Below the pieces are notes generated by a model. The model was not told the DNA's origin, did no database searches, and saw only the letters and a program-made list of their open reading frames with translations. A stretch of 43,485 bases of DNA from Pelosinus propionicus DSM 13327 (lineage in GTDB: Bacteria; Bacillota; Negativicutes; DSM-13327): the NCBI RefSeq assembly GCF_900114615.1, contig NZ_FOTS01000044.1:1-43485 (forward strand), written 5' to 3'. The translations under genes were made by a program, and so were the position numbers. Numbering within the stretch: the stretch's first letter is position 1; every line of letters starts with the position of its first letter. Of this stretch, positions 1-43,485 are shown piece by piece.

Positions 1-231
1 CTTTCAAAAGCTGGCAATACTTATCTCAGATACTATTTAATTGAAGCTACTAGCCATGTAAAGAATCATTTATCTGAATATGCAGCTTTTTACCAGAAGA
101 AGTATGATGAAGTTAAAACTCATCAGCACAAACGCGCACTCGCACTTACTGCTCGTAAATTCATCCGGCTGATTTTTGGATTGCTGGCCAACCATCAGCT
201 TTACTCTCCAAGTAGAGTAAGCCAAAGTTAA
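1..231 (+). CDS. IS110-family transposase, 3' end only (partial)
   Basis: The first 76 codons of the window, in frame 1 and ending at TAA 229-231, encode the C-terminal part of a transposase. The translation contains LSKAGNTYLRYYLIEA, then AFYQKKYDEV, HQHKRALALTARKFIRLIFG and a short tail. This is the conserved end of the IS110/IS1111 (transposase_20) family, whose members use a DEDD-type N-terminal catalytic domain that would lie left of the window. The gene may be intact outside the window; only the truncation at the edge is certain. The DNA after the stop (232-404) has no gene and would contain the end of the element. IS110 elements usually lack terminal inverted repeats, so the junction cannot be placed. 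Confidence 0.85.
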   Translation, partial: LSKAGNTYLRYYLIEATSHVKNHLSEYAAFYQKKYDEVKTHQHKRALALTARKFIRLIFGLLANHQLYSPSRVSQS

Positions 232-404
232 TAGATCCCATTTATTTACTTTTTCTTCGGCTTGAAGAAGAGGCTTGTTTAGTGCACCCATTTTTTGCGG
301 ATTACTTACAAAACTTATTTTTTATGGGCTTGACATATTACCAGATTGCTATTTGTTTATCTATGATTAATTTATAAACCCACTGAAAATGGTACAGACT
401 TTTT

Positions 405-1340
405 TTATTGCTCAATCACTATATCACTGCAACGTCCAGCACGAAGCACCGAACTGTCGGTATCATGACCAATAAATTCACGAACGCGACGGCCGATGGC
501 AATGCCTTCAGCTAGATCATAACCCGTGTCAATTCCCATTTCGCTCAACATATGAACTAAATCTTCTGTGGCAATATTACCAGATGCTCCTGGAGCAAAA
601 GGACAGCCTCCTAAACCCGCAAAGCAAGAATCATAGCGTTCGATTCCAGCTAACATGCCTGCCATTACATTGGACAGCCCCATTCCTCTGGTATTGTGAA
701 AGTGCAGCACCCAATCTATATCCGTAAACTGTTCTCTTACTTTCACACTATATTCATACACCTGCTGAGGATTAGCCATGCCTGTCGTATCGGATAATGA
801 CAATTCACTAACACCAATTTCCTTAAAGCATTTTACTACTGATATGACCTGTTCTAAGGGTACACGTCCCTCAAAACAACAGCCAAAGGCTGTGGATATG
901 GCACCAGAAAGTTCAATTCCGTGAGCAGCAGCATACTTAGCACATTCAGCAAAACCACGTACCGCTTCTTCTGGTGTTTTATTAAGATTCTTTAAAGAAT
1001 GGGTTGGGCTGGCTGAAACAGTTAACTTTGCTTTTTTGATACCAACTGCTTCTGCACGTTCTAATCCACGTAAATTCATAACCAAAGCACGATACTCTAC
1101 TCCATCTACTCGTTTCATTTTTTTCACTACCTCATCCGTATCCGCCATTTGCGGTACGGCTTTAGGATGGACAAACGATCCAATTTCGATAATTTTAGCT
1201 CCAGCTTGCACCGAACGTTCAATTAATTCTATCTTTTGCTCAACAGTTAACAATACTTTTTCATTTTGCAGTCCATCCCGAGGTCCAACCTCACAGACCG
1301 TTATCTTTTTAGGCCAAGCTAACTTGTTTTGCATTGTCAT
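405..1340 (-). CDS. HMG-CoA lyase family protein (hydroxymethylglutaryl-CoA or citramalyl-CoA lyase)
   Basis: A 311-residue DRE-TIM metallolyase. The N-terminal EVGPRDGLQNE, the metal-ligand motif HFHNTRGMG and the signature loop GLGGCPFAPGASGN with the catalytic cysteine are all present. The length is normal for bacterial HMG-CoA lyases, which cleave 3-hydroxy-3-methylglutaryl-CoA into acetyl-CoA and acetoacetate. The gene overlaps the end of the upstream CoA-transferase gene as ATGA (1337-1340) and has its own GAGGGGG ribosome-binding site, so the two are translationally coupled. The pairing with a class III CoA-transferase suggests that a free acid is activated to a CoA thioester and then split. 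(R)-citramalyl-CoA lyases belong to this family, so citramalate or a related branched acid is a real alternative to HMG-CoA. Family assignment is firm; the substrate is inferred. Confidence 0.88.
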   Translation of the reverse strand: MTMQNKLAWPKKITVCEVGPRDGLQNEKVLLTVEQKIELIERSVQAGAKIIEIGSFVHPKAVPQMADTDEVVKKMKRVDGVEYRALVMNLRGLERAEAVGIKKAKLTVSASPTHSLKNLNKTPEEAVRGFAECAKYAAAHGIELSGAISTAFGCCFEGRVPLEQVISVVKCFKEIGVSELSLSDTTGMANPQQVYEYSVKVREQFTDIDWVLHFHNTRGMGLSNVMAGMLAGIERYDSCFAGLGGCPFAPGASGNIATEDLVHMLSEMGIDTGYDLAEGIAIGRRVREFIGHDTDSSVLRAGRCSDIVIEQ

Positions 1341-2527
1341 ATTACCCCCTCACTTGTAAGCTCCTGCAGGTCTTGTTCACTAAGACCAAGCAATCCTTGA
1401 TATATCTCTGTATTATGAGCACCAAGTTCAGGACCAACCCATTTAATTTCACCTGGAGTAGCACTAAAAACAGGAACAACGCCTGGCATCTTTATCGTAC
1501 CGAGAGTTGGGTGATCCATTTCCACAATGTTATTACGAGCTTTATAATGCGGATCATTACAAATATCCTCGATACTATAAATCAAATTAACTGGAACGCC
1601 TGCAGCATCTACAATATCTTTTAATTCCTTATAATTTAGCATGCCAATCCAATCACATATAATCTGATTTAAAGAAACATCATTGGCTAATCGGTCTTTC
1701 ATTGTGGCATATAAAGAATTCGTTAATAAATCTGGACGATTCATAGCTTTTGTTAAGTATTCATAAGTCCGATCTGTGCTACAGACTAGTACTACCCATT
1801 TATGATCTCGGGTTTCATAAGTTCCCCCAGGACTAGAAGTACCACTGAGTTTAGGACTCCGTTCTCTAATGATTCCATTTTTATGATAATCTGCAATAGG
1901 AATCTCCATCATACGGAAAATACTTTCATATAAACTCACATCAATTTGCTGTGGCTCACCATTCAATACATCTCGACTATATAGCGCCATCATTGTTGAC
2001 ATAGCTGCATATAGACCACTAACATAGTCCGTCAGCGAAAAAGAAGGACTAACTGGCGGTCGGTCTTTATGACCAGTTATATATGTCATTCCAGAAAAAG
2101 CAGTAGCAGGAGTTCCAAAGCCAGCCATTTTAGCATTGGGACCAGTTTGCCCATAGCCTGTAACATGACACACGATAATTTGGGGATTAACTTTTTTTAA
2201 TGTTTCATAGCCAAGTCCCCATTTATCCATCGTTCCCGTTCGAAAATTTTCAATAACTACATCACTTTTCGCTACTAAGGATAAAAACAGTTCTTTTCCT
2301 TTTTCTTTACGCAAGTCCAACGTTACACAGCGCTTATTTCTTCCCATAGATGCCCAGCGCATTGCCTCATTATTGTGATATGGGCCTAATCTACGAAAAG
2401 GATCACCGCCTTCTGGCATTTCAACTTTAATAACATCTGCTCCAAAATCAGCCATTAACCCCGCTGCAAAGGGAGCAGCAATTACAGTCGAAACATCTAA
2501 TACTCGAATACCTGATAATAAAGACAT
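1337..2527 (-). CDS. CaiB/BaiF (class III) CoA-transferase
   Basis: A 396-residue family III CoA-transferase that would move CoA between acyl-CoA and a carboxylic acid. It begins MSLLSGIRVLDVST, has the typical ADFGADVIKVE...GGDPFR segment near residue 25-45, the VVIENFRTGTMDKWGLGY motif near 90-107, and the catalytic aspartate in SLTDYVSG (Asp167). I chose the ATG at 2525-2527 because AAAGGTG lies about eight bases upstream and the product then starts like its family. The reading frame is open up to 2581, but that extension overlaps a possible operator. It is the first gene of a two-gene operon with the lyase and is divergent from an IclR regulator. The acid substrate is unknown; citramalate or a C5/C6 branched acid would fit the partner lyase. 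Confidence 0.88.
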   Translation of the reverse strand: MSLLSGIRVLDVSTVIAAPFAAGLMADFGADVIKVEMPEGGDPFRRLGPYHNNEAMRWASMGRNKRCVTLDLRKEKGKELFLSLVAKSDVVIENFRTGTMDKWGLGYETLKKVNPQIIVCHVTGYGQTGPNAKMAGFGTPATAFSGMTYITGHKDRPPVSPSFSLTDYVSGLYAAMSTMMALYSRDVLNGEPQQIDVSLYESIFRMMEIPIADYHKNGIIRERSPKLSGTSSPGGTYETRDHKWVVLVCSTDRTYEYLTKAMNRPDLLTNSLYATMKDRLANDVSLNQIICDWIGMLNYKELKDIVDAAGVPVNLIYSIEDICNDPHYKARNNIVEMDHPTLGTIKMPGVVPVFSATPGEIKWVGPELGAHNTEIYQGLLGLSEQDLQELTSEGVI

Positions 2528-2549
2528 AATTTTCACACCTTTCATCTGA

Positions 2550-2564
2550 TGGAAACGGTTTTCA
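2550..2564. promoter_or_regulatory. Candidate IclR-type operator before the CoA-transferase gene
   Basis: The 15-mer TGGAAA-CGG-TTTTCA is a near-perfect dyad (5 of 6 arm pairs), placed 23 bases before the chosen start codon. Arms of the TGGAAA/TTTCCA kind are common in sites of IclR-family regulators, and an IclR gene is divergent from this operon. The assignment is inference from motif and position only. Confidence 0.4.
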
Positions 2565-2705
2565 CCTAATGAAAATAACATATTTTAAATCTTTTTGCAA
2601 GATGTTTTTGTAATTTTCTTTTAATTTTTACATATATTTTTAAAATTTTGGCTATCATGTAACTTATTACTAGTAAGAAAGGCAATGATAAATCTCTACA
2701 AAATC

Positions 2706-2740
2706 AAAAACATCCCTGTTAAAAGCAGGGATGTTTTATT
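2706..2740 (+). terminator. Terminator-like hairpin in the divergent intergenic region
   Basis: AAAACATCCCTG and CAGGGATGTTTT form a perfect 12-bp stem with a seven-base loop, followed by TTTTATT. It looks like an intrinsic terminator read left to right, but no plus-strand gene lies upstream. It may end a short leader or small RNA begun at 2582-2700, or attenuate the IclR gene. Confidence 0.5.
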
Positions 2741-2811
2741 GCCAAGTCGTATTAAGATTCTATATATACATTACAAATTTTAAATTTAATATAGGGGAAT
2801 GGTGATTTTTT

Positions 2812-3582
2812 TTGAAAGATAATATAATTGATGATAAACAAGGTACAACCTCGCTTCGAACACTTGAACGCGGGCTTGATATCTTAGATTGTTTTTGTCA
2901 CAGTAACACAAAATTATCATTGTCCGAACTTGCCGCTACTACAGGACTTAATCCAAGTACTGCATTTAGAATCCTTGCCACTTTAGAAAAACGTAACTAT
3001 ATTAACAGAAATCCAGAAACAAAGAAATACCAGCTAGGCTCTCAATTTTATTGTTTATTTTCTCCGTCATTAGATTCTTTAGATTTACGAACTATAGCTG
3101 CACCGCATCTTCAACACCTTTTTTCTCTTTCTAATGAAAGTGTCTGTTTGTATGTTGTCCTGGATAATCACCGTGTTTGTCTTGATAGAATTGAAACAAC
3201 CCATCCTTTGAGGCGAGTTATCCATGTAGGCGATCGTCTTTCACTTACAAAAGGTGCTGGCGGAAAAGTATTATTAGCTTGGATGACAGAAAATCAACGA
3301 CAAAAATATGGAATTACCGACTCATCATTATCCCCAAATGAATTGGATATAATTAAACAAAAAGGATTTTCTTCTAGTCTTGCCGAGCGTGAAGAAGGAG
3401 TTGCAGCTATTGCTGCACCCATATTTAACGCTAATGAGGAGATAATTGCTGCTTTATCTATGTCTGGGCCAACAGTACGATTTACACAAGAGGTTATCGG
3501 AAAAATGATTCCTCTAGTCATAAAAACTGCAAACGACATATCGTTAGATCTTGGTTATAAAAACAAGTTTACACCTCAATAA
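2812..3582 (+). CDS. IclR-family transcriptional regulator
   Basis: A 256-residue regulator. Residues about 13-75 are the winged helix-turn-helix (TSLRTLERGLDILDCF, then LSLSELAATTGLNPSTAFR). Residues about 80-245 are the IclR effector-binding domain, with SVCLYVVLDNHRVCLDR, GAGGKVLLAW, the GFSSSLAEREEGVAAIAAP block and AALSMSGPT. No ATG is available in frame, so the start is TTG 2812-2814 behind GGGGAATGG. It is transcribed away from the CoA-transferase/lyase operon and most likely controls it in response to an acid or a CoA-ester pathway intermediate. Repression or activation cannot be told from sequence. Confidence 0.93.
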   Translation: MKDNIIDDKQGTTSLRTLERGLDILDCFCHSNTKLSLSELAATTGLNPSTAFRILATLEKRNYINRNPETKKYQLGSQFYCLFSPSLDSLDLRTIAAPHLQHLFSLSNESVCLYVVLDNHRVCLDRIETTHPLRRVIHVGDRLSLTKGAGGKVLLAWMTENQRQKYGITDSSLSPNELDIIKQKGFSSSLAEREEGVAAIAAPIFNANEEIIAALSMSGPTVRFTQEVIGKMIPLVIKTANDISLDLGYKNKFTPQ

Positions 3583-3628
3583 GTCTTGTGTTACATTTCT
3601 AAGTAATATTAAAGTTAGTACCAATCTA

Positions 3629-3670
3629 AAGGTTATCTCATGATTTTTAAAATTGCGATGAGATAACCTT
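3629..3670 (+). terminator. Probable terminator of the IclR gene
   Basis: AAGGTTATCTCAT at 3629-3641 pairs perfectly with ATGAGATAACCTT at 3658-3670, leaving a 16-base loop, 47 bases after the IclR stop. The downstream T-tract is poor (TTATTG), so termination may be weak. Confidence 0.5.
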
Positions 3671-3858
3671 ATTGTTATGCAAGAATTTATGAACCATGAA
3701 GACTCCCCTGTCCATGAAGTCGGTACCGCAAATTTGTTGATGAAATCTTACGAATTGTTTTTTATCTACTAACACATAAATGAACCTTGCCAGAAACTTG
3801 GTAAGAACTATGCCAGTCAAAAAAATAAGTACAGCCAAATTAGGTACATCGAATTAAA

Positions 3859-3923
3859 TGCAATAAAGGGACTTCCTCGCCACGATTTTTTAATAATCGA
3901 AACGAGGCAGCCCCTTTATTGCA
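3859..3923 (-). terminator. Hairpin ending the polyol operon after pfkA
   Basis: TGCAATAAAGGG at 3859-3870 pairs with CCCTTTATTGCA at 3912-3923, and an inner CCTCG/CGAGG stem extends the structure. It starts 17 bases after the phosphofructokinase stop and is followed on the minus strand by a loose T-rich stretch. A terminator or 3'-end stabiliser is likely. Confidence 0.55.
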
Positions 3924-3940
3924 CTTAGTAAAAAGAATTT

Positions 3941-4900
3941 TTATATTGATAAGATTTGAGATAAATTATACATTTCGTGATCAAATACTTTTCTTTTGGT
4001 AAGTGCCTCCATCATATCAATATCTATTAAACGATTATCTTTTATGCCAATTGCACGATTGGATTTTCCTTCGATTAATAGGTTAACAGCCTTAGCACCC
4101 ATTTTACTTGCCAGGATTCGGTCAAAAGCTGTTGGAACCCCGCCCCGCTGTAAATATCCAAGTACCGTAACCCGTGATTCAATCCCTGTAATAGCAAAAA
4201 TCTCTTTTTGCAGTTCTACTGCAGCTTCCCTGCCTTCAGCTAATATAATAATATTATGAGCTTTTCCCCGTTTTTTTCCCTGTAAGATTTTCTCACAAAT
4301 CTTAGTTACCTCATATTTCTCTTCAGGGACTAAAATACTTTCTGCTCCACCTGCAAGACCCGCATAAAGCGCAATATCCCCGCAGCATCTTCCCATCACT
4401 TCAATAATGGTTACCTTCTCATGAGACATGGATGTATCCCTTATTTTACTGATAGAATCTAGTACTGTATTAATGGCTGTATCAAAACCAATGGTATAGT
4501 CGGTGTATGCTAAATCATTATCAATCGTACCTGGAATTCCCGCTACTTTTATACCGGCACAACTAATTTTATTGGCTCCCTGAAAAGAACCGTCTCCGCC
4601 AATTACAATCAAACCATCAATTTGATTTCTTTCTAATACACGAATTGCTTCATTAATACCCGCGTCTGCTCTCATTTTTTCACATCTGGAAGTTTTAAGA
4701 ACGGTTCCGCCCCTGTGAATAATATCTCCTACAGACGCGATATCCATTTCTTTCATCTCACCATCTAAGAGCCCCGTATAACCTCTTTGGATACCAACAA
4801 CCTTAAGATTGTGATATATGGAGGTTCTCACAACAGCTCGAATAGCGGCATTCATACCCGGGGCATCCCCTCCACTGGTTAATACTCCTATTTTTTTCAC
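3941..4900 (-). CDS. pfkA: ATP-dependent 6-phosphofructokinase (copy 1)
   Basis: A 319-residue bacterial PfkA that makes fructose 1,6-bisphosphate from fructose 6-phosphate and ATP. The start KKIGVLTSGGDAPGMNAAIR carries the nucleotide-binding glycines. VIGGDGSFQGA has the GGDGS signature of ATP-dependent enzymes, and GIPGTIDNDL carries the catalytic aspartate. EVMGRCCGDIALYAGLA and the sugar-binding segment near the C-terminus (YLQRGGVPTAFDRILAS) are also present. The start is GTG 4898-4900 with GGAGAAGGAG upstream. It is the last gene of the polyol/pentose-phosphate operon, where it would draw off the fructose 6-phosphate made by transketolase. A second copy lies at 20144-21106; the two are clearly diverged paralogues. 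Confidence 0.95.
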   Translation of the reverse strand: MKKIGVLTSGGDAPGMNAAIRAVVRTSIYHNLKVVGIQRGYTGLLDGEMKEMDIASVGDIIHRGGTVLKTSRCEKMRADAGINEAIRVLERNQIDGLIVIGGDGSFQGANKISCAGIKVAGIPGTIDNDLAYTDYTIGFDTAINTVLDSISKIRDTSMSHEKVTIIEVMGRCCGDIALYAGLAGGAESILVPEEKYEVTKICEKILQGKKRGKAHNIIILAEGREAAVELQKEIFAITGIESRVTVLGYLQRGGVPTAFDRILASKMGAKAVNLLIEGKSNRAIGIKDNRLIDIDMMEALTKRKVFDHEMYNLSQILSI

Positions 4901-4998
4901 GAGTCAGATCTCCTTCTCCATCTATACTAAAATCAATATTTTATTCTGCAGACTAACCAAGTACACTAAAAAGATGTTACATAAGAACACAGAAATTC

Positions 4999-5038
4999 AC
5001 AGAGAACACAAAGATGTGTACCTCTTTGTGTTCTCTGT
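4999..5038. repeat. Perfect 15-bp hairpin of the ACAGAGAACAC type between pfkA and transketolase
   Basis: ACAGAGAACACAAAG at 4999-5013 is the exact inverted repeat of CTTTGTGTTCTCTGT at 5024-5038, with a ten-base loop. The flank AACACAGAAATTC continues the theme. Palindromes made of the words 'cacagagaacacaga' recur in many bacterial genomes as dispersed intergenic repeats, so this is probably one of those rather than a gene-specific regulator. It would fold in the operon mRNA. Confidence 0.6.
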
Positions 5039-5119
5039 ATCTGCATAAACAGCTTTGCATAGTGTTTGAAAAATACATATCATTTTTTAGTACATTGGTT
5101 GTAATAGTAAAAGTTTTTA

Positions 5120-6049
5120 CTATTTGTTTTTCACTATTTTTTCTGCTGTAGCATAAATATTTTCAGCAGTTAGTCCATATTTTTGTAATAGCTCTTCTGG
5201 TTTACCCGATTCACCGAATGTATCATTCATCCCCATTTTCACCACTTGTACCGGATAATGCTCCGATAGTACGTCACAAACGGCGCTCCCCAGGCCACCA
5301 ATGACGGAGTGCTCTTCTACTGTTAGAATTCTCTTTGTTTCTTTCGCTGCTTTAATAATTAATTCTTCATCAATAGGTTTAATCGTTGAAATATTAATGA
5401 CTCTAGCAGAAATTCCCTCTTGCTTTAAAAGTTCCGCAGCTTGTAAACACTTACTAATCATAAGTCCCATTCCGATAATAGTAATATCCTTACCATCCTT
5501 TAGGACATTTCCTTTACCAAAGGTAAATGTGTGATTTTCATCAAAAATCGGCGGCACTCCCAAACGCCCTAAACGCAGATACACCGGCCCATCAATGAGA
5601 GCTGCTGCTCTAACTGCCTGCCTTGTTTCCACATCATCTGCCGGTACTATGATTTTCATGTTAGGTAAGGATCTCATAATGGCAATATCTTCAATGGACT
5701 GATGAGACCCCCCATCTTCTCCCACCGTAATTCCTGCATGAGTTGCAGCAATTTTGACATTCAATTTGGGATAACAAATGGAATTTCTAATGATTTCAAA
5801 GGCTCTGCCTGTAGCAAAAACAGCAAAGGTACTAGCAAAAGGAATTTTTCCAGTAGTGGCAAGTCCTGCCGCCATTCCCATCAAATTCTGCTCGGCGATA
5901 CCTGCATTAATAAAACGTTTTGGAAACTGCTTTGCAAATCCTGCAGTCTTAGTAGATTTGGATAAATCTGCATCCAAAACGACAATGTCCTTATTTTCTT
6001 TTCCCAATTCAATTAAAATATTTCCATAGGATTCCCTTGTAGCAATCAT
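5120..6049 (-). CDS. Transketolase, C-terminal subunit
   Basis: A 309-residue protein covering the pyrimidine-binding and C-terminal domains of transketolase. It starts ATRESYGNILIELGKEN and contains DADLSKST, then FINAGIAEQNLMGMAAGLA with the conserved glutamate that activates thiamine diphosphate. THAGITVGEDGGSHQ and the C-terminal domain (RVINISTIKPIDEELI, VEEHSVIGGLGSAV) follow. Together with the next upstream gene it makes a split transketolase, a two-gene form common in Firmicutes and archaea. It moves two-carbon units between xylulose 5-phosphate and ribose 5-phosphate or erythrose 4-phosphate. The 57-base gap to its partner carries a good ribosome-binding site (TAGGAGG). Confidence 0.94.
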   Translation of the reverse strand: MIATRESYGNILIELGKENKDIVVLDADLSKSTKTAGFAKQFPKRFINAGIAEQNLMGMAAGLATTGKIPFASTFAVFATGRAFEIIRNSICYPKLNVKIAATHAGITVGEDGGSHQSIEDIAIMRSLPNMKIIVPADDVETRQAVRAAALIDGPVYLRLGRLGVPPIFDENHTFTFGKGNVLKDGKDITIIGMGLMISKCLQAAELLKQEGISARVINISTIKPIDEELIIKAAKETKRILTVEEHSVIGGLGSAVCDVLSEHYPVQVVKMGMNDTFGESGKPEELLQKYGLTAENIYATAEKIVKNK

Positions 6050-6106
6050 TTTGTTTCCTCCTAGGTATTCGTATTCATATCACAAAGAATATCTCTATAT
6101 TACTTA

Positions 6107-6919
6107 TCAAATATTCTTTTCCAGTTCTTCAATGGCTTTAACTCGCTCTGCCTCTGACGGAGTCACCCCATGCCAGCCTACTTGATTCTCCATGAAGGAA
6201 ACACCTTTTCCCTTACTGGTCTTTGCAATAATTGCTGTTGGCTTCCCTTTTACTTCCTTTGCCTGTTTAAAGGATTTTTCAATATCTGTAAAGCAATGAC
6301 CATCAATCTCTATTACATTCCAGCCAAAGCTTTCCCATTTCTCTTTTAATGGGTTGACTTTCATAACCTCATCATTTGTTCCATCGATTTGCAAGCCATT
6401 ATGATCAATGATCGCCACTAGATTATCCAATTTATAATGGGAAGCCGCCATGGCAGCTTCCCAAATGATTCCTTCCTGAAGCTCTCCATCTCCTAACAAG
6501 GTATAAACTCGATATGATTTCTCATCAATTTTGCCCCCTAGTGCTACCCCTACTGATGCAGAAAAACCTTGCCCCAATGATCCTGTTGACATTTCTACAC
6601 CTGGAACTTTCAGCATATCTGGATGCCCCTGCAGAAAACTTCCCAGCTTTCTCAAATTTGTCAATTCGCTAGTATTAAAAAAGCCTTTCATAGCAAGAGT
6701 TCCATATAATACAGGAGCTGCATGCCCTTTACTTAAAATAAAGCGATCTCGATCTGGATTCTCTTTGTCTTCACTATCGATCTTCATTTCTTTAAAATAG
6801 AGGTAGATTAAGAGATCGGCTGCCGATAAAGCTCCTCCCGGATGCCCAGATCCCGCTGCGGCTAACATATTGATAATATGGATTCTTAATTGATTTGCAT
6901 ATATTTTCATTGGCTCCAT
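6107..6919 (-). CDS. Transketolase, N-terminal (TPP-binding) subunit
   Basis: A 270-residue protein equivalent to the N-terminal third of full-length transketolase. It has GSGHPGGALSAADLL near residue 20-35, the SKGHAAPVLY segment, and the thiamine diphosphate/Mg2+ motif GDGELQEG...IIDHNG. The ATG at 6917-6919 follows GGAGGTTATTTT. It pairs with the C-terminal subunit directly downstream. In this operon it links the pentulose phosphates produced by the dehydrogenases, epimerase and isomerase to glycolysis. Confidence 0.94.
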   Translation of the reverse strand: MEPMKIYANQLRIHIINMLAAAGSGHPGGALSAADLLIYLYFKEMKIDSEDKENPDRDRFILSKGHAAPVLYGTLAMKGFFNTSELTNLRKLGSFLQGHPDMLKVPGVEMSTGSLGQGFSASVGVALGGKIDEKSYRVYTLLGDGELQEGIIWEAAMAASHYKLDNLVAIIDHNGLQIDGTNDEVMKVNPLKEKWESFGWNVIEIDGHCFTDIEKSFKQAKEVKGKPTAIIAKTSKGKGVSFMENQVGWHGVTPSEAERVKAIEELEKNI

Positions 6920-6971
6920 AAAATAACCTCCCTACATATTGAGTACACTCTCAAAAAACTACTATGTAACC

Positions 6972-7049
6972 GTAGCGGTCAAAGGATGAGCAGAATTACA
7001 CCATAGGCAAGCAACCTGAAACGCTGCTATGCTCATCCTTCGCCGCTGC
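6972..7049. repeat. Long imperfect hairpin between rpiB and transketolase
   Basis: GCGG-TC-AAAGGATGAGCA at 6975-6992 pairs with TGCTCATCCTT-CGCCGC at 7030-7045, and the flanks GTA/TGC extend the stem to about 20 bp with a small bulge. The 37-base arm-to-arm loop has no coding capacity. Its shape, a long GC-richer stem in A+T-rich DNA, suggests a dispersed palindromic element or an mRNA-processing site in the operon. It fills most of the 156-base gap between the two genes. Confidence 0.5.
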
Positions 7050-7075
7050 AAATAAGACGTTCCACAAGATCCTTA

Positions 7076-7534
7076 CTACTGCTGCTTTTCAACTTCATAA
7101 TCAAGAATAAACTGTATTCGCTGTGCATGTTTACCCGCATCAAATGATGCTGTAAGCCATTCTTTCGTAATCTCCAGTGCCAAGCCGCTGCCGATTACTC
7201 TTTCCCCCATACATAATATATTAGAGTCATTATGTGCTCTAGTTGCTTTAGCAGAAAAAGTATCGTGCACAACAGCAGCCCGGATACCTTTTACCTTATT
7301 TGCCATAATTGACATTCCTATGCCAGTACCACAAATTAGAATTCCTTTCCACTCATCATTACCGGCTACTTTCTCAGCTACGCGTCTTGCAATCGGTCCG
7401 TAGTTAATACTGTCTGCAGAATAAGCACCCACATCTTCTAGTTCTATTTTTAATTCTTTTAAAAGGCGAACAACCTTTTCTTTGAGTGTAAATCCTGCAT
7501 GATCACTGCCAATTATAATTTTTGTGTTTTCCAT
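7076..7534 (-). CDS. rpiB: RpiB/LacAB-family sugar-phosphate isomerase (ribose-5-phosphate isomerase B)
   Basis: A 152-residue isomerase that would interconvert ribose 5-phosphate and ribulose 5-phosphate. It begins TKIIIGSDHAGFTLKEKV with the catalytic aspartate/histidine pair, has ICGTGIGMSIMANKV with the catalytic cysteine, then HDTFSAKATRAHNDSNIL and MGERVIG. The frame is open up to 7672, but the ATG at 7532-7534 gives the family N-terminus and has GGGACGAG upstream. The operon setting, beside an epimerase and transketolase, favours a pentose-phosphate role over the LacAB galactose-6-phosphate role. An allose/ribulose-phosphate specificity cannot be excluded. Confidence 0.92.
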   Translation of the reverse strand: MENTKIIIGSDHAGFTLKEKVVRLLKELKIELEDVGAYSADSINYGPIARRVAEKVAGNDEWKGILICGTGIGMSIMANKVKGIRAAVVHDTFSAKATRAHNDSNILCMGERVIGSGLALEITKEWLTASFDAGKHAQRIQFILDYEVEKQQ

Positions 7535-7580
7535 TTTATTCTCGTCCCTTCTCTTTAAAGAAGTATCACTTATGCCACAC

Positions 7581-8639
7581 TTAACATTCTTTCCCCTCGG
7601 GGAAGACGACAACTTTGCCAAAAAAACTATCGCGCTTATAGATCTTTTCAAAAGTTTCGGGGATTTGTTCAAGAGAAATCCGATGAGTTACCATAGGCTT
7701 AACCTTTATCTTTCCTTCTTTCATGAAATGCAGCGTAGTCGGCCATTCTTTCCCGGGAAATGGACCAGAAACGGCATTCCATGAGCCTAATACTGTCAGT
7801 TCATTTCGCACTACTTTTTCAAAATGTTCGCGAGGAATCGCCACATCCCCATAAGGAATCCCCATAAATACCACAGTGCCCCCCTTTTTAGGCAGAGATA
7901 AAACCTGTGCACTCGTAAATGGATTCCCTGCTGATTCTACAGCAATGTCAACCCCACTGCCGCCCGTCATCTCTTTTACAACTTGTATTGGATCAACATC
8001 TTTTGCATTAATGCACAAATCAGCACCTAGTTCTTTAGCAATTTCTAGCTTTTCATCAAAAACGTCAATGGCAATCACTTTTGTGGCACCAAATATTTTG
8101 GCACATTGTACGGCAAATAACCCAATAGGACCTACCCCCAAAACCGCTACCGTATCGCCGGCTTGAATCTTCGTGCGATAAAAACCATGCATTACCACAC
8201 AAGCTGGTTCCATACCGCAAGCTGTCTCAAAATCTAGACCTTCAGGCATTTTTAGTACACTTCTGGAGTGCAGCCTTACATATTCGGCAAATCCTCCGTC
8301 TTCTTTTGCTCCAATTACTTGCAGGGTTTCACATTTTGAATATTTCCCCAACTGGCAATACTCGCAGTGGAAACATGGAATTGTTGGGCAGACAACAACG
8401 CCATCGCCTACTTTTACATTGGTTACCTTTTCGCCAATTTCCACAATTTCACCTGAAAGCTCATGCCCAAATATAGCTCCTACTGTATGCGGTCCTAATT
8501 TCCCATATCTTGATATATCGGAGCCGCAAAATCCTACAGCCTTTACTTTAACAATTACATCTTCTGGAGTCTTAATTTCTGGAATAGGGCACTCTTCTAC
8601 TCTTATATCTCGAATTCCATATATTTTTGCACCTTTCAC
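7581..8639 (-). CDS. Zinc-dependent polyol-phosphate dehydrogenase (GatD-like)
   Basis: A 352-residue medium-chain dehydrogenase of the galactitol-1-phosphate 5-dehydrogenase/sorbitol dehydrogenase group. Catalytic zinc ligands are visible in GFCGSD and GHEL, the structural zinc site is CFHCEYCQLGKYSKC, and the NAD-binding Rossmann motif is VLGVGPIGLFAVQCA. The GTG start (8637-8639) overlaps the stop of the epimerase gene upstream as GTGA, with GAGGTG in front. It would oxidise the sugar-alcohol phosphate delivered by the GatABC-type PTS to a ketose phosphate. Because the operon otherwise handles pentose phosphates, a pentitol phosphate going to xylulose or ribulose 5-phosphate is the best guess. 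Confidence 0.88.
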   Translation of the reverse strand: MKGAKIYGIRDIRVEECPIPEIKTPEDVIVKVKAVGFCGSDISRYGKLGPHTVGAIFGHELSGEIVEIGEKVTNVKVGDGVVVCPTIPCFHCEYCQLGKYSKCETLQVIGAKEDGGFAEYVRLHSRSVLKMPEGLDFETACGMEPACVVMHGFYRTKIQAGDTVAVLGVGPIGLFAVQCAKIFGATKVIAIDVFDEKLEIAKELGADLCINAKDVDPIQVVKEMTGGSGVDIAVESAGNPFTSAQVLSLPKKGGTVVFMGIPYGDVAIPREHFEKVVRNELTVLGSWNAVSGPFPGKEWPTTLHFMKEGKIKVKPMVTHRISLEQIPETFEKIYKRDSFFGKVVVFPEGKEC

Positions 8640-9304
8640 AGTGTCACCTCATTTACTATTTTTAAAAATGTTTCTAGATTCTGCTTCGTTTTATTTTTTT
8701 GAAAGGCAGCTGATCCAATGACAATATTCGTTGCACCTGCATCTATGACATCATGAATTGTAGACAAGTTAATTCCGCCATCTACTTGGATTGCAAAAGA
8801 ATAATCGCCTGCTCGTTTCATGTCAGCAAGTTCTTTTATTTTCTGATTCATTGCTGCAATATTCTTTTGACCGCCGTAACCTGGATTTACGGTCATAATG
8901 AGTACTAAATCCAGCATCTCATATACATGAGAAAGAACTCCAATTGGAGTAGCAGGATTTAATGCCACGCCAGCCTTCATGCCAAAGCTTTTGATCACTT
9001 GTATCGATCTGTGCAAATGAGTACAAGCTTCGGCATGAACAGTGATACAATCAGCCCCTGCATCCACAAAGGAAGAAATAAAGCGATCTGGATTTTGAAC
9101 CATCATATGAACATCAAACTGCATGTTACTTAGGGGGCGGAGCATACTGACCTGATCTGGGCCAAAAGCTATATTAGGGACAAACGTTCCATCCATTACG
9201 TCAATATGCAATGAATCGATACCACACAATTCTACGGTTTTTAATTCTTGTTCTAAATTCCCCATGTCTGCTGCTAATAAAGAGGGAGAAATGATAATGT
9301 CCAT
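8636..9304 (-). CDS. Ribulose-phosphate 3-epimerase family protein
   Basis: A 222-residue TIM-barrel epimerase. ISPSLLAADMGNLEQEL, HIDVMDGTFVPNIAFGPD (metal-binding His and catalytic Asp), FDVHMMVQNPDRFI, MTVNPGYGGQ and VDGGIN (second catalytic Asp) are all intact. It interconverts ribulose 5-phosphate and xylulose 5-phosphate. An allulose-6-phosphate epimerase role is possible because AlsE is in the same family. It is coupled to the downstream dehydrogenase gene by a four-base overlap and sits in the polyol operon between deoC and the GatD-like gene. Confidence 0.92.
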   Translation of the reverse strand: MDIIISPSLLAADMGNLEQELKTVELCGIDSLHIDVMDGTFVPNIAFGPDQVSMLRPLSNMQFDVHMMVQNPDRFISSFVDAGADCITVHAEACTHLHRSIQVIKSFGMKAGVALNPATPIGVLSHVYEMLDLVLIMTVNPGYGGQKNIAAMNQKIKELADMKRAGDYSFAIQVDGGINLSTIHDVIDAGATNIVIGSAAFQKNKTKQNLETFLKIVNEVTL

Positions 9305-9359
9305 AGGACCTCCAATCTCAGCTATCCATTATTGCTTGTTATTGAAATCATTTTTTTGA

Positions 9360-10031
9360 TTAATATCCGCCAGACCCAGTCTTGCCTGTTATAATCGCTA
9401 TTGCATTGCTTGTTCCAATCCGATTTGCACCAGCTTCTACAATCTTAATTGCATCATCGTACGTTCTAATTCCTCCAGCTGCTTTTACGCCAAAATCTTT
9501 GCCAACTACGGATCGCAGCAGTACAACATCCTCTATAGTTGCTCCACCGCCATTAAACCCGGTAGCGGTTTTGACAAAGTCTGCTCCAGCTTCTTTAATT
9601 AAATTACAAGCAATTTTTTTCTCTTCCTGAGTTAAAAGTGCCGTTTCTATAATCACCTTGGTAACCAAGCCCTGAGAAGCTTTGACAACTTCTTCTATAT
9701 CATATTTCACAACATCATATTCCTTGGACTTTAAAGCGCCCAAATTAATCAGCATATCAATTTCTCTTGCACCGTTACCTATGGCATCTATGGTTTCTGC
9801 CACTTTTACTTTTGTCGTAGCGCCTCCCAAAGAAAAGCCAATGGGTACACCTACTTTAATATCATGCTCTTTCAGTAACTGATTGGCGAAGGAAACATAA
9901 TAAGGATTAACAAATACAGTTTTAAAACCATGTGTGATCGTTTCTTGACAAAATATCTGAATATGTTCTTTAGTCGCAGTGGGATTCAATAAGGTATAGT
10001 CAATCATCTCGATCAATGTTTCTCGATTCAT
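9360..10031 (-). CDS. deoC: Deoxyribose-phosphate aldolase
   Basis: A 223-residue class I aldolase that splits 2-deoxyribose 5-phosphate into glyceraldehyde 3-phosphate and acetaldehyde. The Schiff-base lysine lies in DFVKTATGFNGGGAT. The N-terminal IDYTLLNPTATKEHI, VGVPIGFSLGGATT and the C-terminal VKAAGGIRTYDDA are typical of DeoC. I prefer ATG 10029-10031, which has AGGTG nine bases upstream, over GTG at 10040, which has no Shine-Dalgarno sequence. A DeoC inside a polyol PTS operon is unexpected. It may widen the pathway to deoxy-sugars or act on another short aldose phosphate. Confidence 0.92.
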   Translation of the reverse strand: MNRETLIEMIDYTLLNPTATKEHIQIFCQETITHGFKTVFVNPYYVSFANQLLKEHDIKVGVPIGFSLGGATTKVKVAETIDAIGNGAREIDMLINLGALKSKEYDVVKYDIEEVVKASQGLVTKVIIETALLTQEEKKIACNLIKEAGADFVKTATGFNGGGATIEDVVLLRSVVGKDFGVKAAGGIRTYDDAIKIVEAGANRIGTSNAIAIITGKTGSGGY

Positions 10032-10193
10032 TACAAACACCTACTTTTAATTTTATTGTAATTATTCTTTTATTTTCTATTGAAGATCCATCTTACTCCA
10101 CGCATGCAGAAGGATCATTTCTTTCAAATTTTATAATTTTTAATTCTAAAAATTGCTATTGAGCTCAGTAACAGATCTATTTCTTTATTCTGG

Positions 10194-10211
10194 ACAGTTA
10201 GGCCTAACTGT
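10194..10211. promoter_or_regulatory. Perfect 18-bp palindrome ACAGTTAGG/CCTAACTGT
   Basis: An uninterrupted perfect palindrome in the 226-base gap between the second dehydrogenase gene and deoC. With no loop bases it is a better candidate for a dimeric protein-binding site than for a terminator. No regulator can be assigned. Confidence 0.4.
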
Positions 10212-10257
10212 GTCAGTTCTATTTGAAAACTATAATCTTTCATACTTTTACTTTTTC

Positions 10258-11286
10258 TTATTCAACAGTTAATACAACCTTAATGGCTTCCCCACTTTTT
10301 ATCGCTGCATATGCTTTATCCCATTCCGTAATATTAAATTGGTGAGAAATCAATGCTTTGGCATTTACAAGTTTTTGATTCATAAGTTGCAAAGATGGTT
10401 CCCAATCACTTGGCTTCTGGCTTCTGCACCCCATTACTTTAAGTTCTTTTTGAATAATTTTTTCAAAATCAGTAAGAATTTCTGTTGTTGGAAAAATCCC
10501 TACTTGTACATATTCACCCTTTTTAGTAAGGATATCTAAACCTAAATTAACTGAGGGTGGAGCTCCTGTACATTCAAACACAATATCTGCACCATACCCG
10601 TCGGTAAGCCCTTGTACAATCTGCTTGATATCTTCATTTTGAATGTCAACAGATACATCAATTCCTAATTCCTTAGCCTTATCTAAGCGGCTTTTATCCT
10701 TTTCCAGCCCTGTAATAATAACCTTAGTGTCAAAAGTTTTAGCAATTTGTGCTACCAGTAAACCAATTGGACCAGGTCCTAATACTACTACAACATCATT
10801 TTTCTTTATGCTGCTTTTAGCCACTGCATGATGGGCGCAGGCTAATGCTTCTGTAATGGATGCAGATAGATAATCTACGTTTTCAGGCAATACATGTATA
10901 CTTTCTTTACGCGCCACTACATATTTTGTAAATCCGCCATCCTGCTGTGATCCCAGTCCTTTACGGGTACTGCATAAATTATAGTCTTTTGATTTGCAAT
11001 ACTTGCATTCTCCGCAAATATAAAAAGTTGTTTCTGAGGTTACACGATCACCAACTTTAACTTCTGTTACGTTAGCTCCGACTTCTACTACTTCACCAGC
11101 AAACTCATGGCCTAATGTTACAGGAACCTTAACCTTATATTTACCTTCATAAGTGTGTAAATCCGAGCCGCAAATACCTGCATATTTGACTAAGATTTTC
11201 ACTTCATCCTTACCAGCTTTTGGTTCTTCCTTATCAACAATATCTAGATTCCCATGACCTAATGCTGTTTTGACTAATGCCTGCAT
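10258..11286 (-). CDS. Zinc-dependent alcohol/polyol dehydrogenase (sorbitol or threonine dehydrogenase-like)
   Basis: A 342-residue medium-chain dehydrogenase. GICGSDLHTYEG and TLGHEFAGEVV supply catalytic zinc ligands, CGECKYCKSKDYNLC is the structural zinc loop, and VLGPGPIGLLVAQIA binds NAD(P). ATG 11284-11286 follows GAGGAGG. It is the first metabolic gene after the PTS genes. With the GatD-like paralogue further down, the operon has two distinct dehydrogenases, which suggests two polyol-phosphate substrates or two oxidation positions. The two share family but little specific sequence. Confidence 0.88.
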   Translation of the reverse strand: MQALVKTALGHGNLDIVDKEEPKAGKDEVKILVKYAGICGSDLHTYEGKYKVKVPVTLGHEFAGEVVEVGANVTEVKVGDRVTSETTFYICGECKYCKSKDYNLCSTRKGLGSQQDGGFTKYVVARKESIHVLPENVDYLSASITEALACAHHAVAKSSIKKNDVVVVLGPGPIGLLVAQIAKTFDTKVIITGLEKDKSRLDKAKELGIDVSVDIQNEDIKQIVQGLTDGYGADIVFECTGAPPSVNLGLDILTKKGEYVQVGIFPTTEILTDFEKIIQKELKVMGCRSQKPSDWEPSLQLMNQKLVNAKALISHQFNITEWDKAYAAIKSGEAIKVVLTVE

Positions 11287-11325
11287 CCTTATTCCTCCTC
11301 ATTCCAAAAATTAATTTTGATGAAA

Positions 11326-11374
11326 TCTTGAGCTAACACTTCTTCTCATTCAAGCAAGTAATGTTAGCTCAAGA
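11326..11374 (-). terminator. Intra-operon hairpin after the IIC gene
   Basis: TCTTGAGCTAACA at 11326-11338 pairs perfectly with TGTTAGCTCAAGA at 11362-11374, leaving a 23-base loop. It lies between the IIC stop and the dehydrogenase start. The minus-strand tail (TTTCATC) is a poor T-tract, so partial termination or mRNA processing that favours the PTS genes is more likely than a full stop. Confidence 0.5.
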
Positions 11375-11402
11375 CAAGAATCATATTTTTATTATTCCTA
11401 TA

Positions 11403-12659
11403 TTAATGAAATAGTGTGAATATTTTGTATATCACATAGTGAATTACGTTACCGCCTTGGTCAATACTAGAAATTGTAGTTGCGCCTGCTGGCATTTTAA
11501 AATGTGCATCGATTGCCATTTGCGTATGGAATGTTGCAACATCAGTCGCCATATACAATGACATCCCAATTACAACAGCCCCAACAAGAACCGAATGAAC
11601 GATGTTACCTCTAGCTGCTCCTACAATAAAGCAGACAATAAATGGAATTGTTGCTAAATCACCAAAGGGTAATACATTATTTCCTGGTAGAACAACTGCT
11701 AAAAGGATTGTAATTGGAACTAAAATTAAGGCAGTTGCGATTACGGAAGGATGCCCAATTGCAACTGCAGCATCTAATCCGATATAAATATCTCGATCAC
11801 CAAATCTTTTGCTTAGGAACTCCCGGGCAGATTCAGCAAGCGGGATAAGGCCTTCCATTAGGATCTTAACCATTCGAGGCATTAACACCATAACGCCACC
11901 CATTGCTATACCAACTTTTATGGTCTGCCCTGCTGGATATCCAGCCAGTGCACCCAGCACAACCCCTAAAAATACTCCCATGAAAAGCGGTTCACCAAAA
12001 ACCCCAAATCTTTTTTGTATGGTTTCAGGATCCGCATGTAAATCTTTAATAACAGGAATTTTCTGTACCAATTTCACAAGGGGAATCCCAATTGCATAAG
12101 ACACAGTACTGCCTGTAGGGACAGAAATACCTGGCAAATCAAAATATTTTTCCAGCATTGGTGCAGTCCAGTCAGCAATTTTTAAGACAATAATTTCAAA
12201 AATAACTGCTGCCACTAAACCTTGTACAAGACTTCCAGTTGCTGAATATACAAAGGCTCCCATAAAAGTGAAATGCCAATAATTCCAAAGATCGATATCC
12301 ATTGTTTTTGTGGTTTTGGTAACTAACATAATAACATTAACCAATAAACCTAAAGGAAGAACAAACGCTGCAATTGGAGAAGCCCAAGCTATACTTGCGG
12401 CTCCTGGCCAGCCAACATCAATGATGTTTAGCTGAACACCAAATCTTGCTACCATGCCTTGCGCTGCTGGCGCAAGATTTGAGACCAGTAAATCAACCAC
12501 TAAAAAGATACCTGTAAAACCTACCCCAATCGTCAAACCGGAGCGAAAGGCTTTACTTGCCGGCTGCCCAAAAGCTACTCCCAGCAGAAAAACTGCAACT
12601 GGCAAAATAACCGTTGGTCCTAGCCCTAGAAAGGCCTGGAAAATTTGAACTACATCCAT
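11403..12659 (-). CDS. PTS system, galactitol-type IIC component
   Basis: A 418-residue integral membrane permease of the galactitol (Gat) PTS family. It starts MDVVQIFQAFLGLGPTVILP and has about ten hydrophobic segments, with conserved blocks such as LFMGVFLGVVLGALAGYPAGQ and IYIGLDAAVAIGHPSVIATALILVP. It would carry a polyol across the inner membrane while IIB phosphorylates it. It lies 23 bases downstream of the IIB gene with a GAGGAGG site. Members of this family transport galactitol and several pentitols; the pentose-phosphate genes downstream point to a pentitol such as arabitol, ribitol or xylitol. Confidence 0.93.
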   Translation of the reverse strand: MDVVQIFQAFLGLGPTVILPVAVFLLGVAFGQPASKAFRSGLTIGVGFTGIFLVVDLLVSNLAPAAQGMVARFGVQLNIIDVGWPGAASIAWASPIAAFVLPLGLLVNVIMLVTKTTKTMDIDLWNYWHFTFMGAFVYSATGSLVQGLVAAVIFEIIVLKIADWTAPMLEKYFDLPGISVPTGSTVSYAIGIPLVKLVQKIPVIKDLHADPETIQKRFGVFGEPLFMGVFLGVVLGALAGYPAGQTIKVGIAMGGVMVLMPRMVKILMEGLIPLAESAREFLSKRFGDRDIYIGLDAAVAIGHPSVIATALILVPITILLAVVLPGNNVLPFGDLATIPFIVCFIVGAARGNIVHSVLVGAVVIGMSLYMATDVATFHTQMAIDAHFKMPAGATTISSIDQGGNVIHYVIYKIFTLFH

Positions 12660-12682
12660 AATAATACCTCCTCAGCTTTTTA

Positions 12683-12982
12683 TTATTTCTTAAGTTCTTC
12701 TAAGATTTGCTCTTTCAATTTATCTAATCCTATTCCAGTTAAGAAAGCTCTTGCATTGATGATTGGGAAGGGATACTCTTTGGAAACAATTGTAGTGGTA
12801 ACAAGCAAACTTGCCCTTGATTCATATGCAGGAACTTCTGTCACTTTACATTGAACAATTTCAATTTGAATATTATTTTCTTTAGCCATTTTCTCAATGG
12901 CATCAGATACAACAGTAGACGTTGCAATACCGGTTCCACAAGCTACTAATACAGTTTTTTTACCTTTTCTTACTTCACTCAC
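12683..12982 (-). CDS. PTS system, galactitol-type IIB component
   Basis: A 99-residue soluble IIB protein of the lactose/galactitol superfamily. The phosphorylated cysteine is in VLVACGTGIATSTVV (Cys15). The start is GTG 12980-12982 behind AAAGGAGGTG. It passes phosphate from IIA to the substrate bound to IIC. The gene follows the IIA gene with only two intervening bases, so the three subunits are expressed together. Confidence 0.93.
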   Translation of the reverse strand: MSEVRKGKKTVLVACGTGIATSTVVSDAIEKMAKENNIQIEIVQCKVTEVPAYESRASLLVTTTIVSKEYPFPIINARAFLTGIGLDKLKEQILEELKK

Positions 12983-12984
12983 TT

Positions 12985-13470
12985 TTATTCACCTCCTTTC
13001 ATATTGTTTAAATTAAGTCGTTTACTTACTTCTTCCTTGATTTTCACTTCACTTTCTTCTTTTGCTAAATATAGTAGAATCTCTTCATCTTGAAAGATTC
13101 CCATTAAACTTTGCAGCATTGTTAGCTGAGAGTGACTATCATGCATCGCCAGCATAAAAACTAATTTTACAGGAGTTCTTTCTGTTTCCTCACCCATAAT
13201 ACCAAACTCTACAGGCTTCTTTAATATGCCAACACTAATAGCGGATTGATTAACATGTTCAATATCGGTATGTGGTATGGCAACCCCACAGCCATTAGTT
13301 GGCAAGCCCGTTGCAAATTTTTTCTCTCTTGCAATAACTGCCTCAGCATAACTTTCTTTTACGTAACCTTTTTGATATAAGTTAGCTGCCATATGCTTCA
13401 AAATCTCTGAACTAGTTTCACCTTCTATATTTCTTATCACTAATGTTTCATCAAAATTAACATGATTCAT
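12985..13470 (-). CDS. PTS system IIA component (fructose/galactitol type)
   Basis: A 161-residue IIA protein of the PtsN/fructose superfamily. The phosphorylated histidine is His67 in CGVAIPHTDIEHV. The open frame extends to 13578, but ATG 13468-13470 matches family length and follows AGGGAGG. The first 14 bases overlap the 3' end of the regulator gene, so translation is probably coupled. It takes phosphate from HPr and gives it to IIB. Its domain is of the same kind as the C-terminal domain of the regulator encoded directly upstream. Confidence 0.92.
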   Translation of the reverse strand: MNHVNFDETLVIRNIEGETSSEILKHMAANLYQKGYVKESYAEAVIAREKKFATGLPTNGCGVAIPHTDIEHVNQSAISVGILKKPVEFGIMGEETERTPVKLVFMLAMHDSHSQLTMLQSLMGIFQDEEILLYLAKEESEVKIKEEVSKRLNLNNMKGGE

Positions 13471-16393
13471 GTAATAGAGCCTCCCTAATTTCATCTTCTG
13501 TTTTAGCTTGCTGCATTTGCGCAATAAATTTTTCACTTTTAAATTTGTTATATAAAAACCGTACCCCATCTTTACCATCGATGTCTAAGGCCAGCAAACA
13601 AATTAATGATACAGTATTCTCATGATCCCAATAAATTGGCGCTGCAGCTTTGGCAATTACAATTACGGGATGATTTACATAACTGCTGTCAGCATGGGGC
13701 AGAGCAACCTCTTGATTAATCACATAGCTTCCCATATTTTCTCGCTCCATAACAGCTTCATAATATCCTTCTTTTACATAGCCTTCTTCTAACAAGCTAC
13801 TACAAATACGCTGCAGTACTTCTTCCTTCCCGCCCACTTCCGGCAGCATGATAAATTTGGCCTCTCTCACAACGTGAGGGATGAGGCTGCTGTAACTTTT
13901 CATACGATAATGATTGTTACACTCAATTAAATTCATGATTTGATTTTTTCCTGTTTCGTTAAACAAAGTCTCTAAGGGTAAGAAAGGAATACCGTGATAT
14001 TTAGGATCAATACTGCCGATTATCGCAATGATCTCATAAGTATTAATCGTATCTTGTATTTGCTTATGAAGATCACGTTTTCCAATGACCCCCATATGAA
14101 TTAACTCAATGTCATTTAGCTTTTCACCAAATATTTTCTTTAAATGACTTCCGCATTGAAGTGCTACACCTTCTCCAGTCAAGCAAACTGTAATAATTGC
14201 TTTCTTTCGTTTCAAAACTTTATGATCGACTCGCGTTTTCTTAAAGGTGTAATTTAAATTTTCTACTGCATACACCACATCTTTAATATGGGATCCAGGT
14301 AATATACTTCTGCGAATTGCTTCAATTACCATTACGGTATCTACTCGGTCAATCGTCTCGATCTGGATACCTGTCCTTTCTGAAATAAGCTCTCCAAAGG
14401 TCAGCAACGACCCCATATCAACCAGCATTAAAACACCTTTACCTTCATCAGTTGCCTGTATGATCGTAGTCAAACGTTCTAACACTTCACTAGGACTCTC
14501 ATCTAAGGTCATAACTACCGCTTTTCCATGATTCATATTTAAAAGCTTATTTGCAATTTCCAGCATTCCAACACTTACATTGCCATGAGTAACAACCAGA
14601 ATACCAACTTTGCCTTCCTTTTCTTGTTTATTACCTCTAAGATAGAGTGCAATAAAACCAACCTCATCCTCCGGCAAATGAATTCTATAGTATTTTTCAA
14701 TATGCGCAATCATTTCTTGGGCTACAGCATATTCAAGACTGTATTTTCTTTTGATGTCTTCTAAGTTGGGATTAATAATTTCCCTTCCTTGCTTAATACG
14801 CTGAAAGGTTGCATTCAAATGAATGGCTAAGCAGTAAAATATAGAGTGATCCATTTTCCCTAATGTCATTTCAGCAATTTTAAGAAGCTCCTCTACTAGG
14901 GAAATAATTTCAACTCCCACGACTTTAGCAATCTCATCAGGAGATAAGGGATGCAAATTATCTTTAACATGTTTGATAACATTTTGTAATTTTCGTTCAA
15001 TCTCTATCCCGATAATTCGATTAATTTCTTCTGTATTTAGTCCTTGTTTTACATATTCCGTATAAGTTTTTTCAATATCGCTATAAAAATCTTTTGGAAA
15101 GCTATAAATATCGTTTTCAAGTTCAGCGATTTTTTTATATTTTTTAGGACTGAATCTAAAATCTTGCCAGACGAGGTTTTCAATTTCATCTCGCATGCTC
15201 TTTATTTTCAGAAGACCTTTTTTAACATGAAGATTTAAATCTCTTACATCAATTTTTACACAATCTTCTTTATCCATAACATAAGTTAGAAAGCTCTTGG
15301 CACAAGCTACTTGTATATCACTTTTTAGCTGTCCAATATTTCCATAACATTCATACATCAAGTAGGATTTCATGACATCTAAGGCTACATGAATTGGTGC
15401 ATTCATTCTCGTTGATTCATAACCAAAGAAATTCTTAATTAATTTCAATCTTTCATTTAAGGGACGTTTACTTAACGGCGGAACTTCAATAATCATTGGG
15501 ATTCGTCTTTTAAAAGTCGCTAATAAGGTTGTCTCAATATTTTCAGTAGTGGCGGCAATGAGCTGTACCGTTGCTTTTCTAGTAAAATCAGACTCACCTA
15601 GCCTGCGAAAACATCCCTTGTCAATGAGTTGAAACAGCATTTCCTGTCCTTCAGATGTAAGACGATGCACTTCATCCAAAAATAAGATTCCACCGTCTGC
15701 CTGCTCAATTAATCCTCTTTTATCCTGCGTAGCTCCTGTATAAGCACCTTTTACGCTTCCAAACAGATGTGATATCAATAATTGTGAGTTCTCAGCATAA
15801 TCCGCACAGTTGAAAACAATAAACGGAGATTCTTTAGCTAATCTACCGCTTTCGATAGAAAACTTGTACATCGACTCTGCTAACTCACTTTTTCCTACAC
15901 CTGTTTCTCCTAAAATCAAGCAATGTAAACCATTAGGAGGATATAATACTGCAGCCTTCGCTTGCTGTATCTGTATTTCTAAACTTCCATTCCCGCCGAT
16001 TAAATTTTGAAAAGCTTGAATTTCTTGAATCTCTTCTTGCTTTTTTACACCATTTTTCAACAGAGGAGCCTCATCTATGATCTGTTTATTACCTTGGGCT
16101 CCTTTAATTTCTTCTAAATATTTGACTACCAAGTAACGCGATAATTTATATCCGCTATTTTGCAGCATCTTAGTCAGTTCGCGATAGGAAATATTCTCGT
16201 TTTCCTGTAATATTTGGGATATTTCTTCACAAATATAGATCTTCTTTCGTTCTCGAGAATCTGCAATCTTTAATTCCTTACGCAGCAACGTCATGTATTC
16301 TCTGCTTACTAATAAACTTTCACCTAATTGCAGATCCGTTAGCGGTTCTTTCTTATTTTCTTTTGAAAGGATACTGCGGAGTTTATTTTTCAC
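13457..16393 (-). CDS. LevR/MtlR-like sigma-54-dependent PTS activator with C-terminal EIIA domain
   Basis: A 978-residue enhancer-binding protein. Residues 1-97 are a putative DNA-binding region. Residues about 130-370 are the AAA+ domain with Walker A GETGVGKS (162-169), sigma-54 contact loop GAYTGA (216-221; usual form GAFTGA) and Walker B GGILFLDE (234-241). A PTS-regulation domain follows (about 480-590, His525), then a mannose-type EIIA domain (His603 in VTHGN), a Gat-like EIIB domain (Cys737 in CLTGEG) and a fructose-type EIIA domain (about 850-975, His900 in ALPHAD) where LevR normally has a second PRD. The GTG start at 16391-16393 follows AGGAGGG. A consensus -24/-12 promoter sits 25 bases upstream, so the protein probably activates its own polyol PTS operon. 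Phosphorylation of its PTS domains would tie activity to substrate flux. Confidence 0.93.
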   Translation of the reverse strand: MKNKLRSILSKENKKEPLTDLQLGESLLVSREYMTLLRKELKIADSRERKKIYICEEISQILQENENISYRELTKMLQNSGYKLSRYLVVKYLEEIKGAQGNKQIIDEAPLLKNGVKKQEEIQEIQAFQNLIGGNGSLEIQIQQAKAAVLYPPNGLHCLILGETGVGKSELAESMYKFSIESGRLAKESPFIVFNCADYAENSQLLISHLFGSVKGAYTGATQDKRGLIEQADGGILFLDEVHRLTSEGQEMLFQLIDKGCFRRLGESDFTRKATVQLIAATTENIETTLLATFKRRIPMIIEVPPLSKRPLNERLKLIKNFFGYESTRMNAPIHVALDVMKSYLMYECYGNIGQLKSDIQVACAKSFLTYVMDKEDCVKIDVRDLNLHVKKGLLKIKSMRDEIENLVWQDFRFSPKKYKKIAELENDIYSFPKDFYSDIEKTYTEYVKQGLNTEEINRIIGIEIERKLQNVIKHVKDNLHPLSPDEIAKVVGVEIISLVEELLKIAEMTLGKMDHSIFYCLAIHLNATFQRIKQGREIINPNLEDIKRKYSLEYAVAQEMIAHIEKYYRIHLPEDEVGFIALYLRGNKQEKEGKVGILVVTHGNVSVGMLEIANKLLNMNHGKAVVMTLDESPSEVLERLTTIIQATDEGKGVLMLVDMGSLLTFGELISERTGIQIETIDRVDTVMVIEAIRRSILPGSHIKDVVYAVENLNYTFKKTRVDHKVLKRKKAIITVCLTGEGVALQCGSHLKKIFGEKLNDIELIHMGVIGKRDLHKQIQDTINTYEIIAIIGSIDPKYHGIPFLPLETLFNETGKNQIMNLIECNNHYRMKSYSSLIPHVVREAKFIMLPEVGGKEEVLQRICSSLLEEGYVKEGYYEAVMERENMGSYVINQEVALPHADSSYVNHPVIVIAKAAAPIYWDHENTVSLICLLALDIDGKDGVRFLYNKFKSEKFIAQMQQAKTEDEIREALLHESC

Positions 16394-16417
16394 ATCTAAC
16401 CCTCCTGTCTCTTATTA

Positions 16418-16435
16418 TTGCAAAACCCGTGCCAA
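16418..16435 (-). promoter_or_regulatory. Sigma-54 (-24/-12) promoter of the polyol PTS operon
   Basis: Read on the minus strand this is TTGGCACGGGTTTTGCAA. It contains TGGCAC-N5-TTGCA and matches the accepted consensus YTGGCACGRNNNTTGCW at every fixed position. Transcription would start near 16408, leaving a leader of about 15 bases that includes the regulator's ribosome-binding site. The product of the first gene is a sigma-54 activator, which supports the call. Confidence 0.88.
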
Positions 16436-16554
16436 CAAGTGGCTAATTATGTTACTAATGAGAGAAATGCTTGGATATTATTGAACTAAATAAATTTTTG
16501 AAAATTGAATCGAATCACACTTTTTATGTTTTTTTTACTTTTTTTAAAATTTAC

Positions 16555-16673
16555 TTACGTTTTTTCATCATGTTGCTTACACTTTTACTATTTTTAAAAA
16601 TACGTAAAAATGACTTACTTTAATAATTATTTCCTTTCTATTAAAATAAAAACGCTTACGTCCTAAAACGTAA
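16555..16673. promoter_or_regulatory. Cluster of TTACGT half-sites, candidate enhancer (UAS) of the polyol operon
   Basis: TTACGT occurs at 16555-16560 and 16656-16661, and its complement ACGTAA at 16602-16607 and 16668-16673. The last two form the dyad TTACGT-N6-ACGTAA. They lie 120-240 bases upstream of the -24/-12 promoter, the usual distance for sigma-54 activator sites, in otherwise gene-free A+T-rich DNA. A GTTAC-N4-GTAAC dyad at 16689-16702 may belong to the same set. Function is inferred from placement and repetition. Confidence 0.55.
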
Positions 16674-16704
16674 TCGAACTGCAAACTAGTTACTGCTGTA
16701 ACAA

Positions 16705-16733
16705 GGAAAGAGGCTTTTGTATTAAAAGCCTCT
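16705..16733 (-). terminator. Intrinsic terminator of the second LevR-like gene
   Basis: AGAGGCTTTT at 16709-16718 and AAAAGCCTCT at 16724-16733 form a perfect 10-bp stem with a five-base loop, 23 bases past the regulator stop. On the minus strand it is followed by TTCCTTG, a modest T-tract. Confidence 0.7.
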
Positions 16734-16755
16734 CGAATGGTCCTCTGTATCAGTC

Positions 16756-19701
16756 TTACTCTTCTTCTACATTATTCTTTCGTCGCTCCATTTTGATAAT
16801 CTCAATCAGATGACATATTTCTTCATCGTTTACATTCACTGAAAATTGTTCTTCTAAGGCATTGCTTACTTTTTTTAACACTGAATATTCAAGAGGATGC
16901 TCAGCAATAAATGCAGTGGTTTCTGGATAACTGATTTCAGCATGTGTAAGCAAGCGTTCCACCATGCAGGCAGAATGTACTAACATACGTACTAGTCCAG
17001 AAGAAGAAAATTCCACTTGCAGTTCATCTTCTAGTTTTCTAATGCAGATCATAAGCGTATCCATCACTTTACGCGGATTAACAAATGTTAAAAATTCATC
17101 TAACATTCCTGCAACCATACCACGCATCACCTCCCAATCCATCCCCCTGTCTGTATAGCGATCTGCAATATCGGAGGCTTTTAACCCTTCCGTAAGTAAA
17201 CGGCGCAGTTCACTTCCAGCCCCTCCTTGTATGAGCTCTTCGATGGCAATATGCGGTCTATCCTCCATTTGAGGATCAATACTGCCGACGCTAGCTACGA
17301 TATTATAAGAATGCTGCAAAGATATCAGGCGAGTTTGCAATGTTTCCAAATTACCAGCTTCTACCGCAATTACACGTATATTAAATAGCTGCCACTGGTT
17401 CAATAATTTTTCCAATAGGCCCTTAATTTTGGCGGCTGCTCCCTGGCCTGTAAGACAAGTAGTCAAAATAGCCTTATCCTTACCATTCATAAAGTCAGTC
17501 GGATTATTTGCCTGTACTTCTCTTTGAACCATACTGCGTGCTGTCCAGGCAGACCGATACACAATAGTAATATCATTTTTCGGTAATATTGCTTTATGTA
17601 ATACATCCAGTACCATTAAAGTACTTACCATTTCTACACTTTTTACCATGATGCCCGTGCGATTTGTAAGAGCTTTCGCTACACCCGATAAAGAGCCCAT
17701 ATCAACCAATAAAACTATGCCTTTTCCCTGATCAATTTCTTTCGCCACCTGGACAGCTTTTTCAATCACCCAATCTACATTGGCCTCTAACGGCATATCA
17801 ATTGCCTTGGCATGAGTAACTCCTAGCAGCTTATTAGAAAAATCCACCATACTGGTAGCAGTGGATTTACCATGTGTAATTACTAAAACTCCGACTTTTC
17901 GCTCTTCTCTGCCTTGGCGGTCGTCAAAGGTTGCCAGCATTAAAGCAATAAAACCGATTTCGTCCAAAGGAATTAAAATCCCCATCTGGTCACCAATGCA
18001 TTGTGCCATTTTTTCTGCAACAAGATATTCCTTAGGGTGCTGTTCCGCTACAGATCTGACATTAGGATTTACAATAGGCAGCCCGCTGCGAATGCGCTCT
18101 ACGGTAGCAGCAATATGAATGGCTAAGGCATAATATAATCTACGGCTCAGTGCTTTTCCCATTTTTTCGGCTAGGCTGCAGGCTAGGTCAAAAACACTGA
18201 GAAATTCTTGTGGCAATACACTTTGTAAATATTCCTGGGATATTTCCAGCTGTTCAGGACCTAGGCGCTGGAAATAGTTTTCAAAATCCATCTCAATGCA
18301 TTGAATAATCTCTGCCTGTCCAATTCCTTGGGACTTAAGAAACTGCATGCGCTCGCTAATGGTCTGATAGAAATTCTTTGGCAAACTTCGATCTGCTTCT
18401 TCATCCGCCGCTACTCCATTCGGCTGAATAAACAACTCACTGCCTAATGTACATAAAATTTTACTAGTCTCCAAACGAGCTTGAGGATCATATACAATTG
18501 CTTGTTTAATCTTAGGCGGCAACTCTTCATAAGCCAGACGAACTGGCGCGTTCTTATCTCCTCGATGTAAAAAAGCTTTCGCACATATTAGCTGCAAATC
18601 ATTGCGCAGCTGCCCAATATTGCCTTGACAGCGGTATAACAGCAATGCCCACAAAGCTTCTTGGCTTACAATTAACTTGGCTTGAATATGTACGGCTTCC
18701 CGTGCTAATAAAAATTTTATTAATTCAAATCGTTCATGTAATGGTCTGCTGGCTAAATCAGGCAGTGAAATGACCACAGGTATACGGCGCAAAAAGGTTT
18801 TTAATAAAGCCGAATCTGGATTTTCGGTAGTAGCTGCTACTACTCTTATGGTAACATGACGAATCTTATCAGTATCCCCCATACGACGAAAATCTCCACG
18901 ATCCAGTAGATAAAATAGCATTTCCTGCCCTTCTGGCGGCAAACGATGTACTTCATCTAAGAATAACATACCGCCATCAGCTTTTTCTACTAAGCCGGCT
19001 TTATCTTTATCCGCCCCAGTAAAAGCGCCACGTACATGTCCAAAAAGCTGAGACATTAAAAGTTGAGGATTGTTTGCATAGTCTGCACAGTTAAATACGA
19101 TAAACTGTCTTCCATGGACAATTTTTCCCTGACTGCAAGCAAATCGATACATATATTCAGCAAATAAGGTTTTTCCGACACCAGTAGAACCAACTAATAG
19201 TGTATCTAAGCCTTTTGGAGGGTAAAGAACTGAAGCCTTTGCTTGCTCAACTGCGACTTTTAAACTATCTTGAGCACCAATTAAACCATCAAAAGAGTCA
19301 TAATTCTCAGCGTTATTATAGAGGACATTATCATTTTTAAAGTGAGAGGCATCCGTTATCTCTCTTCCCTTTTCTGATTGGGAACTTTCATTCGCAGCTA
19401 ACTCTTCAATTTGCCGCTGGTGCCGTACCATTTCGGGAACCTTTCCTTTCAAGACAGGATAGATGCCTTCTACCCATTTCACTGTGACATAATAGGTAGA
19501 TCGACTTACTATTTTTGTTACCAATTTCTCCCGATGTAAAGCATTTAAATCGCTGCTAATATTACTTCGAGAAAATCCCGCCAAAACCGCCATTTCTTCT
19601 GCAGTAAAACCTAATGGTTTATGCTGCTGCATCATATTCTTATCTAGCTTTTTCATGCACAATTCATCTAAAATTTCTAAAATTTTTAATTGACGTTTCA
19701 T
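16756..19701 (-). CDS. LevR-like sigma-54-dependent PTS activator (classic two-PRD layout)
   Basis: A 981-residue enhancer-binding protein with the full LevR order. It has an N-terminal winged helix (about 1-85, with FTAEEMAVLAGFSRSNISSD), then an AAA+ domain with Walker A GSTGVGKT (171-178), GAFTGA (225-230) and GGMLFLDE (243-250). PRD1 (His529) follows, then mannose-type EIIA (His610 in VITHGKS), Gat-like EIIB (Cys749 in CLTGQG) and PRD2 (about 850-975, His909). ATG 19699-19701 follows AGGAGAG. It has its own vegetative-type promoter and a terminator on each side, so it is monocistronic. The nearby operon of mannose-type IIA/IIB, HPr, EI and Pfk has a -24/-12 promoter and is the obvious target. 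PTS phosphorylation of PRDs is known to set activity in LevR; here it is inferred. Confidence 0.93.
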   Translation of the reverse strand: MKRQLKILEILDELCMKKLDKNMMQQHKPLGFTAEEMAVLAGFSRSNISSDLNALHREKLVTKIVSRSTYYVTVKWVEGIYPVLKGKVPEMVRHQRQIEELAANESSQSEKGREITDASHFKNDNVLYNNAENYDSFDGLIGAQDSLKVAVEQAKASVLYPPKGLDTLLVGSTGVGKTLFAEYMYRFACSQGKIVHGRQFIVFNCADYANNPQLLMSQLFGHVRGAFTGADKDKAGLVEKADGGMLFLDEVHRLPPEGQEMLFYLLDRGDFRRMGDTDKIRHVTIRVVAATTENPDSALLKTFLRRIPVVISLPDLASRPLHERFELIKFLLAREAVHIQAKLIVSQEALWALLLYRCQGNIGQLRNDLQLICAKAFLHRGDKNAPVRLAYEELPPKIKQAIVYDPQARLETSKILCTLGSELFIQPNGVAADEEADRSLPKNFYQTISERMQFLKSQGIGQAEIIQCIEMDFENYFQRLGPEQLEISQEYLQSVLPQEFLSVFDLACSLAEKMGKALSRRLYYALAIHIAATVERIRSGLPIVNPNVRSVAEQHPKEYLVAEKMAQCIGDQMGILIPLDEIGFIALMLATFDDRQGREERKVGVLVITHGKSTATSMVDFSNKLLGVTHAKAIDMPLEANVDWVIEKAVQVAKEIDQGKGIVLLVDMGSLSGVAKALTNRTGIMVKSVEMVSTLMVLDVLHKAILPKNDITIVYRSAWTARSMVQREVQANNPTDFMNGKDKAILTTCLTGQGAAAKIKGLLEKLLNQWQLFNIRVIAVEAGNLETLQTRLISLQHSYNIVASVGSIDPQMEDRPHIAIEELIQGGAGSELRRLLTEGLKASDIADRYTDRGMDWEVMRGMVAGMLDEFLTFVNPRKVMDTLMICIRKLEDELQVEFSSSGLVRMLVHSACMVERLLTHAEISYPETTAFIAEHPLEYSVLKKVSNALEEQFSVNVNDEEICHLIEIIKMERRKNNVEEE

Positions 19702-19730
19702 TTTTCGCTCTCCTTTAAGACAGCATAAGC

Positions 19731-19894
19731 TAGTAGTTCGCCAAGACTAAAGCTATGGGATGAATGGCGCGAGATTTTTCGTCCAGCAAGGCGGAGGAGC
19801 CGCGCATATCGGACATATGTAAGGTGACGACAACGAAGCTGGGCGGGAAATCTCGCGACAAGAGCACCATGGATTTAGGCTTGGTGGACTACTA
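19731..19894. repeat. 164-bp element with 28-bp inverted ends and inner inverted repeats
   Basis: The left end (19731-19758: TAGTAGTTCGCCAAG, then ACTAAAGCTATGG) is an imperfect inverted copy of the right end (19867-19894: CCATGGATTTAGG, then CTTGGTGGACTACTA). About 23 of 28 positions match. Inside, GGCGCGAGATTT at 19766-19777 faces AAATCTCGCGAC at 19848-19859. The core is markedly richer in G+C than its surroundings and encodes nothing. The architecture fits a non-autonomous mobile element or dispersed structured repeat. It lies between the promoter and the start codon of the LevR-like gene, so it would be transcribed as part of the 5' leader. Confidence 0.65.
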
Positions 19895-19908
19895 GTCATT
19901 TCTAATAC

Positions 19909-19937
19909 ATTATAAAACGTTACAATCCGTAATACAA
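19909..19937 (-). promoter_or_regulatory. SigmaA-type promoter of the second LevR-like gene, with overlapping dyad
   Basis: On the minus strand TTGTAT (19937-19932) and TATAAT (19914-19909) are separated by 17 bases. An inverted repeat, ATCCGTAA at 19925-19932 and TTACGGAT at 19951-19958 (perfect 8-bp arms), overlaps the -35 region and could be an operator. The predicted leader is about 200 bases and includes the 164-bp element. Confidence 0.6.
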
Positions 19938-20043
19938 TTTTTTTATAGATTTACGGATATTTATCCATATTTTTCCTATAAATAGAACGAACTGATGAAG
20001 GACTTTTACTCTTAAAGGTACAAAGGCGCGGCAGAGAAATGCG

Positions 20044-20083
20044 AAAAAAATAAAAGCATGGTTTTTTATATACCAATGCTTTT
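20044..20083 (-). terminator. Intrinsic terminator of the EIIA/EIIB-HPr-EI-Pfk operon
   Basis: ACCAATGCTTTT at 20072-20083 pairs with AAAAGCATGGT at 20052-20062 (one bulge). On the minus strand the stem is followed by ATTTTTTT. It lies about 60 bases past the second phosphofructokinase stop. Confidence 0.8.
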
Positions 20084-20143
20084 ACCGCTTATCAGAAGGT
20101 CGCTTTATGTTATTAGGCCTAAACTCTAACCTGTAATTTCATA

Positions 20144-21106
20144 TTACTTGGACAATAACGTTGCCAGCCGAAAGGTAGAGGTATCAATAGTCCGTTTATG
20201 TCCAATGGCATCGGCTAAATCGATTGCAACGACTGCACCATTTTTCGAACCAAATAATACATTGGAGATGCCCGAAATCAGTGCCATCACAGCATGCTCT
20301 GCTAGTGTACTAGCTAAAATGCGATCAAAAACACTCGGGGATCCTCCTCGTTGTATATGCCCTAATACTGATACTCGAGTATCAAGACCAGTATCCTTAG
20401 CAATCTTGTCACCAATTGTTACGGCGCTGCCTACACCTTCTGCTACAACTACAATGCTGTATTTTTTCCCTGTATCCCGAGACTTGCTTAGCTTGGAGCA
20501 CAATTCATCTAAATTTACAGTCATTTCTGGAATCAAAATCTGCTCTGCACCACCAGCAAGTCCGGCTGTCATAGCAATCCATCCTGAGTTTCGTCCCATT
20601 ACTTCAAGAACCATTACCCTTCCATGTGAAGAGGCTGTATCCCGCAGCTTATTAATCGCTTCTACGACTGTATTGATAGCAGTATCAAAGCCGATAGTAT
20701 AATCAGTTCCCCAAATATCATTGTCAATCGTACCAGGCAAACCAACGACAGCAATCCCTAGCTCTGATAACAACTGCGCACCTGTAAGAGATCCATCGCC
20801 ACCAATAATAATTACACCTTCAATTCCTCGGCGTTTCAGATTTTCAGCAGCTTTTTGACGGCCTTCCAATGTTTTAAAGACTTCACAACGTGCAGTTCCT
20901 AAAAATGTTCCTCCACGATGCAGAATATCTCCTACTGAACGAGATTCCAATTTTATCATGTTATCTTCATACATGCCTGCATAGCCATTGTAAATTCCCC
21001 ATACTTCTACCCCTTCATGGATAGCCACACGAACAACAGCACGAATGGCTGCATTCATACCAGGAGAATCGCCACCACTAGTCATGACAGCAATACGCTT
21101 TAACAT
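20144..21106 (-). CDS. pfkA: ATP-dependent 6-phosphofructokinase (copy 2)
   Basis: A 320-residue PfkA. LKRIAVMTSGGDSPGMNAAIR, IIGGDGSLTGAQ, GLPGTIDNDIWG (catalytic Asp), EVMGRNSGWIAMTAGLAGGA and HIQRGGSPSVFDRILAS are all canonical. The frame is open to 21175, but ATG 21104-21106 (or the adjacent ATG at 21107-21109) gives the normal N-terminus and lies 5-8 bases after AGGTGG. It is the last gene of an operon that otherwise encodes PTS phosphotransfer proteins, 20 codons or less from enzyme I once the leader is counted. Coupling Pfk to HPr and EI puts the main glycolytic gate and the PTS phosphate supply under one sigma-54 promoter. It is a diverged paralogue of the copy at 3941-4900. Confidence 0.95.
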   Translation of the reverse strand: MLKRIAVMTSGGDSPGMNAAIRAVVRVAIHEGVEVWGIYNGYAGMYEDNMIKLESRSVGDILHRGGTFLGTARCEVFKTLEGRQKAAENLKRRGIEGVIIIGGDGSLTGAQLLSELGIAVVGLPGTIDNDIWGTDYTIGFDTAINTVVEAINKLRDTASSHGRVMVLEVMGRNSGWIAMTAGLAGGAEQILIPEMTVNLDELCSKLSKSRDTGKKYSIVVVAEGVGSAVTIGDKIAKDTGLDTRVSVLGHIQRGGSPSVFDRILASTLAEHAVMALISGISNVLFGSKNGAVVAIDLADAIGHKRTIDTSTFRLATLLSK

Positions 21107-21194
21107 CATACATTCCACCTTTTTCTTGCTACTTCTCCAGAAAGGGCGAAGAATGCTCTTTCGCCCTACTTTCATTAAGATATTCTACGAAATC

Positions 21195-22907
21195 TTAGAT
21201 TTCATATGCTGAGGCTATTTCCTCTAGCCTTTTCTTAATATCAGCCGCAGTGCGCAGACCTAATATATCATCAGCCCATTTTTCCGTCTGTTTAATGTCA
21301 AGTTGACGTATGCGATGTTTGACTACTGGAACCGCCCGGCCATTCATAGATAATTCAGTTAAACCAAGTCCCACTAATAACGGAGTCGCTAGAGGATCCC
21401 CCGCCATTTCACCGCACATGCCTACCCATTTGCCAGCTTTTTTTGCCGCTTTAGCTACATTGCCAATTAAGCGAACTACTGGCGGCTGAAAATAATCACT
21501 CAGATATGCCACATGTTCATTCATACGATCTGCTGCCATTGTGTATTGAACAAGATCATTAGTACCAATGCTAAAAAAGTCTACTTCTTCTGCCAAAATA
21601 TCTGCAATCGCAGCTGCTGCCGGAACCTCAACCATAATCCCTACTGCCACATCACTTTTAAAGGGAACTCCTTCTTGTGTTAATTCTTCAGCCGCTTCTT
21701 TTAATAAGGCTTTTGCATTTAACAATTCATCTACAGTAGCAATCATTGGGAACATTATATGCAAGTTTCCTGCTACACTTGCGCGCAACAAAGCACGTAA
21801 TTGCGTTTTAAATACATCCTGGTACACCATACATAAGCGAATAGCTCGTAATCCAAGAGCCGGATTTGCTTCTGGCAATCCGCCAATAAAAGGCAGCTGT
21901 TTATCTCCGCCAGCATCCAGAGTACGAATTACAATCTTCTTATCAGGCATTGCCGCAAGAACGGCTTTATAAGATTCAACTTGCTCTTCTTCTGTTGGTA
22001 CACTGGTTTTATCTAAAAACAAAAACTCAGTACGGAATAGACCTACGCCTTCTGCACCCGCAGCAATTACTTTTTCCATATCCCCAGGTGTTCCAATATT
22101 ACAAGCCAACTCAATGTGATGACCATCTGTTGTTTCACTGGGTAAATGGCCTACAGATGCTAAAAGTGCAGCTCTTTCCTGCTCATTCTTAATACGCAAG
22201 CGATAGTCACTTAATACATCCTCCTCAGGATTCACCAAGACCTCTCCCACGTGCCCATCAACAACCACTGTATCTCCATTTTTCAGCTTCTCTAATGCGC
22301 TGCCAACCCCTACAACAGCAGGAATTCCTGCTGCTCTAGCCAAAATGGAGCTGTGAGAAGTCTTTCCTCCTAAAGCAGTAATGAAACCTGATACACAATT
22401 TAAATCAAGAGCAGCGGTATCAGAAGGCAGTAAATCCTGAGCTGCCAGAATACCTGTATAGTTGACTTCCGCTGTTCCCCCCTGTAATATTCTCACTAAG
22501 CGTTTGCCAATATCCTTAATATCAGCTGCTCTCTCCTGCATATATTCACTATCAAGACCAGCAAACATCGCAGCAATTTCATTTGCTGCATCTTCTACTG
22601 CTGCTTCCGCACTAGCCTGATTATCAAGATGATTTAAGACAACTTCGACAAAAGAAGGATCTGTAACCATTAACTTATGAGCAGCAAAAACTTCTGCTTG
22701 CTGCTCTCCCATCGTTGCTGCTGTACGTTCTTGTAAGATCTCTAATTCTTTTTCAGCAGCCTGCTGCGCTGAATAAAAACGTTCTTTTTCAGCTGGGGTC
22801 TGTGATGCATCTACCTGGCGACAGAAATCATGTACCGCCTCTTGCATATGCATAATTTCTCCAATAGCAATTCCTGCTGAAGCTGCAATTCCTTTAATTT
22901 TCCACAT
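21195..22907 (-). CDS. ptsI: PTS enzyme I (phosphoenolpyruvate-protein phosphotransferase)
   Basis: A 570-residue enzyme I, normal length. The phosphorylated histidine is His185 in GGKTSHSSILARAAGIPAV. The C-terminal PEP-binding barrel shows EGVGLFRTEFLFLD, GGDKQLPFIGG, DFFSIGTNDLVQYTMAADR and MCGEMAGDP with the catalytic cysteine. It transfers phosphate from phosphoenolpyruvate to HPr. I start it at ATG 22905-22907 (MWKIKGIAASAGIAIG), with GGAGAAGAG overlapping the end of the HPr gene four bases away. An in-frame extension to 22934 overlaps HPr and is not family-like. This may be the cell's only enzyme I or a system-specific one; the window cannot tell. Confidence 0.96.
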   Translation of the reverse strand: MWKIKGIAASAGIAIGEIMHMQEAVHDFCRQVDASQTPAEKERFYSAQQAAEKELEILQERTAATMGEQQAEVFAAHKLMVTDPSFVEVVLNHLDNQASAEAAVEDAANEIAAMFAGLDSEYMQERAADIKDIGKRLVRILQGGTAEVNYTGILAAQDLLPSDTAALDLNCVSGFITALGGKTSHSSILARAAGIPAVVGVGSALEKLKNGDTVVVDGHVGEVLVNPEEDVLSDYRLRIKNEQERAALLASVGHLPSETTDGHHIELACNIGTPGDMEKVIAAGAEGVGLFRTEFLFLDKTSVPTEEEQVESYKAVLAAMPDKKIVIRTLDAGGDKQLPFIGGLPEANPALGLRAIRLCMVYQDVFKTQLRALLRASVAGNLHIMFPMIATVDELLNAKALLKEAAEELTQEGVPFKSDVAVGIMVEVPAAAAIADILAEEVDFFSIGTNDLVQYTMAADRMNEHVAYLSDYFQPPVVRLIGNVAKAAKKAGKWVGMCGEMAGDPLATPLLVGLGLTELSMNGRAVPVVKHRIRQLDIKQTEKWADDILGLRTAADIKKRLEEIASAYEI

Positions 22908-22911
22908 AGTA

Positions 22912-23175
22912 TCACTCTTCTCCAAATTTGTCATCCACTAATTTTTTCAAGGCTGCACCTGCCTCAGCAGCATCTGGACCATCAATTTTGACAAGTAAAG
23001 TATCACCTTTCTTTACCCCTAAGCCCATGATACTAATGATACTTTTTGCATTACCGTTTTTTCCCTCTTTAAATATTAAAATATTAGATTTAAATGAGGA
23101 AGCTTTTTGTGCGAACATAGCTGCTGGTCTAGCATGAAGCCCTGCCTGATTTTTAATTTGTAAATTTAATTCCAT
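22912..23175 (-). CDS. ptsH: Phosphocarrier protein HPr
   Basis: An 87-residue HPr. The active histidine is His14 in NQAGLHARPAAMF, and the regulatory-serine region is NAKSIISIMGLGVKKGD with Ser45, the equivalent of Ser46 phosphorylated by HPr kinase in Firmicutes. ATG 23173-23175 has AGAAAGG upstream; a TTG at 23187 would add four residues and is less likely. It links enzyme I to the mannose-type IIA gene product two genes upstream and probably to other IIAs, including the polyol system. A serine at the kinase site implies it can also work in CcpA-type catabolite control. Confidence 0.95.
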   Translation of the reverse strand: MELNLQIKNQAGLHARPAAMFAQKASSFKSNILIFKEGKNGNAKSIISIMGLGVKKGDTLLVKIDGPDAAEAGAALKKLVDDKFGEE

Positions 23176-23238
23176 GTTTTTACACAACCTTTCTTTTTGT
23201 TAAGTATATTATTACACTACAATAGCAGTGGATACCCC

Positions 23239-23715
23239 TTAATTGATCTTTCCCATAAGATCTAATGGAACATCATGAGGCAATTGTTGGATTTGCAACT
23301 TAAGGCCCTGTTCATGAAGTTCTTTGAAAGCTTGTTTGTCTGTAGCTGATATCGATACAGCTTTTGTCACTACGGTCTTTCCTTTGCTGAAACTCATCCC
23401 ACCAATATTGACCTTATTAATCACTAAGCCATTTTCTACTAATGTCAATATAGCAGCAGGGCTGGTAACTAATATAAGCAACTTTTCTTTTGCAAATGCA
23501 TCTGTTCTCAAACTTTCGATCCCTTGCAGTACATTTAAGATTGAAACAGCGATACCAGGAGGTGCTACAGCTTCAAAGAGCATCTTGCGAATGGAGTCTA
23601 GCGCAACCTCGTCATCAATCACAACAATTCGTTCGATTGTTATCGCCTTGCACCATGCCATAACAATCTGTCCATGAATAAGGCGATCATCAATTCTTAC
23701 TAATTCAATTCCCAC
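23239..23715 (-). CDS. PTS system, mannose/fructose/sorbose-type IIB component
   Basis: A 158-residue IIB of the mannose family. The phosphorylated histidine is His14 in IDDRLIHGQIVMAW, and the rest (VVIDDEVALDSIRKMLFEAVAPPGI, VNIGGMSF) is canonical. The GTG start at 23713-23715 directly abuts the TAG stop of the IIA gene, with GGAAGAG upstream. In ordinary systems IIB hands phosphate to a sugar on a IIC/IID membrane pair. No IIC or IID gene follows here; HPr comes next after 63 bases. It may serve a permease encoded elsewhere or act only as a regulatory phosphate carrier for the LevR-like activator. Confidence 0.93.
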   Translation of the reverse strand: MGIELVRIDDRLIHGQIVMAWCKAITIERIVVIDDEVALDSIRKMLFEAVAPPGIAVSILNVLQGIESLRTDAFAKEKLLILVTSPAAILTLVENGLVINKVNIGGMSFSKGKTVVTKAVSISATDKQAFKELHEQGLKLQIQQLPHDVPLDLMGKIN

Positions 23716-24132
23716 CTAATCTCTTCCTTCTACTATCGTTACTTCATTAAACACCAAATCACGAATACCATCATGACCGCCTTTTAAAGCAGCACTTGCT
23801 ACATTCATCAATTTATCATTTCTGACAGGTAAAATTTCTAGCAGCATGGACACATTAACACCAGAAATCATTTCAATCCCTGGCTGCTGCATAGTTACTA
23901 TAGCTGCTGCATGATAAGGGCTTCCTCCTAGTAAATCCACAAGAATTATAGCACCTTGACCTGTATCTACTCCTCTTATAGCTTCTTTAATGCGTAACTG
24001 CAAATCAGCTGTATTTTCTCCTATTGCAAAATCAAGAGATATAACTTGCTCCTGTTTGCCTGCAATCTGTTCTGCAGTAGTAAGTAAGGCACTCGCGAAA
24101 CATCCATGTGCAACAATTACCACACCAACCAT
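23716..24132 (-). CDS. PTS system, mannose/fructose-type IIA component
   Basis: A 138-residue IIA of the mannose family. The phosphorylated histidine is His9 in VGVVIVAHGCFA, and AIILVDLLGGSPYHAA is the conserved dimer/active-site block. ATG 24130-24132 follows GAGGACAC. It is the first gene of the operon behind a -24/-12 promoter. The EIIA-like domain of the LevR-type activator encoded 4.4 kb downstream is homologous to it. IIA would take phosphate from HPr, encoded two genes downstream. Confidence 0.93.
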   Translation of the reverse strand: MVGVVIVAHGCFASALLTTAEQIAGKQEQVISLDFAIGENTADLQLRIKEAIRGVDTGQGAIILVDLLGGSPYHAAAIVTMQQPGIEMISGVNVSMLLEILPVRNDKLMNVASAALKGGHDGIRDLVFNEVTIVEGRD

Positions 24133-24177
24133 CTTGTGTCCTCACTTATCTTTTTAATATTATCTTTTTAATATTCT

Positions 24178-24193
24178 TGCAATAATCATGCCA
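24178..24193 (-). promoter_or_regulatory. Sigma-54 (-24/-12) promoter of the IIA-IIB-HPr-EI-Pfk operon
   Basis: The minus strand reads TGGCAT-GATTA-TTGCA with C before it, differing from YTGGCACGRNNNTTGCW at one position only. Transcription would start near 24168, 36 bases before the IIA start codon. A LevR-type activator gene is encoded next to the operon. Confidence 0.82.
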
Positions 24194-24218
24194 GAACCTG
24201 TATTATTCAAAACAAAAG

Positions 24219-24361
24219 TTCTAACACGGTTATTAGATAAGCAATTCCTAGCTAATTCCTATAAAATGAGCTACTGCTGTTCTTATTCTAAACAATACAA
24301 TCAAACTTGTTTTATTTGTGTTTTAAACGTGTTGGAATTATGTGTTTATTTTGATTTGTGT
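24219..24361. promoter_or_regulatory. GTGTT half-site cluster, candidate activator region (UAS)
   Basis: TTCTAACACG at 24219-24228 and CGTGTTGGAA at 24328-24337 are inverted copies with one mismatch. GTGT words also recur at 24318, 24329, 24342 and 24358, spaced 11, 13 and 16 bases. The cluster lies 25-170 bases upstream of the -24/-12 promoter, in a stretch with no gene (24133-24468). It is a candidate binding region for the LevR-like activator, from repetition and position only. Confidence 0.4.
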
Positions 24362-24424
24362 AATAATTCATGCTATTGCACAGTATAATCGTTTTATTGG
24401 ATAACATTTTATACTTTATTTAAT

Positions 24425-24455
24425 AAAAAGCCTTATCTTGAAGATAAAGCCTTTT
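24425..24455 (-). terminator. Intrinsic terminator after the 93-residue protein gene
   Basis: GAAGATAAAGCCTTTT pairs with AAAAGCCTTATCTT (one wobble or bulge) and the minus strand continues into TTTTTATTA. It lies just past the stop at 24469. Confidence 0.75.
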
Positions 24456-24468
24456 ACAATTAGGTATG

Positions 24469-24750
24469 CTATTTTTTATAAACTTCCCACGCTTCTGAAA
24501 CTCTCTTGCGATACGATTCCAAACGATTGGACAGTACCTTTTCTTCCCTACGCCCAGCTTCTATGGATAAATCATATAAACTATTATTCATAGCATATAT
24601 AACTGCTTTCATTAAATCGAATAAAGGATCTGTATTTGTTTCACTACCATCTGTCTTTTCCTGCAGTCCTTTAATTAGAGTAATGGCAGCAGCGACCTTC
24701 TCTTCAGGTAATTGCTGAATAAGTTCAACTAACTCGGTTTTCGAATTCAT
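24469..24750 (-). CDS. Hypothetical protein, 93 residues
   Basis: I do not recognise a family. The N-terminal part (about 1-32, MNSKTELVELIQQLPEEKV...) is an amphipathic helix pattern like that of many small regulatory or antitoxin-like proteins. A short linker rich in T, D and E follows, and the C-terminal half is charged and helical (RREEKVLSNRLESYRKRV). No cysteines, signal peptide or membrane segment. ATG 24748-24750 has GAGGAGA upstream. It lies 26 bases after the gene for the nucleoid-associated-type protein and shares its terminator, so the two are probably co-transcribed. Confidence 0.75.
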   Translation of the reverse strand: MNSKTELVELIQQLPEEKVAAAITLIKGLQEKTDGSETNTDPLFDLMKAVIYAMNNSLYDLSIEAGRREEKVLSNRLESYRKRVSEAWEVYKK

Positions 24751-24776
24751 TTTATATTCTCCTCATTTCTCTTAGC

Positions 24777-25844
24777 TTATTCTTCTTCATTAAAATAGAC
24801 TTTATAAAAGTGCATACCTCTTTCGTCGTCAAAGCCTCTTTCAATAAACTGCATATTACCAGTTTCCGTTGTAGGGCTTTTTACTTTAATTTCGATTTCA
24901 GTATCTAGTTTAATCATATTTTTAAATTTCTTTTTGATACTCTTTACTGCAGGAGTGGAAATCGTAAACCCTTCTGCAGGTACAAATCCTTGATTCACTT
25001 CATAATTTTGTTTATGCTCTATAAATTGCTCGATTAATTCCGGTTCTTTCACAACAGATTGTACAAAATCATCCAAATGGAATTGATTATGCTTATCAAA
25101 ATATGCAACTGCCTCATTGACAAATACTACCTGATCTTTTTTATCCGCTTGATATATTTCTCCATAAATATTTTCCGCAAAATCTCTGCACACCTGCAAA
25201 CAATTTTCTGTATGAAAATACTCATCCTGTACATTCGTCAGGCGCAAGAATTCATCCTTCCAATATAAGGCTTGATTATCTCCCTTATTTACTGCATCAA
25301 CAATCGCAACTCGATAACCATCTTCGGAGTTTACGTTAAAAATAATACATCCCTTATCCAACTTTTTAACGTTAATCCCTTTATCACTGCCAATCATAAA
25401 CTCATCTGCATATTTGGTTACTTTTAAGTACGTTTCTTTTTTTTCTGTCTTAAAAATACCAATTCCATCAGCTTTTTGATCATTGATTATACAATCTTTA
25501 AAATATGCCATATAAAATTCCCCACCCTTAATTTGCGGATGAGAAGATTTTTCATATAAATGTTTTAAAATGCTAATTGATTGTTCATAAAAAGTTTCAG
25601 GTTCTATAAATATGCTACTTACATACATATATAATTCGTTTAAATGAATATCGGTTTCATGAAAAAATTTATACAATACTTTTTCTTTAAAGGATGATAA
25701 AAAATATTTTAGCAACAGTTCTTCTACATTGCCATCTTTCATATCATAAGAACTTGGAGAAAGAAAAACACCTTCATCCCGCAGCTTATTTCCAACTTTA
25801 TGTATTACTAACTGTTCTAAACTCATACTTGAAAAATCAAACAC
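24777..25844 (-). CDS. Nucleoid-associated protein, 37-kDa (YejK/NdpA-like) family
   Basis: A 355-residue protein resembling the 37-kDa nucleoid-associated family (NA37). It has LEQLVIHKVGNKLRDEG at the N-terminus, a central block with FYMAYFKDC, DGIGIFKTEKKETYLKV and DKGCIIFNVNSEDGYRVAIVD, and a C-terminal part with FTISTPAVKSIKKKFKNMIKLDTEIEI and FYKVYFNEE. The family is found in diverse bacteria, where members bind nucleoid DNA; its exact job is unclear. Some relatives occur in mobile or defence contexts, but nothing here indicates that. The start is GTG 25842-25844 after AAGGATG. It is followed closely by the 93-residue protein gene. Confidence 0.8.
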   Translation of the reverse strand: MFDFSSMSLEQLVIHKVGNKLRDEGVFLSPSSYDMKDGNVEELLLKYFLSSFKEKVLYKFFHETDIHLNELYMYVSSIFIEPETFYEQSISILKHLYEKSSHPQIKGGEFYMAYFKDCIINDQKADGIGIFKTEKKETYLKVTKYADEFMIGSDKGINVKKLDKGCIIFNVNSEDGYRVAIVDAVNKGDNQALYWKDEFLRLTNVQDEYFHTENCLQVCRDFAENIYGEIYQADKKDQVVFVNEAVAYFDKHNQFHLDDFVQSVVKEPELIEQFIEHKQNYEVNQGFVPAEGFTISTPAVKSIKKKFKNMIKLDTEIEIKVKSPTTETGNMQFIERGFDDERGMHFYKVYFNEEE

Positions 25845-25886
25845 CTATTTCATCCTTCCTACTACTGACAAACTTAGTATTTTATT

Positions 25887-25914
25887 ATTGTATCACATTT
25901 TTATACATTTTCAA
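25887..25914 (-). promoter_or_regulatory. SigmaA-type promoter of the nucleoid-associated protein gene
   Basis: On the minus strand TTGAAA (25914-25909) and TACAAT (25892-25887) are separated by 16 bases, about 40 bases before the GTG start. Confidence 0.55.
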
Positions 25915-25971
25915 TCTACCTTATGACTGATAAAGAAAAGAAGACTTGTTGTGTGGCTATATGCTATTAAG

Positions 25972-26015
25972 TAAGAAAACAGCCTAAATCTCGGGATAAG
26001 AGACTTAGACTGCTT
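25972..26015 (-). terminator. Intrinsic terminator of the lactate dehydrogenase/Etf operon
   Basis: AGTCTAAGTCTC (26011-26000, minus strand) pairs with GAGATTTAGGCT (25992-25981) around a seven-base loop, followed by GTTTTCTT. It begins nine bases past the dehydrogenase stop. Confidence 0.75.
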
Positions 26016-26019
26016 TTGC

Positions 26020-27447
26020 TTATGATTCGGCAATTGTACCAAGTAGAACGACTTTTCCAGGATTCATAATATTATTTGGATCAAAGGCTTCCTTCACTGT
26101 ACGTAACACTTTCTTTTGTCCTTCAGTCATGTGCTTATACATAGCTGATATTCTTTTTGCGCCAATGCCATGCTCGCCAGATAAGTTACCGTCAAGGGCA
26201 TATACAGCGTCATAGATTTCAGCTAACACAACATCTTTCAAATCATGCCAAGCGTGTTCATCGCGATCTTCGCGTAAAATGGTCGCATGAATATTTCCAT
26301 CACCCGCATGACCAGCACTAGGAATTTTGCAATCAAATTTTGCTGCAATTTTTTCAATCGCATCTAAAGCTGCGGGAATATTTGCGATTGGCACTACAAT
26401 ATCTTCCATACAATACACTGGACTCAGCATACGAAGTGCTTCCGCATAGGCTTTACGCGATTTCCAGATGCGATCTTGTGTAGAAATATTATCTGCTACG
26501 AATACTTCAAGAGCACCATTTTCTTTACATAACTTTCCGATGGTTTCATAATCTTCTTGTATTTGCAGTTCCGTATTGCCATCCACTTCACAGATAATGT
26601 ATGCGCCTGCATCACTAAATGGCAGCTTTTTATTCAAATACAATTCTGCTGCTTTAATTGACAAACTATCCATAAATTCAACAGCAGTCGGGATAATACC
26701 AGCAGTCATTATCTTAGGTACTACTTTAATAGCAGATTGCATGTCTGGAAAAGGAACTAACAAATCAGCGACATATTGAGGCAATGGCATTAATTTCAAC
26801 CAAATTTTAGTAATGATTCCCAATGTACCTTCTGAACCAACCATTAGATGTACCATGTCATAGAAAGTAACATCTTTTACGTTCTTACCACCATAAACAA
26901 CAATTTCTCCATCAGGCATAACCACTTCTAAGCCATATACATGACGTCCTGTTACACCGTATTTAATGGCTTTGTTGCCACCAGCATTTGTTGCAACATT
27001 ACCCCCAATGAAGGAAGATTCTGCTGAACAAGGATCACCTGCATAAAAAAGATTTAACTCTTTCGCTTCTTTTTGCACATCTCCTGTCGTAACGCCAGGC
27101 TCTAAGACCATGAATAAATTTTCTTTGTCGATTTCTAGAATTTTATTCATTTTTTCTAACGAAAGTACCATACCACCATGAAGTGGAACAGCACCTGCTG
27201 CAAGTCCAGAACCGCCGCCTCTAGGCGTAATGGGAATCAATTCACGATTTGCCAGCTTCACAACTTCCGCAATCTGCTGAGCATTTTCCGGTTTTATAAC
27301 AACTTCAGGCATTTTTTCCCAAAGTTTATCAGATGTTTCGTCACGAGAGTACATTTCCATTTTTTCTTCATCCACAACTACGTTGGCTTTACCTAGAATT
27401 GCTTCTAATTGTTTAATGATGTTCTCTGTTACTTTGTTAAATTGCAT
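26020..27447 (-). CDS. FAD-linked D-lactate/glycolate dehydrogenase (GlcD/LctD-like)
   Basis: A 475-residue flavoprotein of the VAO/GlcD family. The FAD-binding PCMH domain is seen in VIKPENAQQIAEVVKLANRE, TPRGGGSGLAAGAVPLHGG and FIGGNVATNAGGNKAIKYG. The C-terminal FAD-oxidase domain ends with SAGHAGDGNIHATIL, LSGEHGIGAKR and FDPNNIMNPGKV. Directly upstream are etfA and etfB, so the three genes match the lactate dehydrogenase/Etf complex (LctBCD) of acetogens. There, electrons from NADH and ferredoxin chemistry are coupled to lactate oxidation by flavin-based bifurcation or confurcation. The gene starts at ATG 27445-27447 behind AAGGAGG, 16 bases after etfA. Confidence 0.9.
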   Translation of the reverse strand: MQFNKVTENIIKQLEAILGKANVVVDEEKMEMYSRDETSDKLWEKMPEVVIKPENAQQIAEVVKLANRELIPITPRGGGSGLAAGAVPLHGGMVLSLEKMNKILEIDKENLFMVLEPGVTTGDVQKEAKELNLFYAGDPCSAESSFIGGNVATNAGGNKAIKYGVTGRHVYGLEVVMPDGEIVVYGGKNVKDVTFYDMVHLMVGSEGTLGIITKIWLKLMPLPQYVADLLVPFPDMQSAIKVVPKIMTAGIIPTAVEFMDSLSIKAAELYLNKKLPFSDAGAYIICEVDGNTELQIQEDYETIGKLCKENGALEVFVADNISTQDRIWKSRKAYAEALRMLSPVYCMEDIVVPIANIPAALDAIEKIAAKFDCKIPSAGHAGDGNIHATILREDRDEHAWHDLKDVVLAEIYDAVYALDGNLSGEHGIGAKRISAMYKHMTEGQKKVLRTVKEAFDPNNIMNPGKVVLLGTIAES

Positions 27448-27463
27448 TACTACCCCTACCTCC

Positions 27464-28507
27464 TTATGCTTTAGCTTTCATTTTTTTAACTGTTTCAATC
27501 AGCATAGGCACCACTTCAAACACATCGCCTACAATACCGAAGTCGGCCACTTTGAAGATTTGTGCTTCAGGGTCTTTATTGATTGCCACAATAACGTCCG
27601 AGGTCTGCATACCTGCTAAAAATTGAATTTTACCTGCAATCCCCATCGCAATAATTAATTTAGGAGAGACGGTTTTACCAGAAAGTCCGATTTGGTGAGG
27701 ATACGTGGACCAGCCAAGTTCAACAGCATCACGGGTAGCGCCTACAGCAGCCCCCATTAGGTCGGCTAATTCTTCTACTAATTTAAATCCTGCGGCATTT
27801 TTCATTCCTTTACCACCAGCAATAATTACATCTGCTTCTTCAATGCTTACTGCTTGTGTAGTATCTATAATGAATTCTAAGAACTTTTCAACTGTCATTG
27901 TTGTTGCGCCTGCATAATTCTTAACAATGATTTGACCCGTTCTAGAGGTATCTACAGGAGATTGTTTTGCGGATCTTGGACGTACGGTTGCCATCTGTGG
28001 ACGTGTATCAGGCGTCTTAATGGTAGCCATAATATTGCCGCCAATTGCTGGACGCGTTTGCAGTAAGAGCTTTGTATCAGGATCGATAGTAAGTTCTGTA
28101 CAATCAGCTGTTAATCCAGTATTGGTTTTAGCTGCAACTAAAGGCATTACTGTACGACCCGTAGTTGTTGCACCAGCGATGATAACTTCTGGCTTTTCTT
28201 CATTTACCAAGCGAGTAATTGCATTGCTATAAGGCTGGGTTAAGAAATTTTTAAATATAGGATCTTGGATAAAGAAGACTTTATCTGCACCACGCAGAAT
28301 GACTTCGTCCAAATTCTCAATTTCGTCACCTAACAGTACACAGGCAAGTTCACAGCCAAGGTCATCGGCAATTCCACGTCCCCAAGTTAAGAGTTCAAAA
28401 GTAACGGCTTGAATTTTTCCATCCCGTTGTTCACCTAGTATAAATACACCTTTAAACTCGGAAAGATTCTTAGCTTCCGCTATGCTGCAATTTACATACA
28501 TTGACAT
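27464..28507 (-). CDS. etfA: Electron transfer flavoprotein alpha subunit
   Basis: A 347-residue EtfA. The N-terminal alpha/beta domain is followed by the C-terminal FAD-binding domain with VIIAGGKGMKNAAGFKLVEE, VGATRDAVELGW, YPHQIGLSGKTVSPKLIIA, GIAGKIQFLAGMQTSDVIVA and INKDPEAQIFKVADFGIVGD. No cysteine-rich ferredoxin domain precedes it, although the acetogen LctC carries one. ATG 28505-28507 follows AGGGAGG, 18 bases after etfB. It would form the flavin-carrying heterodimer with EtfB and pass electrons between NADH, ferredoxin and the adjacent lactate dehydrogenase. Confidence 0.94.
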   Translation of the reverse strand: MSMYVNCSIAEAKNLSEFKGVFILGEQRDGKIQAVTFELLTWGRGIADDLGCELACVLLGDEIENLDEVILRGADKVFFIQDPIFKNFLTQPYSNAITRLVNEEKPEVIIAGATTTGRTVMPLVAAKTNTGLTADCTELTIDPDTKLLLQTRPAIGGNIMATIKTPDTRPQMATVRPRSAKQSPVDTSRTGQIIVKNYAGATTMTVEKFLEFIIDTTQAVSIEEADVIIAGGKGMKNAAGFKLVEELADLMGAAVGATRDAVELGWSTYPHQIGLSGKTVSPKLIIAMGIAGKIQFLAGMQTSDVIVAINKDPEAQIFKVADFGIVGDVFEVVPMLIETVKKMKAKA

Positions 28508-28525
28508 CTTTATTGTTACCTCCCT

Positions 28526-29314
28526 TTATAAAACATCCTTTTGAACTAAGAACGACAACAATTCATCAATTGGCTGCATTGTCGCATTGGCCTTAACCAT
28601 AATCGTATCCCGAGAAAGTTTAGGGCTAAAAATTTTAACCACACGAGTTGGTGATCCAGTTAAACCAAGTTCGCTTTTGTCAAAGCCAAGTTCTGCATTT
28701 CCAAGCATTGGAACATCGACTTTTTTTGCTTTTAACTTGCCATCTAACGTAGGGAATCCTGTATCACTAATATCTTTATTTACAGAAACGAGTACTGGGA
28801 AAGTAACTTGAACTCTTTCAAAACCACTTTCAACTGTACGTTTAACAATAACACCGTCTTCTAATACTTCTAAGGCAGAAACATAGGTTTGTGCAGGGAC
28901 TCCAAGATAGTGAGCAATCATGGCTGCGGTCTGACCAGTTTCGCCATCAGTAGCCCGCTCTCCACAGAGAATCATATCAAAATCGCCTGTTTTCTTGATA
29001 GCTGCAGCAATCACTTTCGCTGTTGCAATCGTATCAGACCCAGCAAACTCTCTGCCTGATACTAAAACTCCATCATCAGCCCCCATCGCAATTGCTTCTT
29101 TGATTGCTTTCATCGCTGAAATTGGACCCATGCTAACAGCAGTGATTTTGACATCAGGATAGGTATTCTTAATTCGAATTGCCTCAGCCAATGCATTTTC
29201 ATCTAAGGGATTAATAATCGTATCTTTACCAGTACGCACCATGACACCGGTTACAGGATCTAATTTTACCGAATCAGTTCCGGGAACCTGCTTTACAAGA
29301 ACTATAATTTTCAA
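28526..29314 (-). CDS. etfB: Electron transfer flavoprotein beta subunit
   Basis: A 262-residue EtfB: MKIIVLVKQVPGT, then NPLDENALAEAIRIK, VSMGP, AIAMGADDGVLVSG, DTIATAKVIAAAI, MILCGERATDGETGQTAA and PVLVSV. The ERATDGETGQT loop resembles that of bifurcating-type Etf proteins, which bind a second flavin in EtfB. The start is TTG 29312-29314 behind TAGGAGGTG. It is the first gene of the etfB-etfA-dehydrogenase operon. Bifurcation is inferred from gene order and this loop, not proven. Confidence 0.94.
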   Translation of the reverse strand: MKIIVLVKQVPGTDSVKLDPVTGVMVRTGKDTIINPLDENALAEAIRIKNTYPDVKITAVSMGPISAMKAIKEAIAMGADDGVLVSGREFAGSDTIATAKVIAAAIKKTGDFDMILCGERATDGETGQTAAMIAHYLGVPAQTYVSALEVLEDGVIVKRTVESGFERVQVTFPVLVSVNKDISDTGFPTLDGKLKAKKVDVPMLGNAELGFDKSELGLTGSPTRVVKIFSPKLSRDTIMVKANATMQPIDELLSFLVQKDVL

Positions 29315-29660
29315 ATAAATACACCTCCTATTTTACTCTGCAAAATTACGGGACTTTAGAACTTAATATATATTTTCACAATATTTTCTAAATATTGCAA
29401 AAAGCCTAAATAAACTGTATTTAGCGAATTTAGTATTTTATCGGACAATTCTTGTTTTTTATTTTACAACAGAATATACAAGAGGTAAAATCTTTTATAG
29501 TAATCGCACTCATGCGTTTTAGCTATACATAATTGTGAAGTAATTCTCGTATAGAATGTTACTTTTTTAACTTACTTAATCTTGATTTTTTACTACTGCT
29601 GAAGGCTGATCGCTGCTTACTTTTCAGAAAAATCAACTTTGTTGGTCATTTCACAATCTA
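29315..29660. other. Gene-free leader region of the etfB operon
   Basis: No gene was found. The clearest structure is the dyad CAATATTT-TCT-AAATATTG at 29379-29397 (perfect 8-bp arms), 65-83 bases before the etfB start. It is a candidate operator, since it lies where a repressor or redox regulator would act. The -10/-35 elements are not distinct enough to call. Confidence 0.45.
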
Positions 29661-29702
29661 AAAATGGTTGTTTTCTGAATAACAGAAAACAACCATTTTT
29701 TA
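29661..29702 (-). terminator. Strong intrinsic terminator after the FliK-like gene
   Basis: AAAATGGTTGTTTTCTG at 29661-29677 and CAGAAAACAACCATTTT at 29683-29699 form a perfect 17-bp stem with a five-base loop, 20 bases after the stop at 29719. Runs of A on one side and T on the other would allow termination in both directions. Confidence 0.85.
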
Positions 29703-29718
29703 ACGTATTATGTGAAAA

Positions 29719-31590
29719 TTAAATTTTATTTATCATAATATTTGTAAGTGCAAGAGTCGTATCCTCAATACTTTTTCGAATGCCCGGCAAGTTTTGTTTA
29801 AATTCACTGATTGCTTCTGTATCAGGAAAAAAGACTCGCAAATCTAATTTATTTTCTTCATATAGCCGAAATACACTATCCACAATACCAATATTTTTCG
29901 TATCCACACTTACTCTCATCCATGTTTCAAATTGCCGTTTTGCACTCTGATTACTGTTTTCTTTTTCTTGGTGATATATATGAATATGGGTAGGATAAGA
30001 TGTTCCATCGGCGAAATAGAGTGGTACCGAAAAGGACAGCGTTTTATGATCGACTTGCCTTTCCGTATCACCGGCAATTGATTTATACATCGAATGAGCT
30101 AATTCTTTTATAGTATTTGCCGACCTTTGCAAATTCTGCGAATCTGCATTTTGCCATGGCTGTGCTCCTGCAGCTTTTAGCAGCACCCACATTTTCGATA
30201 GTTCCGGCAATTTACTTTTGGCTGCCATCTCCTGTAATGCCTGGGGTATATTCTGCTCCACGGCCTTTGTCAGCTGTTCTAATCCAGACTGGGCATTCTC
30301 CAACAATTTGGCTTGCTGCAAAGACAGTTGTTGATTAACCTTTCTCATAAGTGCTGTTAACTGCTCAATTGTTGTGGTGGTTCCTACTAATTGCTTTGCA
30401 ACTAAAGCTAGTAAATCCGATGCTGGTGCTGCCAAAGATTTCGCATTCATATTCTCGCTCAGTTTTGATACAAGATTTTTGACTTGTTCCGATAGTTTTC
30501 CATTTAATAGTGCTGCATTTTCAAGCGTTTTTCCTAAGTTCACTAGATTTTGTTCTGTTATGCCTTGCTTAATAAGCTGCTGCACTGTTTTACCAATCTC
30601 CTGCGGAAGACTTTGCCCAAAAGCTTCCAGCTTTGCAGCCACCGCACTTTTGTCAGTTGATGCTTTCATTTCCTGTAGAAGATGATCTAATGCATCTGCA
30701 GCCTGTTGGAGAACCTTAGGTGCAATATCTTTAAATTGCTGGGCCTCTACCGTTTTTGCAATTGACCAGATTTCAGGTAAATCGGGCAAGCCACTTTCCG
30801 CTGCTTGCTGCGGTGTCAGCGGCATCTTACTTTCCAATATCTTCATCAATTGGGTAACAGCTTTCTGGTCATTTTCCGTAAGCTGACTCATATTCTCTGG
30901 CATAATTTGCTGCAATAATTGTTTTGCGATCTGTTTTACATCACCTTGGGATAAACTGCTGCCACCAGCAAGCTGTTTGGCGAGCTGCAGTATTATAGTT
31001 TCGTGGCTATCACTGTCAAATTGCTGCAAGTTCTCTGAAGAGAGCTGCTGTAAAAATTGTTCTACAGCCTGCTTAAGATTGCTTTGCACTAAAACTGTCC
31101 CTTCTTTAGCTAATAACAGTAACTGATTAGCCAATTGCTCAGGGGAGATTCCATCTTGCCCTTTTAAAAATTCTGCCACTTTATTTAAAAAAAGTTTTAC
31201 ATCTTGATACGTATCCTGCTTCAAGGTTAAAGCTAATTCTAAGATGTTCCCTAAATTATGAAGCTGCTCTGCGATATTTTTCTGGGCTTTTAATAAGTAA
31301 TCCATCCCCTGAGAAACATCCTTGGTTGACGACATTTGCTGCAAAAGCTGCTGGACAATCTTCTTTATATCTTCTGGCAATGATTGCAGTAATTGTTCCC
31401 GATTTTGCAGTGACTTTGCTAAGTCCGCCAGCTTTGCTTGGATACTATTTTCTAAGTTAACTTGAAAATCTTTTTGCAACAATTGATTACTGCTTGATAC
31501 TTCACTTACTTCTTGAGATTGTTGAGTGCTCCCTATTTGAGCAGTTTCTGTAACTTTTCCAGGCATCTGAGGAGCCTTCCCAATTTCCAT
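29719..31590 (-). CDS. FliK-like Gln/Leu-rich protein with internal duplication
   Basis: A 623-residue, largely helical protein rich in Q, L, A and K. No signal peptide or membrane segment. Residues about 268-308 (LPDLPEIWSIAKTVEAQQ...) and 461-501 (LPELSKMWVLLKAAGAQP...) are two copies of one 40-residue unit, and LAKQL/LLQQ helices recur throughout. The C-terminal about 100 residues (SFSVPLYFADGTSYPTHIHI, ETWMRVSVDTKNIGIVDSVF, KLDLRVFFPD) resemble the beta-rich FliK/Flg_hook domain of hook-length control proteins. No flagellar gene is in the window, so this would be an orphan. ATG 31588-31590 follows AGAGGTGG. The FliK relationship is a pattern-level judgement. Confidence 0.6.
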   Translation of the reverse strand: MEIGKAPQMPGKVTETAQIGSTQQSQEVSEVSSSNQLLQKDFQVNLENSIQAKLADLAKSLQNREQLLQSLPEDIKKIVQQLLQQMSSTKDVSQGMDYLLKAQKNIAEQLHNLGNILELALTLKQDTYQDVKLFLNKVAEFLKGQDGISPEQLANQLLLLAKEGTVLVQSNLKQAVEQFLQQLSSENLQQFDSDSHETIILQLAKQLAGGSSLSQGDVKQIAKQLLQQIMPENMSQLTENDQKAVTQLMKILESKMPLTPQQAAESGLPDLPEIWSIAKTVEAQQFKDIAPKVLQQAADALDHLLQEMKASTDKSAVAAKLEAFGQSLPQEIGKTVQQLIKQGITEQNLVNLGKTLENAALLNGKLSEQVKNLVSKLSENMNAKSLAAPASDLLALVAKQLVGTTTTIEQLTALMRKVNQQLSLQQAKLLENAQSGLEQLTKAVEQNIPQALQEMAAKSKLPELSKMWVLLKAAGAQPWQNADSQNLQRSANTIKELAHSMYKSIAGDTERQVDHKTLSFSVPLYFADGTSYPTHIHIYHQEKENSNQSAKRQFETWMRVSVDTKNIGIVDSVFRLYEENKLDLRVFFPDTEAISEFKQNLPGIRKSIEDTTLALTNIMINKI

Positions 31591-31683
31591 ATATCCACCT
31601 CTATTTAGCGTCCATTATACTACCAGTATACGGTAAACGATTATAGAATCCTAGTCTAAAATTAAGAAAATACTTCGCATTCA

Positions 31684-31717
31684 AGAAAAAACCAGTCTGC
31701 ATGTGAATACAGACTGG
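31684..31717 (-). terminator. Intrinsic terminator of the VTT-family gene
   Basis: CCAGTCTG at 31692-31699 pairs with CAGACTGG at 31710-31717 around a ten-base loop. On the minus strand the stem is followed by TTTTTTC, 30 bases past the stop at 31747. Confidence 0.85.
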
Positions 31718-31746
31718 CATTAAACTAGAATTAATACACGCTATGT

Positions 31747-32322
31747 TTAGCTTAGTTTTCTTTGAGGAGCTTTCCTCATCACTGCAATTCCCACGATAAG
31801 AAGAACGATAAAGATGGTTATGCCAATCATAAAGACATTGGAGTAAGTTTTAATTAGCTCAATCGCCTGCGGCCCGTAATAAAAGATCAAGATTCCTTCC
31901 AAGAGAAATCGTTTCCCTCTTCCAAAAACTGAAGCAATTAAAAAGACTACCATATTAATGCGAAAGACACCGGAACTAATGCTGACAAATTTATATGGAA
32001 TTGGTGCAAGGGCAGCAAGAAAGATAGCCCATCCTCCATATTGTTCCAGCCAACCGTTAATTTTCTCCACGTATTTATTTGGAACATATTTTTTTACGGC
32101 AATAATTCCATATTTATTGCCAATAAAGTATCCAACAATCCCACCTAATACTGAACCGACGGTCGCGATAACCGAATAATAAATGGCCTTTTCAGGAACG
32201 GACAAAGCCATAGGAACCAATAGCAAGTCAGGTAAAATCGGTGAAAAAATCGATTCGATAAAAGATATGATAAAGAGTCCCAATACCCCAAAATTTTGAA
32301 AGAATACTATTAATTGTTCCAC
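31747..32322 (-). CDS. VTT-domain (DedA/YqaA-like) membrane protein
   Basis: A 191-residue inner-membrane protein with the VTT/SNARE-associated fold. There is a re-entrant N-terminal segment (FFQNFGVLGLFIISFIESIFSPILPDLLLVPMAL), GSVLGGIVGYFIGNKYG, and FLAALAPIPYKFVSISSGVFRINMVVFLIAS carrying the conserved proline-centred second re-entrant loop. A final hydrophobic helix and the basic tail RKAPQRKLS follow. DedA-family proteins flip lipids such as undecaprenyl phosphate or support membrane potential; for the YqaA branch the substrate is unknown. It is single-gene and divergent from the lrgA-like gene. Confidence 0.88.
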   Translation of the reverse strand: MEQLIVFFQNFGVLGLFIISFIESIFSPILPDLLLVPMALSVPEKAIYYSVIATVGSVLGGIVGYFIGNKYGIIAVKKYVPNKYVEKINGWLEQYGGWAIFLAALAPIPYKFVSISSGVFRINMVVFLIASVFGRGKRFLLEGILIFYYGPQAIELIKTYSNVFMIGITIFIVLLIVGIAVMRKAPQRKLS

Positions 32323-32489
32323 TACTACACCTCAATAAAAATATACGTTATAAAAGTATTATATACTAAATTCAATTAAAATGTATATAATGAGCATTAT
32401 TTTCCTAAATTCTATTACTCATTATTCAGATTTACGTTATACTATAGACTTAAACTACTTGTACATCATACATGGAGAGGTGATCCTGA

Positions 32490-32867
32490 TTGCACAATCT
32501 ACTAAAAACAGTCGGACAAATATTCTTATTATGGCTGATTTATTTTATCAGTACGTGGATCGTAGAGTTCTTTCACCTGCCAATACCGGGCAGTGTACTG
32601 GGCATGCTGCTATTGTTTTTACTGCTCTCTGGGGGCATTATCAAAGAAGAATGGCTTGCTCTTGGCGCAAATCCATTACTTAAACATCTATCCTTTTTCT
32701 TCATTCCTATCGCCGTGGGTCTTATGGAATGGGGAAAGTTATTTACCGAAAAAGGACATCTTCTCTTCCTGCCTTTAGTCATTAGTGCTTTAGTCGCTTT
32801 GATCGCAACTGGAATCGTTGTTCAATCTCTGATTAAATCTCGTAAACAAGAAGGAGGATCGAACTAG
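32490..32867 (+). CDS. CidA/LrgA family membrane protein
   Basis: A 125-residue protein with four hydrophobic helices. LPIPGSVLGMLLLFLLL is the family's signature helix, and HLSFFFIPIAVGLMEW follows. The start is TTG 32490-32492, nine bases after GGAGAGG; no in-frame ATG fits. It is paired with an LrgB gene one base downstream. The family was described as holin-like regulators of autolysis, and some pairs are now known as pyruvate or related organic-acid facilitators. With lactate dehydrogenase genes 5 kb away, a pyruvate role is attractive but unproven. Confidence 0.9.
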   Translation: MHNLLKTVGQIFLLWLIYFISTWIVEFFHLPIPGSVLGMLLLFLLLSGGIIKEEWLALGANPLLKHLSFFFIPIAVGLMEWGKLFTEKGHLLFLPLVISALVALIATGIVVQSLIKSRKQEGGSN

Positions 32868-32868
32868 T

Positions 32869-33564
32869 TTGCCTACTACAATGTTTATATTTCTTACGAT
32901 TTTTCTTACTGTTCTATTATATCTCATTAGCCGTAAAATATTTTTACGCACTAAAAACCCAATATTCAATCCAGTATTATTAAGTACGACAATCATTATA
33001 ATTATTTTTCATTATACAGGCATTACCTTTGAACAATACAAACCAGGTAAAGATATTATGACTTTTTTATTAGGGCCTGCTACCGTAGCCTTGGCTTTAC
33101 CTCTTTATTTAAATCGCACGGTACTGCTACAAGCCTTGTTTCCAATCATATTTGGCATATGTTTCGGTGCTCTGGCAACCCTGACAACAGCTATTCTGCT
33201 AGCAAAATTAAGTGGACTTGATGCTCTTATCGTTACATCCATAGCTCCTAAATCCATAACAGCTCCTATTGCTATTGAGATTTCCCGCCTAACTGGCGGC
33301 GATCCAGCTATTGCTGTTGCCTTCGTAGTCTTTACAGGTACCTTCGGTTCTATCATCGGACCTAGTCTCCTTTCCTTCTGTAAAATAACAACTCCCATTG
33401 CAAGAGGACTAGCCATGGGAGTTACTTCTCATGGGCAAGGTACGGCTACAATTCTCCAAGAAGGGGCACTTCAAGGTGCTATGGCAGGAATAGCCATGGC
33501 TGTAGCTGCTATTTTCATTTCTTTTATTGCCCCTTTATATATTCCTTGGTTAGTTAACTTATAA
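32869..33564 (+). CDS. LrgB/CidB family membrane protein
   Basis: A 231-residue integral membrane protein. YKPGKDIMTFLLGPATVALALPLY, TSIAPKSITAPIAIEISRLTGG and GVTSHGQGTATILQEG are the standard LrgB blocks. The start is TTG 32869-32871 with AAGGAGG 11 bases upstream, inside the end of the LrgA-like gene. It would form the transport or export complex with the LrgA-like protein. No LytSR-type regulator is in the window. Confidence 0.92.
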   Translation: MPTTMFIFLTIFLTVLLYLISRKIFLRTKNPIFNPVLLSTTIIIIIFHYTGITFEQYKPGKDIMTFLLGPATVALALPLYLNRTVLLQALFPIIFGICFGALATLTTAILLAKLSGLDALIVTSIAPKSITAPIAIEISRLTGGDPAIAVAFVVFTGTFGSIIGPSLLSFCKITTPIARGLAMGVTSHGQGTATILQEGALQGAMAGIAMAVAAIFISFIAPLYIPWLVNL

Positions 33565-33618
33565 AAGTAAAGGAAGCAGCTAGTGAGCATTATGCTTCTT
33601 CTAGCTGCCTACTTTTAC
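33563..33618. terminator. Terminator between lrgB and the desulforedoxin-like gene
   Basis: AAAAGTA, AGG and GCAGCTAG (33564-33583) pair with CTAGCTGC, CCT and TACTTTT (33601-33617), giving a long stem with an AA bulge and T-rich edges. It lies directly after the lrgB stop and just before the convergent small gene's stop, so it may serve both. Confidence 0.7.
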
Positions 33619-33741
33619 TTACTGCTCTTTTTTCTTCATTGCCTGCCCACAGCAGTGTACTTCTGGATTACCACCAGCCTTAGTTACAGTAACTTCATTT
33701 CCACAGAGTGGACAAACAAATACTTCACCTAATTGCGCCAT
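33619..33741 (-). CDS. Desulforedoxin-like small iron protein
   Basis: A 40-residue protein, MAQLGEVFVCPLCGNEV..., with four cysteines arranged as CPLC and a CC pair near the C-terminus (VHCCGQAM). This is the FeCys4 layout of desulforedoxin and of the N-terminal domain of desulfoferrodoxin. ATG 33739-33741 has AGAGGAGG upstream; the open frame to 33843 would add a hydrophobic stretch with no family match. It probably carries one rubredoxin-type iron for electron transfer or oxidative-stress defence. It is a single-gene unit. Confidence 0.85.
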   Translation of the reverse strand: MAQLGEVFVCPLCGNEVTVTKAGGNPEVHCCGQAMKKKEQ

Positions 33742-33913
33742 GAATAAAACCTCCTCTATTCTTTTTATATCATTGGCCAATCTATTAAGCAGATTGGTCA
33801 TAATGATTAAAATAACATTTACAAAATCATTATGCAAATACATTATATTTATTTAGTCAACATTTTCATAAAAAGGATACTGATAAAAGAAATATTTATT
33901 TCTTAATAATACA

Positions 33914-33957
33914 GAAAAGCCCTCATTCAAAGGAATCTTCCTTTTAGAATGAGGGCT
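33914..33957 (-). terminator. Intrinsic terminator of the nitrite/sulfite reductase gene
   Basis: AGCCCTCATTC at 33918-33928 pairs with GAATGAGGGCT at 33947-33957, and the inner AAAGG/CCTTT extends the stem. On the minus strand TTTTCTG follows. Confidence 0.75.
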
Positions 33958-34006
33958 GACTTATGTCATTTATGATTGTTTATTTCCAGACTTCTACTAC
34001 CAATCC

Positions 34007-35578
34007 TTATAAAGAGTAATTAGCAACTAATGTTTTTATTTCTGCTTGTTTCTCTTTCATAAATTCATCAAAATCTATATATTTTGAACTTACTTTTAAC
34101 TTGGCCAAATCCACTAAAAGATTTGCTATTTTTTCAGCAGGGATATCGCCATATACATCACCAAATCTTGCTACACCCGGACCGACCTTTCCATTAAAAG
34201 AAATCGCATAGGTTGGAATTACTCCATTTTCTGTACGTCCTCTTTTTCCTGTGAATCCAATTAATCCTTTTTGATGCTGTCCACAGGAATTATGACAGCC
34301 CGAAATAAGCACCCTTGGCAAGGCATCCTTAACATCCTCTGATACATCCTTAAAAGTTTTCAAAATACTTTCTAGCAACTCTTGAGAATCATTAAGTCCA
34401 AAATTACAAATCGTTGGCCCTACGCATGCAACCGAATTTTCTATGTTAAATTTAGATGAATAGTTAGATGCTATCATCAGCAAGTTTTTCACATCTTTTT
34501 CCTTCACATCTCTTACAAAAAGACCTTGTGTTAACGTTATACGTATTGAGGTCTCATAATCTAAGTCTGCTAAGAAAGTCAAAAGTTCATTTAGATCATG
34601 GGTAGTGATTGTTGCTTTTTTAGGGTGAATATATACAGAATAGTATCCTGCTTGTTGTTGTGGATATATTAGATTTTGATATTGCTGATCCCATGGAAAC
34701 AGCTTCTCTGGGGTGGTCTGTGAATTTTTTTCAAAAGACTCAATATGAAGTGCTAAGTCCTGCTCGGATTTTCTTAGTTCATCCAATTCATTTCTAAACA
34801 TTTTAACAAATTCTTCTTCTCCTAATCTCTGAAGAACATATCGCAATCTAGCTTTATGCCTATTTTTTCTATCGCCTTCTCTAGCAAAAACTTTTTTCAT
34901 TGCTTCTACATAATATAAAGCTTCTGCGTCCGCTACAAAATCTTCGAGTTTTAAAGCAATTTTAGAATTTCCACCAAGCCCACCGGCCCCGTATACTTCA
35001 AATCCTCTTTTGCCGCCAACTATTTTAGCAATAAAGCCAATATCAGCTAAGGTTGCATTCGCAGTGTCTTCTAAACTATTTGAAAATGCAATTTTAAATT
35101 TCCTGGGCAAATTAAGATTAACAGGATCTGTCATCATAAAATTCGTAACAGCTTTAACATACGGAGTCACATCAAAAATCTCATCTTGTGCGACTCCAGA
35201 AAGTGGTGAACAGGCAACATTTCTTACACCATCACCACCCGCTCCTCGCGTAATGAGTCCACATTTTAGCAGATCATCTAACACATTGCCTAAATCCCCA
35301 ACTTTTACGGAATGCAGCTGAATATCCTGCCTTGTTGTAAAACGCATAGTAACACCATATTTTTCAGCGACCTTACTCAATCCCTGCAATTGATTTGCAG
35401 TTGTTACTCCACCAGCAATTCTGGGTCTTACCATATATGTATCCTTAGGTCCTTCTTTATAAATTCCCATAATAGAACTAAAGGCTTTCAAATTTTCTAA
35501 TTTTCCTTCATGATATTGCTGCAATTTCTCTTTAAAAAATTCAACACTTCTTAACATATCTTCCGTGATTGTTATCAT
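34007..35578 (-). CDS. Siroheme/[4Fe-4S] nitrite or sulfite reductase
   Basis: A 523-residue ferredoxin-type reductase. It has two half-repeats of the nitrite/sulfite reductase fold, and the cluster/siroheme ligands are visible as ACVGPTIC and SGCHNSCGQHQKG (C-X5-C and C-X3-C). The N-terminal GIYKEGPKDTYMVRPRI and RFTTRQDIQLHSVK are substrate/siroheme-binding blocks. ATG 35576-35578 follows AAGAGGTAAC. It would reduce nitrite to ammonia or sulfite to sulfide with six electrons. No siroheme synthesis, nitrate or sulfate genes are adjacent, so the physiological substrate is open. A plausible promoter lies at 35659-35687. Confidence 0.92.
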   Translation of the reverse strand: MITITEDMLRSVEFFKEKLQQYHEGKLENLKAFSSIMGIYKEGPKDTYMVRPRIAGGVTTANQLQGLSKVAEKYGVTMRFTTRQDIQLHSVKVGDLGNVLDDLLKCGLITRGAGGDGVRNVACSPLSGVAQDEIFDVTPYVKAVTNFMMTDPVNLNLPRKFKIAFSNSLEDTANATLADIGFIAKIVGGKRGFEVYGAGGLGGNSKIALKLEDFVADAEALYYVEAMKKVFAREGDRKNRHKARLRYVLQRLGEEEFVKMFRNELDELRKSEQDLALHIESFEKNSQTTPEKLFPWDQQYQNLIYPQQQAGYYSVYIHPKKATITTHDLNELLTFLADLDYETSIRITLTQGLFVRDVKEKDVKNLLMIASNYSSKFNIENSVACVGPTICNFGLNDSQELLESILKTFKDVSEDVKDALPRVLISGCHNSCGQHQKGLIGFTGKRGRTENGVIPTYAISFNGKVGPGVARFGDVYGDIPAEKIANLLVDLAKLKVSSKYIDFDEFMKEKQAEIKTLVANYSL

Positions 35579-35658
35579 ATCTAGTTACCTCTTTCCTAAG
35601 TATAATTTCATTCCGCAATGACTTCTTGATTCTTCTATACGTATTATCGCATGAGATG

Positions 35659-35687
35659 ATTATAACAACATCATATTGACAATTCAA
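35659..35687 (-). promoter_or_regulatory. SigmaA-type promoter of the nitrite/sulfite reductase gene
   Basis: On the minus strand TTGAAT (35687-35682) and TATAAT (35664-35659) are 17 bases apart, about 80 bases before the start codon. Confidence 0.6.
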
Positions 35688-35725
35688 GTTAATTTAAGCT
35701 ATGGCCTTTACCAAGCTTTAAATAT

Positions 35726-35773
35726 AAAATAGCGAGGCCATTGGATTTTTTCATCCAGTGACCTCGCTATTTT
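35726..35773 (-). terminator. Intrinsic terminator of the iron-uptake operon
   Basis: AAAATAGCGAGG at 35726-35737 and CCTCGCTATTTT at 35762-35773 pair perfectly, with more pairs inside (TTGGAT/ATCCAG). It starts five bases past the PepSY gene stop, and A/T runs lie on both sides. Confidence 0.8.
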
Positions 35774-35777
35774 AATT

Positions 35778-37331
35778 TTACTTAATTCTCTGCTCTGCTT
35801 CACCCAGTTTTACATGCTCTTTTTCACTATTCCTTTGATGTAACGAAACACGCCAGGATACCAATGCCAATATGATTCCTAGTGAAGCAGCTGTTAGATC
35901 GACACTAGCAGTCATCCAGTCATTTCGGGGAATTGATTGCAATAGACCGACATTCGTTGTGAGTGCATTCAGCACTGGTAATCCGATACAAAATCCTGCA
36001 GCGATACGCAGCTGCTCGATCCAGGCACGTAACGGAGGGCGCAAGAATGAGTGGAGCAGCATGATCAGCCATATACTGAAAAATGCTGTTATTTCAGCGT
36101 CAGCCCGTTCCTTGATACCAAAGGGCAGTAACCGATTAGCCCATAAATAAGCGATACATGCAATGATAAGACCCGTTATGGCGGTAGTATTAAATGCCTC
36201 AATTGCACGATACATCCATTGAGCCATCTGACTATCACGTGCATAACGGCTTCGACGTTTAATAGTAAAAAATATCAACCCAGCAGCAATCATGACACAA
36301 CTGATCAAACCAAATGCAAAATACAGCCAGGACACCGGATATCCACCAAATCTAGCAATATGTAAACCGACGAGAGAACGAAAAATATGAACATATTTAC
36401 TCCAGGCTGTCTGGCTTCCAAGTAATTCACCAGTAACTCCATCATAAACAACCCTATTGCTGATTGCAACAATAGTATCATCAACAGTTCTAAAGAAAGT
36501 AACTACAGCCTTCTGATCACCAGGATTACGAATCCGAATAAAAGAGATTTTTCCTTCTCCCAGCTCTGCCTCAGCCAGCGGCAAAAGGCGAGTGAGCGGC
36601 ACTAGTTCTCCCGGCATATTGGATCGGGGGCGTTCAAAAGTCTTAGCAGCAACGGACTGCGGTCCTTTCCATGAATCTCCATATAATATCTGAGGAGCTA
36701 TTGGAAGCAGCATTAAAAAAGTGACAGTCAGCCCCGTATAGGTAATCAAAAGAATAAAAGGAAGGGTAAAAACGCCTGTCATAGTATGAACATTCAGCCA
36801 GTTTTTTCGCCAGTGCAGACAAAAAAACTCTTTGAAGACCTTTCGGCGAATAGCAATACCGGATACAAGCGCAGCAAGCATCATCATAGAAGCTAAACTA
36901 ACTAACCATAAACCGACCTTACCACTGTGCAGCTCAAAATGGAAATGTGCAAAGAAATGGCCACCTCCGGTTTCCGGTAGTTTAATGATTGCCCCACTTT
37001 GAGGATTCACATGCTTCTCTACTGATTTTTTGCCTTTTATCCAGGTAATTTCTAAATCTTGATGGCGTTGTTGCGGTAATGCGATCATCCAGGTATCCGC
37101 CTTGGGTGAAAGCTTTCGTAGTTGTTTTTCAGCTGATGCTAACGCTTGTATCGGCTCCACTTCATTGATTCTCACATGTGGCTGCATCCAGTGAGTCAAC
37201 TCTTGTTCAAATACCGCTAATGTACCCGTAAAAAAGATGACAAATAATAGCCAGCCAAATACTAATCCACCCCAAGTATGTAATTCACTCATGCCTAGGG
37301 TAAAGCTTTTCTTTTCTTTAAGTTGATTCAT
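35778..37331 (-). CDS. PepSY-associated TM-helix protein (iron-uptake type)
   Basis: A 517-residue inner-membrane protein of the PepSY_TM family. The N-terminal segment FTLGMSELHTWGGLVFGWLLFVIFF is the first helix with its conserved H-T-W-G pattern. A periplasmic PepSY region follows, then a HW-K block (LHWRKNWLNVHTMTGVFTLPF), YGDSWKGPQS, further helices including HIARFGGYPVSWLYFAFGL, and three more near the C-terminus. Members lie beside siderophore receptors and several act as heme- or flavin-linked ferric-siderophore reductases; the histidine-rich helix starts here fit that. ATG 37329-37331 follows AAGGAGAG. It is the last gene of the receptor operon. Confidence 0.88.
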   Translation of the reverse strand: MNQLKEKKSFTLGMSELHTWGGLVFGWLLFVIFFTGTLAVFEQELTHWMQPHVRINEVEPIQALASAEKQLRKLSPKADTWMIALPQQRHQDLEITWIKGKKSVEKHVNPQSGAIIKLPETGGGHFFAHFHFELHSGKVGLWLVSLASMMMLAALVSGIAIRRKVFKEFFCLHWRKNWLNVHTMTGVFTLPFILLITYTGLTVTFLMLLPIAPQILYGDSWKGPQSVAAKTFERPRSNMPGELVPLTRLLPLAEAELGEGKISFIRIRNPGDQKAVVTFFRTVDDTIVAISNRVVYDGVTGELLGSQTAWSKYVHIFRSLVGLHIARFGGYPVSWLYFAFGLISCVMIAAGLIFFTIKRRSRYARDSQMAQWMYRAIEAFNTTAITGLIIACIAYLWANRLLPFGIKERADAEITAFFSIWLIMLLHSFLRPPLRAWIEQLRIAAGFCIGLPVLNALTTNVGLLQSIPRNDWMTASVDLTAASLGIILALVSWRVSLHQRNSEKEHVKLGEAEQRIK

Positions 37332-37341
37332 ATATCTCTCC

Positions 37342-37668
37342 TTATCTTACCCAGACAGCAGCTAGCGCCAATATCCCGCAAAAAAGCGTAATAACCAGTA
37401 AATTTCGCCAAGCGCGCTGGGCAGTAGGAGCAGCAAAGGCCCAGATCAATGCTGCTGTATAAATGATTGGAGGAAACAGCACGCTAAAAAACAAGACATC
37501 GGCTTTTTCCCAAGGCAGCAGCACTACCAAAACTGCCATTATACTGGAGGTAAGCGCATAGCCGCCGAAAACGGCGGCTAGAATGCGCAATATGGTTTGA
37601 GTTGTTTTATCTGTACCAGCTAGAAGTTCTCTTAGCTGTTTAAAAGGCTTCTGTATGACGGTGTTCAT
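37342..37668 (-). CDS. DUF3649-like small membrane protein, iron-uptake associated
   Basis: A 108-residue protein with three hydrophobic helices (ILAAVFGGYALTSSIMAVLVVLLPW, VLFPPIIYTAALIWAFAA, NLLVITLFCGILALAAVW). The pattern GGYAL...WAFAAPTAQRAWRNLL matches the DUF3649 family that follows TonB-dependent siderophore receptors in Proteobacteria. It lies 14 bases after the receptor gene and 10 before the PepSY gene. Function is unknown; association with ferric-siderophore uptake is by context. Confidence 0.8.
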   Translation of the reverse strand: MNTVIQKPFKQLRELLAGTDKTTQTILRILAAVFGGYALTSSIMAVLVVLLPWEKADVLFFSVLFPPIIYTAALIWAFAAPTAQRAWRNLLVITLFCGILALAAVWVR

Positions 37669-37682
37669 GATTATATACCCAT

Positions 37683-39935
37683 TTATATCTGGAAGGTTGC
37701 CGACAATTTAAAGGTACGAGGTCCACCCAAAGTGACATAATTTTCGTTACTAAAACAACCTGCCCAATAATTTTTATCAAATACATTTTCAACGCTGGCA
37801 CGATACGTAACCGGAACATTATTGACTGTGGTTTTATACCGCACACCCACATCATAGCGGACCCAGCTTGGTATTTTTATGGTATTCGCATTATTAATAT
37901 ATTGAGAACTGGTATATACCCCTAGAAGAGAAAGTGTTAAATCTTTATTCCACGGTGTATCCCACTCAACGCCAGCATTCATAGTCCATTTGGGTACGCC
38001 AAATGGGATGTTTCCGTTATTTGCCGTTGTGCGTGAACGAACCAATTCACCATGTGTATAGGCAATTCCGCCTAAAATGCGAAGATTTTTCGCTATGCTG
38101 CCGAAGGTATTCCATTCAATGCCGCGATTTTTCTGTTCGCCGTCATAGGAATAAATATTATCAGTAGTCATATAGCTTGGCATTTTGATTTGAAAAAAAG
38201 CCAGTGTATTGGCGAAATTTCCTTTGTCCCACTTGACGCCGACTTCTTGTTGTTTGGTTTTATACGGCGCCAGTACTTCATTTGCATTGTCATATGTTGT
38301 AGCAACCACAGTTCCAGGGGAAAGCGCTTCAATATAATTTGCATAGAGTGAAACTGATTCTCCCCACGGTTTAACTATGAGGCCGACCATTGGTGTAGTG
38401 GCATCGGCATCATAAGTGGTGGTTGAGGTCGGTGTTCCAGTAGCGGCAGTATTTGAGTATTTATAGCTTGTCTGTTTAATATTTTGCCTTCGTGCCCCCA
38501 AAGTTAACTGAACTTTATCTTCGTTAAAGGAAAGTGTATCAGACAGAAGATAACTAGAAAGTTCAGTAACGAGTGTCTTATTCCCCTTACCTGGTGACGT
38601 CACGCTATTAAAGTAGTCAGCGAGTGAGATAGGATTATAAATATTGGTTGGATAATTACCGCTTCCTTGGTTATAAGCATTAGAATAATCTGTATCCTGG
38701 AAGCTTGCACCTAAAACAAGCTGATGCTTTACTGAACCAGTCTGGTAAGTACCGCGCAGTCCCAAATCCGATGAAGTGGTATCAGTCCAAAAGTATTGCT
38801 TAAAGACATTTCGGGCCGTTGCACTTCCATCGGACTTTAGATTCAAAACATGATTGCCGTTAATCAAGCCGGTTGCGCTGGCTGATAATTTACCGATACC
38901 GGCATAAGCCGTTAAATTATTCGTAATGTCATATTCACCCTTGAACAGTACAGCATTATTCCGTGTCGTCCCTGATGTCCCCTTATATGCATTGGTTGAT
39001 CCATCTGGAGCTGATTGGACGTAACCATTGGCTAGGTAATACATAGAGGTAGCTCCATTATCATAGTTTTCCTGGGAGCCGTATGCATCCATGGACAGAC
39101 GCCATTTGTCTTTTTGGTAGTCTACTCCCAGAGATCCCAGCAGCCGTTCTTTGGATTGTCCATCGACTTCTGTATCACCGTCTGCATAGAGGCCATTGAA
39201 ACGAATGCCCCATTCTTTATTTTCGCCAAACCGACGTCCAATATCAATATGACCGCCCAAATGAGACGAAGAGGTATAGCTGGTTGTAAAATTAGTCACG
39301 TCCTCCTCACCGGCCCGTTTAGGAACTAGATTGATAGCCCCCCCCACCGAGGTGCTTACGCCGCCGTAAAGGAAGGAACTGGGACCTTTAAGTACTTCTA
39401 CTCGTTCGAGAAACTCAACTGGAACATGGTATTGGGGTGCCAGCCCCTGCATGCCATTAAAATAGAGATGCTGATAGTTTACTTCTAATCCGCGGATCAT
39501 GTAATTTTCATTGTTATGACCGGTGGAGGTAGTGAAACGAACGGACGGATCATTAATAAGTACATCGTATAGTGTGTCAGCCTGCTTATCTTCCATCGTC
39601 TGGGCAGTATAACTGGTAACGTTAAAGGGTGTGTCCATAAAGTCCTTATTGCCCAAAACTCCAAGATTGGCTCCACGGGCAACCTGACCGCCAGCGTAGG
39701 CGGGAGGAAGAGCCTGACTGCGATTGGCGGTAACTTCAACTCCTTCCAACACAAATTCACGCTGTCCGGTAATTTGACTACTGGAAGCAGTCTCTTTCTC
39801 AACAGTTTGTCCGGTGGCAGGGGCAGGATCCTGTGTCTCTTCTGCTGCATGTGAAACTATAGGGGCATGCCAGAATAGACTACTGCCAATTAAGGCATAC
39901 AGCAATCTTTTTCTGGTACGGGACATTTTTTTCAT
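37683..39935 (-). CDS. TonB-dependent siderophore receptor
   Basis: A 750-residue outer-membrane receptor. Residues 1-30 are a signal peptide (basic RTRKR, hydrophobic core, cleavage near SHAAEE). A TonB-box-like EGVEVTAN lies near 65-72. The plug domain follows (about 85-220: DTPFNVTSYTAQ, VLINDPSVRF, RGLEVNYQHLYFNGM, VEVLKGPSSFLYG, GGAINLVPKRA). The rest is a 22-strand-type barrel rich in aromatic beta-strands, ending RTFKLSATFQI rather than in phenylalanine. No N-terminal signalling domain is visible. It would import a ferric siderophore, probably hydroxamate-like by general resemblance to FhuA-type receptors. ATG 39933-39935 follows AAAGGAG. It is divergent from an AraC regulator. Confidence 0.94.
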   Translation of the reverse strand: MKKMSRTRKRLLYALIGSSLFWHAPIVSHAAEETQDPAPATGQTVEKETASSSQITGQREFVLEGVEVTANRSQALPPAYAGGQVARGANLGVLGNKDFMDTPFNVTSYTAQTMEDKQADTLYDVLINDPSVRFTTSTGHNNENYMIRGLEVNYQHLYFNGMQGLAPQYHVPVEFLERVEVLKGPSSFLYGGVSTSVGGAINLVPKRAGEEDVTNFTTSYTSSSHLGGHIDIGRRFGENKEWGIRFNGLYADGDTEVDGQSKERLLGSLGVDYQKDKWRLSMDAYGSQENYDNGATSMYYLANGYVQSAPDGSTNAYKGTSGTTRNNAVLFKGEYDITNNLTAYAGIGKLSASATGLINGNHVLNLKSDGSATARNVFKQYFWTDTTSSDLGLRGTYQTGSVKHQLVLGASFQDTDYSNAYNQGSGNYPTNIYNPISLADYFNSVTSPGKGNKTLVTELSSYLLSDTLSFNEDKVQLTLGARRQNIKQTSYKYSNTAATGTPTSTTTYDADATTPMVGLIVKPWGESVSLYANYIEALSPGTVVATTYDNANEVLAPYKTKQQEVGVKWDKGNFANTLAFFQIKMPSYMTTDNIYSYDGEQKNRGIEWNTFGSIAKNLRILGGIAYTHGELVRSRTTANNGNIPFGVPKWTMNAGVEWDTPWNKDLTLSLLGVYTSSQYINNANTIKIPSWVRYDVGVRYKTTVNNVPVTYRASVENVFDKNYWAGCFSNENYVTLGGPRTFKLSATFQI

Positions 39936-39997
39936 ATTCTCGACTCCTTTACGTGCACTTTACTCTAGGTGGATATGATACTTTTAGTTATAATTGC

Positions 39998-40036
39998 TAA
40001 GCATTTAGTCTAAATGAGGATTAATCTCAATGCTTA
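39998..40036 (-). promoter_or_regulatory. Inverted repeat upstream of the TonB receptor gene, candidate activator site
   Basis: TAAGCATT at 39998-40005 and AATGCTTA at 40029-40036 are a perfect 8-bp inverted pair with 23 bases between them, 60-100 bases before the receptor start. It is a possible binding site for the AraC-type regulator encoded divergently. The rest of 39936-40193 is A+T-rich with no gene. Confidence 0.4.
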
Positions 40037-40171
40037 TTTAATAGAATAGCAAGTACAAATGCAGGAGTAAATGGATATATTCCCAAGAAATCCTGGATTT
40101 TTTCCTAATAAAATAAATACACCCTTATTATATTAATAAAAATTCTATCAATAAATAGAGTTAAATAGCCA

Positions 40172-40224
40172 TTGACAATCGTTGGTTTAAAAAGTTATAA
40201 TTGATAATCGATATCAATTATAAC
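40172..40224 (+). promoter_or_regulatory. SigmaA promoter of the AraC gene with overlapping Fur-like dyad
   Basis: TTGACA (40172-40177) and TATAAT (40196-40201), both perfect, are 18 bases apart. The -10 is inside a dyad with perfect 12-bp arms, GTTATAATTGAT and ATCAATTATAAC, around seven bases (40194-40224). Its core TGATAAT-C-GATATCA matches the Fur 7-1-7 consensus TGATAAT-N-ATTATCA at 13 positions of 15. Iron-loaded Fur bound here would block the promoter. Confidence 0.75.
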
Positions 40225-40268
40225 ATAAAGCAAATTATCTTTCTAGGAAAAAGGGAGGCAACCCTTAA

Positions 40269-41096
40269 ATGAACGTAGATATCAATGAACTGGCCCACTA
40301 TTATGCTACAATAGATATTAGTATTATTGATGTTGCCAGAGCTATCGTGCCCCCTGGCGGAAGATGTTTCGGTCGGTATACCCCTCCATTTTCAGGAATT
40401 GTTTTTCCATTGCGCGGGCGGGCGCGGATGTTCTTTAATGGTGTCCCCTATGAAATGGAATACGGAAAAATTTTTCATGCCGGTCCGAATATGTCATTAG
40501 ATAAAGAGGTGCAAGGCCGTTCCGAGTGGGATTTTATGGTGATACATTATCAGACTGATGCTAGAGTAGCTGATTCCTTTCCTTATGCTTTAGCCCATTT
40601 CCAATTAGAATCTGGCTATAATACACGCATCAATGATCTATTGCATCGCTTGTATAATAGTTGTACAACTTCAGGCAAGCTGCCAGAACTGCGAGCTAAA
40701 TCATTATTTTTTGGTATTATGGATGAAATTCTAACTAGTGCTAGCAACCGGCGCAACGAAGGCGGGCAGGAAATCGTAGAACAGGCTATCGAATTCATTC
40801 ACAGCCATTACATGGAATCCCTTACTGTGCCAATGATAGCCGGACAGTATAATTTAAAGAGCAAACAATTTGCTTATTTATTTCAAAAACATACAGGCAT
40901 GGGACCTAATGAATATTTGATCGAATACCGAATACGCCGCGCCAAAGAGCTCTTATGTACTACATCTTGCTCAATAGCAGAGATTTCAGTTTGCGTAGGC
41001 TATACGGATCCTTACTATTTCAGTAAACTTTTTAAGAAGCGTACAGGCTTCTGCCCAAGTATGATGCAAAGTTGCTTAAAAGAAAACACAGGCTGA
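40269..41096 (+). CDS. AraC-family transcriptional regulator of iron uptake
   Basis: A 275-residue regulator. An N-terminal cupin-like effector domain spans about 1-165 (IVFPLRGRARMFFNGVPYEME, then WDFMVIHYQTD). The C-terminal double helix-turn-helix spans about 172-268 (VEQAIEFIHSHYMESLTVPMIAGQYNL; IAEISVCVGYTDPYYFSKLFKKRTGFCPS). ATG 40269-40271 follows GGGAGG. Placed divergent to the siderophore-receptor operon and behind a Fur-like site, it is probably a Fur-repressed activator of that operon that senses the siderophore, as PchR-like and AlcR-like regulators do. The inducer is not known. Confidence 0.93.
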   Translation: MNVDINELAHYYATIDISIIDVARAIVPPGGRCFGRYTPPFSGIVFPLRGRARMFFNGVPYEMEYGKIFHAGPNMSLDKEVQGRSEWDFMVIHYQTDARVADSFPYALAHFQLESGYNTRINDLLHRLYNSCTTSGKLPELRAKSLFFGIMDEILTSASNRRNEGGQEIVEQAIEFIHSHYMESLTVPMIAGQYNLKSKQFAYLFQKHTGMGPNEYLIEYRIRRAKELLCTTSCSIAEISVCVGYTDPYYFSKLFKKRTGFCPSMMQSCLKENTG

Positions 41097-41100
41097 TAAA

Positions 41101-41142
41101 AAAAATGGCATCACGAGACAAGTTTGTCTCGTGATGCCATTA
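41101..41142. terminator. Bidirectional terminator between the AraC and chemoreceptor genes
   Basis: AATGGCATCACGAGACA at 41103-41119 pairs perfectly with TGTCTCGTGATGCCATT at 41124-41140 around a four-base loop. The minus strand continues into an eight-base T-run (strong for the chemoreceptor gene); the plus side has a weaker T-rich tail. Confidence 0.85.
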
Positions 41143-41155
41143 CCTATTTTATTAC

Positions 41156-42844
41156 CTATAACTTAAACTTGCTGATGATTTCATTGAGTTCTTCTGCCAT
41201 TTTAGCTAAAGATTCCGCATTATTATTGATCTCATGCATGCTAGCACTTTGTTCTTCGGATGCAGCGGCTACCGTTTGTGCACTTGCTGCCGTTTCTTCA
41301 GCAACACCACTAATATTTTGAACATTTCCTACCATTGTCTGTGTTCCCTTTGCTGTTTCTTCAATCGCATGAGTTATTTGCGTAACTACTATTTTCACTT
41401 TATCGAGCTTATCAATAATAACTTTAAACCCTTTTTGAGTGTTGAATGTTACTTGTTTTCCAGCTTCTACTTCATGGTTACCTTCACTAACATGTAAAAC
41501 AGCATAATCAATGTCTTGCGTCATTTTTTGTATAATTTCACCGATATGGCGTGTTGCTTCAGCACTTTGTTCTGCCAATTTTCGGACCTCTTCTGCTACT
41601 ACTGCAAAACCTCTTCCAGCTTCACCAGCACGAGCAGCTTCAATAGCAGCATTCAACGCTAATAGATTCGTTTGACCTGCAATACTTTGTATAACTGTAA
41701 CAATTTCACGAATATTTTCAGATCCCTTCGCTAAGGAATTTGCCGCTTCTGTAATGCTAACCATTGATTTTGCAACCGTATCATTCTGTGTAACGATCTG
41801 CTCCAGTAAATTCATCCCTTGACTTGCTTCTTCAACAGCATTTTGAGTATTCGTATTCACTTCATAGGCATTAGAATTCATTTCCTCTGTACTTGCAGAA
41901 AGTTCCTGAATCGTAGCTGACATTTCAGTTATATTCGTTGTATTCTGGGACGATCCACTCGCAACTTCCGCTATCGTATTAGAAACAATTTCTGCTGCAC
42001 GCAATTGCTCTTCTACGGTTGCACTTAATTCCTGGCTTGATGCTGCCAGAGATTCAGAGTTTTGGCGTATTTGCCCTACTAGTGAACGTAATGCAGTTTT
42101 CATTTGGGACATTGAAATAATCATGTCACCGATCTCATCATTAACAGCAACATGCTGTTCAGTAGTTGTCAAATCAAAATTACTGATTGCATCCATTTCA
42201 TTACGAACTCGATGCAAACGTTTCGCCATATATTTGCTATACCAGTATGCTAAACTACAAACAAATAGTATAATAAGCACGCTTAAAATTTCAACCAAAT
42301 TCTTAGTATCCTTTTGTTCCTGCAAGAGCTTATCCGTTGATTGTTTTAAATATTTTTCTTCTAACTGAAAGGTTGTATTAAATTGCAGATCAATCTGTTG
42401 TGATAAATTTCTACCTTCCGTAAGCAACGTATCAAAAGAAGGGCTATTTGCCTTTTTAGCATCCATAAGCTGTCCCATTTTAAGACTATAATCATCCATC
42501 ATCTTTTCTAGTTTAACAGCTTCTATTTTCACTTCTGGATTCTTCACACCCGATACAAATACTTTTAAGTCTTTTGCGCTATCATCGAATTTTTTTCTGG
42601 AATTTTGTTCATAGCTGCTGATTGAGTAAGCCATAAATCCTCGCAGCTCAGCAATTCCACTATGCATACCATCCTGTGCCTTGGTCAGTAAGAGCATATT
42701 AGCAGAGGTATGTGTAATTAAATTTTCATATGTATCGCTTGCTGTCGAATACTGATATGCTGTATATCCAAGTAATATAAGCAGAAAGGAAATAGAAGTG
42801 AGGAACATGCCTCCTAATTGTGCAACAATAGGTATTCTACGCAT
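41156..42844 (-). CDS. Methyl-accepting chemotaxis protein
   Basis: A 562-residue chemoreceptor. The first transmembrane helix is about 11-31 ([22 protein letters not shown]). A four-helix-bundle-type periplasmic sensor spans about 35-185, the second helix about 186-207 ([20 protein letters not shown]), then a HAMP domain. The cytoplasmic signalling domain has the highly conserved hairpin tip [20 protein letters not shown], then [20 protein letters not shown]. Glutamine/glutamate methylation regions flank it. No pentapeptide tether. ATG 42842-42844 follows AAAGGAG. The ligand is unknown. Its leader contains a c-di-GMP riboswitch, so receptor synthesis is tied to the motile/sessile second messenger. 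Confidence 0.95.
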
Positions 42845-42918
42845 AAAATAACTCCTTTACATTTTAATTATTGAGACGACTATAATAACTCGTTATTGCA
42901 TCTCCTTTCAGAAGAAAA

Positions 42919-42960
42919 GCCAGATTGTTACATGAACAATAATTCATATAGCAACCTGGC
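42919..42960 (-). terminator. Riboswitch-overlapping intrinsic terminator before the chemoreceptor gene
   Basis: GCCAGGTTGCTATATGAA (42960-42943, minus strand) pairs with TTCATGTAACAATCTGGC (42936-42919) at 17 of 18 positions, counting two G-U pairs, with a six-base loop and TTTTCTT after it. The 5' arm is the conserved 3' part of the aptamer, so the two structures exclude each other. Confidence 0.8.
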
Positions 42961-43030
42961 AGACATAGATCTACAATCATTAGTCCCATAGCTTTGCGTC
43001 CTTAACTTTCGCTAAGTTTGCCGACTATTA
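42943..43030 (-). ncRNA. Cyclic di-GMP-I (GEMM-I) riboswitch
   Basis: On the minus strand the leader shows the GEMM-I landmarks in order: CGGCAAAC, a GCGAAAG tetraloop hairpin, GGACGCAAAGCTA, GGGACTAA, a variable hairpin (ATGATTGTAGATCTATG), then GCCAGGTTGCT. GGCAA at the 5' side can pair with TTGCT at the 3' side to close P1. The GNRA loop and GGACGCAAAGC are hallmark sequences of this class. It precedes a chemoreceptor gene, a classic c-di-GMP target. A weak promoter (TTTAGA-N17-TAATAT) can be seen just upstream. Confidence 0.88.
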
Positions 43031-43145
43031 AACATTATTGGATTTATATATTAGTAATTCTCCTCAAAGCTCTAAAATCCTCTAAACTAAGACAAATAAA
43101 CCGACGAACAGTCGATTCTTTACATCTGATCTTTTAAATAAAGAA

Positions 43146-43197
43146 GGGCGTGTCGCAAAACGTTTATTGAAATCGTTTTGCGGTACGCCTCTTTTTT
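43146..43197. terminator. Hairpin at the end of the IS1182-type element
   Basis: GGGCGTGTCGCAAAACG at 43146-43162 pairs with CGTTTTGCGGTACGCCT at 43174-43190 (one or two mismatches) around an 11-base loop, with TTTTTT after it on the plus strand. Words such as GTGTCGCAAAACG are typical of the ends of IS1182-type elements, so this probably marks the element's 3' end and stops transcription across it. Confidence 0.6.
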
Positions 43198-43311
43198 AAT
43201 AAAAAAGCAGAAATCTCTTGTTGATCGGAAGAAAAAAAGAAGTCGTAGCTAGATTATGGGCATAACAAAACAGAGGAATCGACTTCCCTTCAAAAAAATT
43301 ATATACCGTTA

Positions 43312-43485
43312 TCAGGACGCTTTGGGAATATGCAAATAACTTCCACAACGACCGTTTTGGATTTTGTTGTGGAGTTTCTTTAGGTTGTATGCCATGCACA
43401 GCAATAGAAATTCAGTATGCACTTTAACTTGACTACGCATCAAAAATCGCCGAAAGCCCATGTCCTCTTTAAGAACCCCAAAAGC
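43312..43485 (-). CDS. IS1182-family transposase, 3' end only (partial)
   Basis: The last 57 codons of a minus-strand gene run off the right edge of the window and end at TGA 43314-43312. The translation holds FGVLKEDMGFRRFLMR, EFLLLCMAYNLKKLHNKIQ and NGRCGSYLH, the conserved C-terminus of IS1182-type DDE transposases, including the catalytic-glutamate segment (K-E-D). Whether the gene is intact lies outside the window. A hairpin 120 bases downstream likely marks the element's end. Another minus-strand frame over the same bases is not real. Confidence 0.85.
   Translation of the reverse strand, partial: AFGVLKEDMGFRRFLMRSQVKVHTEFLLLCMAYNLKKLHNKIQNGRCGSYLHIPKAS

Follow-up and report, generated by a model that had tools for sequence, protein, structure and literature searches.

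A Pelosinus operon for HPr, enzyme I and phosphofructokinase that has probably lost its mannose-type permease and may keep IIA and IIB as a phosphate relay to a LevR-type activator

The window analysed here, the whole 43,485-nt stretch of contig NZ_FOTS01000044.1 of Pelosinus propionicus DSM 13327, contains an operon in the order mannose-type PTS IIA, IIB, HPr, enzyme I and phosphofructokinase (Pfk), all on the minus strand, with the gene for a LevR-type activator downstream. The features of the locus are as follows.

24178..24193, minus strand: sigma-54 (-24/-12) promoter-like site TGGCATGATTATTGCA, identified by motif score
23716..24132, minus strand: mannose-type PTS IIA (PF03610, E 4.4e-24; TIGR00824, 101.5 bits, cut-off 98.35)
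23239..23715, minus strand: mannose-type PTS IIB with a GTG start (PF03830, E 4.2e-48, far above cut-off)
23188..23238, minus strand: IIB-HPr gap of 51 nt, where relatives have IIC and IID
22912..23187, minus strand: HPr (PF00381, E 3.9e-28), in which the GLHARPA histidine and KSIISIMGLG serine site were recognised by eye
21195..22934, minus strand: PTS enzyme I with three PEP-utiliser domains (TIGR01417, 631 bits)
20144..21106 (start approximate), minus strand: ATP-dependent 6-phosphofructokinase, Pfk (PF00365, E 1.5e-114; TIGR02482, 408 bits, cut-off 371)
16756..19701, minus strand: LevR-type sigma-54 activator LevR2, with AAA+, PRD1 (H529), EIIA-Man (H610), EIIB-like (C749) and PRD2 (H909)

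Family profiles confirmed the mannose type of IIA and IIB, although IIB scored 149.8 bits against TIGR00854, under the curated cut-off of 163.6. Both proteins have the active-site histidines of the Man family, H9 of IIA (VAHG) and H14 of IIB (RLIHGQ), which we take to be the phosphorylated residues and which are invariant in 11/11 operon orthologues. The Pfk open reading frame extends to 21175, and the ATG there lies about 23 codons too early as judged from orthologues. Enzyme I is the sole full-length copy found in the genome, so the operon presumably powers other PTS importers too. The enzyme I of a PTS-Ntr phosphorelay has an N-terminal GAF domain, and the relay ends in EIIA-Ntr. Here the three PEP-utiliser domains are the only domain matches at E <=0.001 and the operon IIA is mannose-type, and membership of PTS-Ntr was rejected.

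The site TGGCATGATTATTGCA begins at 24193 on the minus strand, 61 nt upstream of the IIA start. Counting both strands, the entire window has five sites scoring >=14 (~0.02 per 400 nt), and a site scoring 14-16 stands 55-63 nt before IIA in 11/11 orthologous operons. Control of this promoter by LevR2 is assumed from position. Sigma-54-like sites (scores 14-15) also lie upstream of the genome's three other Man-type IIC/IID operons, and one still precedes HPr in genome G117, which has LevR2 without the operon IIA/IIB. In G001, which carries HPr-EI-Pfk with no LevR2, IIA or IIB there, no good site was found before HPr (best score 10); the absence of Man-type genes from G001 may be partly due to genome incompleteness.

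LevR2 has an AAA+ domain (PF00158, E 1.5e-41) with GAFTGA at residue 225, Pfam PRD matches in two stretches (best 511-590) and an EIIA-Man match at 604-703. The EIIB part, which has no Pfam match, was assigned by position and the motif TTCLTGQG, giving the order PRD1, EIIA-Man, EIIB-Gat-like and PRD2 of LevR-type activators. An AlphaFold2 model of the C-terminal half (mean pLDDT 64, pTM 0.33) consists of a bundle, two alpha/beta parts and a second bundle. For the EIIA part of the model, the matching structures are 3gx1 and 3gdw (Foldseek E 2e-5 to 8e-5), and the bundles compared with the LicT PRDs 1tlv and 1h99 gave Z 14.9, rmsd 18.2 and 11.6 and Foldseek E 0.011 and 0.017, near the level of unrelated helical models. 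Membership of DagR (NF047795) was ruled out for both LevR2 (559 bits) and the neighbouring LevR1 (478 bits) against the curated cut-off of 1400. LevR1, the second LevR-type gene in the window (13457-16393), lies directly downstream of LevR2 and encodes EIIA-Man and EIIA-2 domains; further LevR-like genes are present in the genome. A PTS permease of another type is encoded beside LevR1, with a GAT-type IIC at 11403-12659 and an EIIA-2 at 12985-13578. Gene order, sigma-54 site, LevR-type activator and its EIIA-like, EIIB-like and PRD domains, all claimed in an earlier sequence-only reading of the window, were thus confirmed.

That reading also held that no IIC or IID is encoded in the window. 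Indeed, a profile search gave no mannose-type IIC family match on the window's contig, and 14 IIC/IID proteins compared with the window's 673 open frames (>=30 aa) gave nothing at E <=1, IID being recognised by similarity only. The IIC and IID that a Man-family transporter has encoded beside IIA and IIB are therefore missing from the operon, and the 51-nt gap has room for no more than a scrap of either. The genome search proposed with the reading returned three mannose-type IIC/IID pairs elsewhere, but each comes with separate IIA and IIB genes, and a LevR-like gene is close by in each case. In six genomes of the window's lineage, 16/16 IICs have an IIB within 2.5 kb, and the operon IIB is the sole unpartnered IIB per genome. 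Across 14 genomes, with coordinates entered by hand, an IIB lies within this distance of 35/36 IICs, and the 12 unpartnered IIBs comprise seven from permease-less operons, three LevR-adjacent second IIBs, one near a contig end (G117) and one fragment (G008).

The operon layout was examined in the window plus 20 retrieved enzyme I neighbourhoods, nine from other genomes of the family and 11 from the top of an enzyme I ranking of 250 genomes of the class (197 with a match); G005, G007, G009, G001 and G002 are incomplete (83 to 89%). The permease-less order is common to the six window-lineage genomes, including the complete chromosome of P. fermentans JBW45, and an assembly artefact was rejected on this ground. 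Conservation of the gene order, another check proposed earlier, thus held in this lineage, but orthologous operons of the form IIA-IIB-IIC-IID-HPr-EI-Pfk occur in G006, G008, G002 and G018, which represent two congeners, a further genus of the family and a different family. An IIC/IID pair under the same activator, which the reading had named as evidence against itself, is indeed found in G006, G008 and G018 (in G002, LevR2 is on another contig), but not inside the operon of the window's genome. A second permease loss was found in G022, of another family, and open frames and both histidines are kept in 7/7 permease-less operons.

The operon IICs form one clade (95/90) branching in the order of the enzyme I tree, and none of the 14 placed IICs of the window lineage (16 exist in the six genomes) falls within it, so the permease was probably lost, not moved. 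The tree takes in 30 of the 36 IICs, six without a fetched locus being omitted; two of these are from the window lineage (G003 and G004), both with an adjacent IIB. All three IICs of the window's genome are in the tree, far from the operon clade, and relocation of IIC/IID elsewhere in this genome was rejected. The window-lineage IICs nearest to the operon clade (G003_284k, G003_987k and G007_C200) lie in a sister clade, which is a paralogue, since G006 and G008 carry a sister-clade IIC besides the operon copy. Judging from these trees, the complete operon was probably ancestral, with IIC/IID lost and IIA/IIB kept in the window's lineage. Both the position of G022 in the enzyme I tree (78/78) and that of G018 in the IIB tree are poorly resolved, and there are several long branches, that of the G022 IIB among them; operon transfer between families could therefore have occurred.

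IIA and IIB are under purifying selection after permease loss. In a codon model run with a custom script, dN/dS of IIA+IIB was 0.22 after the loss vs 0.11 in permease-bearing relatives (LRT 12.05), and a neutral foreground was rejected (LRT 180, or 120 with G007 and the stem outside the foreground). With dN/dS about doubled, part of the constraint has gone, and slow decay of IIA/IIB is conceivable; decay to pseudogenes was not supported by the codon models. The control genes Pfk (LRT 0.04) and HPr (LRT 0.89) showed no shift. For LevR2, the LRT of the shift was 2.8 for the whole protein, 0.03 for AAA+, 2.0 for EIIA, 0.0 for EIIB and 4.7 for PRD2, whose constraint is weaker than in relatives (dN/dS 0.047 vs 0.017), with neutrality rejected (LRT 213). 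Enzyme I was excluded because unknown bases interrupt its G002 copy, and the columns dropped were those past codon 119 of IIA, codon 1 and all past 150 of IIB, those past 975 of LevR2, the first 4 HPr codons and the first 25 Pfk codons. Pairwise dN/dS estimates gave no value for six pairs (IIA, IIC and IID) with saturated dS. In addition, LevR2 has its EIIB and PRD2 parts in all 11 genomes with the operon IIA/IIB, whereas in G117, the one genome with LevR2 but without them, LevR2 stops after EIIA, and both parts are missing; G117 has five IIBs elsewhere. This single genome fits a link between IIB and PRD2.

The LevR/levDEFG Man-PTS of Bacillus subtilis, as described in PMC10864463, likewise combines a sigma-54 promoter with an activator of HTH, AAA+, PRD1, EIIA-Man, EIIB-Gat and PRD2, in which phosphorylation of EIIA by HPr activates, phosphorylation of PRD2 by IIB inhibits, and H506, H585, C718 and H869 are the named sites; unlike the window's operon, it keeps IIC/IID and is described there as fructose-induced through its own PTS. 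The likely LevR2 counterparts of these sites are H529, H610, C749 and H909, placed by motif and order. To our knowledge, the lev operon lacks HPr, enzyme I and Pfk. The incomplete PTS of Brucella (EI-Ntr, NPr, EIIA-Ntr and EIIA-Man) is similarly described as a permease-less phosphorelay with a mannose-type IIA and a proposed regulatory role, but without a PTS permease, and the account names no IIB or LevR among its PTS proteins (PMC2937029). In contrast, the window's genome has IIB and LevR2 and encodes other PTS permeases. ManR of Listeria is also described as a LevR-type activator, that of the man operon, and EIIB-Mpo, the IIB of a different PTS, reportedly targets it. The Mpo PTS still has IIC and IID, whereas in the window's operon both are gone. 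A literature search judged by titles and abstract openings found no description of such an operon.

Taken as a whole, the best explanation, which we hold to be somewhat better than an even chance, is that the locus is the general-PTS operon of Pelosinus, descended from a complete Man-PTS operon, and that IIA and IIB survive permease loss as a relay passing phosphate to LevR2. After the loss of the two channel genes, the two carrier genes were kept, probably because their products now only report sugar-uptake activity to a gene switch. By homology, phosphate would pass from PEP through enzyme I, HPr and IIA to IIB; phosphorylated IIB would phosphorylate PRD2 of LevR2 (H909) and hold LevR2 off, and phosphorylated HPr would phosphorylate its EIIA domain (H610) and switch it on. 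Without its own permease to discharge it, IIB would track how far the entire HPr pool is phosphorylated, which reflects the PEP:pyruvate ratio and the combined drain of every PTS sugar, instead of any single sugar. The flow of any PTS sugar would thus lower phosphorylated IIB, release LevR2 and raise enzyme I, HPr and Pfk while some phosphorylated HPr remains, a sugar-blind feed-forward with its optimum at intermediate HPr phosphorylation. Complete Man-PTS operons are likewise followed by LevR2, whose logic may therefore be that of ordinary induction, unchanged. The sequence-only reading had proposed a dedicated sensing circuit in place of a sugar importer. Its regulatory part is partly supported by the lack of an own permease, the separate IIA, IIB and nearby LevR-like gene of each of the three IIC/IID pairs, the selection on IIA/IIB and the missing PRD2 in G117, but a purpose-built circuit is not supported: "dedicated" is too strong because the only full-length enzyme I found lies in this operon, which is most likely a Man-PTS operon that lost IIC/IID.

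It is unlikely, though the least so of the alternatives, that the orphan IIA/IIB retain a transport role, passing phosphate to the IIC/IID of a different Man-type system encoded elsewhere, besides or in place of that system's own IIA/IIB. Three such pairs exist, all with upstream sigma-54-like sites, and cross-talk between PTS transporters is reported in B. subtilis (PMC6148471), but each pair is equipped with its own carriers and nearby LevR-like gene, their IICs are remote from the operon clade, and the loss of about half of the IIA/IIB constraint with the operon IIC/IID suggests that a membrane partner was lost. Chances are slimmer that phosphorylated IIA or IIB regulates a target other than LevR2, such as LevR1 of the adjoining GAT operon or other LevR-like proteins: LevR1 is close by and further LevR-like genes are at hand, but LevR1 has an EIIA-2 domain in place of the PRD2 of LevR2 and adjoins its own GAT-type components. 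Least probable, at a low chance, is that IIA/IIB are functionless leftovers kept because operon deletions are risky or recent, as the raised dN/dS and the long G022 IIB branch might suggest, but against which stand the rejection of neutrality, the intact frames and histidines, and their retention both in the window's lineage and, separately, in that of G022.

PTS transporters have long been known to act as regulators too, and since one and the same IIB does both jobs, transport is not easily told apart from signalling. Under the relay reading, evolution seems to have stripped away transport while leaving signalling in place. Somewhat short of an even chance, we tentatively suggest that mannose-type IIA/IIB can persist after loss of their permease as a dedicated relay, independent of any sugar, from general-PTS phosphorylation to a sigma-54 activator setting enzyme I, HPr and phosphofructokinase, and that this conversion took place at least twice in the bacterial class. 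With permease-bearing sister operons of the same genus as controls, the locus would offer a clean natural experiment for learning how IIB is read by LevR-type activators and how a cell adjusts its general PTS and Pfk levels.

The gene set and order read from the sequence alone were confirmed in the window, where genes for mannose-type IIA and IIB, HPr, enzyme I (EI) and 6-phosphofructokinase (Pfk) are followed by a gene for LevR2, a LevR-type activator with AAA+, PRD1, EIIA-Man, EIIB-like and PRD2 parts.

Features of the operon and its neighbouring activator gene
24132-23716, minus strand: mannose-type IIA
23715-23239, minus strand: mannose-type IIB
23187-22912, minus strand: HPr
22934-21195, minus strand: enzyme I
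ending at 20144, minus strand: Pfk
19701-16756, minus strand: LevR2, after Pfk

The suggested sigma-54 promoter was also supported: a sigma-54-like site, TGGCATGATTATTGCA, lies 61 nt upstream of the IIA start, and sites scoring 14-16 occur 55-63 nt upstream of IIA in all 11 orthologous operons. Both sigma-54 (G000:C63) and HPr kinase (G000:C90) are encoded in the window's genome, G000. As had been stated, no Man-type IIC or IID was found in the window, which also carries a second LevR-type gene, EIIA-2 and a GAT-type IIC of a different PTS family. Immediately upstream of this second LevR-type gene is TGGCACGGGTTTTGCA (16434, minus strand), which scores highest among the sigma-54-like sites in the window.

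Several other features were observed. The region ahead of the operon (24469-25844) encodes a 93-aa protein, which had no match in Pfam or NCBIfam, and a 37-kD nucleoid-associated protein (NA37); of the 20 neighbourhoods fetched, 8 retain both, and these all come from the window's family. Between Pfk and LevR2 lies an element of 166 bp (19730-19895) whose 58-nt inverted arms pair imperfectly; it looks like a dispersed MITE-like repeat, with eight matches in the genome counting itself, two others being near full length (90-92% identity). A second phosphofructokinase gene (3941-4900) lies near transketolase, RpiB-like and ribulose-phosphate epimerase genes, and a c-di-GMP-I riboswitch (42947-43032, minus strand) precedes a methyl-accepting chemotaxis protein gene (41156-42844). 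Elsewhere in G000 (L147:4699-5386, on G000:C43), a paralogue of HPr sharing 74% identity with the window HPr is followed by a free-standing 138-aa enzyme I piece, 39% identical to EI residues 1-151, which stops short of the phospho-histidine part and could be an HPr-binding decoy. This pair, also seen at loci L021-L024, is present in G000, G003, G004, G005 and G009.

The closest named relatives of the window's IIB (77-79% identity) are from Pelosinus fermentans JBW45, P. fermentans UBA6563 and an uncultured Pelosinus, and G000 itself is accordingly a Pelosinus. Comparison of gene order showed that IIC and IID are absent, with IIA, IIB and LevR2 retained, in G000, G003, G004, G005, G007 and G009 (the window's lineage) and in G022 of another family. 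Complete orthologous operons, in which IIC and IID occupy exactly the place between IIB and HPr, were found in two other members of the window's genus (G006 and G008), in G002 of the same family and in G018, which belongs to another family. LevR2 directly follows the operon in G006, G008 and G018; in G002 it is on a different contig. EI and Pfk of G018 are encoded within a single open frame of 921 codons (L080:9392-12154). One clade (95/90) unites the IICs from these four operons, branching as G018, G002 and G006+G008, the same order as in the EI tree. Most simply, the ancestor carried a complete Man-PTS operon, from which IIC and IID would have been lost at least twice, in the window's lineage and separately in G022; alternatively, the operon may have been transferred between families.

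A less likely role for the operon IIA and IIB is service to a permease encoded elsewhere. The genome search did find three mannose-type IIC/IID pairs in G000, but each already has its own IIA and IIB, with a LevR-like gene nearby. Of 36 IICs in 14 genomes, 35 have an IIB within 2.5 kb, and in each of the six genomes of the window's lineage every IIB except that of the operon is accompanied by an IIC. In G006, G022 and G008 (L178, L179 and L180, respectively), a paralogous Man-PTS operon runs IIA-IIB-IIC-IID and continues with another gene, which looked HAD-like by eye in G006 and G008, and then a second IIB immediately next to a LevR gene. This additional IIB may likewise be dedicated to its regulator; it is missing from the G003 version (L181).

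In known LevR proteins, as described in PMC10864463, phosphorylation of the EIIA domain by HPr~P leads to activation, and that of PRD2 by IIB~P to inhibition. The presumed counterparts of these sites in LevR2, H610 (EIIA) and H909 (PRD2), are invariant in 11 aligned orthologues (alignment columns H131 and H430). LevR2 orthologues were found in 12 of 380 class genomes (800 bits or more vs 568 or less for remaining matches). In eleven of them, a full-length LevR2 accompanies the operon IIA and IIB. The twelfth genome, G117, lacks IIA and IIB at its HPr-EI-Pfk genes, and its LevR2 stops after the EIIA domain, with a hairpin, read by eye, behind the stop codon; it retains a sigma-54-like site (score 15) upstream of HPr and has five IIBs at other loci. 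Thus, the operon IIB and PRD2, its presumed target, go together, the decisive case being one genome. G001 has HPr-EI-Pfk with no LevR2, no IIA or IIB at that locus and no good sigma-54 site upstream of HPr (best score 10), and G089 has EI-Pfk without IIA, IIB and LevR2.

Based on homology, phosphate would pass from PEP through EI, HPr, IIA and IIB to PRD2 of LevR2, switching it off, while HPr would switch it on through its EIIA domain. The operon presumed to be under its control encodes Pfk as well as EI and HPr. Lacking a permease of its own, IIB would discharge solely back into the HPr pool and would therefore report the state of the general PTS rather than that of any single sugar. PMC6107796 lists fructose, glucose and mannitol as growth substrates of both strain UFO1 and P. 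fermentans R7, which is not decisive for this model. Of the sequence-only reading, which proposed a dedicated sensing circuit rather than an importer, a regulatory role of IIA and IIB stands, with moderate confidence, as the best explanation; the separate circuit does not, the gene set being a reduced transporter operon still supplying the cell's general PTS proteins. It is a variant of known LevR/Man-PTS regulation, in which IIA and IIB are retained without IIC and IID.

The active histidines of IIA and IIB are invariant in all 11 operons. In a codon branch model of nine taxa, with the permease-less lineage as foreground, dN/dS of IIA+IIB was 0.223 vs 0.108 elsewhere (LRT 12.05), and a neutral foreground was rejected (LRT 180); Pfk and HPr showed no shift in the same model (LRT 0.04 and 0.89, respectively). 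The values were 0.207 vs 0.083 (LRT 20.7) with G018 and G022 added, the latter in the foreground, and 0.226 vs 0.136 (LRT 6.8) with G007 and the stem moved into the background. IIA and IIB have therefore shed part of their constraint, which is what the disappearance of a membrane partner would predict, yet both appear to remain functional. PRD2 of LevR2 is strongly constrained in the permease-less lineage, but less so than in relatives (0.047 vs 0.017).
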